Assembly: GCA_029851415.1 (NCBI GenBank)
Contig: CM056742.1
Span: forward strand, 75,630,748-75,694,747
DNA length: 64,000 nucleotides
From: Eretmocerus hayati
Lineage: Eukaryota > Arthropoda > Insecta > Hymenoptera > Aphelinidae
Direction of reading: 5' to 3'
Part shown: positions 1 through 64,000 of the stretch, in pieces
How the letters are laid out: each line of letters opens with the position of its first letter
Numbering within the stretch: the stretch's first letter is position 1
Made by a program: the position numbers and the translations under genes
Notes under the pieces: generated by a model
Told to the model about the DNA's origin: nothing
What the model saw: only the letters and a program-made list of their open reading frames with translations
Databases searched by the model: none

Positions 1-3000
1 GGTGCTGACTGGTAATGAATTCTCTGGGCATCCTTAATGGTACATAACCACTCGATCTAAGGTTCGGAAGAGTTTCAGGTCCATTGGAACATCCTACAAC
101 CCACAGTGGCGTCATAACTTCGCAGATAACTGCTCGAAGCTCGATTCCGCCCTGTTTGAGGCCCGATAGCCGAGGGTGCTGACTGACAATAAATTTTCTG
201 GGCATCAGAGATAGTACGTGACTACTTAATCTAGGGTTCTGTAGAGTTTCGGGTCCATTGGAACATCCTACAACCCACAGTGGCGTCACAACTGAGCAGA
301 TAACTGCTTAAAGCTCGATTTCGCCCCGTTTTGGGACACATAGCCGAGGGTGCTGACTGGTAAAAGATTCTCTGGGCATCATCAATGGTACATAACCTCT
401 CGATCTAAGGTTCGGAAAAGTTTCAGGTCCATTGGAACATCCTACAGACCACAGTGGCGTCGTAACTGTGCGGATAACAGCTCAAAGCTCGATTTTGCCC
501 TGTTTTGGGCAGCATAGCCGTGGGTGCTGACTGGTAATGAATTCTCTGGGCATCCTTAATGGTACATAACCACTCGATCTGAGGTTCGGAAGAGTTTCAG
601 GTCCATTGGAACATCCTACAACCCACAGTGGCGTCATAACTTCGCAGATAACTGCTCGAAGCTCGATTCCGCCCTAATTTGGGTCACATAGCCGAGGGTG
701 CTGACTGGTAATAAATTTTCTGGGCATCCTCGATGGTACATAACTACTTGATCTGAGGTTCTGTAGTGTTTCGGGTTCATTGGAACATCCTACAACCCAC
801 AGTGGCGTCATAACTGCGGAGATAACTGCTCGAAGCTCGATTTTGCCCTGTTTTGGGCCCCATAGCCGAGGGTGCTGACTGGTAATAAGTCCTCTGGGCA
901 TCATCAGCGGTACATAACTACTAGATCTGAGGTTCTGTAGAGTTTCGGGTCCATTGTGAAATCCTACAACCCACAGCGGCGTCATAACTGCGCAGATCAC
1001 TGCTCAAAGCTCGATTTTTCCCCATTTTGGGCCCCATAGCCGAGGGTGCTGACTGGTAATGGATTCTCTGGGCATCCTCGATGGTACATAACTACTTGAT
1101 CTGAGGTTCTGTAGAGTTTCGGGTTCATTGGAACATCCTACAACCCTCAGTGGCGTCACAACTGAGCAGATAACTGCTCAAAGCTCGATTCTGCCCCATT
1201 TTGGGCCCCATAGCCGAGGGTGCTGACTGGTAATGAATTCTCTAGGCATCATCCATGGTACATAACCACTTGATCTAAGTCTCTGTCGAGTTTCGGGTCC
1301 ATTGGATCATCGTCCAACCCACTGTGGCGTCATAACTGGGCAGATAACTGTTCAAAGCTCGATTCTCCCCGGTTTCGGGCCTCATAGCCGAGGAAGCTGA
1401 CTGGTAATGAACTCTCTGGGCATCATCAATGGTACATGATCACTTGATCTAAGATTCTGTAGAGTTTCGGGTCCATTGGAACATCCTACGACCCACAGTG
1501 GCGTCATAACTGCGCAGATAACTGCTCGAAGCTCGATTTCGCCCTGTTTGAGGCTCGATAGCCGAGGGTGCTGACTGACAATAAATTCTCTGGGCATCAG
1601 AGATAGTACGTGACTACTTAATCTAGGGTTCTGTAGAGTTTCGGGTCCATTGGAACATCCTAAAACCCACAGTGATGTCACAACTGAGCAGATAACTGCT
1701 CAAAGCTCGATTTGGCCCTGTTTTGGGCCCCGAAGACGAGGAAGCTGACTGCTAATGAATTCTCTGGGCATTGGCCATGTCACAAAACGATTTGATCTGA
1801 GTCTCTGTCGAGTTTGGGTCCATTGGATAATCCTCCAACCCACGGTGGCGTCATAACTGGGCAGATTACTGTTCAAAGCTCGATTTTCCCCTGTTTCGGG
1901 CCCCATAGCCGAGGAAGCTGACTGGTAATGAATCCTCTGGTCATCATCAATGATACATAACCACTCGTTCTGAGGTTCTGTAGAGTTTTGGGTCCATTGG
2001 AACATCCTACAACTCATAGTGGCGTCATAACTGCGCAGATAAGTGCTCAAAGCTCGATTCCGCCCCATTTTGGGTCCCATAGCCGAGGGTGCTGACTGGT
2101 AATGGATTCTCTGGGCATCCTCGATGGTACATAACTACTTGATCTAAGGTTCTGTAGAGTTTCGGGTTCATTGGAACATCCTACAACCCTCAGTGGCGTC
2201 GTAACTGGGCAGATAACTGCTCAAAGCTCGATTTCGCCCTGTTTTGGGTCCCATAGCCGAGGTTGCTGACTGGTTATAAATTCTCTGGGCATCATCAATG
2301 GTACATGACCACTCGATCTAAGGTTCGGAGGAGTTTCAGGTCCATTGGAACATTCTTCAACCCACAGTGGCGTCATAACTGAGCAGACAACTGTTCAAAG
2401 CTCGATTTTCCTCTGTTCCGGGCCTCATAGCCGAGGAAGCTGACTGGGAATAAATTCTCTGGGCATCACCAATGATACATAACCACTCGATCTCAGGTCT
2501 TGTGGAGTTTCGGGTCCATTGGAACATCCTAGAACCCACAGTGGCGTCATAACTGCGCAGATAACTGCTCGAAGCTCGATTTCTCCCTGTTCGAGGCGCG
2601 ATAGCCGAGGGTGCTGACTGGCAATAAATTCTCTGGGCATCAAAGATAGTACGTGACTACTTAATCTAGGGTTCTGTAGAGTTTCAGGTCCATTGGAAAA
2701 TCCTACAGACCACAGTGGCGTCATAACTGTGCGGATAACTGCTCAAAGCTCGATTTTGCCCTGTTTTGGGCCCCATAGCCGTGGGTGCTGACTGGTAATG
2801 AATTCTCTGGGCATCCTCAATGGTACATAACCACTCGATCTAAGGTTCGGAAGAGTTTCAGGTCCATTGGAACATCCTACAACCCACAGTGGCGTCATAA
2901 CTTCGCAGATAACTGCTCGAAGCTCGATTCCGCCCTAATTTGGGCCCCATAGCCGAGGGTGCTGACTGGTGATAAGTCCTCTGGGCATCATCAACGGTAC

Positions 3001-5329
3001 ATAACTACTAGATCTGAGGTTCTGTAGAGTTTCGGGTCCATTGGGACATCCTACAACCCACAGCGGCGTCATTTCTGCGCAGATAACTGCTCAAAGCTCG
3101 ATTTTGCCCTGTTTTGGGCCCCATAGCCGTGGGTGCTGACTGGTAATGAATTCTCTGGGCATCCTCAATGGTACATAACCACTCGATCCAAGGTTCGGGA
3201 GAGTTTCAGGTCCATTGGAACATCCTACAACCCACAGTGACGTCATAACTGGGCAGATAACTGCTCGAAGCTCGATTTCGCCCTGTTTAAGGCCCGATAG
3301 CCGAGGGTGCTGACTGACAATGCATTCTCTTGGCATCAGAGATAGTACGTGACTACTTAATCTAGGGTTCTGTAGAGTTTCGGGTCCATTGGAACATCCT
3401 ACAACCCACAGTGGCGTCACAACTGAGCAGATAACTGCTCAAAGCTCGATTTGGCCCTGTTTTGGGCACCATAGCCGAGGAAGCTGACTGGTAATGAATC
3501 TTCTGGTCATCATCAATGATAGATAACCACTCGTTCTGAGGTTCTGTAGAGTTTTGGGTCCATTGGAACATCCTACAACTCATAGTGGCGTCATAACTGC
3601 GCAGATAAGTGCTCATATCTCGATTCCGCCCCATTTTGGGCCCCATAGCCGAGGGTGCTGACTGGTAATGGATTCTCTGGGCATCCTCGATGGTACATAA
3701 CTACTTGATCTGAGGTTCTGTAGAGTTTCGGGTTCATTGGAACATCCTACAACCCTCAGTGGCGTCGTAACTGGGCAGATAACTGCTCAAAGCTCGATTT
3801 CGCCCTGTTTTGGGTCCCATAGCCGAGGTTGCTGACTGGTTATAAATTCTCTGGGCATCATCAACGGTACATGACCACTTGATCCGAGGTTCTGTAGAGT
3901 TTCGGGTCCATTGGAACATCCTACAACCCACAGAGTCGTCATAACTGAGCAGATAACTGCTCAAAGCTTGATTTCGCCCTGTTTTAGGTCCCATAGCCGA
4001 GGGTGCTGACTAGTAATAGATTCTCTGGGCATCATCAATGGTACAGAACCTCTCGATCTAAGGTTCGAAATAGTTTCAGGTCCATTGGAACATCCTACAA
4101 CCCACAGTGGCGTCATAACAGTTCAGATAACTGCTCAAAGCTCGATTTCGCCCTGTTTTGGGACCCATAGCCGAGGGTGCTGACTGGTGAAAGATTCTCT
4201 GGGCATCATAAATGGTACCTAACCTCTCGATCTAAGGTTCGGAAAAGTTTCAGGGCCATTGGAACATCCTACAGACCACAGTGGCGTCATAACTGTGCGG
4301 ATAACTGCTCAGAGCTCGATTTCGCCCTGTTTTGGGCCCCATAGCCGAGAGTGCTGACTGGTCATAAATTCTCTGGGCATCATCAATGGTTCTAACCACT
4401 CGATCTGAGGTTCTGTAGAGTTTCGGGTCCATTGGGACATCGTACAACCCAGAGTGGCGTCATAACTTCGCAGATAACTGCTCAAAGCTCAATTCCGCCC
4501 TAATTTGGGTCACATAGCCGAGGGTGCTGACTGGTAATAAATTTTCTGGGCATACTCGATGGTCCATAACTACTTGATCTGAGGTTCTGTAGTGTTTCGG
4601 GTTCATTGGAACATCCTACAACCCACAGTGGCGTCATAACTGGGAAGATAACTGCTCAAAACTCGATTTCGCCCTGATTTGGGCCCCATAGCCGTTGGTG
4701 CTGATTGGTAATGAATTCTCTGAGCATTATCATTGGTACATAACCACTCGATCTGAGGTTCTGTAGAGTTTCGGGTCCATTGGAACATCCTTAACCCACA
4801 GTGGCGTCATAACTGCGCAGATGACTGATCAAAGCTCGATTTCGCCCTGTTTGAGGCCCGATTGCCGAGGACGCTGACTGGCAATAGATTCTCTGGGAGT
4901 CAGAGATAGTACGTGACTACTTGATCCAGGGTTCTGTAGAGTTTCGGGTCCATTGGGACATCCTACAACTCACAGTGGCGTCATTCCTGGACAGATAACT
5001 GCTCAAAACTCGATTTTGCCCACTTTTGGGCCCCATAGCCGAGGTCGCTGACTAGTAATAAATTCTCTGGGCATCCTTAATGGTACATAACTACTTAATC
5101 TGAGTCTCTGTCGACTTTTGGGTCCATTGGGACATCCTACAATACACAGTGGCGGCATTACTGGGCAGTTAACTGCTCAAAACTCGATTTTGCTTACTTC
5201 TGGGCCCCATAGCCGTGGGTGCTGATTGGTAATGAATTCTCTGAGCATTATCATTGGTACAAAAGCACTCGATCTGAGGTGCTGTAGAGATTCGGGTCCA
5301 TTGGAACATCCTTAACCCACTGTGGCGTC

Positions 5330-8300
5330 ATAACTGCGCAGATAACTGCTCGAAGCTCGATTTCGCCCTGTTTGAGGCGCGATAGCCGGTGGTGCTGACT
5401 GACAATAAATTCTCTGGGCATCAAAGATAGTACGTGACTACTTAATCTAGGGTTCTGTAGAGTTTCGGGTCCATTGGAACATCCCACAACCCACAGTGGC
5501 GTCACATAACTGCTTGAAGCTCGATTTGGCCCTGTTTTGGGCCCGATAGCCGAGGGTGCTGACTGGTAATGAATTCTCTGGGCATCCTCAATGGTACATA
5601 ACTACTTGATCTGAAGTTCTGTAGAGTTTCGGGTCCTCTGGAACATCCTACAACCCACAGTGTCGTCATAACTGCGCAGATGACTGCTCAAAGCTTGATT
5701 TTCCTCTGTTTCGGGCCTCACAGCCGAGGAAGCTGACTGGGAATAAATTCTCTGGGCATCACCAATGATACATAACCACTCGATCTCAGGTTCTGTAGAG
5801 TTTCGGGTCCATTGGAACATCCTACAACCCACAGTGGCGTCATAACTGCGCAGATAACTCCTCGAAGCTCGATTTCTCCCTGTTTGAGGCGCGATAGCCG
5901 AGGGTGCTGACTGGCAATAGATTCTCTGGGAATCAGAGATCGTACGTGACTACTTGATCCAGGGTTCTGTAGAGTTTCGGGTCCATAGGGAAATCCTACA
6001 ACTCACAGTGGCGTCATTACTGGGCAGATAACTGTTCAAAGCTCGATTTTCCCCTGTTTCGGGCCTCATAGCCGAGATAGCTGACTGGTATAGATCTCTC
6101 TGGGCATCATCAATGGTACATGATCACTTGATCTAAGATTCTGTAGAGTTTCGGGTCCATTGGAAAATCCTACAACCCTCAGTGGCGCCATAACTGGGCA
6201 GATAACTGCTCAAAGCTCGATTTCGCCCTGTTTTGGGCCCCATAGCCGAGGTTGCTCACTGGTTATAAATTCTCTGGGCATCATCAACAGTACATGGCCA
6301 CTTTATCTAAGGTTCTGTAGAGTTTCGGGTCCTCTGGAACATCCTACAACCCACAGTGTCGTCATAACTGCGCAGATGACTGCTTAAAGCTTGATTTCGC
6401 CCTGTTTTAGGCCCCATAGCCGAGGGTGCTGACTGGTAATAGGTTCTCTGGGCATCATCAATGGTACATAACCACTTGATCTAAGGTTCGTCAGAGTTTG
6501 AGGTCCGTTGGAACACCCTTCAACCCACAGTGGCGTCATAACTGTGCAGATAACTGCTCAAAGCTCGATTTCGCCCTGTTTTGGGCCCCATAGCTGGGAG
6601 TGTTGAGTGGTGATAATCCTCTGGGCATCATCCATGGTACATAACCACTTGATCTGAGTCTCTGTCGAGTTTCGGGTCCATTGGATCATCCTCCAACCCA
6701 CGGTGGCGTCATTACTGAGCAGACAACTGTTCAAAGCTCGATTTTCCTCTGTTTCGGGTCTCATAGCCGAGGAAGCTGACTGGGAATAAATTCTCTGGGC
6801 ATCACCAATGATACATAACCACTCGATTTCAGGTTCTGTAGAGTTTCGGGTCCGTTGGAACATCCTACAACCCACAGTGGCGTCATAACTGCGCAGATAA
6901 CTGCTCGAAGCTCGATTTCTCCCTGTTTGAGGCGCGATAGCCGAGGGTGCTGACTGGCAATAAATTCTCTGGGCATCCTTCATGGTACATGATCACTCGA
7001 TCTAAGGTTCGGAAGAGTTTCAGGTCCATTGGAACATCCTACAACCCACAGTGGCGTCATAACTGTGCAGATAACTGCTCAAAGCTCGATTTCGCCCCGT
7101 TTTGGGACTCATAGCCGAGGGTGCTGACAGGTAAAAGATTCTCTGGGCATCATCAACGGTACATAACCTCTCGGTCTAAGGTTCGGAGGAGTTTCAGGTC
7201 CATTGGAACATCCTACAGACCACAGTGGCGTCATAACTGTGCGGATAACTGCTCAAAGCTCGATTTCGCCCTGTTTTGGGCCCCATAGCCGAGGCTGCTG
7301 ACTGGTAATGAATTCTCTGGGCATCCTCAATGGTACATCACTACTTGATCTGAGGTTCTGTAGAGTTTCGGGTCAATTGGAACATCCTAACCCCACAGTG
7401 GCGTCATAACTGCGCAGATAACTGCTCGAAGCTCGATTTCGCCCTGTTTGAGGCGCGATAGCCGGGGGTGCTGACTGACAATAAATTCTCTGGGCATCAA
7501 AGATAGTACGTGACTACTTAATCTAGGGTTCTGTAGAGTTTCGGGTCCATTGGAACATCCCACAACCCACAGTGGCGTCACATAACTGCTTGAAGCTCGA
7601 TTTGGCCCTGTTTTGGGCCCGATAGCCGAGGGTGCTGACTGGTAATGAATTCTCTGGGCATCCTCAATGGTACATAACTACTTGATCTGAAGTTCTGTAG
7701 AGTTTCGGGTCCTCTGGAACATCCTACAACCCACAGTGTCGTCATAACTGCGCAGATGACTGCTCAAAGCTTGATTTTCCTCTGTTTCGGGCCTCACAGC
7801 CGAGGAAGCTGACTGGGAATAAATTCTCTGGGCATCACCAATGATACATAACCACTCGATCTCAGGTTCTGTAGAGTTTCGGGTCCATTGGAACATCCTA
7901 CAACCCACAGTGGCGTCATAACTGCGCAGATAACTCCTCGAAGCTCGATTTCTCCCTGTTTGAGGCGCGATAGCCGAGGGTGCTGACTGGCAATAGATTC
8001 TCTGGGAATCAGAGATCGTACGTGACTACTTGATCCAGGGTTCTGTAGAGTTTCGGGTCCATAGGGAAATCCTACAACTCACAGTGGCGTCATTACTGGG
8101 CAGATAACTGTTCAAAGCTCGATTTTCCCCTGTTTCGGGCCTCATAGCCGAGATAGGTGACTGGTATAGATCTCTCTGGGCATCATCAATGGTACATGAT
8201 CACTTGATCTAAGATTCTGTAGAGTTTCGGGTCCATTGGAAAATCCTACAACCCTCAGTGGCGCCATAACTGGGCAGATAACTGCTCAAAGCTCGATTTC

Positions 8301-11300
8301 GCCCTGTTTTGGGCCCCATAGCCGAGGTTGCTCACTGGTTATAAATTCTCTGGGCATCATCAACAGTACATGGCCACTTTATCTAAGGTTCTGTAGAGTT
8401 TCGGGTCCTCTGGAACATCCTACAACCCACAGTGTCGTCATAACTGCGCAGATGACTGCTTAAAGCTTGATTTCGCCCTGTTTTAGGCCCCATAGCCGAG
8501 GGTGCTGACTGGTAATAGGTTCTCTGGGCATCATCAATGGTACATAACCACTTGATCTAAGGTTCGTCAGAGTTTGAGGTCCGTTGGAACACCCTTCAAC
8601 CCACAGTGGCGTCATAACTGTGCAGATAACTGCTCAAAGCTCGATTTCGCCCTGTTTTGGGCCCCATAGCTGAGAGTGTTGAGTGGTGATAATCCTCTGG
8701 GCATCATCCATGGTACATAACCACTTGATCTGAGTCTCTGTCGAGTTTCGGGTCCATTGGATCATCCTCCAACCCACGGTGGCGTCATTACTGAGCAGAC
8801 AACTGTTCAAAGCTCGATTTTCCTCTGTTTCGGGTCTCATAGCCGAGGAAGCTGACTGGGAATAAATTCTCTGGGCATCACCAATGATACATAACCACTC
8901 GATTTCAGGTTCTGTAGAGTTTCGGGTCCGTTGGAACATCCTACAACCCACAGTGGCGTCATAACTGCGCAGATAACTGCTCGAAGCTCGATTTCTCCCT
9001 GTTTGAGGCGCGATAGCCGAGGGTGCTGACTGGCAATAAATTCTCTGGGCATCCTTCATGGTACATGATCACTCGATCTAAGGTTCGGAAGAGTTTCAGG
9101 TCCATTGGAACATCCTACAACCCACAGTGGCGTCATAACTGTGCAGATAACTGCTCAAAGCTCGATTTCGCCCCGTTTTGGGACTCATAGCCGAGGGTGC
9201 TGACAGGTAAAAGATTCTCTGGGCATCATCAACGGTACATAACCTCTCGGTCTAAGGTTCGGAGGAGTTTCAGGTCCATTGGAACATCCTACAGACCACA
9301 GTGGCGTCATAACTGTGCGGATAACTGCTCAAAGCTCGATTTCGCCCTGTTTTGGGCCCCATAGCCGAGGCTGCTGACTGGTAATGAATTCTCTGGGCAT
9401 CCTCAATGGTACATCACTACTTGATCTGAGGTTCTGTAGAGTTTCGGGTCAATTGGAACATCCTAACCCCACAGTGGCGTCATAACTGCGCAGATAACTG
9501 CTCGAAGCTCGATTTCGCCCTGTTTGAGGCGCGATAGCCGGGGGTGCTGACTGACAATAAATTCTCTGGGCATCAAAGATAGTACGTGACTACTTAATCT
9601 AGGGTTCTGTAGAGTTTCGGGTCCATTGGAACATCCCACAACCCACAGTGGCGTCACATAACTGCTTGAAGCTCGATTTGGCCCTGTTTTGGGCCCGATA
9701 GCCGAGGGTGCTGACTGGTAATGAATTCTCTGGGCATCCTCAATGGTACATAACTACTTGATCTGAAGTTCTGTAGAGTTTCGGGTCCTCTGGAACATCC
9801 TACAACCCACAGTGTCGTCATAACTGCGCAGATGACTGCTCAAAGCTTGATTTTCCTCTGTTTCGGGCCTCACAGCCGAGGAAGCTGACTGGGAATAAAT
9901 TCTCTGGGCATCACCAATGATACATAACCACTCGATCTCAGGTTCTGTAGAGTTTCGGGTCCATTGGAACATCCTACAACCCACAGTGGCGTCATAACTG
10001 CGCAGATAACTCCTCGAAGCTCGATTTCTCCCTGTTTGAGGCGCGATAGCCGAGGGTGCTGACTGGCAATAGATTCTCTGGGAATCAGAGATCGTACGTG
10101 ACTACTTGATCCAGGGTTCTGTAGAGTTTCGGGTCCATAGGGAAATCCTACAACTCACAGTGGCGTCATTACTGGGCAGATAACTGTTCAAAGCTCGATT
10201 TTCCCCTGTTTCGGGCCTCATAGCCGAGATAGCTGACTGGTATAGATCTCTCTGGGCATCATCAATGGTACATGATCACTTGATCTAAGATTCTGTAGAG
10301 TTTCGGGTCCATTGGAAAATCCTACAACCCTCAGTGGCGCCATAACTGGGCAGATAACTGCTCAAAGCTCGATTTCGCCCTGTTTTGGGCCCCATAGCCG
10401 AGGTTGCTCACTGGTTATAAATTCTCTGGGCATCATCAACAGTACATGGCCACTTTATCTAAGGTTCTGTAGAGTTTCGGGTCCTCTGGAACATCCTACA
10501 ACCCACAGTGTCGTCATAACTGCGCAGATGACTGCTTAAAGCTTGATTTCGCCCTGTTTTAGGCCCCATAGCCGAGGGTGCTGACTGGTAATAGGTTCTC
10601 TGGGCATCATCAATGGTACATAACCACTTGATCTAAGGTTCATCAGAGTTTGAGGTCCGTTGGAACACCCTTCAACCCACAGTGGCGTCATAACTGTGCA
10701 GATAACTGCTCAAAGCTCGATTTCGCCCTGTTTTGGGCCCCATAGCTGAGAGTGTTGAGTGGTGATAATCCTCTGGGCATCATCCATGGTACATAACCAC
10801 TTGATCTGAGTCTCTGTCGAGTTTCGGGTCCATTGGATCATCCTCCAACCCACGGTGGCGTCATTACTGAGCAGACAACTTTCCAAAGCTCGATTTTCCT
10901 CTGTTTCAGGTCTCATAGCCGAGGAAGCTGACTGGGAATAAATTCTCTGGGCATCACCAATGATACATAACCACTCGATTTCAGGTTCTGTAGAGTTTCG
11001 GGTCCGTTGGAACATCCTACAACCCACAGTGGCGTCATAACTGCGCAGATAACTGCTCGAAGCTCGATTTCTCCCTGTTTGAGGCGCGATAGCCGAGGGT
11101 GCTGACTGGCAATAAATTCTCTGGGCATCCTTCATGGTACATGATCACTCGATCTAAGGTTCGGAAGAGTTTCAGGTCCATTGGAACATCCTACAACCCA
11201 CAGTGGCGTCATAACTGTGCAGATAACTGCTCAAAGCTCGATTTCGCCCCGTTTTGGGACTCATAGCCGAGGGTGCTGACAGGTAAAAGATTCTCTGGGC

Positions 11301-11557
11301 ATCATCAACGGTACATAACCTCTCGGTCTAAGGTTCGGAGGAGTTTCAGGTCCATTGGAACATCCTACAAACCACAGTGGCGTCATAACTGTGCGGATAA
11401 CTGCTCAAAGCTCGATTTCGCCCTGTTTTGGGCCCCATAGCCGAGGCTGCTGACTGGTAATGAATTCTCTGGGCATCCTCAATGGTACATCACTACTTGA
11501 TCTGAGGTTCTGTAGAGTTTCGGGTCAATTGGAACATCCTAACCCCACAGTGGCGTC
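5330..11557. repeat. Higher-order repeat domain 1: three copies of a 2076-bp 12-mer
   Basis: Three consecutive 2076-bp blocks begin near 5330, 7406 and 9482. Each holds twelve monomers, some slightly shortened. Landmarks recur exactly 2076 bp apart: plus-strand open frames at 6160, 8236 and 10312, and minus-strand frames at 5602, 7678 and 9754. I saw only isolated substitutions between blocks, for example GGGAGTG versus GAGAGTG near 6597/8673 and CGTCAG versus CATCAG near 8573/10649. Monomers within a block are far more diverged. This pattern indicates recent block-wise amplification. Confidence 0.93.
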
Positions 11558-11614
11558 ATAACTGCGCAGATAACTGATCAAAGCTCGATTTCGCCCTGTT
11601 TGAGGCCCGATAGC

Positions 11615-14600
11615 CGAAGAAGCTGACTGGTGATGAATTCTCTGAGCATTATCAATGGTACATAACCGCTAGATCTGAGGTTCTGTAGCGTTTCGGGTCC
11701 ACTGGAACATCCTACAACCGACAGTGACGTCATAACTGTGCGGATAACTGCTCAAAGCTCGATTTCGCCCTGTATTGGGCCCCATAGCCGAGAGTGCTGA
11801 CTGGTAATAAATTCTCTGGGCATCATCAATGGTTCTAACCACTCGATGTGAGGTTCTGTAGAGTTTCGGGTCCATTGGAACATCGTACAACCCACAATGG
11901 CGTCATAACTTCGCAGATAACTGCTCGAAGCTCGATTCCGCCCTAATTTGGGTCACATAGCCGAGGGTGCTGACTGGGAATGAATTTTCTGGGCATCCTC
12001 GATGGTACATAACTACTTGATCTGAGGTTCTGTAGAGTTTCGGGTTCATTGGAACATCCTACAACCCACAGTGGCGTCATAACTGCGGAGATAACTGCTA
12101 GAAGCTCGATTTTGCCCTGTTTTGGGCCCCATAGCCGAGGGTGCTGACTGGTAATAAGTCCTCTGGGCATCATCAACGGTACAGAACCACTTTATCCAAG
12201 GTTCTGTAGAGTTTCGGGTCCATTGGGACATCGTACAACCCACAGTGGCGTCATTACTGGGGAGATAACTGCTCAAAACTCGATTTCGCCCTGATTTGGG
12301 CCCCATAGCCGTGGGTGCTGACTGGTAATGAATTCTCTGAGCATCATCGATGGTACATATCCACTCGATCTGAGGTTCTGTAGAGTTTCGGGTCCATTGG
12401 AACATCCTACAACCCACAGTGGCGTCATAACTGGGCAGATATCTGCTCGAAACTCGATTTCGCCCTGATTTGGGCCCCATAGCCGAGGGTGCTGACTGGT
12501 AATGAATTCTCTGAGCATGATCAATGGTACATAACCACTCGATCTGAGGTTCTGTAGAGTTTCGGGTCCATTGGGACATCCTACAACCCACAGTGGTGTC
12601 ATAACTGGGGAGATAACTGCTCAAAACTCGATTTCGCCCTGATTTGGGCCCCATAGCCGTGGGTGCTGATTGGTAATGAATTCTCTGAGCATTATCATTG
12701 GTACATAACCGGTCGATCTGAGGTTCTGTAGAGTTTCCGGTCCATTGGAACATCCTTAAGCCACAGTGGCGTCATAACTGCGCAGATGACTGATCAAAGC
12801 TCGATTTTGCCCTGTTTGAGGCCCGACAGCCGAGGACGCTGACTGGCAATAGATTCTCTGGGATTCAGAGATAGTACGTGACTACTTGATCCAGGGTTCT
12901 GTAGAGTTTCGGGTCCATTGGGACATCCTACAACTCACAGTGGCGTCATTACTGGGCAGATAACTGCTCAAAACCCGATTTTGCCCACTTTTGGGCCCCA
13001 TAGCCGAGGGTGCTGACTGGTAGTAAATTCTCTGGGCATCCTCAATGGTACATAACTACTTAATCTGAAGTTCTGTGGAGTTCCGGGCCCATTGGAACAT
13101 CCTAAACCCACAGTGGCGTCAAAACTGCGCAGATAACTGCTCGGAGCTCGATTTCGCACTGTTTGAGGCCCGAAAGCCGTGGGTGCTGACTGGTAATGAA
13201 TTCTCTGAGCATCATCGATGGTACATATCCACTCGATCTGAGGTTCTGTAGAGTTTCGGGTCCATTGGAACATCCTCCAACCCACAGTGGCGTCACAACT
13301 GAGCAGATAACTGCTCAAAGCTCGATTTGGCCCTGTTTTGGGCCCCATAGCCGAGGGTGCTGACTGGTAATGAATCCTCTGGGCATCATCCATGGTACAT
13401 AACCACTTGATCTGAGTCTCTGTCGAGTTTTGGGTCCATTGGATCATACTCCAACCCACGGTTCCGTCATTACTGAGCAGACAACTGTTCAAAGCTCGAT
13501 TTTCCCCTGTTTCGGGCCTCATAGCCGAGGAAGCTGTTTGGGAATGAATTCTCTGGGCATCATCAATGATACATCACCACTCGATCTGAGGTTCTGTAGA
13601 GTTTCGGGTCCATTGGAACATCCTACAACCCACAGTGGCGTCATAACTGCGCAGATAACTGCTCGAAGCTCGATTTCGCCCTGTTCGAGGCGCGATGGCC
13701 GAGGGTGCTGACTGGCAATACATTCTCTGGGCATCAAAGATAGTACGTGACTACTTAATCTAGGGTTCTGTAGTGTTTCGGGTCCATTGGAACATCCTGA
13801 AACCCACAGTGGCGTCACAACTGAACAGATAACTGCTTGAAGCTCGATTTGGCCCTGTTTTGGGCCCCATAGCCGAGGCTGCTGACTGGTAATGAATTCT
13901 CTGGGCATCCTCAATGGTACATCACTACTTGATCTGAGGTTCTGTAGAGTTTCGGGTCTATTGGAACATCCTCACCCCACAGTGGCGTCATAACTGCGCA
14001 GATAACTGATCAAAGCTCGATTTCGCCCTGTTTGAGGCCCGATAGCCGAGGAAGCTGACTGGCGTTAAATTCTCTGGGAATCAGGGATAGTACGCGACTA
14101 CTTAAACCAGGATTCTGTAGAGTTTCAGGTCCATTGGGACACCCTACAACTCACAGTGGCGTCATAACTGGGCAGATAACTGCTCAAAACTCGATTTCGC
14201 CCTGATTTGGGCCCCATAGCCGTGGATGCTGACTGGTGATGAATTCTCTGAGCATAATCAATGGTACATAACCGCTAGATCTGAGGTTCTGTAGCGTTTC
14301 GGGTCCATTGGAACATCCTACAACCGACAGTGGCGTCATAACTGTGCGGATAACTGCTCAAAGCTCAATTTCGCCCTGTTTTGGGCCCCATAGCCGAGAG
14401 TGCTGACTGGTAATAAATTCTCTGGGCATCATCAATGGTTCTAACCACTCGATCTGAGGTTCTGTAGAGTTTCGGGTCCATTGGAACATCGTACAACCCA
14501 CAATGGCGTCATGACTTCGGAGATAACTGCTCGAAGCTCGATTCCGCCCTAATTTGGGTCACATAGCCGAGGGTGCTGACTGGTAATGAATTTTCTGGGC

Positions 14601-17600
14601 ATCCTCGATGGTACATTACTACTTGATCTGAGGTTCTGTAGAGTTTCGGGTTCATTGGAACATCCTACAACCCACAGTGGCGTCATAACTGCGGAGATAA
14701 CTGCTAGGAGCTCGATTTTGCCCTGTTTTGGGCTCCATAGCCGAGGGTGCTGACTCGTAATAAGTCCTCTGGGCATCATCAACGGTACAGAACCACTTTA
14801 TCTAAGGTTCTGTAGAGTTTCGAGTCCATTGGGACATCGTACAACCCACAGTGGCGTCATTACTGGGGAGATAACTGCTCAAAACTCGATTTCGCCCTGA
14901 TTTGGGCCCCATAGGCGTGGGTGCTGACTGGTAATGAATTCTCTGAGCATCATCGATGGTACATATCCACTCGATCTGAGGTTCTGTAGAGTTTCGGGTC
15001 CATTGGAACATCCTACAACCCACAGTGGCGTCATAACTGGGCAGATATCTGCTCGAAACTCGATTTCGCCCTGATTTGGGCCCCATAGCCGAGGGTGCTG
15101 ACTGGTGATGAATTCTCTGAGCATGATCAATGGTACATAACCACTCGATCTGAGGTTCTGTAGAGTTTCGGGTCCATTGGGACATCCTACAACCCACAGT
15201 GGTGTCATAACTGGGGAGATAACTGCTCAAAACTCGATTTCGCCCTGATTTGGGCCCAACATAGCCGTGGGTGCTGATTGCTAATGAATTCTCTGAGCAT
15301 TATCATTGGTACATAACCGGTCGATCTGAGGTTCTGTAGAGTTTCGGGTCCATTGGAACATCCTTAAGCCACAGTGGCGTCATAACTGCGCAGATGACTG
15401 ATCAAAGCTCGATTTCGCCCTGTTTGAGGCCCGATAGCCGAGGACGCTGACTGGCAATAGATTCTCTGGGATCCAGAGATAGTACGTGACTACTTGATCC
15501 AGGGTTCTGTAGAGTTCCGGGTCCATTGGGACATCCTACAACTCACAGTGGCGTCATTACTGGGCAGATAACTGCTCAAAACCCGATTCTGCCCACTTTT
15601 GGGCCCCATAGCCGAGGGTGCTGACTGGTAATAAATTCTGTGGGCATCGTCAATGGTACATAACTACTTAATCTGAAGTTCTGTGGAGTTCCGGGCCCAT
15701 TGGAACATCCTAAACCCACAGTGGCGTCAAAAGTGCGCAGATAACTGCTCAGAGCTCGATTTCGCACTGTTTGAGGCCCGAGAGCCGAGGGTGCTGACTG
15801 GCAATGAATTCTCTGGGCATCAAAGATAGTACGTGACTATTTAGTCTAGGGTTCTGTAGAGTTTTGGGTCCATGGGAACATCCTACAACCCACAGTGGCG
15901 TCACAACTGAGCAGATAACTGCTCAAAGCTCGATTTGGCCCTGTTTTGGGCCCCATAGCCGAGGGTGCTGACTGGTAATGAATCCTCTGGGCATCATCCA
16001 TGGTACATAACCACTTGATCTGAGTCTCTGTCGAGTTTTGGGTCCATTGGATCATACTCCAACCCACGGTGGCGTCATTACTGAGCAGACAACTGTTCAA
16101 AGCTCGATTTTCCCCTGTTTCGGGCCTCATAGCCGAGGAAGCTGTTTGGGAATGAATTCTCTGGGCATCATCAATGATACATCACCACTCGATCTGAGGT
16201 TCTGTAGAGTTTCGGGTCCATTGGAACATCCTACAACCCACAGTGGCGTCATAACTGCGCAGATAACTGCTCGAAGCTCGATTTCGCCCTGTTTGAGGCG
16301 CGATGGCCGAGGGTGCTGACTGGCAATACATTCTCTGGGCATCAAAGATAGTACGTGACTACTTCATCTAGGGTTCTGTAGTGTTTCGGGTCCATTGGAA
16401 CATCCTGAAACCCACAGTGGCGTCACAACTGAACAGATAACTGCTTGAAGCTCGATTTGGCCCTGTTTTGGGCCCCATAGCCGAGGCTGCTGACTGGTAA
16501 TGAATTCTCTGGGCATCCTCAATGGTACATCACTACTTGATCTGAGGTTCTGTAGAGTTTCGGGTCTATTGGAACATCCTAACCCCACAGTGGCGTCATA
16601 ACTGCGCAGATAACTGATCAAAGCTCGATTTCGCCCTGTTTGAGGCCCGATAGCCGAGGAAGCTGACTGGCGTTAAATTCTCTGGGAATCAGGGATAGTA
16701 CGCGACTACTTGAACCAGGATTCTGTAGAGTTTCAGGTCCATTGGGACACCCTACAACTCACAGTGGCGTCATAACTGGGCAGATAACTGCTCAAAACTC
16801 GATTTCGCCCTGATTTGGGCCCCATAGCCGTGGATGCTGACTGGTAATGAATTCTCTGAGCATTATCAATGGTACATAACCGCTAGATCTGAGGTTCTGT
16901 AGCGTTTCGGGTCCATTGGAACATCCTACAACCGACAGTGGCGTCATAACTGTGCGGATAACTGCTCGAAGCTCGATTTCGCCCTGTTCTGGGCCCCATA
17001 GCCGAGAGTGCTGACTGGTAATAAATTCTCTGGGCATCATCAATGGTTCTAACCACTCGATCTGAGGTTCTGTAGAGTTTCGGGTCCATTGGAACATCGT
17101 ACAACCCACAATGGCGTCATAACTTCGCAGATAACTGCTCGAAGCTCGATTCCGCCCTAATTTGGGTCACATAGCCGAGGGTGCTGACTGGTAATGAATT
17201 TTCTGGGCATCCTCGATGGTACATAACTACTTGATCTGAGGTTCTGTAGAGTTTCGGGTTCATTGGAACATCCTACAACCCACAGTGGCGTCATAACTGC
17301 GGAGATAACTGCTAGAAGCTCGATTTTGCCCTGTTTTGGGCCCCATAGCCGAGGGTGCTGACTGGTAATAAGCCTTCTGGGCATCATCAACGGTACATAA
17401 CCACTTTATCTAAGGTTCTGTAGAGTTTCGGGTCCATTGGGACATCGTACAACCCACAATGGCGTCATTACTGGGGAGATAACTGCTCAAAACTCGATAT
17501 CGCCCTGATTTGGGCCCCATAGCCGTGGGTGCTGACTGGTAATGAATTCTCTGAGCATCATCGATGGTACATATCCACTCGATCTGAGGTTCTGTAGAGT

Positions 17601-19757
17601 TTCGGGTCCATTGGAACATCCTACAACCCACAGTGGCGTCATAACTGGGCAGATATCTGCTCGAAACTCGATTTCGCCCTGATTTGGGCCCCATAGCCGA
17701 GGGTGCTGACTGGTAATGAATTCTCTGAGCATGATCAATGGTACATAACCACTCGATCTGAGGTTCTGTAGAGTTTCGGGTCCATTGGGACATCCTACAA
17801 CCCACAGCGGTGTCATAACTGGGGAGATAACTGCTCAAAACTCGATTTCGCCTTGAATTGGGCCCCATAGCCGTGGGTGCTGATTGGTAATGAATTCTCT
17901 GAGCATTATCATTGGTACATAACCGGTCGATCTGAGGTTCTCTAGAGTTTCGGGTCCATTGGAACATCCTTAAGCCACAGTGGCGTCATAACTGCGCAGA
18001 TGACTGATCAAAGCTCGATTTTGCCCTGTTTGAGGCCCGATAGCCGAGGACGCTGACTGGCAATAGATTCTCTGGGATTCAGAGATAGTACGTGACTACT
18101 TGATCCAGGGTTCTGTAGAGTTTCGGGTCCATTGGGACATCCTACAACTCACAGTGGCGTCATTACTGGGCAGATAAGTGCTCAAAACCCGATTTTGCCC
18201 ACTTTTGGGCCCCATAGCCGAGGTTGCTGACTGGTAATAAATTCTCTGGGCATCCTCAATGGTACATAACTACTTAATCTGAAGTTCTGTGGAGTTCCGG
18301 GCCCATTGGAACATCCTAAACCCACAGTGGCGTCAAAACTGCGCAGATAACTGCTCGGAGCTCGATTTCGCACTGTTTGAGGCCCGAAAGCCGGGGGTGC
18401 TGACTGGCAATGAATTCTCTGGGCATCAAAGATAGTAGGTGACTACTTAGTCTAGGGTTCTGTAGAGTTTTGGGTCCATTGGAACATCCTGAAACCCACA
18501 GTGGCGTCACAACTGAACAGATAACTGCTTGAAGCTCGATTTGGCCCTGTTTTGGGCCCCATAGCCGAGGCTGCTGACTGGTAATGAATTCTCTGGGCAT
18601 CCTCAATGGTACATCACTACTTGATCTGAGGTTCTGTAGAGTTTCGGGTCTATTGGAACATCCCAACCCCACAGTGGCGTCATAACTGCGCAGATAACTG
18701 ATCAAAGCTCGATTTCGCCCTGTTTGAGGCCCGATAGCCGAGGAAGCTGACTGGCGTTAAATTCTCTGGGAATCAGGGATAGTACGCGACTACTTAAACC
18801 AGGATTCTGTAGAGTTTCAGGTCCATTGGGACACCCTACAACTCACAGTGGCGTCATAACTGGGCAGATAACTGCTCAAAACTCGATTTCGCCCTGATTT
18901 GGGCCCCATAGCCGTGGATGCTGACTGGTAATGAATTCTCTGAGCATTATCAATGGTCCATAACCGCTAGATCTGAGGTTCTGTAGCGTTTCGGGTCCAT
19001 TGGAACATCCTACAACCGACAGTGGCGTCATAACTGTGCGGATAACTGCTCAAAGCTCGATTTCGCCCTGTTTTGGGCCCCATAGCCGAGAGTGCTGACT
19101 GGTAATAAATTCTCTGGGCATCATCAATGGTTCTAACCACTCGATCTGAGGTTCTGTAGAGTTTCGGGTCCATTGGAACATCGTACAACCCACAATGGCG
19201 TCATAACTTCGCAGATAACTGCTCGAAGCTCGATTCCGCCCTAATTTGGGTCACATAGCCGAGGTCGCTGACTGGTAATGAATTTTCTGGGCATCCTCGA
19301 TGGTACATAACTACTTGATCTGAGGTTCTGTAGAGTTTCGGGTTCATTGGAACATCCTACAACCCACAGTGGCGTCATAACTGCGGAGATAACTGCTCGA
19401 AGCTCGATTTTGCCCTGTTTTGGGCCCCATAGCCGAGGGTGCTGACTGGTAATAAGTCCTCTGGGCATCATCAACGGTACATAACCACTTTATCTAAGGT
19501 TCTGTAGAGTTTCGGGTCCATTGGAACATCCTTAAGCCACAGTGGCGTCATAACTGCGCAGATGACTGATCAAAGCTCGATTTTGCCCTGTTTGAGGCCC
19601 GATAGCCGAGGACGCTGACTGGCAATAGATTCTCTGGGAATCAGAGATAGTACGTGACTACTTGATCCAGGGTTCTGTAGAGTTTCGGGTCCATTGGGAC
19701 ATCCTACAACTCACAGTGGCGTCATTACTGGGCAGATAACTGCTCAAAACTCGATTT
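11615..19757. repeat. Higher-order repeat domain 2: about 2607-bp 15-mer, with shortened copies
   Basis: Blocks begin near 11615, 14221, 16829 and 18913, giving spacings of 2606, 2608 and 2084 bp. The third block lacks about 524 bp (three monomers), corresponding to roughly 15870-16395 of the previous block. The last, partial block jumps after about 19525 by another three monomers (the equivalent of about 17434-17956) before the array ends. Copies are similar but visibly more diverged than those of domain 1. Deletions in whole-monomer units fit unequal crossing-over. Confidence 0.88.
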
Positions 19758-19772
19758 TGAGCAGTTATCTGC
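19732..19772. repeat. Perfect 18-bp inverted repeat at the satellite edge
   Basis: The last monomer ends in GCAGATAACTGCTCAAAA (19732-19749). After a 5-base spacer CTCGA comes its exact reverse complement (19755-19772), and then unique sequence begins. The left arm is ordinary satellite sequence; the right arm is the same satellite text in opposite orientation. Confidence 0.95.
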
Positions 19773-22700
19773 CGTTATTTTATTCTAAAACCTTCTTCTC
19801 TGGTATGAAATAGTTCAGTTATTGCTGCTCAATCTTACATGTTGTTGCTCACGGGAAATTGAGACACGAAAATTGTTATGTGCTCATTAGAAGTGAGTCA
19901 AGATTCTTACAATATCCGTATCTCGATGCGGCTTAAGGCGTTATAACCTTGCAGCTCTGCCCATTCTCCACGTGCGAATTTGGCTCCAAGAATCCCATCA
20001 AGGTACAACGCTCACTATATACTCCCTCATACAAGTAAGTTATTTCCCATGTTTAATAATTGGTCAAAAACGTTTCCTATTAGAGTACCAACAAGAAGTC
20101 TAGATTTTAGCATCTTTGTCATGCACACCGAGGACCATGCGTCGTTGGAGATTTGAATTTCATGTGATATATATATTATGAAGTTGTTCTTGAGTACATT
20201 GTGAATTTTGTTATAGTATGTGTGTAATGAGTATGCTATGTGCCCATGTCGATTACTCAATTTTCAGTTGTGTGCATGGATCAGCTATAACCTTGGAGTT
20301 TCAATGTTGTGCTTATGCTCAATTTTCTGTGACAGCTTGTAGCATCAAGAATTTAACGAGCTTTCTGAGAAATTAGTTCCATGATCATCAACTTTAACTA
20401 TGTTTTACAGGAAGAATTTACTTTATCATTCGACAAGATGGCAGTGGCCAGATTGCTATCTTTCCTTTGACGCTTGGCTGGAGCAATCACCCCTTGGACT
20501 CAGATTGGGCTCATTTGGAATTAAGCGTACGATCTACTATTTCATTTGGAATTAAGCGTACAATCTACTATACTCTTGATGTGAATATGGGATGTATTGG
20601 GACAAAATAAGTATCGGTAGAATCAGTGGAAGAAACTTCTACAGGACTGAGAAATACTGAGGTGAGTCTCATTCCTTTAAACACATGCTTTACACCAATT
20701 CTTATCGCTTGTACAAGTTTCTGTTGCTTGTGTATTGAGAAATATGATCCGCTGTAATACACAAATTCTTCTAGTCGCTTTACGCTGAGATTTACCCAAG
20801 AAGTTTAAATTAGTGAAGTAAATGTCAATCATTCAGAGTACGCCAGATATTATTATTCTCCTCTGATCATTTTTGTTGATCGGTAGTTCAAACTTTGCTA
20901 CAATTAGCTCTTCAAGTGCTCTTGGAGCTCTAAATTCAAGATATACTCTGATTCCCCATCTTTCATAAAGAATCAGATGTTTTTTAGAAGCCTTACAAGC
21001 ATGCACATTGTCATGAGCAATAATAGGATTTTCCTTTGACCTGACACATACGTAGTCTTTATTTCTATGACTTTCCATGTCCTAGGATACATTCAGGAAA
21101 ACTCATGCTTGCAGTAATATTATTGAACAATGGTTACATTCAACTAGGGTTTCTATACAAGTATGGTAAATGTGAGGAATTTTTGTACAATCCTATGATG
21201 TAATTTGCTATCACTGATTCATCAGCGCATTTGGTCAGCCATCTTGGTGGTATCCCAGTCTGTGACAAGATACTGATTTACATGAATTACACATCACCTT
21301 CTGAGCTCATTATTCAAGATCTAATGAAAATTTGACAGGTGATCTAAGGAAAATAACGTTACTCAGGATGAGATTCAACATAATTCCTAGATACACAATG
21401 TAGTAGTGTTCTATCATTGTGGGCCCACTCAGGATTGATGAAATAAGATCCTCGACAACCACAACCATGGTGTCAATAGCTACATAGAATCATATCTCAT
21501 GATCAGCTCATAAATCTCATCCTGTTACTGAAATAATCTTCAAAACCAGCACCACCACAATCAAAATCTGAAAAGTCCATGTCATTCACACATGCTACCC
21601 CAGACATGTTGGAATTCAATCAAAATCATCAGTCGGTTAAGTCAGAACCTGCTGACTTTTGTAATATAATCATCACTCAAGTCTTAGTATGTTGTTTCTT
21701 GGTTGCACGATAATAAACATTCCTTGGTTAGGCAATTAGAATTTGACTGTAAACAGTCTGCCTGAAACATCTATCGACCGCTTTTCTTGCCTACCTTGAC
21801 ATTTTCCAACATACCTCAGCGAATTTTTAAGCTGTGGCCAGTTCTACCAAGTGGTCATCCATTTATAGGCTATGAGTTTTTGCTGGGTGTATTTTTACAG
21901 ATAAAAAGGGTTCAAGTAGGAGATGAGAAAGAAATCATCCATAAGGCTCATTAGCCAGGTTTGAGGAAGATTGGTTCGACCTTTTCAAATGATGCAATGA
22001 TGAGCCTTGTGTATCAGTCGAAGAAAAAAGTTGAAAAATTCTGAAAACCAATCTAATACTGAAGAAAATGTACTAATGAGAACGTCGCCGTAACTGTATC
22101 TAACGTAACTGTCTCAGATTACAAAACGTGACATTTTTGAAAACTTATATCAATCATTTTTTCAGTAACATCCGTCCAAACAACATACGAATCATTGCAA
22201 ATTTGTATAAAGAATGAGTCCCTTATTGTGAAATTTGAAAATCAGACACGACAAGAAATATTATGACTTTCTATCAGAAAAGCTTTCTGGCATGATGAGA
22301 TTAAATAATCTGCCCTTGAAAATTGAGAGTTTCTCGATGCCCGATTCAAACAGGGATCCATCAGTTTGTGAGAAATTCAATAATCCTGCAGAACTTTTAG
22401 AAATTTGGTGAGATTTACATTTGTGACTCACAATTAACCATATTATGGCTCATGTGACCTGCAAATTACAGATGTAAGCCCGATCAACTTTTATAGGGAC
22501 ATTTCCTCAGAAATTCTATATTAGATGACTCTCATTTTACTGAGGGTTCAAAAAGTCCATATCGTAATTTGGAAACAGGTTTCTCATAAGTCTACAAAAC
22601 AAAACGTGGAAAATTTCTATCATTCATGATTGAGTGTGCAGCATCTTCTCAACGTGCGCGAGCCATTTATCGGTGCTATCCCAGACCAAAAACACGGAAC

Positions 22701-24773
22701 GATGTGCTCTATCAGTGTAACTGTAAAAATCTATGAGCTGTAGGTGTAAAATTCGTTTTTTGTACTCTGACATCAATCAAAATCTGCACAGCTTTTGATC
22801 AAATATCAATCCCATATCCATACCCCCAAACTACTCAAATAGAAGCCTCCTCTAAATGCCCCTGTTGTCACATTCTTCGTGAATTTTCTTTGCTTATCGA
22901 TTTTCGTAATAAAAATTCAAACTCAGAGTCTGAGACTTCTTTTATGTGAAAATTTCCCAAGACGGAGGGCTTGAGAGATTCCGCATGACGATTCGTTCTA
23001 CCCAAGTTTCAATTAATTCGAGCAATTTAATTGCTAACAACAAGCTTCAATTTCAAGTGAGGGCTCGGGGTCGGCCAAGTTGGTCAACGAGTGACCATCC
23101 ATGACCAGAAAGAGAATCAGCCGAAAGAACTTACAGGAAATTTTCCTCTTATTCTTGGTGCCACCGAGATTCCCAAGTCAACCGCTCGAGCGATAACAAA
23201 AAATTACCCTACGCAGAGAACGAGCATCAGGGTGCCCTTACATGGGCAGAATTTTATTCCGTTCACAGAGTTTGTAATGACGTTCATTTTTTGGCCACGA
23301 ATTTGAAAATTATAACTCTAAGGAAGATCTTACTCGTGTTTGTCGGCACGTGGTCAAATATTAGGTGAGTGTGCCTTATTTGACACAAGTTAAAATCTTT
23401 GATAATGCACGCACTTGCAGAATTCGCGCATCATTTTATTCAAACTTCTCTTACAATATGAAAGAGTTGCCATTTCGGACTTACCGAGATAGATGTTTCC
23501 ATTTCTAAGCGCGGATGTATTGTTACTAGTTCCTAATTTTTTCTGGCTACCTCGGTTCATTCCTGTCATCTTTATGACATCTTCAAAACGCATCAAAAAT
23601 TGCAAAATAAAACGTCTAACTCATTTCACGCGCTCACCACTGACAAAAGTGACAAAAGTGCTAGTATACGTAAATTATCCCCCCTCCCCTCCCCCAGTCG
23701 CATTTGGGGATGTCTCATTTGAACACGAACTGAGATATTTAGACCCTGAGGTGAGTGTACCCAATATGTCCCACGTTAAGCCGTTTTGCGAATAGTTTTG
23801 GCCCACTTCAATAGTTTTCAACGTACTTTTCCGATCGGTGCAAAAGCAATGCTTTACTCACGGTAGTTTTCGTTCACTCCACGCTCAGTTTACCGAGAAA
23901 CGTATTTCGATACTCGGGCGTTAAATTTTTTGATTTATTCAGGGCGCAAAAAGTTGATTGAAATGTGCGAGAATGCGATTTCATAACGAGAATAGATGTC
24001 TAGCGTTTCTCAGAAGCTTTCGAGGATGTCTCCGTACGGAATTGAGGTGACCTTGGGACGTAATAAGCCTGTCCTCCCACTCTTTGTGTTGTTGGAAACT
24101 GAAAAAATTACTTTTGAGGCCATACCTAACAAGGGCTGACTTACCACGCTTACCCTCCTAGTTTCTTTCCCAATGTGGTTTGTCAAGTAAATCCCGATCT
24201 TTCTGTAGAGATTCATCAACGCGTAATTTTCATTATTATTTCCGTTTTTGTTGGAGGAGATCAATTCATTTTCTTTTCCTTGTCACAAAAACACTTGTAC
24301 AGTCTTTCGTTGTTCTCAATGAGAGTTTACGCAATGAGTCCAAAGCTTCTTGAGACATATCGGCCAATTCATTATGACCCTAGAAACTTTTTCAACTCGA
24401 GAATTAATTATTTTTGGATTCGAACTCGTGATTTCCTCTCCAGATTTCAAGAATGTTTCGACGGGTGCTCATGAACTTCTCGAGGATAGTTCTACATTAC
24501 TCAGCGATGCACTGAGTCAATTTTCAGTAGTACATTTTCAGTGTTCTTTAGTAATGATTCCATTAAATATTGACGATTCACAAAAATCCCCAAAAGAAAT
24601 TCGTCCAAACGACCCAGCATTCAAGATTTGCAACATCAATAAACCATTTTTGTTTTTGGTCACTCTGAAAATATTACTTAACAAGAAATCTTGATTAGAT
24701 TTTCTACTTTCTGAAATCGAAATTTCATCTCATTCTGTCACTTCAAAACTCATATACGATCTCTGAACGTGAT
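19773..24773. other. Non-satellite, AT-rich DNA with no supported gene
   Basis: Only short open frames occur, such as 20833-21078 on the minus strand (81 codons, not recognised) and 23091-23306 and 24350-24694 on the plus strand. None shows a domain, codon bias or splice context I can defend. The only structures I noted are a 31-bp tandem duplication at 20512-20572 and the motif TTTATTCTAAAA just after the satellite edge. Confidence 0.6.
20512..20572. repeat. 31-bp tandem duplication
   Basis: The block CATTTGGAATTAAGCGTAC plus the following bases occurs at 20512-20542 and again at 20543-20572, with a G/A difference in the middle and a slightly different last few bases. Confidence 0.9.
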
Positions 24774-24987
24774 ATGAGGCTATAGCGAAAAAACGTCCAC
24801 CAGGGCGGCGCTGATGGTCATTTAAGCTCCCCAACACATGGATTTTGCTGTCCGTGTACGTCGGTGCGTGCTAGTGTGTATCTGTGTGAGAGAGTATGCG
24901 GCAACTCTCACAGACGCGCACGGACAGAGAATTGCATGTGTTGGACCACCAGCGCTCCTAGCGGCCGTTTTTTCGCTATAGCCTCAT
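24774..24987. mobile_element. 214-bp MITE with terminal inverted repeats
   Basis: The left end reads ATGAGGCTATAGCGAAAAAA and the right end is its reverse complement; the match continues imperfectly inward (CGTCCACC versus CGGCCGC). The interior is non-coding and itself partly palindromic (CTGTCCGTG versus CACGGACAG). The size and structure are those of a non-autonomous DNA transposon. I could not fix a target duplication; AT on both sides is possible. Confidence 0.75.
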
Positions 24988-25084
24988 TGAATTGAAACTA
25001 CTGTTACTAACTAACAAGGGGGGGGGGGCACGGGGTTTGGGTCGCCAATCTTCCACAAGATTTTTTTACAGTTTCGTATTATCG

Positions 25085-25175
25085 AGAGAGTAACTCAGTC
25101 AAATGGGCCTCCTCTTCAGAGTTACAGCCCATGACATTGACATTGCCCATATAGGCCCATGGTAAAAAGTGATAT
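25085..25175. repeat. Dispersed repeat, copy 1
   Basis: About 90 bp here (AGTTACAGCC, then CATTGCCCATATAGGCCCAT, then AAAAGTGATATATAT) matches 61555-61650 in the same order with scattered substitutions. It is a dispersed repeat of unknown class with no coding potential. A run of 13 G lies about 60 bp upstream at 25016-25028. Confidence 0.7.
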
Positions 25176-25461
25176 ATATCGATATACAGGCAATGCTAAC
25201 GTTTTTGCTTGTACCTCTGAAAATGAGGCCAGATTCTCCGTATCCTAGATGGTACCAAACTGTGGAAACATTCTGGGAATGGTTGGCGACCCGGACCCCG
25301 TGGTCCCCCCTGGTAAGTGAATATAACACAATTTTTCATGGGAATGATTTACAAAAAATTTATGATGGAACTTTCATTGTGTGACTCATAGTTTCTATTA
25401 TGGAGTTGGAGAAATTGTGTTAGGTAATGAATGTTTCTGAATAAACATTGAGTTGGGCGTC

Positions 25462-25845
25462 AAGGCGATGCGGTAGCCGTGCAAGCTGAATTTTGTTCAA
25501 ACTTTACTCGAATTCTCCTTCGATTTGGGGTAAACAACGAGTTGTCGCGCACTTGTTATCATCAAACTCGACTGGCTTGACTCGTCGTTTAGCCCAAATC
25601 GCGAGAGAATCGCATGAAAGTGGGAAATACAATGTGCTCATTTTATAGGTTACGAGGTACCAGGGATCCACTTGTTCCCATTTTTTCACAACACTCTTAT
25701 AATTTAGACTAAACGGCGAGTTGTAGAGTATAAATTAGTCAAATACAATAACTGGACAACTCATCTTAAATTTGCCTCATCGAAATTTTAACATAAGATG
25801 TAAATAGAACTCTACGAACGCGTTGCACAGCTACCGCATGCCCTT
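25462..25845. mobile_element. 384-bp MITE-like element with about 24-bp inverted termini
   Basis: The left terminus AAGGCGATGCGGTAGCCGTG matches the reverse complement of the right terminus (AAGGGCATGCGGTAGCTGTG) with three mismatches. The interior is non-coding and repeats the motif CGAGTTGT near 25530 and 25712. The right end is followed by AA, making TTAA there; the left flank reads GTC, so a clean TTAA duplication is not seen. Confidence 0.65.
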
Positions 25846-26146
25846 AAGTCTGAATAGAACAATGATGACTAAAAGTTTCCGTGCACGGTTCTGAATATTC
25901 GAATGGTTGACAGGAGTTGATGAGGAAGAATTCAGCAAATGTCTTCTTCCAGCGTATTTTTCTCAATGTTCGAGTAAAAATTCCTATGAAAAGAAAAACA
26001 GCGTGTTGCTTGCATCGAGGTTTGTATTTGTCAATATGTCTCCTTGCAATCTTACGTCCGAAATTCACGTAACATTTCCCTTCCCAATTTTAGGTGCAAT
26101 AAGAAATTGGATTGAAAATAGCTGCAGGATAGTTATATCAATCACA

Positions 26147-28731
26147 ATGGACGAATTCGTCAAAGATAACCTTAAGAATTGGAACCTGTTACGATTCGCA
26201 GAACGATTTGAAAGGAAGTTGGGCACCATTCGATTGCTCCAATAAAACTATTGCATGAGCAAAAGTACAGCAGTGCTTACACAGAAGTCTACAGATTTGT
26301 ATCTATCTTTTGAATGCATGATGAATGAAATTTTTTTATTTATTTACTGTAGCAGCTGGTATTGATCAAGAGATCTTTCTTGAGATTGATGAAAACAACT
26401 TGATAGATGAACTATTCGATAAGACCAAAGAATGTGGCCATCGAAGGAAATTTTTGAAGAAGCTGAATGAGTTGAAGGTTTCTTCGGGGCAGACTCCAAC
26501 TATAAATCCAAATCCTGCTCCACCACGTACTCCCCTTCAAGATATCACTAATTCTCTATCCGAACCATCTTCATCCGTGGTACCTTGCAATGCACAACCA
26601 GTGGTTGTTGAAGACATGCCTGTTAATGATGAAGCAATGGTTGGAGTCAGTATTATTCATATAGCGCGTATGTGTCTCAAACATCCTGCTCATACCAAAA
26701 ATCTCATATTTGAATATTTTGAATGTGTTTCTTTTTTTATTTTTCATGAACAGCTACAAGAATTGCTGTTCTCGCCTTATTTCAAAGCACATACGAAGGC
26801 TTGGTGATACTCAAAGAGTTTGAGATGAATAAAAAACTTGAAACTCTCATTTCCAGCTTAATTATAAGTTTTGAATTCAAAGGAAAAAATTACAGGTACT
26901 CATCATATTTTTTTAATTGTTTATGCTCGACAATTTACTGGGTTTCGCAATTCATAAGCTGCGGGTTCTGCATTTTCCCAATTCTGAAATATGATCGAAA
27001 CTCAAATATTTTTCGAATAACAGCTTTTATACAGCCTAATAATCCGTCAAGTATTCGTGAAATGGGCTGTGAATCGACTCGTAAACGAGTCATAGTTGAT
27101 GAATTGCAAAACACGGTATTGGTTGACCATAAAATGACCTCTGTTGATATCAGAGTTTCAATAGAATATTTGGGCTCGTTCCATCGATGTCATATATTGT
27201 TTTTCATCATAATAGCTTATCATATCGATTCAGACATACATACCGTTCATGTAAGTATTGAAAACTCTTAATAACGTCATTGGAATCAATATTCTTGCAG
27301 GATAGTTAAAGAAAGATTTGAAGAAATTGTTGAACAGTTGCCCATCATATTCAAGATCCCACATCTTACGCCTGCACAGATTATCGCCATTTTCTACTTC
27401 AAATACCAGAAAGCTACTCAAAATTGTAGAGCTATTCAAGCAGGTGGCTGTGTATACGTGAAGTATCTCAATGAACGTAGGCGTTTGATTCGGCTTGGCG
27501 TGATATCAAAAAATGAGATCATCGCAGAAGGTACTGAAATGTTCAGTTATTGGTGATGATTGTTGAATCATACGCGACGTTTTCTTTTCCGGAATCACGA
27601 TCACACAGTTTTTCGTTTCCATTATTACCATTCTTTCTTGATGGTTCCGATGCATCAAGTATTCATTCTGTATTTGTCGATATCAAAAAGTGAGAAATTT
27701 ACGCCAGATTTCGATTATTTTGTTGCAGATCTCTTAGCTGAAGAACAAGAAGGTCCCATGATAATTGTAAAGACCCAGGACTCTCCCAGAGATTTGATTA
27801 TTCAGAGCTGGAACTTGACGTACGTCCCTAGAACTCTCCCAAAGGACTACCGTGGATACTTTGCCACTTACAAAGCTCTCCGATCCGCAGAGCTTGGCCA
27901 TATCTTGTGGTCGATGGACCATGATCTCATGTATGTTTTCACCGTAAATTTCGAACAGGAGTGGTCCGTGATCAGCCCACTGATTTTGGAAGCTGCGAAA
28001 CTCAAAAAAAATTGAGTGCATCAGATAAGGCTTTGATAGATGCAGGTAAAGGGTACATAGTATCTCTCTTGACTCTACCGAAATTCCTCTGTCGAGTCAT
28101 TCGTAAACGACACTCGACTACTGACCACGAGCTATTTGGATTCACTTCTATCGACCTCGTTGATGCTTTCATCTGCAACCCACAAACATTAGCTGACTTT
28201 GAGATTTTCAAAGAACGGAGACGATCTGACAGTCTTTAATCTGGCCGTCCCATAGGGCCATTCATTTCTTTCGTTGGAAACTTTCTGAACGACGGGGTCA
28301 CGAACGCCCCAACTTCGAATAATGTTGATGATAATCGGGTTGATGATGAGGGAGTAGCACTCTTGGATGATGAAGCTCCAAACGTCCAAGCTACACGTGA
28401 TGATGATGGAGTCAATGATAACGATGAAGTAATTCAGCCTCCAGTTCAACATCAGCCTCTAGTTCAAGTATTCGTGACGGTTAACAACATCGATTTCAAA
28501 ATAGAGTCAAACAAATTGGTCGACGCGGTCACTTACTGTTTCAAGTCGTTCGCAGCTTGCGGCATCAAATATCCATCTGAGGTTTCCCTCGTTTGGAGGT
28601 TTCTAGAAACTCAAATCTTCAAAATTGATCGCATGAAAGGCAAAGTATATCCAAAAGTGAGTCAATTTGTCAATCTGATTAGAGGCCGAGGAGATATATC
28701 ACTAGATGACGTAGAAGATGACGAAAATTGA
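26147..28731 (+). pseudogene. Decayed multi-exon SAM-domain gene, first ORF of a two-ORF unit
   Basis: The start is an ATG at 26147 opening with MDEFVKDNLKNW, followed by a sterile-alpha-motif-like stretch (IDQEIFLEIDENN ... HRRKFLKKLNEL) after an acceptor at about 26353. I see phase-matched splices 26667/26754 (GTATGT...CAG), 26895/27301 and 27530/27729. They link the SAM exon to a conserved middle (FEEIVEQLP ... GGCVYVKYLNERRRLIRLG) and a long last exon. That exon ends with an acidic linker and a region around FKSFAACGIKYPSEVSLVWRFL. Breaks: the first donor after 26216 is poor, a run of eight A at 28007-28014 marks a frame change, and TAA interrupts the frame at 28237-28239. In many animals proteins of this layout are annotated as uncharacterised. 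Function is not known; the link to transposition is inferred from the neighbouring ORF. Confidence 0.6.
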
Positions 28732-28823
28732 TACTATTTTCTAAAAATGGCTGACAGAGTTGGCCTTTAGATTTTATCGTGGTTATTGCTAACAACTGTA
28801 CAAACTAAATATAGCATTACGAA

Positions 28824-30302
28824 ATGTCTTTCGTGAATTTAGAGAGCGAATTACTCCTGATAAGTTTAAGCTTGTATAATAACGCTGTGATACCACGCAA
28901 CGTAATACAATCCTTCATTAAAACTCTAATAGATTTCACTAGCAATAATTTCACAAATTACATTCTACAGCAAGTTAAGATTTCTAGTAAATTCAGTCAA
29001 GAGACGCTCGATGCTCTGAGTGACATCTTCCAAGACTCAGCAGTCATTTTCAAAAAGTTTGATACTGAATACAAAAGATTTGAACTTTACAAGGAAAAGC
29101 AGTTGTTGATAGATCCTTTAAGCTTTGAACTCAAAAAATATGGGAAAAGCTCCCAAGCTCAACACGCTCCTCTAAGATGGTCACTCAAAACTTTTTTAGA
29201 AATACCAGGAAACTTCCACGTTATGATGAAGTATAAAGAAGAATTGAAGAATGATGACGGTATTATTTGCAATGTTATGCAAGGTGAATATTGGAAGGGC
29301 ATTGAACGTAAATTCGAAAATAGTATTGTGCTTCCTTTGTTTTTCTCTCACGATGACTTCGAGGCGGGTGACGCCCTGGGGTCTCATGCTGGTCAAAATT
29401 CTCTAGGAGATGTTTTCGTAACTTTGCCATGTTTTCCTCCGCATATAACTTCAAAACTTGCGAACATATTTCTTGTGGATCTTTTTTATGCGAGTGATAG
29501 AAAAGAATTCGGCAATAAAGCAGTTTTTCGTGAATTAATAGCTGAGTTGAAATATTTACAGAGGAATGGTCTCATTTTAAATATTGGGAAAGAACAGGTT
29601 CATGTTTACTTCCAACCTTGTCTTGAGATAGGAGATAATAAGAGCTTAAATGAAGATCAGGGTTATCAAGATCATTTTATTCACGGTAGGCCATGCAGAA
29701 TTTGCAGGGTTGATATGAATCAAATCAAATCAATGATACAAGATGATGAAGCTTTGTTGAGAACTATAGAGAATTATCTTGAAAATTTGAGACGAAAACA
29801 ATCATGTGAAACAGGACTCCTTGAAGAGTGCGTTTTTAATGAGTTAGATGATTATAACAATCTTGATAATGGTGGTCTTGACCTAATGCATGATGTTCTC
29901 GAAGGTGGTGGGAATGCTCTATTCATTAATCTTCTTGACGGTCTGATTAACAAACAAGACAAGTTCAAATTTGATTTCTTGATTCAACGTATCGAGTGGT
30001 TCAATAAGGAGGCATCCGATATTTCCAATAAGATCCCTGTCATTAAAAAAAGTCACTTGTCTGGAAAGGGCAAGTTGAAAATGTCTGCCGCTGGAATGAT
30101 AAACTTCATCAGATTTTTTGGAATTTTGATAGGTGATAAAATAGATCGATATGAAGAAAATGAGTCTTGGATTTTGTTCCTCAATTTTCGAAAAATAGTT
30201 GACATCTTGCTATCTCCTCGTATAGTTGAAGGTCATATTATGCAATTGACTTATCTCATACCAGACTTTCTCTCGTTGTACATTAAGCTTTATGGCGAAT
30301 GA
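28824..30302 (+). CDS. tnp2-like transposase ORF (C-terminus cut off by insertion)
   Basis: This is a 492-codon uninterrupted frame starting at ATG 28824. Recognisable blocks, in order: LPLFFSHDDFEAGDALGSHA around residues 171-190, with an acidic triplet then G-LGSH; YASDRKEFGNKAVFRELIAE around 230; CRICRVDM around 290; and DLMHDVLEGG around 353. The last resembles the conserved D-x-MH-x-x-L-x-G segment of tnp2/CACTA-type transposases and their animal relatives. The frame ends exactly where an antisense non-LTR fragment begins (TATGGCGAATGATGATTGATTG), so the natural C-terminus is missing; a likely remainder lies at 30751-30956. It sits 93 bp after the SAM-domain ORF on the same strand, which suggests one two-gene element or locus. 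The long intact frame contrasts with the broken first ORF. Confidence 0.7.
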   Translation: MSFVNLESELLLISLSLYNNAVIPRNVIQSFIKTLIDFTSNNFTNYILQQVKISSKFSQETLDALSDIFQDSAVIFKKFDTEYKRFELYKEKQLLIDPLSFELKKYGKSSQAQHAPLRWSLKTFLEIPGNFHVMMKYKEELKNDDGIICNVMQGEYWKGIERKFENSIVLPLFFSHDDFEAGDALGSHAGQNSLGDVFVTLPCFPPHITSKLANIFLVDLFYASDRKEFGNKAVFRELIAELKYLQRNGLILNIGKEQVHVYFQPCLEIGDNKSLNEDQGYQDHFIHGRPCRICRVDMNQIKSMIQDDEALLRTIENYLENLRRKQSCETGLLEECVFNELDDYNNLDNGGLDLMHDVLEGGGNALFINLLDGLINKQDKFKFDFLIQRIEWFNKEASDISNKIPVIKKSHLSGKGKLKMSAAGMINFIRFFGILIGDKIDRYEENESWILFLNFRKIVDILLSPRIVEGHIMQLTYLIPDFLSLYIKLYGE

Positions 30303-30750
30303 TGATTGATTGATTGATTGAAATAAACTTTATTGGAGTCTGGAGGTATAACCTCATGAGACTCTTCAGGAATATTACATTTGGATACATATTATTATAA
30401 GCGATTGTTGATACGGGGAAGTACAGAAAGGTATGTTGATATTAGCAAGTGCGGAAAGTGACAGAAGTGAAACAGACCATTGGCAATTGTGGCGCGCGCA
30501 GTGCAATATCATGAAAGAAAAAAAAAAAAAAGAGATACATATGTACATAAGTAAGAATGACGTGCAATTCAGATGGAGAGCGAATTGCTTAAAGCAGTGG
30601 GAATAGGGGGAATGCCTAAAGCGTTAGCCTTACTCAGCCAGTCTGATTTGTCCTCGAGCATTAGATGCTCAAAGAGAATCGTTTTGAATTCAGAGAGTGA
30701 GTCAAGACTGAGAGTAAATTGAGGCAAAGAATTGATTAGCTCTGATGCTG
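30303..30750 (-). mobile_element. 5'-truncated non-LTR retrotransposon, 3' end fragment
   Basis: Read on the minus strand, about 60 codons remain of the C-terminus of a LINE ORF2 (ELINSLPQFTLSLDSLSEFK and onward) down to a TGA at 30569-30571. A 3' UTR follows, with AATAAAGTTTATT and a tail of about four TCAA units at 30303-30320. A 5' truncation and a short tandem tail are typical of CR1/L2-type insertions. It interrupts the transposase ORF of 28824-30302. Confidence 0.8.
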
Positions 30751-30956
30751 AGATGATGAAAGAATGCCTCCATGATGTACTCTTGTTAATTCAACCGCAT
30801 ACTAATTTGTACTTTGATGAACACATTCATGCTTACAATGTTGTGGCTCGAGAGGCCCTCATTCTGAAAAACGTAAAAGATTTGCCTGATATCCACCCCT
30901 GTACTTTGATCCAAGATGACGATGCATTGTATGTTGTACCAAAATATATACTGTAA
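30751..30956 (+). pseudogene. Probable C-terminal remnant of the interrupted transposase
   Basis: An open frame of about 68 codons follows the antisense LINE fragment and contains LYFDEHIHAYNVV and a final DDALYVVPKYIL, then a stop. Its position and strand, and the way it resumes after the insertion, suggest the displaced C-terminus of the 28824-30302 ORF. The family assignment of this tail alone is weak. The exact junction with the LINE fragment is uncertain because an ATG-started frame (30732) overlaps the fragment end. Confidence 0.45.
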
Positions 30957-33763
30957 GTCATTCTCTCATTTTAATGTGGGTATCATTAAGTATGAATTTC
31001 TAGACTAAGAATTGTAATAAAATTTGTTATAATAATGGAACATTAGAACTGATCTTTTCACCTCTATTTATGATTCTCTGCATGAATATTTTTTAGTAAG
31101 ATTATCAATCATGGCTGTTGTGAATGTTAATATGTTCTAGAAAAATTGGAGTACACCTGATTTTTAATCATTTCGTGGTATTCGTGATAATGCAAAAATA
31201 TCCTGCACTCAGATTTTTAGTGGTACACAGCTCCATTATCCGTCTGCCACTTAGGCCCTCGATTCTTGATTCCCAAAATCCGACCTCATTACCGTAATCA
31301 GCGACCTCATTCCGCCGTGTAAGCTGATTCGAACAATATTTGACAGCTTATATCAATTTTATTACAGTTATTTTCAGACGTCTATTCCCATTTCCCAGAA
31401 TCTGACCTGATTTTGGGAGGTCTCAAAAACATCTTAAAAATCTCTATCAATTATCAATTGATCTGAGTATTCCCTGTGCAATCTCAGACAATCATTGTAA
31501 ATTTCCAAATGTTATCTTCAGCACTGTAATCATCTTTGAAAACCCACGAACATTCAGCGTTATTCGTCCAGATTGTTACCTTGCTGTACCTGACAACACG
31601 AATTATCTAGACCAAAGAGTAACTTTTTTGTATTAAATGGCCGTGAAAATCTTTGCATGCTTTCTCAATATCCTCTCATAAAAAAAATTAGTGCCGCAAG
31701 AGGTGAAGAGGAGATACTTGTAAACGTGACTATTTAATCCTGTATAATTTCATTTTTTACAAAACGCTCATGAAATATTTGATTCATTTGTTGTTTGGGT
31801 GGATACAATTTTAGTACGATTTGCGAGATTAGCCGAGAAATGATCAAAACTTAGGGGAAGTGTGAATCGTCAACATTCCCAGGAAATCTGATGCAATTAT
31901 AACTTCAAATTCACGTAGACGGCATAAGCATTTTAATGTATCTTTACAATTTCTAAACTTCAATCATTTGTGGAGTATATACGCAGCCATGAATTTCCTT
32001 CCATTCTAATCTGAGTGAACCACTCGTGTTATCTTCGTCCACAAATATACATATACAAATTTCATTACAATGATAGTAGAAAATGTCAGCTGTGTATCCC
32101 TCGAGAGCAAGAGGTCGTAAAACTCATTGGGGTTCCAATTTTATTTTCGTGGACATAATCTTATATCCACCAACTTTTCTTCAATTCTTGATCAACTTTT
32201 CCAGAACCTTTTTGCTTTTATCTCGAATTTATCAACCGATTGTTGCAACAGTATCATGTATAATCTTCACAAAAGAAGGTCCCCGGTAGTTTTAAAACCC
32301 CATATTATTCCGTTCCATTTCGAAATCTCGAACTCTGTGCGAGAATAATTCATAAATTCCCATGCACATCATCTGAGAGGCTGAGGTAAGATGAACACTG
32401 CTCAAACGGATAACAATATTTATGACACTGTTCCAAGAATCGCGTAGTAAATCATGGGCAAGAGCTCAAAATTTTTGAAAATGTTCTACTATACAGTTGA
32501 AACAGCGTTGCACAGCATAAAATGTTGTTCGTGTGGAGAAAAAAAATTCAGACTTCAATGGATCCGAACCCACAACTTTTTGCTTCCGAAGCAAGAGAAG
32601 TACCGCTCTGCTAACATGAATCTGTACACGAAGAGGTTCAAAAGTCATATATACATTCATCGATCCTCTCGAGGAGCTTGAGTTTCGAACATCGTTATTG
32701 CGTACTTGTCGTTCTCACACTAAAATGAGATATATCTCTAAAAAAGCCAAATTGGTCGACCCCGTCATTAGGTAATAGTTATTGTAGTCACGGAGTTATC
32801 AACGGCCCTGCGCAACAGTTTAATTTACCCGAGTACCCTAGAACGCCAAGTCGGGACTACTGAGCAGGCGCTCGGTGCTGACAGCCGACTTTGCCGAGTA
32901 GTGGCTACTTGGCTCTCGGAGGTAGATGGTACCTAACCTTCCTTACCTCACAACATGAGTAGTGGCTACGCAGCTCTTCGGTATTTGCAACCTTTTTTTT
33001 CTCAGTGTAGTGTGCCGTCGGAACCGTTTTGTGGGGGCTCTCAGATCAGGTCTCTTAACAATTTTTCAAAAACTGCGCCCATTCCGAGGTTTATTCCAAT
33101 ATGAGTTATGGTGCAGCCTTCTTCAAAATTTCCTGGGTTTCGGAATATTCATATAAGCATCACATACTTCATAATCAACATTTCCAGCAGAAATCATGCG
33201 GGCAACATGATATTTGAAATATGAAGGAGAAAGGAATAATTGTTTCATACCATGCACGAAATTTCAAAAAAGTGTGCCCCTATAGCTCAACTTGAAATTA
33301 TAGGTATCCCGCAATACTACATTTCCCCGGGACTTTCTGATTCTCGATCTCGTCGGAGAAACTTTGAGATGGGATCAATAATCTTGCTCTTAGCACAACA
33401 AAAAACTCGAGTCTAGACCTTGATCCCCGTCTCTTCTTGATTTCGCCGAGAGTCCCGTTGAAACTATAGATTTCTTAGCAACTTTGAAATAATGAAAGCC
33501 TGCGTATGAACCCTTAAAACACTTCGGGAAAAATCGTGCAGGCCATTACCAACGTATTTTTGGTGCTCCTTTTGGATCAATTGTTAGTTTTTTTATCCAT
33601 GGTTACCAAAAATTAAAATGAAAAAGAGGGGTCAAGATGTCAGTTCCATGTCAAGTGTAGCTTCTCCTTTTTTCGGCCTTATTGCAAGTGTGAAAAGCCA
33701 CGGTGAAGCTCGGGATCTGGGCGGGCAAATGAATCAAATATAAGAGCCCAAAGGCCACATTTT
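30957..33763. other. Non-coding stretch without supported genes apart from a tRNA-like sequence
   Basis: Only short unrecognised open frames are present. The last few hundred bases may include the 5' UTR of the downstream LINE, whose left boundary I could not fix. One tRNA-like sequence lies at 32550-32623. Confidence 0.55.
32550..32623 (-). tRNA. tRNA-like sequence or tRNA-derived SINE head (degenerate)
   Basis: On the minus strand, 74 nt fold like a tRNA. The acceptor strands AGATTCA and TGAAGTCT pair with one bulge. The anticodon arm is TTGC-TTCGGAA-GCAA, and the T arm holds GGTTCGGATCC, close to a pol III B box; an A-box-like TAGCAGAGCGGTAC lies near the 5' end. The loop would read anticodon CGG (proline). 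A run of eight T follows within a few bases, as expected for pol III termination. The D stem is poor and the acceptor is imperfect, so I favour a pseudogene or SINE-derived copy over a working tRNA. Confidence 0.5.
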
Positions 33764-34699
33764 TTGTGCACGGCGTATACGTACTTGGAGGAGAATTCAC
33801 TTATGGAAGAACAGATTCAGAATCTGAATAATCTTGTGCTCAATAGCCAGTGTGCTTCGCGGGATATTAGCCCTAGTAACGACAACCACTTGATTAATAC
33901 TCCTTTTGATGTCGGTGACTCTCGATCCCAAAACGAGCCATCTGCGTCTGTGGGTCGGGGACCTTCCCGCCAGTCACCTCGTGCGTGCCAGGGGGCGAGC
34001 TCTGGTGTTATGGGTAACGAGAACTGCGAATTAGTTATAAATGGTGTGCTCAAAGCCGACTCAGATACCACCGATGAGGAAGTTATGAAAATTTCACATG
34101 CAGTTCTCGGAACCATTCTACCTTCGTTGGAGAAGGAAGATATCGCCAGAGTACGAGTCCTGGGATTGCGGCGGGTGTCTGGGGAGCAGTTCTCCGACGG
34201 TAACTCAGGCTCTTTGGATACCCAACCATCGACCCATGGGTCGCGTGGATTGCCCGCTTGTATAGTCACTCTTTCCAGAAGTGAACTGATAGGGAGAATC
34301 ATGAGGGCCAAACGGTCAATAAGTAACAGCTACTTTACCACCCACAATATCAATCCCGTCTTGCTTCACCAGGCCTTGAAAACTCACGTGCCGGACCGTA
34401 GAATTCTGATCAATGAGATGCTGCCTCGTGAAAAGTTCTTATCGTTCAAAAGCTTGAGGCGATCCGCGAGGCAATTAGGCTTCAAGTATGTTTGGCACAG
34501 TGGCGGACGATTCCTGGTCAAGAGGGACGGAGCTGACCGCATTCACGTATTCGAGTCTCTTTCTGACTTACATTTCATTCGCGAAGCCACTAGACCGGAG
34601 AGGAAACGTAGAACAAGAACTCAAAATTCAGGTAATACCAACTCTGACCACGTTGAGCGGAGCGATCCACCAGCTCAAAAACCAGTGCCCTCGCCCTGA
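33764..34699 (+). CDS. LINE ORF1 protein
   Basis: This is a 311-codon intact frame. The first methionine is at 33764; a second (MEEQIQNLNN) at 33803 is an equally plausible start and opens a short helical, coiled-coil-like stretch. A low-complexity polar segment follows. Then comes a compact domain around residues 85-260 (ELVINGVL ... ARVRVLGLRR ... ILINEMLPREKF ... YVWHSGGRFLVK) of the kind found in ORF1 of CR1-like elements, where it serves RNA binding. The C-terminus is basic (RPERKRRTRT). I see no CCHC knuckle. The stop at 34697-34699 is followed after about 20 bp by ORF2. It is intact although ORF2 is not. Confidence 0.75.
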   Translation: MCTAYTYLEENSLMEEQIQNLNNLVLNSQCASRDISPSNDNHLINTPFDVGDSRSQNEPSASVGRGPSRQSPRACQGASSGVMGNENCELVINGVLKADSDTTDEEVMKISHAVLGTILPSLEKEDIARVRVLGLRRVSGEQFSDGNSGSLDTQPSTHGSRGLPACIVTLSRSELIGRIMRAKRSISNSYFTTHNINPVLLHQALKTHVPDRRILINEMLPREKFLSFKSLRRSARQLGFKYVWHSGGRFLVKRDGADRIHVFESLSDLHFIREATRPERKRRTRTQNSGNTNSDHVERSDPPAQKPVPSP

Positions 34700-34719
34700 C
34701 AATTTTTGCCGCTGGGGAA

Positions 34720-37577
34720 TTGAGGAAGGGAGAAGAGTCCTTGAGAGCGGGTTTCGTCAACATCAATTTACTCACTGATAAAATTGAGAAGTTACGATCA
34801 TTCATTTCCAACGAGCCTGCCTATCACTTTTTTGGGATTGCTGAGTCGAAACTGGGTCCAGAAGTCACTGATCATCTCGTTCAACTCCCGGGATATTCTA
34901 TTGTGAGGCAAGACCGCAACAAATGTGGAGTGGAGTTGCTTTGTATGTGCGGAGTGACTTTAAGGTGAAGAAATTAGCCACTTCCGATACATGCCAATTG
35001 GGAAAACCTGGTATCCCTGAATATTTATTCTGCAGCGTGCAACAAGGCAATTCCCCGCTCATCTTCGTAGGTGTAATCTATAGACCCCCTGCAATATCCA
35101 TGCAGAGAGATTCTGGGCTTTTCAACTCTCTTCGCCTTCTGTGTGGAGATCTTAGCCACAAATTCATGATGGGAGATTGGAACGCAGATCTTTTGTCGAG
35201 CACGGACTCGGATACTAAGACACTCATGTAGCTCACCAGTGAGTTATCATTGAAAATCGTTCAGCATGGAGCAACTCACCATACGAATACATCCCACACA
35301 TGGATTAATCATATTTACATCGATGAAAACGAGAGCATCGCCGAGTTTCAGAATAGAGCATTACCTGATTTTGGAGGACATGCAGTCATTGACGTTTCCA
35401 TTGGTATCTTCTCTCCGGCTCCTGCGAAAGATTCGTCCTCTTACATGAACCTTAGTAAGATTACGCCGGAACAGCTTAATGACTGCCTGCTCCGCTGTGA
35501 TTGGAGTGCTCTGAATCAAGTTGAAACCAGCTTGGAAGACGCGGTAAAATGTCTCAATGAAAATTTAAATGCAGTTTTGGATGAACTGGCACCAACGAGA
35601 ACGGTCTGCCCACGAGAAAAGGATGCTTCGTGGATTGGTCCATAGCTGAAATTGCTCATCAGCAAGCGGAAGGTACTGGAGAAGCGTTGGCAGCGTGCAC
35701 TACGCAATCAGCGCCCCTGTCGTCAGCTTGAAGATGAGTACTTCCAGCTCTCGGAGGAGGTCGCGGTGCGCATGGACTAAGAGCGTAATTCCTTCTATCA
35801 CATTTACCTGTCAGATGCTCTTGATCAAAACAAGGATATCTGGAAGGAAATGCGTAACCTCGGCCTCTTGCCTAGGAGCAAAGAGGAGGAACTCCATGGT
35901 TTTACACCAAACGAACTGAATGATCACTTTGCTGGGGTATCTATATCAGCCCACGAGAACATTGATGAAGCAGATGAACTTATTTCGTCCGCCTCTGAGA
36001 ATGGTTTCAAGTTCAAATCTGTCAATTTTTCCGAAGTGGTATTGGCTGTCAAACACTCTTCATCCCAAGCTCGTGGCGTTGATGGAATCCCTCAGAGTGT
36101 CATCGCTGAAGCTCTTCCAGTTATAGGAGAGCTACTGGTGAATATTTTTAACTCCCCCTTTGCTCAGGGAACTTTTCCTGAAGCTTGGAAACAAGCCCAG
36201 CTGGTCGCGCTGAAAAAGACAACAACTCCATCTACTGTCTCGGACTTCCGACTTATTGCTCTTCTGTGCTTCCTTGCTAAGGTTCTTGAAAAGATTGCCC
36301 AGTCCCAAATCACGGAATATCTTGAGAAAAAGAAACTTTTGGATCCCTTCCTGACTGGTTTTCGACAAAATCATAGTACACAGACAGCTTTATTGAAACT
36401 CACTGATGACATTCGGGTCGCAATTGATAAGAAGAAAATCACTTTATTACTGCTGTGTGATTTTAGCAAAGCCTTTGACACGATCTCACCGGCTAAACTA
36501 TTAAGCACACTCCAGAAGCTAGGCTTTTCAAGGGCGGCGCTCTTGTGGGTGAAATCTTACTTGCATGGTCGCACCCAAAAAGTTATCTCAGAAAAAGGCG
36601 AATCCGATTGACTCACAACCAATTTGGGTGCACCACAGGGCTCCGTCCTTGGACCTCTACTCTTCAGCCTGTATGTAAATGACTTGTCCGAGGTGCTCAA
36701 AGGGAAGTCGGTCAGCCACATTTTCTATGCAGACAATCTCCAGATCTACCTTCACGTTGAAAAGAAAAACTTGGCAGAGGGAATCACTAGACTTGAGGAA
36801 GCGGCAAGACTGGTTGCAGAGTGGGCTGAGTGCTCTGGTCTACGGCTCAACGCTGGAAAGACCAAGTCCATCTTTTTTAGCTCAGCAGGTAATGTCATCG
36901 AGCTGAAGAAGATGGGTCTCTCAGGTGTTGTGATGCCGAGCGGAGTGATGTTCCCATTCAGCGACACAGTCGTTAGTCTTGGCGTAACTCTGGATTGTGA
37001 ATTATCGTGGAAACCGCACAGGAATCAAATTACCAGTAAAGTCAATCGCGTCCTATATAGTTTGCGGTTCATCAGGGCGTGCACTACAGAGACACTTCGC
37101 CGTCGCTTGGTCGAGAGCTTAGTCATGCCTCACCTAGACTACTGTGCAATTGTGTACCTAAATGCTGGGAATGATCAGAGGCAAGGTATACAGAGAATGA
37201 ACAATACATGTGTGAGATATATATTCGGGCTGAGGAAAATGGAACACATTACCCCGTATAGGAAACAATTGGGCTGGCTACGTACTGATAGACGCCGAGA
37301 CTATTTTACAGCTATACTAATGTATAAAATTTTGAATTTGAAAGAACCAGGTTACCTGGCGGAAATGTTCTCTAAGTACCAGCCCAAATATCCGAAGCGA
37401 GGTGATGGTAAACACCAAGACCTTGTTACCTCCTTCATGCGAACTGATTTTGGAGGCTCCTCCTTCCAGATAAGAGGTGCTAAACTCTGGGACTCCATTC
37501 CCTCCTCAATATGCCACCTTCCATCTTTGGCCTCTTTCAAAATAGCGGTTCGAGAATATCTTTTTCAATTAGATTAA
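34720..37577 (+). pseudogene. LINE ORF2: APE endonuclease plus reverse transcriptase, disabled
   Basis: The N-terminus shows the apurinic-type endonuclease (FVNINLLTDKIEKLRSFI, then FFGIAESKLGPEV, GYSIVRQDRN). A frameshift near 34930 moves the frame at the G-VALYVRSDF block. From there one frame runs to 37577 with stops at 35229 (TAG), 35643 (TAG), 35778 (TAA) and 36609 (TGA). Reverse-transcriptase blocks follow in order: DFRLIALLCFLAKVLEK, motif A LLCDFSKAFDTIS, motif B GAPQGSVLGPLLFSLYVNDL and motif C, which reads FYADN where FADD/YADD is expected. The C-terminus WDSIPSSICHLPSLASFK matches the usual end of these proteins. The third catalytic aspartate is therefore lost in addition to the truncating changes. 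Confidence 0.88.
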
Positions 37578-37894
37578 CTATCCTCCCCAGTGGCGATTGA
37601 GAGTCTCCGGCACTTAAGTTAGAAGAAAATTGTTGTGTAGTATGATACTTCATCAGATTTATGATGAATATGGCCTAGTCCTCCAGACTGTGAGAATTTA
37701 CAGAAGACTACTGTGATAACTATGTTACGTAATGAGTTCATATCAAAGATGATTTTCTATCAGTAGTTTATACTTTCCATTATGACCTGTGATATTGTCA
37801 CGAGATTCAAGACTGAAATCCTGTATTCTCACCCAATGTATTAGGAGTTTTGTCAAAAGACAAATAAAGATTCTATCTATCTATCTATCTATCT

Positions 37895-39033
37895 ACGTAC
37901 ATTTTGTGGCGCAATTTTACTCAAGATTTTACTCCCTCAGTTTTCCGCGATAAAAGTGAATTTGACTCATTCCAGTCCTCTACACACCAATTTGTTCTCA
38001 AGGTAAATCGTCAGACGCAACTTTTCCATACTCCAAAGTATCGGAAAAAATTGATTTTCACACTTTGTCGAGTAGTTTTCGGAGAAAATCTAGTTTTGCT
38101 AAAATTTTGTCAGGTCCGTGTGGTACTAATGCGACCCTCAATCGCGAGACTACAGAGGTCCTAGTCACTTTTTTTCGAAGTATTCAGTGGTCAAATCAAA
38201 ATTCCAAACCCTCAAAGCTGTAGCTCAAACCGTTTGACCGTGAGATCAATTTTAGTGACGAAATGTCAGGTCCGTGTGTTGCTTCAAAATGTCAGGTCCG
38301 TGTGACGCTACCGCGTCTCTTCATGTCATCCTTATGCTACCGATGAGTGTGAAAATTTACATCCGTGCGTGAGTTTATCCATACTTTATATGTTTTAGAA
38401 AGTCGAAATGTATCTTAGATCTCGAATTGCCCCGATCAGATCTATCCTATGAACCTTTTCCAGCTTTTGAATCTGTGAGCTTTATACCCTCGAGCTTAGA
38501 ATCTGGAGTTGGGGTAAAAGTTCCGGAAGACCCTATCATTATACAAAACACGAGCTCTCATGATGCTATCTCAAACTCGACGATCTCGATGAGGAAAGGG
38601 CTTACCACAAATGCAGCTCTTCCTCTCATAATTTGTGAGATTCGATCCTCGCAAGCTCGGAATCATAGCTTGAATGGAAGGTGCTTGAAACCCAGACACT
38701 ATCCAAAACCATGAAAACGAGTTTCTTGCTCTTGGAACCACGGAGAAAAGGGGTAAAGTTCCTCGGGCCGGATTTTTATTTTGAGGCGAGCGATTGTTCC
38801 AACAAAATTTTGGAATCGGAATGATACACTTATCGGATCACAATTTCTTTGTGTATTCTTTGACGTAAAGGCCCATTTTGCCAATAGACATCAGAATTTC
38901 TTCAATCATAGAATAGTACATTTTGATTCGAACGCGGAAATGTTGGTTCTCGCGGCTCGAGCGATGTTTCTCCGGCTTGAGCCTTGGCGAGGCTCGAAAC
39001 CATCACTTGAAAGCGGAAACCACCTCACCTAAA
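37895..39033. other. Intergenic stretch, no gene supported
   Basis: A 95-codon frame at 38427-38714 is not recognisable. The 15-mer TGTCAGGTCCGTGTG occurs three times (38108, 38264, 38290). The right end is the left flank of the BEL insertion. Confidence 0.55.
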
Positions 39034-39038
39034 TATCG

Positions 39039-39302
39039 TGTTTAATTATACATGCCAGGGCGGGTTTATTTCTAAAAAACCACACACTATTTAGTGCAAA
39101 ATAACTTATGTGTATTTTCGCTCATAACAGAAGCGAGGTGGTGCGGACGAGCGGCCGACGGAAACTGACGCGAGCCGCGGAAAGCGACAAGCGCGACGGC
39201 GAAGAACGGAACATCTTGAGCGCGGAACGGAATCTTGAACGCGAGATGACGCGAGCGCGCGCGAATTTGAAATTGTGACATTACTACTGACAATCTTAAA
39301 CA
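39039..39302 (-). repeat. BEL/Pao 3' LTR
   Basis: 264 bp, TG...CA ends. It differs from the other LTR at four sites that I could find (C/G near 39072, C/T near 39177, A/G near 39202, T/C near 39276). The GC-rich core with repeated GCGACG/GCGCG blocks lies between AT-rich ends. Confidence 0.95.
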
Positions 39303-39314
39303 TTCCGCCCACCT
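39303..39314 (-). other. Polypurine tract of the BEL/Pao element
   Basis: On the minus strand AGGTGGGCGGAA lies immediately before the 3' LTR, the expected place for plus-strand DNA priming. The interior C makes it an imperfect purine run. Confidence 0.6.
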
Positions 39315-40058
39315 CGATTAGAATTGGAAATGAAAATCGATAATCTTAGTTTCATTTAACAATCAACATTTTTTAACCTTGCGAAAATTGAAGGAATACA
39401 ATCAACTTAAGGCAGTGCCAAATAAAAATCGAAACTAGGAGCAGTAGGCTCGAGAGTTGAATTTCAGGAACAAAAATTAACTTATTTATGATTAAAGGTA
39501 AAAATCAGCATTAATGAGCCGGAAATTTCATCTGTTTCGCGTTGATTAGAACTTGTAAATAGCGCTAGTTATCAAGACAATCAAAGAGGGAAGCCAAGTA
39601 ACTGACATAACGCAAATTAGCAAGGTTAATATTCTGAGTTATGAGAAACGCAGTTAATACTAAACTATACCATTCGTAGGAAACAACTGAGCTGAATATT
39701 TACAAGGGCAAAGGAGGGTTCTTTTAGATTTCTAAGGAGATGCATCCAGCAATCTCGAATACCCAAATCAAAGTATTGAAAAGCAATCTAAATTCCGGCT
39801 ACGTCAGTACTCCCGAGAGAGCCCCGAAAAAAATGCGCATTTATTCCGATTAGAGATGAAGCCCATCGCAACTGCATAAGTGATTCTAACTGGGTATGGT
39901 GCTCATTGCCTAAAAAAACAACGATACTCTTTGAAATGACTCTAACTTATACATTTGAATTGGTCCTGATTTCACTAGAACAAAAACTCAAAATGAACAA
40001 AATCTACTCCTTGCCATATCAAAATAGGTTAACACTAATAGTTCTTTAGATTTCGAAG

Positions 40059-43000
40059 TCATTCCTTGTCGTCTTCATTCTTCTTCACGGGAACAAGCAG
40101 TACTAGCTTCACTGCTGGGCGAGTGAAAGTGGACTTGGCCGTACGGAGTCGAACGACTCGCATGAGGTTGTTGAGACCAGGAGCAGTGTCGGTGATCACG
40201 GCTAATGGCCACAATGCAGGTGACGAAAGCTCGTCGCGAATCAATACGACGTCGCCTGGTTGAAACGAGCGTTTTGGCCGGGTCCATTTGTGACGTTCTT
40301 GGAGAAAACTCATATACTCCTTAGACCAAGCTCGCCAAAATTCTTGCGTGAGCTGAGTGATCCATCTCCAGCGTTTGGTAAAAGGTATCGCCCCCCCCCC
40401 CCCCCGGGCACTGAGGCTTCTGGGAGTACAAATGACGGTCTTTGGATTAGGAAATGCGCGGGAGATAACGCGACTAGATCAGAAGGATCATCAGATATAG
40501 ACAGTAAAGGTCTTGAGTTGAGGCATGCTTCGACCTGACAAAGGATGGTCGACATTTCAACAAAAGTGAGAACGTGTTCACCGACAATCCGTTTGAGATG
40601 GTGCTTCGCGGACTTCACCGCAGCCTCGCAAAGCCCGGAAAAATGCGGAGCGGCCGGAGGGTTAAAGTGCCACTTGGTTCATAGATTGGTGAGCTCCACT
40701 GCGATCGCCTTGTTCTCCTGCGACGCCTCATTGAACCGCCGTTTCATCTCAGCGTCTGCTCCGACGAAATTGAGACCTCGGTTGCTCAGCAAGCGCGAAC
40801 AATGCCCTCTCCTACTGGTAAACCGTTTGAAGGCAGCAATGAAGGCTTCGGCCGTGTAGTCTTCCACTCATTCCAGATGCACCGCCTTGGTACTAAGACA
40901 TACAAAAACAGCAATATAAGCCTTCACAGTTCCCTTGCCCCTAAACTTCGCCAGACGAATTTTGTATGGACCCGCAAAGTCTACACCTGGGTGCTCGAAA
41001 GGGTGAGCTGGTGTGGTTCGAATCCGGGGAAGGTCTCCCATTAATTGCGTAGAGGCTTTAGCAGAATACCTGAGACATACCACACATTCGCCAATGGCAT
41101 TTTTCACCGCTTGTCGTCCTTGAAGTACCCAGTATTGAGAGCGAAGTCCATTCAATGTCATCTGAGTGCCGCCATGGTGCGTTAGCAGATGAGTTCGCCT
41201 GATCAGCAACGTCGTCAGATGCCCCTTTTTTGGCAGGATCAGCGGATGCTTCTCAGCGTAATCGAGATCGAAGTGACGTAGTCTACCCCCGACGCGTAGC
41301 AGTCCCTTGTCTAGAAATGGATTCAGTTTCAACAATTTATTATCCTTAACAGATTTCTGAGCCCCGAGACTTTTGATCACGTCCTTTAATTCGTTATCCT
41401 GCAACAGATAGATCCATAACAGTTCAGCATTAAGAAGTTCTCCAGGTTCAATCAATTCATCCGTAATTACACTAAAATCCATGAATTCCAACCTCAACAA
41501 GCCAATGTTTTTCCTTTTTACCTCAGGTAGTCGAAGACTAAGCTTCGTGACAAATCGAAGACACAAGGCAGTAATCAGAAACAATTTCGTAGCCGATGAA
41601 TATCTATTCAATATCTCATTGTCGAGAAAATCGTCCGAGGCTTGAGTAGCGACATTATGCGAGGAAACTCTTTCTTCTAAGGGCTGGACCTCGATGTTCT
41701 CTGCCGCAGTATCCCAAGGCTGCTTAGAATGTGATAGAAAGGGAGGTCCCTTTCACCACAATTCGAAGTTATGCATAAGATCAGGCTCTAGACTTCTAGA
41801 AATCACATCCACTGGATTCTCCTTAGACTTAACGTGATGCCAGTGAGCACGTGGCACCAATGTCTGAATCTGCGAACAACGATTGGCTACGAAAGTTTGC
41901 CATCGACTAGGTGAAGCTCTTATCTAGTACAGCACATCGCGCGAGTCCGACCACAGATGTATCGAGGCTATGTCGATTGGCATCGTAATGACAAAATGCT
42001 CCGTGAGTTTAGCTAGAAGATGTGCAGCGCAAAGCTCTAACCGAGGAATACTAAGAGTTTTAAGCGGTGCGACTTTTGACTTTGCACACTGTACCGTCAT
42101 AATCACTTCATCATTCCTAATTATTCTCAGATAAATCACGGCTCCATAGGCTTTGGACGAAGCGTTAGCAAAATCATGAAGCTCAATAACCTCAATTCCA
42201 TCAGAAGAATACCCTATCCATCTAGGAATTTCAATCGACTCTAAACTAGACAGTTTGTTGTACCAATTTTTCCACTGCTCTGAGTAATCAGTAGGGAGAA
42301 TGTCATCCCAATTACATTTTAAGAGCCACAAAGATTGCATGAAAATTTTTGCCCATATAACTACCGGAGCTAACCATCCAAGGGGGTCGAAGATCTTGGC
42401 TGTCAATGAGAGAACAGTTCTTTTCGTCAACGAGAGCAAGCCAAAATCCTGAGACTTTATGCGAAAATAGAAAATATCCTCCTTCGGAGACCAAGAAATG
42501 CCTAAAATCGAGGCACAATCTTCCGTTTCAAAAGCAGCTGAACCACTCATTCTGTGAGCGGGTGGAACCCAGTCAAGCAGTTCTGCATCATTAGCAGCCC
42601 ATTTTCGCAATTCAAACCCGCCCACCTTGAGGAGTTCTACCAAATGAATCTGCTCTTCACGCGCTTCTTCCACCGTCTTCTCCCCCGACATAAAATCATC
42701 CATGTAAGACTCCTCTTCGATGATTTGAATAGCCGAGGTAAACGAATGTCCTTAGTCAGCTGCTAGCTGTCTCAAGACTCGAATTGCTAGGTACGGAGAA
42801 CAGTTCATACCATATGTAATTGTACTGAGTATATACGACAACACTTGTGAGTGCGAGTTGCCTCTCCACAATATCATTTGCAAATGTCGATCTGTCGGAT
42901 CTACCAGGATTTGTCTGTACATCTTCTGTATATCCGCGACAAAAACAAAGGCGTACCCACGCCATCCCAAAACGAGGTCGAACAGTTCAGGGAGCAGATT

Positions 43001-44551
43001 CTCTCCGGTATAGAGGCAATCGTTGAGAGACAAACCGTGTACTTTCTGTGAGGCGTTGAAAACCGTACGTAGTTTTTTCGAACCTTGGATTATACCGTGA
43101 TGAGGAATAAAATAGCAACGCTTCCTTCCCTCGACCGATAAACTAGCGCTCAATTGCATGTGCCCAAGCTCTTCATATTCACGAATGAAAGATCGATACT
43201 TCTCCGCGAAGATAGGGTCTTTCTCAAACTTTTTCTCCATAGAAGAGAGCATACTCAAGGCCGAATGATACGAATCTCCGAAATCAAAAGTTAGACTTTC
43301 CAGCACGTTCTCTTTGACAGGCAATCGAACCACATATCTCCCCTGAGGATCTTGGGAATGCGTCCTTACGAAATGCTCCTCGCACTTGCGATCATCTTCG
43401 GACACAAATTTGTTCCTAGGCAGTTCTTCTTCCTTCCGAAATCTCTCTATCAGTGAGTTTAATATCGAGTCATCTACCAGGTGGAAATACGAGGATGATG
43501 ATCCTGATCCGTTACCAACACTCGACGATATTACCCAACCGAGTTCTGTATTTGTGGCTATAGGCAGCTCTGAACCCCGGGAATTTGCCTTCTTAACGCC
43601 ATCAAGCACTATTTGAGCATGAATTTTTGCACCTAGCAAAATATCAATAGATCGTGTTTTCAGGAAGTTTGGATCAGCCAGTTGTAACCCTTGAATATGC
43701 CCCCAATTATCCGTGCTAGCAGATACAGATGCTCTATAACCTGAAACTTTTAGAACGATCAGAGCTTGAACGTCACAACTAAAATTGGAAGCAAATCGAG
43801 GCTTGATCGTGAAACTAGTCATACCTCTCGCGTTGAAGGAGTTGACTCCGGCAACTCCTTTAACCTGCACTTTCGTCCGAGACCTACCGATACCCAATTT
43901 TTGGCAAGCATTTTCCGTCACAAACGACGACTGAGAGCAACGATCTACTAACGCCGTGAAATAATACTCGAATCCGGCCACCGAGATCACTTTGACAACC
44001 GCTGTCGGCAAAAGGACAAAACTGGAATCCGTCGCCGAATTTGGACAAACTGTCTGCGTGAGATGCGTACAAGATGCAACGGGTGGCTTCGAAGCCGAAC
44101 TAGAATTTTCTTTCAAAGGAGGCATAATATTTTCCGACTTGCTACCCCCCGAGGAGTCGTTTGATTTCGGATAATCCACATGGAGAAAAGTGTGATGCTT
44201 TCTCGGACATTTCCGACACGCCTTCTTCGCTTGACAAAATCTCGCCCCATGCGTACCGAAGCAGATATAATATAACCTTTTCTCAAACACAAAGGCCTTC
44301 CGATTGGCTATACTTTTAGCCTTGAAGGAATTACACTGAGAGAGGTGATGTTCCTCCGAACAATCGGGACAGACTCTTTTGGGAGGATCGGAATCCGTAT
44401 CCGTAGCCATCGAGTGCGTTTTACCAGAACCTGAAACCTTGGCTTGCTGGCTATCAGTTTGAGGCTTTTGACTAGTCTCAATGGACTCTAATGTGGCTAG
44501 ATGATCCTTAAAGAATTCCTTCAATATCTCTACGGAAGGGGGTACGTTTGT
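40059..44551 (-). pseudogene. BEL/Pao pol: zinc knuckles, protease, RT, RNase H, integrase (broken)
   Basis: It is read in the same frame as gag down to about 40405. Seen in order: CCHC-like CPDCSEEHHLSQC (about 44371), a second Cys/His cluster ending HHTFLH, protease ALVDRCSQSSF (about 43945; the usual D-S/T-G reads DRC), RT with VADIQKMYRQI and YMDD (42706-42695), RNase H (DFANAS near 42175, WSDS near 41945), and integrase with its zinc-binding HH..CC region near 41170. The integrase core D is in GVDFAGPY; SNRG stands where SDNG is expected and GLCEAAVK where G-WE is expected. In-frame stops lie at 42752 (TAA), 41924 (TAG), 41753 (TGA), 40868 (TGA) and 40679 (TGA). A frame change at the C15 tract (40391-40405) leads into the intact C-terminal domain (40059-40313 and just upstream). 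Several breaks replace conserved tryptophans. Confidence 0.92.
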
Positions 44552-45382
44552 TTACCCTAAATGCTTCTCCCATTCCTTCCTGGTCGTAGCATCGAATTTA
44601 GAGACCGTATGAAATACAAACAAATCTTCGCCACTCTCCTCAATAGGACGCTCGAGACTTTGTAAAAAATTCGCAGCATCAAAGGAACTGCAGTAGAGCC
44701 TTCTCATTTCAGCATAAGATTCATTCTTCATAGGCTTTACCGAGAAGAGAGATACCAAAGATAAATTTACGAGCCTCCGCTTATTCTCGTAGTAACCGCA
44801 TAACTCTGTCCAAGCCGTATTATAATTATCACCGATCATTTCTATACCTTTTATCTGATCTAAGGCCTCACCAGAAAGTTTGGTTCTCAATTGATAAAAT
44901 TTGAGCACTGGGTCCATTTCTCTACGATGAACTAGCGATTTGAAGAGGTCTCGAAAATTGGCCCACTCATGATACTTCCCGGAAAAGACAGGAATGTCAA
45001 TTTTCGCCATAGAATAAGAGTTTTCCGAACTAACAATATTCTGAACCACTGGCGTGGCCGGAGCGTTAGCTTCTCTCTCTAATCTCCCTGATTCAGCGAA
45101 TTGGTTCAAGACTTCTTGGAAATCCGATTTATTAGTTAAGTACGACTCCTCAACTAATTCCGACAACTTAACCTTGAAATAGTCATGATCAAGTAGTTTA
45201 CTTTTACTCGCAAGAATCTTGTTATGATTCTGACAAAAACTCTGGTAATTTGCATTCAAATTATGAAACCTAGTTAAAACACTAGCTTTCATCTTTTTAA
45301 CTGTAGCCTGAGCTTTATAATTATGAAAAGAATTTGCAATCTTTGTTTGCAAATCCAGCTGCTGCTCGTAAATCGCCTCCAT
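44552..45382 (-). CDS. BEL/Pao Gag (ends at an in-frame TAA)
   Basis: This is a 276-codon frame from ATG 45382. The N-terminal half is helical and polar. The segment around residues 128-250 (IDIPVFSGKYHEWANFRDLF ... LKFYQLRTKLSGEALDQIKG ... YNTAWTELCGYYENKRRLV) is the capsid-like DUF1759 region of BEL/Pao Gag, which builds the particle around element RNA. The frame stops at TAA 44552-44554 and continues in the same frame into the zinc-knuckle and pol part. Either this stop is a mutation in a single gag-pol frame, which I favour given the other five stops, or it marks a readthrough site. Confidence 0.85.
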   Translation of the reverse strand: MEAIYEQQLDLQTKIANSFHNYKAQATVKKMKASVLTRFHNLNANYQSFCQNHNKILASKSKLLDHDYFKVKLSELVEESYLTNKSDFQEVLNQFAESGRLEREANAPATPVVQNIVSSENSYSMAKIDIPVFSGKYHEWANFRDLFKSLVHRREMDPVLKFYQLRTKLSGEALDQIKGIEMIGDNYNTAWTELCGYYENKRRLVNLSLVSLFSVKPMKNESYAEMRRLYCSSFDAANFLQSLERPIEESGEDLFVFHTVSKFDATTRKEWEKHLG

Positions 45383-46647
45383 GATTACTCACTTTTTGGA
45401 AACCGACCGTTCAAATAATCAAACCAGAACCGAATCCGAAACCTTGAATCCCAGAAATCTACTCAAAAATAGCAGAAAATATGGGAGAGGAAGCCAAATT
45501 CTGGACAGAATGAGGCAAAACCGAACCAAAACCGGAATTTTTCAAATCAAATTGAGTGATTTGATGGAAACACTGATCCCCAAAACTCCGTTAGCTTATA
45601 CACAATATTTACAAATATTTACAATCCCCATTTCACCCAGACTGAAACCTGATTTTCGGGCTGCTGACTTGATCATTTCAAGGTCAAAGAATTCAAAAAC
45701 CAAAGATCTCGAGTAGAGGTAACCTCGAAATAAGCTGAAGTTGGATTCAAATGCGTATCGAATAGTCTCGTATTCGTAACCTATAACTCACTTATACAGT
45801 TGAACCATGAGCTGACGCCCCGCCGATGACAGAGACGAGGTGCGCTGAGATGCGGCGATGTAGACTGCCCCGTCGAACTGGCAATTGAGCGGTGATATGA
45901 CGCAGTCACGGCGACGAGATTCCTTTGCCGGGCTGAATAGCGTTGCTCCGCTGCACGCAGCTGATGTAGCTGCGGATGACACCGGCTGAATATTGCTGGT
46001 GGTCGAGCGCACGCTTGCGCCAAGCAGCACGCACACTAATGCCCGTCACACATGGTGGTAACCTTGAAAATTCCGATAATTTTAGAGAAGGTCCAAAACT
46101 TGAGCAAAGCTCGATGTATACAATGTCCGATTGAGCAACATGTGCTTAAAATTGCACAACTGAATTTACAACAAAATATGAATTTTCAGATTATTGACTG
46201 AATGCTCGACAGACATGCTGACCAAGCGATTTGAACTAAAACGAGCAAAAAGATAAACAGCTTATCCTGAAGCGTCCCCCGTTGCCCAAAAGCCACCCAG
46301 CTCCCAGGTCGTCTCCGTCCCCTCGCCTTGAGGTGCGGTTAGCCGAGACTCCGTTACTCCGACTCAGACACTTGGCTGCATGTCACGCGCCCGATATTTC
46401 TGCGAGCTCGACTCCAATTTCGCAGGTTGCGCTCTGGTCACTCCCAAAGACATCGGAGAATCAACACCTGCATCCGCTCCTCCAAGTGTCACCGAAGGTC
46501 TCGCTAGAGCCGCAGGTCCTCGAGGGAGAGTTGCCGCTCGTCTCGCTCACGCGGCCATTTTGCCACACGGACGACTCGCATCCACTCGGATTGCAGAAAT
46601 CCATCCGCATCCACTGATTCATATCACCACTGACACCGATCCAAACT
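45383..46647 (-). other. Long 5' leader of the BEL/Pao element
   Basis: About 1.26 kb lies between the primer-binding site and the gag ATG. It holds only short unrecognised frames on either strand. This is long for a leader and could hold cis signals or be an acquired insertion. Confidence 0.6.
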
Positions 46648-46658
46648 TCGAAGGACCA
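46648..46658 (-). other. Primer-binding site, tRNA-Tyr type
   Basis: Two bases inside the 5' LTR, the minus strand reads TGGTCCTTCGA, the complement of a tRNA 3' end TCGAAGGACCA. Insect tRNA-Tyr has a 7-bp acceptor stem beginning CCTTCGA, which fits all 11 bases. The tRNA sequence is from general knowledge, not checked here. Confidence 0.7.
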
Positions 46659-46660
46659 AA

Positions 46661-46924
46661 TGTTTAATTATACATGCCAGGGCGGGTTTATTTGTAAAAA
46701 ACCACACACTATTTAGTGCAAAATAACTTATGTGTATTTTCGCTCATAACAGAAGCGAGGTGGTGCGGACGAGCGGCCGACGGAAACTGACGCGAGTCGC
46801 GGAAAGCGACAAGCGCGACGGCGAGGAACGGAACATCTTGAGCGCGGAACGGAATCTTGAACGCGAGATGACGCGAGCGCGCGCGAATTTGAAATTGCGA
46901 CATTACTACTGACAATCTTAAACA
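46661..46924 (-). repeat. BEL/Pao 5' LTR
   Basis: 264 bp, same ends as the 3' LTR. For this minus-strand element it is the promoter-bearing copy. It is followed on the right by target duplication TATCG (46925-46929). Confidence 0.95.
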
Positions 46925-46929
46925 TATCG

Positions 46930-47240
46930 ATACTGTCTTTTTATCGCTGGCGAGGGGAAGAACAACGAAATTCTGTATAAAAGTGGCTCCATCTCGCACA
47001 GGCGATGAAAGAACTAGTTTATTCTAAAACAGCGCTCCCCGCTTTCTATGCGATTATTTCAAATTGATTAACTTGATGAATCTCTCGCGACGAGCCAACA
47101 ATTTATCTAAACCATAATATATTCAACAAAATTCTTCAAATAACTCTTTTCGATCAAAAATGCAACGATAGCTCCTTTTATCAAGAAATTTTGAGATATT
47201 TCCTTTTTGACCAAAAATTTTCAGAGTTCCTTTTAACCAA
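46930..47240. other. Right flank of the BEL insertion with a TATA-like motif
   Basis: TATAAAAG at 46977-46984 is a good TATA-box match but I see no transcription unit after it. The motif TTTATTCTAAAA is at 47018. It is otherwise featureless and AT-rich. Confidence 0.4.
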
Positions 47241-47565
47241 AAATATGCAGATGATTCCGTTTTGACCAGAAATTCCAGATAGTTTCTTTCAATCAGACAT
47301 TTTCAGATAGTTCCTTTTGAATCAGACGTATCCAAATAGTTCCTGTTAACTAAAAATTCACAGATAGTTCCTTCCTAAAACAAAAATTTTCAGATGGTTC
47401 CTTTTAATTCAGACCAATCCAGATAGTTCCTTTTCAATCAGACGGATTCAGATAGTTCCTTTTAAATCAGACGAATTTAGATAGTTCCTTTCGAATCAGA
47501 CGAATTCAGATAGTTCATTTCAAGTCTTACGATTTCAGATAGTTCCTTTTCACTCTGAGCCATCG
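47145..47565. repeat. Degenerate 28-30 bp minisatellite
   Basis: The core AGATAGTTCCTTTT-(A/C/G)AATCAGACG recurs about 12-14 times. The cleanest units, 29 bp apart, lie between about 47420 and 47560; the leftmost units are degraded. Confidence 0.85.
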
Positions 47566-47933
47566 ATATCATGTACATACACAAAATCGCGAATACATAT
47601 CTCTATATGGGTGCGAATCGTACGACTGGACTTGACTGCTTGCTGGAAGACTGGATGCATGGAAATAAAACTAAGTCGTCTGTTATATGATAGAAACTTA
47701 GAAATTGTCGCGGTTAGATAAAATTCAACCTCTAGATATAACGACCTCTAAGTATAAAATCCTATGAATAAAGAATATTGAGAACATTATCGCATCATAT
47801 TGGTGTTGATAAAATCTGAAATCTTTAGAATTGGATCATACAGTAAAATATCGCACTGTGAGATTGAAACGAAAATGCATACTATGCAAACAGACGATTC
47901 AAACATCCTAACATTCCCGCGCAGAGCAGAAGC

Positions 47934-47935
<2 letters not shown>

Positions 47936-47986
<51 letters not shown>
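47936..47986. repeat. TA microsatellite at the left transposon edge
   Basis: About 25 uninterrupted TA units abut the left terminal inverted repeat; a shorter TA run abuts the right one. Confidence 0.97.
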
Positions 47987-47987
<1 letters not shown>

Positions 47988-47988
<1 letters not shown>

Positions 47989-48723
47989 GAGTAAGATCGC
48001 CATATTTCGAACAAATCGTGCGCGCGACCCACACGGATCCTCCTGCCAATTTTTTGTGTGAAAGTAGATGCCAAAACTAGTACTTTTCCAGAGTTTCAGC
48101 TCAAAAAAAAAATTTTCACGCCCGCTAGAATTTTTTCAAGCTCGAAAAAAGACCTCTTTTAGCGTTTCTTCAGGAGCGTGCCAAATCGGTCAGGAACATC
48201 GTAGCGAGGTCTGCGGGAGCGCATTTTCTTCGTTTTGACGTCAAATTTCAGAAAAAAATGAGAAAAAAGTCTCAAAATTCAATCTGCTTACTCCAGACAA
48301 TGAAATGTAAAGTCAATTTTTCGCGATTTTTGAGGCATATTGAAATAGCTGCTGTTTCGACGGATTCCAATATTTTTTCTCCCGGGTTGATTAGTTTTTT
48401 TGGTCATGAAAAAACCTACAATTTCCCTTCTCGAACGTGAAAGATGGTCGAAAGGCGTCCGAGCTGCGTTCATTCTACGATACGCAGTTTTTTGGAAAAC
48501 ACAGATTTGACTTTGACAGTACTCTCGTCTAACAGCCTCAATCGGGCTGTAATTCACCAAAAATATGCTTCAAGTTGTATAGATTCGAGGGTAAAAAGTT
48601 TTGGTCTGTATTTCGGGCCTATATTCGAGCTATGAATTAATAGAAACCTGCATTTTTGAGCGATTTCCGTGTATTTTTGACGGCTCAAAAGAGACGCCAA
48701 TTCCACCAGTGACGATGTCCCTA
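47988..48723 (+). repeat. Left terminal inverted repeat (736 bp)
   Basis: Begins TGAGTAAGATCGCCATATTT and ends at GATGTCCCTA. Short open frames inside it are mirrored in the right copy and are not genes. Confidence 0.95.
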
Positions 48724-49099
48724 CTTGAGCTGGGTTACCTTGATTCCTCAGGGCGTTCTCACTCTGGTTGAATAGATTCTCATGATCGTTTCAGTGATTC
48801 GTCGCTCGTGAGAAATGACAAACAATACGGCGAGGTGCATAACGCTCTATAACGTATAAGATACAATAGGCAAGGAGATGTCGAATTTTGGTTTTTTTAT
48901 CGCACCAGCCACGCAGGGTACCATGTTTATCACAGATAACAGCGGTCATCATGGTGATCAAGTTCCAAAATTTCTAATGCGATATAACGTGATCCACCTT
49001 GGTTCCGTGGACCTAGAGAACAACGCAATATGTATCTACAGCAAATCCATCCTTTTTCCCCCACAGAACAGTCATGGAACGTGATTCGGATCTGGGTAT

Positions 49100-52000
49100 C
49101 TACAATATCTTGATCGTGGTGCTACGGGTATCTGAAGAGAATGTCTTGAATTCTAAAAATCCGTTTGGTTTTGGAATGCAGCAGTGGTAGTCTCTTGTTC
49201 CCGGGACAGTTTCTACACTAGCGTGGAGCTTGTTCAATTTTACTATTAGCTGCGTTGATGTCCTTCGCACTGACCCACAAAAACCTGTAAAATAGTATTC
49301 GTGGCGGATACTAGCAAAGTGATTTTATTCGTTTACAAGAATTCTTGATAGTGGGCTCATACTTGATTCCTTTGATGTTATCAGAAGCAGCTTCAAACAT
49401 GTCCCTAGCATTTGCTATTGGCTGATCTACAGGTCTTCGCAGAGCTATTCTAGTGATTTCTCTCTTAGCTACTGCCCCAATCCCATCACAGGGGCTTTTT
49501 CCATGACTTGTGGCGAAGAAGTTGTAGGATTTTATCTTTAATCCAAAATCTCGCTCGTGCACGCACATGTTTGCAAAGTTGTTTCTGTAAAATAGAATCC
49601 AGAAGTCATGGTTTTAGATAGAGCTTCCAGACTGTCGATATATCTTTGCCGAAATGGTTCGTTACAAGTAATGGAACCAGGGCAACTCACTTATTTTTAT
49701 ATTGCGTTGGAGCACCATCTGAGAAGTACATAATCCACTTGATGTGTGGGAAGTCGGCCTTTACTTGAGCAGTAAATTCCTTCTGGAAAGCGTAAACTGT
49801 TGGCGCAGTGTGCTGGGTAGAATCACTAATAACGCAGTAGTTGGCAACTTTTATCTCACCGTCACTGGATTTATAATAGACAACTATCGGATGAACTGTT
49901 GCTTGAGTATTATTATTGTTGAAATACCATGCCTGCACCGATCGCTGAATTATAAATGCATAATTTTCTGCAAAATCCATTAATACAAGAATGGTGAATT
50001 CATCTAAATTTTGCTTGCAATAATCAAGGAACTCCTGCATTTCTGCAATATAATGATGAGTAGTCAATTTCACAATATCTTCACTCAACTTTCTGATAAA
50101 TGTATCAGTAGTTTGTGTTTCGGACTGCACAGACATGGCACTACTTTTTCCGCTTCCACTGTTACCTCCTGTTGTCCATGTTTTGAAAGTGATTTGACTT
50201 TCTCCCGTCATTTGGACTATATCTGAGAGATATTCCACAGCTCCATTGACACCAGGGCAATGTTTACAACGTTTTAACATGCAGTTCCCATTTTCAACAT
50301 CACATACTACTCTTTCCAGGATATCTCTGTACGTTATATTCGCTTTGAGAGCATAAATCTTCATTTTGATATTTTCATGCTGTGCACACACACAGATACT
50401 GTGAGTTCCTGGATCTCCAGCAGAGAGACACTCTTTTGGTCGAAAGCTTTGAAAGAACGTCAATCCTGGAAGTTTTGGCAGATGACTATTTTCTCTCTTC
50501 CATCTTTTGTACAATTCCTGGATTGTATACAGTAAGAGCCTCTTTTGACGCTGTTCTTTCTCATTAGTGTCACTATTGAGGACTGTGAGATATTGTCTTG
50601 TTCCAGGACATATGTAGCAATTTTTCTGGTCCATGTAATAGTCTATGATAGATTTTTCGACATCTACAGGATACATTTTTTGTGCCTTCCGAGGATCATG
50701 ATCTGGAAACCAAATTAAAAGAAAAATGTATCTTGGGGGAGAGAGAGCCTTCAGAATATTTTAGTATCGACCATTGCTCTTTTCCCCCTATATTTTCAGA
50801 TGAGTATATGTAAACTGTCTTTGTTGCACACATTTCCATAAAGATAAGCGCATTAATTTTTGCAAATGCTGGAGACATGGTTCAATTTTCAAAACGTGAT
50901 GAAGAAATGAATGTCCCTACGCAAGATTTGGACCAATTTAATCACTAGTTATTGGAGGATGGATCCTCAACGAGGTAGAACTGAAGAAATATGCAAAGTG
51001 AATAAATCTATGTGTAAAATTTTAGTGCTTGGAGCCAAATCCATCATGTACAGTAATTATTGGCATAATACTGTTAATTCAAACCATAACAAAAACAGTA
51101 TACAAGCTATTCCTAGAAATTTGAAGAATACTACATATTGTACATCAAAATCTTGTTGTTCTAACTCCTGTAGATGGGCATCGAATGGGACTAACAGATT
51201 CCATCTAAGGAATATACCATCAGTCTCCATAGAGCCATGATATTACCACCCCTGTTAACAATGTAATCGGATGAAAAACATGAATAATGATAAAAATCCT
51301 CTAGACTCCTAACTACCCGGAATGACTAATTGTATACGCTGGTATGGTTTCACATATTTCAACTTGCCCAGTAATAGGTATGTGAATCTCACTCCACCTG
51401 CATGGACACTCACCCATATTCAGCCTGAATTTCATCATCTTGTTGAACATATACCTAGTACATTGGAAATGTTCTTTTGCATTCTTGACTGTCCAATCGG
51501 TGGGCAACAGTGACAGAGTTTCTATCTTTTCTCTGATGGTATTTGCACAACGGAATCTATACTGCAAGTTTTTAATCATTTGAGAGAAATATCTGTCTTT
51601 GGACAACAAATCTTTGAGGTCAACTTCCTTGTCGGTGACTTTACAATCAAATGACTTCTCTACTGCTTCAACAATTCTATTCTGGATGGTACTGATGCTA
51701 TCTAATGCTTTTACTCTGAAACGAGCTCCTGTTAGTTTTTCTCGTTCCAAAGGAGGAACCTCAAGAACTTCATAGATTGTTGCCAATTTCTTCCTTGACT
51801 GGCTGCCAATACTATATGCTGAGGAGGAGGATTGAGAAGCATGGACAGATTCAGAGAACTCAGATTGTTGTGACGTTCCAACATTTTGTAGAGCAGCAAT
51901 TTCTTCCATTTTTGTGGCATTTTTGTTGGCGCCTTCAGCAATCTTGAGTCGAACTCTACTAACACAATTAGTGCACAGTTTCTTTCCAGGAATCAATCGG

Positions 52001-52332
52001 ATATTTGATACATCATGGAATTGATCACTCATTTCCAGAGTTATTTCCCTCAATTGATTGTTCACACTCTTCTTATGAACTTTATCTGGATCATCACACT
52101 TGCGTTGTAAATTCGCATAACCTGGTCCAAGGAACATGTATGAATGATGATCGCAAATAGTTTTCACATGATCTTTTCCATCACCTTGGGAATTCTCAAT
52201 ACGATGCATGAGCAACACCTGATCACTTTGATCCACATAGGATAAATCATGTATCTCATTCTTCTTTGTATAACACTGTTTGTGACAATCAGTCTGAGTT
52301 ATTGCACCAATATCACATATTTTCAACTCCAT
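49100..52332 (-). CDS. Four-exon DDE-like transposase, 787 residues, uninterrupted
   Basis: Exons on the minus strand: 52332-51414, 50702-49691, 49584-49337 and 49284-49100. Donors are GTGAGT, GTGAGT and GTAAAC; acceptors end TTCCAG, TTACAG and TTACAG. The phases match at every junction, giving 788 codons with the stop at 49100-49102. The ATG follows an in-frame TAA at 52357-52359, which fixes the start. Residues 60-123 hold a zinc-binding pattern (C60, H62/H63, C79, H86, CxxC at 120-123). A helical region around 250-300 ends exon 1. Exon 2 adds Cys/His-rich segments. The DDE-like core shows LMDFAENY (D549), YFSDGAPTQYKN (D635) and ATSHGKSPCDGIGAVAKRE (671-686). PGTRDYHCC and a short tail end the protein. 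This combination recurs in animal proteins annotated as uncharacterised; the catalytic roles are inferred from spacing and similarity to other DDE transposases. The last intron (52 bp) is the least certain junction. Confidence 0.82.
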
Positions 52333-52718
52333 TTTTGGTACACATGCATTGGCAGATTAGGTTCACCAATCATTCGCCACCCTGGAGCGAAATATGTTTC
52401 GGATGGATTATCGGCACGGGGATGATAAAATTTCATCTACTTATCTGATTTTATTACGTTTGTGTATCCCTCGCTACTGCGAATTAGTGACATATACCTG
52501 TTGCGTCTCCAATGGTGAGCAGTGCAACTCGATCGCTAAGGGTTCTCTTACAATCACTGGCTACCCGTTACGTGACCCGTAAATGTCAACGTATCATAGG
52601 GTCTCTAGGGGAGACTAGAGTCCCTAAGGTAGTGGAAACATATATGATAGCTTTGAGGGATGCTGCAGCTCGAGTGAATTCACTTTATTAAAGTGCGGTA
52701 GCCGTTGGGAAGCAAGGT

Positions 52719-53454
52719 TAGGGACATCGTCACTGGTGGAATTAGCGTCTCTTTTGAGCCGTCAAAAATACACGGAAATCGCTCAAAAATGCAGGTTTCT
52801 ATTAATTCATAGCTCGAATATAGGCCCGAAATACAGACCAAAACTTTTTACCCTCGAATCTATACAACTTGAAGCATATTTTTGGTGAATTACAGCCCGA
52901 TTGAGGCTGTTAGACGAGAGTACTGTCAAAGTCAAATCTGTGTTTTCCAAAAAACCGCGTATCGTAGAATGAACGCAGCTCGGACGCCTTTCGACCAATT
53001 TTCACGTCCGAAAAGGGAAATTGTAGGTTTTTTCATGACCAAAAAAACTAATCAACCCGGGAGAAAAAATATTGGAATCCGTCGAAACAGCAGCTATTTC
53101 AATATGCCTCAAAAATCGCGAAAAATTGACTTTACATTTCATTGTCTGGAGTAAGCAGATTGAATTTTGAGACTTTTTTCTCATTTTTTTCCGAAATTTG
53201 ACGTCAAAACGAAGAAAATGCGCTCCCGCAGACCTCGCTACGATGTTCCTGACCGATTTGGCACGCTCCTGAAGAAACGCTAAAAGAGGTCTTTTTTCGA
53301 ACTTGAAAAAATTCTAGCGGGCGTGAAAATTTTTTTTTTGAGCTGAAACTCTGGAAAAGTACTAGTTTTGGCATCTACTTTCACACAAAAAATTGGCAGG
53401 AGGATCCGTGTGGGTCGCGCGCACGATTTGTTCGAAATATGGCGATCTTACTCA
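52719..53454 (-). repeat. Right terminal inverted repeat (736 bp)
   Basis: Exact-length inverted partner of 47988-48723, with eight mismatches, four of them clustered near 53005-53025. The outermost bases just outside the match differ (TC on the left, GA on the right in the same reading direction). Confidence 0.95.
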
Positions 53455-53456
53455 TC

Positions 53457-53477
53457 TATATATATATATATATATAA
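53457..53477. repeat. TA microsatellite at the right transposon edge
   Basis: About ten TA units directly after the right inverted repeat, matching the longer TA run on the left. Confidence 0.95.
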
Positions 53478-54470
53478 TGAAACCTCACATGATATGCTAC
53501 GTGAGATCCAATTTGGGGTCTCACGTGAGACAAGAAAGACGCCTGCGCACCACGGTGGCGCAGGAGTCGCCAGCCCACGGTAGTGAGCCTAGCCCACGGC
53601 ACATACGCGTCCTCCGTCGGGTAACTTTTACCGGGTGGAAGCTGTGTTAAGAAAGTATCCAGGAAGAATCTGCAAAAATTCATGTCAATAGATCTTACTT
53701 CTCTCCATTCGAATCCGCTATTTGTTCGATTTCCTTCACCTTAGTTTATTTATAAAAAATTGTTGAACAGCTGACATGTGAACGCGATATCTCAATCCAG
53801 GAATTGACTCCAACCTCCGGAAATGTCTCAAATAATTCCTCCACGGCGATTTCAATTTCCTCCACTGTTACAATTACGGAGCGTGATTAGTTCATTAGTG
53901 ATTAATCAAATTACTAGCGATATTGCCTTGCTCGCTAACGCTCGCTCGGCATCATTTCATTTGGGAAACTCGATAGTTTTGCGATTTCTAAAGGTATTTT
54001 AAAATTTTTAGAAAGTTGTTAAGGTAGGTTTTTCAATAGGATTCTTCACTACTAAGAGTATTGATTAATAAAAAACTTCTGAAGCTTTTAAAAATTAACT
54101 TTCCCATACAGGTTCACGCACGCAAGCACAAAAAAACTCTCCAATGTTCGATATGACTGTTGTTTCTACATTTTCCAGAAGACTACTTTTGGAAAATGTA
54201 GAAACATCGTTTTGAATTGATACTTACTTTTGAATTCATCGAAGAAGTTTCTATATATTATAAGAAACCTTTCAACTATACGTGACTGATGAGGATCTGT
54301 AATAAAAAAACTTGGAAGAAAAACTTTTTCCGCTCTAGACTCAATTTCTAGACGCACACAGCTGATAAAGACTTCCATCCCAATACAAATACTTGTCTAC
54401 ATATGTGACATTCTCAATGGTCCGCTCTGAATTGTCGTAAAATTATCTCAAAAAAAGACCATAAAATGGA
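53478..54470. other. Non-coding stretch with a small hairpin
   Basis: An inverted repeat ACGTGAGA...TCTCACGT lies at about 53500-53527, and CCCACGG is repeated near 53575 and 53592. No gene is supported. Confidence 0.5.
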
Positions 54471-54479
54471 ATTCTAACG

Positions 54480-54625
54480 GAATGAGGATAAAAGATAATA
54501 AAGAAAATGATGAGATAACTCAAAGATAACGGAAAGATAACTAAAAGATGAGAAGATAACCGAAAGATGACGTTGAGATAAAAAGATAATCAAAAGATAA
54601 CTACCAGATAATCTTAGATGATAAT
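54480..54625 (+). promoter_or_regulatory. GATAA-motif cluster upstream of a small transcription unit
   Basis: At least 11 GATAA words, mostly AAGATAAC/AAGATAAT, occur in about 150 bp on one strand, ending about 75 bp before a TATA box. GATA-family factors bind WGATAR, so this could be an enhancer. It could also be a simple degenerate tandem repeat, since a related array lies at 57478-57600. Confidence 0.5.
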
Positions 54626-54700
54626 ATAGACGAAGATACAATAGATATTTAGATACACGCGACATCGATCTTGAAAGTCGTTAGAGGGAGCTGATAAAAG

Positions 54701-54735
54701 TATAAATAAAACTGAAGCGGCGAGTAGGGCCAGTC
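54701..54735 (+). promoter_or_regulatory. TATA box and initiator
   Basis: TATAAATA starts at 54701. CCAGTCTG at 54730 matches the arthropod initiator, with its A at 54732, a 31-base spacing typical of insect core promoters. Confidence 0.6.
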
Positions 54736-55123
54736 TGTCTTAAACCATCGTGGGGTGAAGTCAATGCCGCTCCTGATGATCGAGGAGTCACTTCGGAAGC
54801 CAACCTCCAGGAGATACGGGATCAATCGAAGTCTATCACAGGGGACTTCACAGGTGAGTAATTTCATCTAAACAATTGAATACACAAACATCTAAACATA
54901 TAACTTCAATAATTATATAATGTTCCATTCAAGTTGTAGCATCCAACAGTATGGAGCAATCTCAATTCCAGTCTCAACTCATCATCATTCGGAAATTCCC
55001 GGAGCATCATAGGAGGCTGCAATGGTGAGTCTTTATTGATCACTCAATCAATAATTAATTGATCAATTAATATTAATCAATATGCATAAAATGTTCGATA
55101 CACTCACTCATATGAATCCACAG

Positions 55124-55158
<35 letters not shown>

Positions 55159-55940
55159 CGAACTCACTCACATACATTCACGCTCATTCACTCACATATA
55201 AATATACCTACCACACAATTCACTAACACATAAACAAATTCAGTTGGTCTATGAACAATAATATAACTTCCATTTTATTTATTTTCAGCCAATAGATCAG
55301 TCCAACATCCGATTGCAGCTGATCATTCAGATGTTAAAGAAAAATGACTTTGCCACTGGAACAGTCAAGGGTCATATTCAAAGGCTGCACTGGTAAGTAA
55401 TAGAATGATCAATGATTATTAATATAATCTATAATTTTATCAATTAATAGGCCTATAATAAATCTTTCAACACACACACTCACTCACCCACCCACCCATA
55501 CACGCACATACACAATTAATTTCAACATTCAATACCTATACACAACACCTCCCTCATAATTCTATTGACACACACACACACACACACACACACATCTACT
55601 CGCACACACACACACACACCCATATATACACATATACACACAAACGTCTTCAATTGTTTTATAGTAGAAAAATAATACGCTTTAATGATTTTTCATTCTA
55701 CAGCACCACCGAGGCCGAGAGAAAGTGTATCCCGCTAACCCATTGGACAATCTCAGTCAACAGGAGATTCTCAACAGGAAATACGTAGTCCAGGTGATTC
55801 CAAATCATTGAAGATTATTTAATGTTCTGAATGATAATGTAAGATTCTTATACTATTTGTGGAAAATTATAAAAACTTCATGAAAATTGTGAAGAAATGT
55901 ATGTATATTGAATCATCCAATAAAATTCGACAGAGGCGAG
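54732..55940 (+). other. Predicted small spliced transcription unit, four exons, unknown product
   Basis: Exons are 54732-54853, 54940-55024, 55289-55391 and 55704 to about 55940. Donors are CAG|GTGAGT, ATG|GTGAGT and CTG|GTAAGT; acceptors are GTAG, TTTTCAG and TCTACAG. AATAAA is at 55919-55924. From the first ATG (54764) the spliced frame is open for 77 residues, ending at TGA 55345-55347. A second candidate starts at the ATG closing exon 2 and runs 63 residues through exons 3 and 4. Neither product resembles a family I know, so this could equally be a non-coding RNA. Exons 2 and 3 look related: both contain a CAATC/CAACATC...CTCATCATT-like stretch and end AGGCTGCA(A/C)TG before the donor. 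Introns 2 and 3 contain CA repeats (55125-55154, 55568-55594, 55601-55620). It is bracketed by GATAA clusters. Confidence 0.5.
55125..55620. repeat. CA microsatellites in introns 2 and 3
   Basis: Runs of CA at 55125-55154, 55568-55594 and 55601-55620, with surrounding CA-rich degenerate sequence. Confidence 0.9.
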
Positions 55941-56750
55941 ACTTTTGCCCGTCTCTCCTCTCTTGTCTCCATTCATTTCATAGGTTTAGTTAGAATAAAC
56001 TTTCGAATAATTTTAAGTCACTTGAAAAGGACTATAAAATGATTTTTGCTAAGGTTTGACAAAATTCAATTCATTTATATTCAGATTTCGACCATTTTAA
56101 TTGATTGCAAAATTACACTTAATTTAGAATCAAGACCATGACAATAGGACAGAATTTTCAATAATGATAATCTTGCGTGATAGTAGAACTTTTCCTAATA
56201 ATCAATCGACTTGACATCCACATACGAAGAATCCAGTACTTGACTATCGCCTGCGGTAGGGTGCCTCACAAAAGTGCTGAGGTAATGTCAAGGACTCGGT
56301 GTTCTTATTAGCTGACTGACGGATCTCATCAAAGAATTTCCCCCAAATTGAATCCCTACATATCTGAGTCATTCTACACAGAACCCTTGAAGGTCCCCTG
56401 TCAGTAAATGACTCATCCATAGATTTGTACATTCTCTTGGAATCGTGAAATTCTGGGCTACGAACGCACATACTCTGACTGCATTATCCATCATGCAATA
56501 ATTGAACAAAATAGAGAAAAGATTCTCCTGATAATAACTTTTGGAAGATTTTGCAATCAATTAAAATCGTCATCAGAGATCAAAGTTTTCCTTTTTTTTC
56601 AATACTCTCACCAAAATAGAATAAGAGATAATGATAAACTTTCTAATACTATTGTTGCAAAATGGATTTTACACTGAAGAACACTAACAGTCTCTCATAC
56701 AACACCATTGATGATCCAAAACAAACCAAAAATCACATCAATGATAATTA
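55941..56750 (-). other. Mostly non-coding; two short minus-strand open frames
   Basis: Frames at 56244-56471 (75 codons) and 56369-56560 (63 codons) overlap on the minus strand. The former reads MCVRSPEFHDSKRMYKSMDE and onward with balanced composition, but I recognise no family and see no supporting splice or promoter signals. Confidence 0.3.
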
Positions 56751-57028
56751 AAACACTTCAATTCACACTGATGAGAACGTTGCGGTGACTCGCCTAGGCC
56801 ATGGCTCAAGAGTAATTAACTCCGCTGAGAGCGACCGAAGCGAAAAATCCAATACAAACTCATCAACACCACACTCATCACATATATAGGCTTTAATGCA
56901 ATCAACTAATCACACATAGCACTATTGAAACACCCACTTTACACTGATGATAACGTTGCGGTATCTCGCCTAGGCCATGGCTCAAGAGTTATTAACTCCG
57001 CTGAGAGCGACCGAAGCGAAAAATCCAA
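56751..57028. repeat. Duplicated block of about 100 bp, 176 bp apart
   Basis: The segment from ACACTGATGA through AACGTTGCGG, CGCCTAGGCCATGGCTCAAG and CTCCGCTGAGAGCGACCGAA occurs at 56765-56852 and 56941-57028 with few substitutions. Weaker similarity extends about 15 bp upstream. The spacer between copies is AT-rich. Confidence 0.9.
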
Positions 57029-57477
57029 AACTAATCCATCAACACTTCACACACAACATGATAAGACACTCAAATCAATATAACAAAAAAGCTAACAATT
57101 TCCATAATGCAACAGGAGAAATTTATTCATTCAAATTCATTAATAAAATCTTTCTACATAATTATCAAATCTTCTAAGGAGTACCCAATGCATGGTTGAA
57201 AAGATATTCAATAACCAACTTTTCTCATGGTAAATCACTCAAGTGTTTCAGAAAAAATAATGTAAATTAAACAACGATTGAGTAATACCATCTCTAGAAA
57301 ATTACATAGTATATAAAAAATCAATCACTCCAATATTAAATTGGAGTGATTGATTTTTGTATTAAACAATTGTATTAAACACCGAAGAAATGAAAATGTA
57401 TCAAAAAATCACTCGAAAAAGGAAAAACAACCGAAAAAGCAAAGTAGAAATAATCAAAAAACGACTAAATAACTTAA

Positions 57478-57640
57478 AAATAATCATAAGATAACCAAAA
57501 GATGAAAAGATAATCGAAAGATAACGATAAGATAAAAAGATAATCAAAAGATAACTTTAAGATGATCATAGATGATCTTAGATGATCTTAGATGATCTCA
57601 GATGATCTTAGATGATCTTAGATAGTAAGTACTTAGACAC
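57478..57640 (+). repeat. Second GATAA array plus GATGATCTTA repeats
   Basis: Seven or more GATAA words lie at 57485-57570, followed by about six copies of an 11-bp unit around AGATGATCTT. It shares the 19-mer ATAAAAAGATAATCAAAAG and a downstream CGCGACA block with the 54480 cluster, in the same orientation. Confidence 0.8.
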
Positions 57641-57788
57641 TCGCGACACATAAGGGCTATTGTCGCTCTCAAAATACCAACTCATATTTTTTCCCGTCAA
57701 GTTGGCAACCCTGCTTACGATTTTACGTTGGCAGCCCTGCTCGGGGGGATCCGGACGGACGGGATTTTGTCCGCAGCTTAATTATTGT

Positions 57789-59352
57789 AATTTTCATTCA
57801 TATCTATCTCTACCAATTAAATCATGAATCTTCTATCAATGAAAAAGAAATCATGTACATTTCTTTTCCCATACAGTTTAACGTAATTCCGTATTAACCA
57901 ATCGATCAAGGATGGCCAGATTAACCCTTAGTTACTAACGTGGTAGACTTTTGGCACACTCGAATTTTCTTTAGCTTCTGAAACGTTGAAACTTTCGTAT
58001 CGCGACTCGGGACTTAGATGTAAATTCATATTATGACGTGCTCTTACAAATGTAACATTTGCAAAATTTTTGGAACAATTTCTTGTTTAGTTATAAATAA
58101 ATGAAGTGCCAAAATTCCATCATCGGGAAAAGTGAAAATGGCGATTTTTAAGGATATTTACCCAAATTTTGCTACAATTGTTCATTCAAGGTCTATTTGT
58201 TATAACAAAATCATTTTGGAAGTAATTTTTGTTACTTTTGACATGGTTTTTTAACAAATTGTGAAAATACTCATCAGCATAACCTCAAATATTGACTTTA
58301 ATGAAGAATTTTTCCGGAAAATCCAGGAACTTTCCACCGGTCGGAAAATGTGTATACTGTTTCTAAGATAGTTAAGCTTCAAAGAAATAATTTTTTCATG
58401 TCACTAACTGCACTAGCTTTTGAAAATTTAATGAATTCAGAAGGATGTGCCAAAAGTCTACCACGTTAGTTGGAGTGTAACAACATTTCACGTTAGTAAT
58501 TAAGGGTTAACATTTTATTAGGTCACCCCAACTTCCCTTATAAAGTTCTTCTAGACATAAATTCTAAAAACTCGTAATAATTTCTTGAAAATTTAAACAT
58601 TTTTATTTTCCGATACTCATTAATCGAGAACTGTTCAATAGATCGGGCTATAAATCCTTTCAGCACATCTTTACATGGTGCTCTACCACTCACATGAATT
58701 TCGGAAAGATCGGTCGAAAGGCTGAGGAGAAACCGGGGACGAAAAATAATAGAATTTATTCCATGACAACAGATTTCAAACATATTTTACAATTGAGATG
58801 ATTTGTTTATTCTAAAAATCTTGAAGGATAGAGAATCGGCTTCGTACATTTTGTTCCTCTCGACGATATCTATCTATTGTAAGTCACGGTTTTTCCTCCA
58901 GTCTTATCCCTAGTCCTCCACGAATTTAACTTTCTCTGTCGTTGTCTGTGTCCGTCTGTGTGTGTGTCTGTGCAACTTCATTCTTCGTCAACGGTTTCTC
59001 CTCAGCGTTTCGACCGATCTTCCTCAAATTTATGTGAGTGGTAGAGCACCATGTGAAGATGTGCTGAAAGGATTCATAGCCCAATTTATTAAACAGTTCT
59101 CGATTAATGAGTATCGGAAAATGAAAATGTTAAAATTTTCAAGAAATTATTACGAGTTTTTAGAATTTATGTCTAGAAAAACTTTATAAGGGAAGTTGAG
59201 GTGACCTAATAAAATGTTAATCTGGCCATCCTTGATCGATTGGTTAATACGGAATTACGTTGAACTGTATGGGAAAAGAAATGCACATGAGTTCTTTTTC
59301 ATTGATAGAAGATTCATGATTTAATTGGTAGAGATAGATATGAATGAAAATT
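57789..59352. mobile_element. Large inverted-repeat (fold-back) element, with a MITE inserted in its left arm
   Basis: The left arm is 57789-57924 plus 58511 to about 58747. The right arm, its reverse complement, is about 58968-59352. Landmarks include ATTTTCATTCATATC at the left edge, CCATCCTTGATCGATTGGTT and GGTGCTCTACCACTCACAT. The arms are about 390 bp once the inserted MITE is removed. The centre (about 58750-58967) is not paired. Short open frames inside the arms are not recognisable proteins. I could not find a target duplication. Confidence 0.8.
57925..58506. mobile_element. piggyBac-like MITE (582 bp) with TTAA target duplication
   Basis: TTAA occurs directly on both sides (57921-57924 and 58507-58510). 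The left end is CCCTTAGTTACTAACGTG; the right end in reverse complement is CCCTTAATTACTAACGTG. The longer subterminal block ACGTGGTAGACTTTTGGCAC is adjacent to the left tip but set inward by about 20 bp on the right, an asymmetry typical of piggyBac ends. The interior has no coding potential. The insertion splits the left arm of the surrounding inverted-repeat element. Confidence 0.9.
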
Positions 59353-59778
59353 CCACATCAACCAATTGACGGAAAATGATGAGAAAATGGTTGTTTAAGT
59401 GACCCAAAATTTGATTTGTTGATTTTGAGAAAAGATATTCGAATATAAAATAATCGATTTTTGGAAAATTTCGACATTTTTATTTTCGGATACTCATTAA
59501 TCGAGAACTGTTTAATAGATTGGGCTATAAATCCTTTCAGCACATCTTCACATGGTGCTCTACCACTCACATAAATTTGAGAAAGATCGGTCGAAACGCT
59601 GAGGAGAAACCGTTGACGAAAAATGAAGTTGCACAGACACACACACGGACGGACACAGACAACGACAGAGGAAGTTAAATTCGTGGAGGACCAGGGAGAA
59701 GCCTGGAGGAAAAACCGTGACTTACAATAGATAGATATTGGCGAGAGGAACAAAATGTACGAAGCCGATTCGCTATGA
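58806..59778. repeat. Inverted pair of about 380-bp repeats
   Basis: Unit B (58806-59213, plus) and unit C (about 59474-59778, minus) share GAATCGGCTTCGTACATTTT, then CTATCTATTGTAAGTCACGG, the GTGTGTGTCTGTGCAACTTC block and the GGTAGAGCACCATGTGAAGA block. Together with the arm at 58511-58747 there are three copies of part of this family in 1.3 kb. Confidence 0.8.
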
Positions 59779-59926
59779 GTGAAGATTTTTAGAATGAAAA
59801 ATTGATTTGAGTGAAAAAATTGAGCAAAAATGTCTTGTCACGAATACAACCCTTTCTCTTTGAGAAAGCAATAAAAAAACAATAAATGATAGGCTAAGCC
59901 CGATTTCGATCGGATCATTATTACTC

Positions 59927-59967
59927 AATGTTTGGGCTAGCTTCAGGTTGAAGCTAGCCCAAACATT
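59927..59967. repeat. Perfect 19-bp hairpin
   Basis: AATGTTTGGGCTAGCTTCA (59927-59945), loop GGT, then the exact reverse complement (59949-59967). The same 19-mer recurs at 60070-60088. Confidence 0.97.
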
Positions 59968-60088
59968 AATTTCTCGGGCGGGTTTGCAGCAATAAATTTC
60001 GGATTGTGGCAATAAAATAGCAATAAAAAAGTAATAAAATATGGCATAACTTGTTTGTGTTTGTGAGAGAATGTTTGGGCTAGCTTCA
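59949..60088. mobile_element. 140-bp MITE with perfect 19-bp inverted termini
   Basis: Termini TGAAGCTAGCCCAAACATT (59949-59967) and its reverse complement (60070-60088) bracket an AT-rich interior containing repeated CAATAAAA(T/A)-type blocks. The extra terminus at 59927-59945 looks like the end of a neighbouring copy. Confidence 0.65.
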
Positions 60089-60269
60089 GACACCCACTTT
60101 ACGAACATCCCAAGAGCTCCTCAAGAACTCTTCTCGGTGGCGCATATAGGAATTCCTCAAGAACTCCTTTAGAACCATCTCAAGAATTCTTCTAGATTCT
60201 TAAAGAAATCTGTGTGAATTCTAAAAGTATTGTGGTATAGTCCCGAGATCCAAGTGATTTAGTGAGGGA

Positions 60270-60460
60270 GTTTTTCTCTCAAAAAATCCCTTGATAATCC
60301 AAAAATGATGAGAAACAGCCCACTTTGGGGCAGCTGGCCCTCATTTCTGCAAGAGTTTGACTCAACATCGAGATAGCCATCGAAAATGAAGGCTACCGAC
60401 CTTGGACTGGGCTGTTTCTCATCATTTTTGGATTAACCGTGTGATTTTTTGAGAGACAAA
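60270..60460. mobile_element. Inverted-repeat element of about 190 bp
   Basis: The left arm (GTTT-TCTCTCAAAAAATC ... AATCCAAAAATGATGAGAAA ... CAGCCCA, about 60270-60323) pairs with the right arm at about 60407-60460, with a few differences. Non-coding, MITE-like. Confidence 0.7.
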
Positions 60461-60800
60461 CACCCGCAGACAATCTGTGATATCTCAATGCCAGAAGCAC
60501 TTTGAGAAACGTTCAAAAACGGATTTTGAAGGTCTTCTCATAGGCTTGAAGATGTTATTGGTCTCATAGCGATTTAACAATCTCTCCAAAATCGGCAGGT
60601 GTTCGTACCTTGCCTGAAAAATTGCGGAAAAAGTCATTTTTCTGACTCGTGTGTCTCTGGTATAATACGCGGGACGAAAAATACTGAAAATAGATTTAAA
60701 AGTGCTCGATTCGAGCTACAAAATGCGACCATGCAGAGCTCTCTACGACCAATAGGATCTGAGATATCCAACTCTGAAAATCATCAGCTTGATTCCCAGG

Positions 60801-60828
60801 TGTCCTCAAACTTTTGACCGGTAGTGTA
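60801..60828 (-). mobile_element. Remnant Tc1/mariner-like terminus
   Basis: On the minus strand TACACTACCGGTCAAAAGTT is followed by TGAGGACA, a sequence I associate with Tc1/mariner-type ends, starting at TA. No partner terminus was found within a few hundred bases to the left. Confidence 0.4.
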
Positions 60829-61003
60829 TACCATTCTGGACCGAAAAAAGTAGAGAAGCGAATCGAGTTCGACTGTGTTGGATCAAAAAATGTCGAGAAA
60901 GTATAATTTTACACCGTGGGACCAAAAAACGTCGAAAAATGTGGACTTATACCGCTTTGGGCGGAAAAGAAAGTTGAAAAATTCTAAGGGCCAGAACGGT
61001 ATA
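60827..61003. mobile_element. 177-bp MITE-like element
   Basis: Ends TATACCATTCTGG (60827-60839) and CCAGAACGGTATA (60991-61003) are inverted with one mismatch. The interior holds three or four degenerate units of about 45-50 bp around ACC...AAAAAA(C/T)GTCGA(G/A)AAA. Confidence 0.55.
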
Positions 61004-61554
61004 AGTACATGTTTATTTCTGAAATTGTTGACTGGGAGCTTCTATATCTAAGTCTTGGTGAAGATATGAAACATAATCGGTTTACATCGACGGATCTTAC
61101 CAAACAATTTCCATTTGTAGTACCACGAGTCTAATCGATTATATTTTTGAGATTGCAGGCCACGGGCGCGTATTCGAGGGTCCCATTCGACACGTATCTA
61201 TTCAATCAGCCTGATTCACACGCTATAGTGTTGGGGAAGTAGTAAAGTACGGAAATTTTCTTGGGATTTCTGCTAATAAATTCAAATTCGAAGAGCGTAG
61301 ATTCGAGAACTCATGATTGAAATACTTCAATTTTAACGCAGAACTCGAATACGTGATCAGAATTTTGTTAACTAAGCAATCTGAAAGCACTGCTATTGAT
61401 GAGAAATATGTCATAATGAGGTTCAAATTGGTTGGAGGTAGCTTAATTCGAGAGGTCCAGTATTTTTACACATACAGGGGGGCCCACAAAGTGCTGGTCA
61501 ACAAAGCTCACCAGACTTTTTTCAAAGTCTTGTACCACCTAGAATATGAAGAAT

Positions 61555-61650
61555 CCAGAGTAACTCCGTCGAATGGCCCTCTGTCCGAAGTTACAGCCTA
61601 TAGAATTAGCATTGCCCGTATAGGCCCATGTTGAAAAGTGATATATATAT
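61555..61650. repeat. Dispersed repeat, copy 2
   Basis: Partner of 25085-25175: shares AGTTACAGCC, GCATTGCCCGTATAGGCCCA and AAAAGTGATATATAT in the same order. The surrounding 61004-62260 holds no gene I can support. Confidence 0.7.
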
Positions 61651-62261
61651 ATCCATTATCTGATCTAGCTATTGCGATAAGTGTTCACATGGGCAAAAGT
61701 CGATCTCTGCCCTCGTGCTCCAAATAGACTCATCGATGATCAGCTGATCCCGTGCCCATGGTATAGTGGGCAGAAAAATTTTGTTTAATTCATACAATGT
61801 TCATATCAATCTATGGGGCATGAATTCCTCAGTCTCGTGATACGACTGATTTTAATTTCTCAACCTTCAATTTTCCAACAGTGAATGAAGGTACCCTTGC
61901 GGTATGTCTGGCGAGGCTCGAGGGGGTCTCTCCAAGTCCGATCTTCGGCTCAAATGATTCCTGAGAGTCCAAAACTAATTCCTCAACCCCTACTGGAGGA
62001 CCAAACAATTTGTTTATTCTAAAAATCAAAGATTATTTGACAATTAACCCCACCCCTCGTTGAGCGGAAAACACGCGTGGCGTAGGTCAAGCGTGCAACA
62101 AGGCGTGAATAATTTGAATGTGATAACTTTACGGGAGAGGGGCTTGTGACTTATCTGAAACACATAAACAGTATGTATATCAACTTAACAGAGACAACGA
62201 TGCTCTAAATGATTATTCGCTTTCAATTTCTAGACAAAGTAAAGGTCGAGTAATATAATAC

Positions 62262-62510
62262 ATGTCTCAAACTTCCGCACATCTCACTCTCAGTCTCACC
62301 AGGCTCTATACCCTCCCAACACCAGACCAAAACAATTTACATAACCTACAAATTCTACAAAGGTCAAGATCAGTCAAGACTCAAGATGTAAAGATAATAC
62401 AGGGTCATCCGCACATTGTTACACACTGGCACATAACCATCGATCAAAAAGACTTGGATAAAATCTTGAAGAACCAGGAATCCATGAGGATTATGATGCA
62501 CAGACTATGA
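62262..62510 (+). CDS. 82-codon open frame, unrecognised
   Basis: Starts ATG 62262 (MSQTSAHLTLSLTRLYTLPT) and ends at a stop at 62508-62510. Composition is protein-like, with a hydrophilic, His/Gln/Lys-rich second half, but I recognise no domain. A possible downstream exon ends at a GTGAGT donor at about 62694. Low confidence that it is a gene. Confidence 0.25.
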   Translation: MSQTSAHLTLSLTRLYTLPTPDQNNLHNLQILQRSRSVKTQDVKIIQGHPHIVTHWHITIDQKDLDKILKNQESMRIMMHRL

Positions 62511-62803
62511 TGCCACATGCCACTGCAAGTTGCAGTCTGCAACGGTTTGGGACTTCACGTCACGTACACAGAGTGTTCATGGGATTTCGATGGTGATTTT
62601 GTTATCAAATTGTTCCAATCAAGTGTATTGTAACGTGTTACAAATTCTCAGCTCCAATCACTCAACACCTTGCCTGGGACTTCAATGTACATGTGAGTAC
62701 TAAATTGATTGCCCACAGAATCTATCATCATAGCTATGCCATTAGTAATTACGCAAGGAAACACCTCATACCAGTTTCATTACTTATTATAGATTCTATT
62801 TAG

Positions 62804-62995
62804 TCCTTAGATCTTGCAACAGCTGGAGAAAACTATGACAAGACATCATGGAAAAAGTTCACACCTCTCAAGATGACACAGTTGCCTTCCAGGATCCTGA
62901 ATGATGAGCGCTCTAGATATTTGATGTTCAATGACAAACCCCTACTGTCATCTTTAGCATGCAGTCATTTGATAGGAAGTATGAAGAAAAAATGA
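62804..62995 (+). CDS. Exon-like open stretch, unknown protein
   Basis: After a TTTAG acceptor-like site at 62799-62803, a 63-residue frame reads SLDLATAGENYDKTSWKKF and onward, ending at TGA 62993-62995. It has a charged, globular-looking composition. An overlapping frame from ATG 62959 runs 146 codons to 63399. I cannot tell which, if either, is translated. No family is recognised. Confidence 0.3.
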   Translation, partial: SLDLATAGENYDKTSWKKFTPLKMTQLPSRILNDERSRYLMFNDKPLLSSLACSHLIGSMKKK

Positions 62996-63463
62996 GCCTA
63001 TTCAACAATGAATACACTGCAGTCACGAGTGTATCATCAGATTATAGCTGCAGCTTGGTTTTTTCAACAGAAGTATTGCAGAATGATGATATTTTATGTG
63101 TTAAAAGTGATGAAAGGTGGATACTTGTGAATATCAGTTTGGATACTCTTGTTATCACAGATACTGTGGTCGATTTTTTGTTTGGATATTCTCCAACCCT
63201 CCAAGTCTGCTTTGTAAGGATAATTTTTGGCCAAATTTTCACAAAAAGATGTAGTTGTACAATATCCATTCATAAAAATTTCACTTTAAGACAAATCAAG
63301 GCTGAACTTCAACTTTACTCTTTCTTTTACCAACAATGCACAATCTTATGTTACCGAAGTAGTCTATTTCATGGCCGTATACCCAAGTTTTCAAGCTGAG
63401 TTATTGGGACAAAGCACTTCAGAGAATTCTTCCTATTTTGATCATTCTTTATTTCTTTTTCAG

Positions 63464-63616
63464 CATGATGATATGATGTGGAAGCATAGACATGGATCTC
63501 AGATCATGACAGGACCCAGCATTGCACATGATGGAATACCCATTTTAGAGTTTCATGGGACCGATCTCAACACTTTGAAGGAGAGAGCACTCTGGGCATT
63601 TGTAGAACCTCCAAAG
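63464..63616 (+). CDS. Exon-like open stretch with consensus splice sites, unknown protein
   Basis: Polypyrimidine-AG acceptor (TTTCTTTTTCAG) before 63464 and donor AA|GTAAGT after about 63616 bracket a 50-residue frame (HDDMMWKHRHGSQIMTGPSI to ALWAFVEPPK). This is the most exon-like piece at the right end, perhaps internal to a gene or element that continues outside the window or is broken by the piggyBac-like insertion at 63681. Confidence 0.35.
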
Positions 63617-63680
63617 TAAGTGGACTGATGCATTTTGGAGAGGTCACTGTATCGTCTTACAGTGTTAGCTCTTTAATTAA

Positions 63681-64000
63681 CCCTTAATTAACATTGTAGG
63701 ATTTTTGGCACATCTCGATCTCATTCCGCTGCGAAATCTACTCAATCAAATGTCAAAGAAACATTAAATTTACTCCCTATAATTATGACCCTAGAGTACC
63801 ACAAGAGTAGAAGTTACAATTCAAAAGAATCAAATTCTACATTCAGCAATGGCACCAACTCAAATTTATTCACTTTCATGAAGTAATACTGGTGTATGTT
63901 CAAGTCACACAGTCTCACAGTCAATAGGCTGGTAGAATTGCATAAACATCTGTGGAAATACATCTCCTGTTGAACGCACATGTTTATTGTGTTGGGGTCA
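63681..64000. mobile_element. piggyBac-like element end (right side outside the window or lost)
   Basis: TTAA (63677-63680) is followed by CCCTTAATTAACATTGTAGG and then ATTTTTGGCACATC, matching the order of the 57925 MITE terminus (CCCTTAGTTA ... TGGTAGACTTTTGGCACA). The interior differs from that MITE, so it is a relative rather than a copy. No second end is visible before 64000. Confidence 0.6.

Follow-up and report, generated by a model that had tools for sequence, protein, structure and literature searches.

A long-TIR cut-and-paste transposon of the parasitoid wasp Eretmocerus hayati and its animal-wide family of putative DDD transposases

The element, its transposase gene and its sister copies

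The window, a 64,000-nucleotide stretch of Eretmocerus hayati DNA, carries a transposon of 5467 bp (positions 47988–53454, transposase gene on the minus strand), whose limits were defined by its ends and by sister copies. The left terminal inverted repeat (TIR; 47988–48723) spans 736 bp and begins TGAGTAAGATCGCC; the right TIR (52719–53454) has the same length. Alignment of the two arms gave exactly eight mismatches and no gaps, which reproduced the inverted ends described in an earlier note on this DNA. One arm computation stretched the arms into the adjoining TA run. A repeat scan detected five weak inverted repeats inside the TIR and no direct repeats. A search of the 692-Mb E. hayati genome for like copies, as proposed in the earlier note, yielded two full-length sisters with approximately 99% identity to the window copy, L010 (5470 bp, 99.2%) and L009 (5482 bp, 98.9%). 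All three full-length copies of this family (family 1) were located on contig C2, of which the window is a part. The family-1 end pattern (at most two mismatches) matched the genome 12 times, and a reversed control yielded no matches. Across family 1 and a second family in the same genome (family 2), TIR length ranged from 736 to 1014 bp. The element is a genuine cut-and-paste, long-TIR DNA transposon.

Four exons on the minus strand make up the transposase gene. Exon 1 (51414–52332) contains the start codon, a ZAD-like zinc domain and a helix-turn-helix-like region, exon 2 (49691–50702) a Cys-rich block and the first part of the RNase H domain, and exon 3 (49363–49584) a C-x-H helix and an HGKSPCDG block with D677, while exon 4, as read in the window copy (49218–49284), ends early as a result of a one-base frameshift. 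When homologous splice sites were used, all exons had GT/AG borders and joined in phase into 739 residues, a product identical, letter for letter, to the deposited E. hayati protein QAD02_013190 (P0001). The four exons joining in phase were as the earlier note had given them; its length of 787 residues was not that of the deposited form. The longer reading could be reproduced with an alternative exon-3 donor at about 49336, which neither P0001 nor the deposited family-2 protein P0002 (767 amino acids, matched exactly by copy L013) uses. Family 2 has an identical four-exon plan with a homologous exon-3 donor. The 787-residue splice form, in which a stretch shared by the sister copies and P0002 is replaced, was judged non-homologous. 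The transposase gene is under purifying selection.

Comparison with the two sisters contradicted the earlier description of the window copy as apparently intact. Relative to both L010 and L009, its exon 4 contains a one-base frameshift that costs it the conserved carboxyl end (...GTRDYHCCIP...), into which both sisters read through, and one codon is missing from its exon 2, approximately 20 residues before D549. The reading of the window copy as intact, with a full-length open transposase frame, was rejected on this comparison, and, with the correct carboxyl end lost, the window copy alone probably makes no working transposase. In L009, exon 1 is interrupted by a stop. Since L010 keeps an open frame for 779 codons and L013 matches P0002 exactly, open frames in the E. 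hayati genome lie in other copies. It is very improbable that the window copy is still autonomous through the alternative exon-3 donor: the resulting 787-residue frame does exist and terminates in the conserved GTRDYHCCIP stretch, but it swaps the FLWVSAKDIN stretch, similar in both sisters and P0002, for YEPTIKNSCFCGSVRRTSTQ, both deposited proteins use the other donor, and the codon loss before D549 persists in it.

Target site and recent mobility

The window element is flanked by two copies of the dinucleotide TC (47986–47987 and 53455–53456), the right one followed by a (TA)n run. To characterize the target, 30 loci and the window, which together represented 39 of 40 scored hits (509 candidates), were scanned for ends. 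Both ends were recognizable in 16 copies, the remainder being single ends, and 15 of these 16 had matching 2-bp flanks; the sole mismatch, L029, has badly degraded ends. The duplicated dinucleotide was TA in 11 of the 15, with TC (window), CA (L010), GG (L016) and AA (L034) found once each. A duplication of at least 3 bp was rejected, as no pair matched at 3 bp and the matches at 4, 6, 8 and 10 bp were TA copies in TA runs. TATA flanked both sides of the dinucleotide in 8 of 16 copies, one side in 5 and neither side in 3.

Empty sites were provided by L016, a 1.8-kb relative without a transposase gene and with family-2-like ends, whose insertion sits in a high-copy repeat. A search with its joined flanks gave 40 scored matches (572 candidates), of which two were its own flanks and 38 crossed the junction without an element. 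At the four of these 38 sites whose empty junctions were read, a single GG was present in every case, where the occupied site has two. These four empty sites, of the kind that the earlier note had proposed to look for, prove for this related copy that the target duplication is 2 bp. The target is usually TA, often within a palindromic TATA-NN-TATA, and the dinucleotide need not be TA.

Divergence among the copies pointed to recent movement. Counted along the element, and leaving aside 20 gap columns, substitutions private to one copy number 22 in the window copy and 18 in each of L010 and L009, corresponding to 0.3–0.4% per family-1 copy (window copy, 22 in 5467, ~0.4%). Seven of the eight differences between the window arms are private to one window arm and thus arose after the copies parted. 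In family 2, 7 of 5760 positions distinguish L012 from L013, and the 1014-bp arms of these two copies show two and four differences; 20 differences between its arms mark a third copy, L014, as older. On these substitution counts, family 2 is judged to be younger than family 1, and the family is judged to have moved recently. Of the suggestion in the earlier note that the element is active or recently active, recent mobility is therefore supported, whereas the frameshift speaks against activity of the window copy.

The predicted transposase and its relatives

The catalytic domain is predicted to adopt an uninterrupted RNase H fold with a conserved Asp triad, in line with the structure that the earlier note had proposed to check. 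Both acidic residues named in that note are conserved, D549 (codon 49975–49977, minus strand; end of strand 1 in the P0002 model) and D635 (codon 49717–49719, minus strand; placed in the same model), and its HGKSPCDG block holds the third, D677 of the CDG motif (codon 49485–49487, minus strand), which is likewise conserved and lies in the first turn of the helix after strand 5. The D-D-D triad was invariant in 64 of 64 relatives, with a spacing near 40 between the second and third Asp. When the predicted model was compared with solved structures, the domain was nearest to retroviral integrase and Mos1: the 50 matches listed were integrases, Mos1 and SETMAR/Metnase, and integrases scored as high as Mos1. 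Hermes (hAT) and P-element transposase were absent from the 50 matches listed, which excludes nothing.

The zinc-binding N-terminus of the earlier note was seen as a Cys/His-rich region, with a ZAD-like predicted fold around residues 74–154 and a weak profile match, the similarity being weak. The ZAD of Drosophila zinc-finger factors (Pita, M1BP, Serendipity-delta) resembles the same residues in predicted fold and through this match, but the window family joins its ZAD-like domain to a transposase instead of C2H2 fingers. The helix-turn-helix region of exon 1 was placed by eye from residues 146–183 of P0104. HTH_23 matched 5 of 48 members (best 4.3e-05) and not the window protein itself; HTH_Tnp_ISL3 matched two of 48 (best 0.15) and TUDOR one of 48 (0.034). 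A Pfam scan of the window protein gave a single weak, chance-level match. Full Pfam lists of nine relatives contained weak matches only and no transposase catalytic domain, and no such domain occurred among the matches listed for 48 members (25 of 53 families).

With residues 300–739 of the window protein as query, 474 proteins were retrieved at E 0.001, and 1197 at the same threshold when the query was the catalytic portion of a relative from fish. None of the best 120 of either set carried a transposase name; the deposited genes of the family are labelled as host proteins, 'uncharacterized' or 'hypothetical'. Hosts among the best 120 per search included Diabrotica, Phymastichus, Trichogramma, Brassicogethes, Nymphon, Helobdella, Antedon, Amphiura, Anneissia, Hydra and the fish Brienomyrus. 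One relative among the matches listed derived from a bacterial MAG (Sedimenticola). An alignment search returned four Eretmocerus proteins only. A tree built from 25 chosen proteins set the six insect sequences apart from the remaining 19 with full branch support (100/100); Trichogramma grouped with Diabrotica, a beetle (100/100), and the fish protein with that of the crinoid Anneissia (100/98). These two pairings are phylogenetic hints of horizontal transfer. Among 44 pattern matches in viral contigs, no relative was found. Three BFVD matches reached E 0.001, the best named one being a phage transactivator/viroplasmin protein, and several further matches were RNase H proteins. A BFVD match at E 0.062, a Pandoravirus protein named for a hAT dimerisation region, is a weak pointer against a non-hAT reading.

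Relation to known superfamilies and proposed mechanism

The family shares with the IS630-Tc1-mariner group (Mos1) an uninterrupted RNase H core, predicted here, a D2-D3 spacing near 40 and a 2-bp duplication that is usually TA, and a place near this group is possible. According to PMC10045372, the duplication of the group is 2 bp and in general TA. Membership, with the family as a divergent branch and no separate superfamily, appears rather unlikely: TC, CA, GG and AA duplications were also found, so that the dinucleotide is not limited to TA, and retroviral integrases score equally high structurally. The family further differs from Mos1 in its TIRs of 736–1014 bp and its ZAD-like N-terminus (weak match), and no Pfam catalytic transposase model was found for it among the matches listed (25 of 53 families, 48 members) or in the complete match lists of the window protein and nine relatives. 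Among those listed matches there was no Pfam family of the group either, and the likeness is one of fold only.

An integrase core fold, as modelled, would also link the family to retroviral integrases and Ginger. The third catalytic residue is Asp in the window family, in contrast to Glu in integrases, and no rve Pfam match was found among the matches listed for the window protein, nine relatives and 48 members. Duplications of 4–5 bp for Ginger and 3–6 bp for LTR elements and retroviruses are given in PMC10045372; membership of Ginger was rejected on the 2-bp duplication.

As in the window family, Sola transposases are of the DDD type. Sola2, as described in PMC3627910, has 4-bp duplications and, in the described case, TIRs of 12–13 bp, and it was rejected on the 4-bp versus 2-bp duplication. 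PHIS elements (Harbinger, ISL2EU and kin) duplicate 0 to 4 bp (PMC10045372), a range that includes 2 bp and is not specific; no PHIS Pfam family was found among the matches listed for the window protein, nine relatives and 48 members. Agreeing with the earlier note's 'unassigned animal family', none of the libraries searched, a set outside Repbase and Dfam, names the family. There is roughly an even chance that it already bears a name in those two, for example as a subgroup of Sola, EnSpm or PHIS, or among the unclassified DNA entries. The presence of relatives in well-studied genomes such as Hydra, the DDD triad of Sola and the PHIS duplication range favour such a name; the 4-bp duplication of Sola2 argues against it, as does the failure of five family motif strings to match in the literature searched. 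Among the literature matches listed on new, Sola-like or similar superfamilies, no recognizable description was found.

MuDR, hAT, P, Kolobok and Dada likewise have RNase H-type transposases, but duplications in hAT, P and Kolobok are longer than 2 bp, and the C/DxxH signature was present in only 2 of 64 relatives of the window protein. The predicted uninterrupted fold and the invariant D-D-D triad argue against hAT, P, Mutator and Kolobok, the families that the earlier note had chosen for comparison, and on signature and duplication length all five, Dada included, are disfavoured. In PMC10045372, a C/DxxH signature is common to Mutator, P, Kolobok and hAT, and IS256/MuDR duplications measure 4–10 bp. 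An arthropod MULE survey (PMC13359780) names E. hayati and reports TIRs of hundreds of bases for some arthropod MULEs. For the three Hymenoptera species in which it records complete elements, the survey gives lengths of 2172–4113 bp, proteins of 334–475 amino acids and TIRs of 126–514 bp; Mutator was rejected on these sizes, which are unlike the window element.

The preferred reading, to which we assign a probability of about 0.85, is that the element belongs to an animal-wide family of cut-and-paste DNA transposons with a DDD transposase and that the window copy moved recently and now lacks the correct carboxyl end. Long TIRs, the 2-bp duplication, near-identical copies, purifying selection and the Asp triad were observed, the RNase H fold is predicted, and the remaining steps we infer as follows. 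Binding of the element ends and dimerisation would fall to the ZAD-like zinc domain together with the helix-turn-helix region, and the two ends would be paired. The three Asp would hold two metal ions, cut the ends and join them with a 2-bp stagger, the favoured site being the middle of a palindromic TATA-NN-TATA. The window copy, which moved recently and has lost the correct carboxyl end, probably lacks a working transposase of its own; protein from another copy could still mobilise it.

Tentatively, and at less than even odds, the family may represent an undescribed superfamily of animal DNA transposons that, in a comparison outside Repbase and Dfam, extends from Hydra to fish. It would be marked by a DDD transposase with an uninterrupted integrase-like core, a ZAD-like zinc domain at the N-terminus, very long TIRs, and insertion, for preference, at the centre of palindromic TATA-NN-TATA with a 2-bp duplication; many relatives would carry an additional, perhaps Tudor-like, domain at the carboxyl end.

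The transposase family is large and animal-wide, with 474 proteins in one search and 1197 in the other, both at E 0.001, and no transposase name among the best 120 of each, and the deposition of its genes as 'uncharacterized' or 'hypothetical' can inflate host gene sets. It supplies a testable target rule, a 2-bp duplication with a preference for TATA-NN-TATA, and, since one wasp carries very young sibling copies, recent movement can be tested for in living populations. The N-terminus suggests that a transposase domain and the ZAD of insect transcription factors may be linked: if the match reflects homology, the ZAD of insect zinc-finger proteins may derive from, or share an origin with, a transposase DNA-binding domain.

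Sequences surrounding the element in the window

A satellite array with a 174-bp unit (approximately 114 copies, 83% match) occupied the first third of the window (1-19757), beginning at the window edge. A second, degenerate tandem repeat with a unit of 28-29 bp was located immediately outside the transposon, at 47173-47550. Three further regions contained open stretches. By eye, those on the plus strand at 33707-37577 were LINE-like, with ORF1-like and reverse-transcriptase-like text, and long stretches on the minus strand at 40868-45388 resembled pieces of a BEL/Pao-type retroelement. The third region, on the plus strand at 28815-30302, held an open stretch of 495 aa.

Deposited proteins of the transposase family

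In the tree of 25 chosen proteins, two pairings ran contrary to host relationships: a fish protein grouped with a crinoid protein (P0104 and P0113), and a beetle protein with one from Trichogramma (P0004 and P0060). In another deposited beetle protein (P0022, Brassicogethes), hAT-like text, which was recognized by eye and for which the PF27039 match was precomputed, was fused to two copies of the catalytic region of the transposase family. This fusion may be an annotation artefact.

Short relatives with foldback-like structure

Seven relatives of approximately 1.78 kb (L016, L017, L018, L021, L024, L027, and L030) consisted of an inverted repeat across almost their full length, with arms that were 84-89% alike. 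The flanks of L016 (C2:113804495 and C2:113806478, on the contig that contains the window) belonged to a high-copy repeat, found among scored matches at 38 further places with 84-86% identity (572 candidates), and this repeat was used as the reference for empty sites. All seven short relatives are foldback-like, non-autonomous derivatives.
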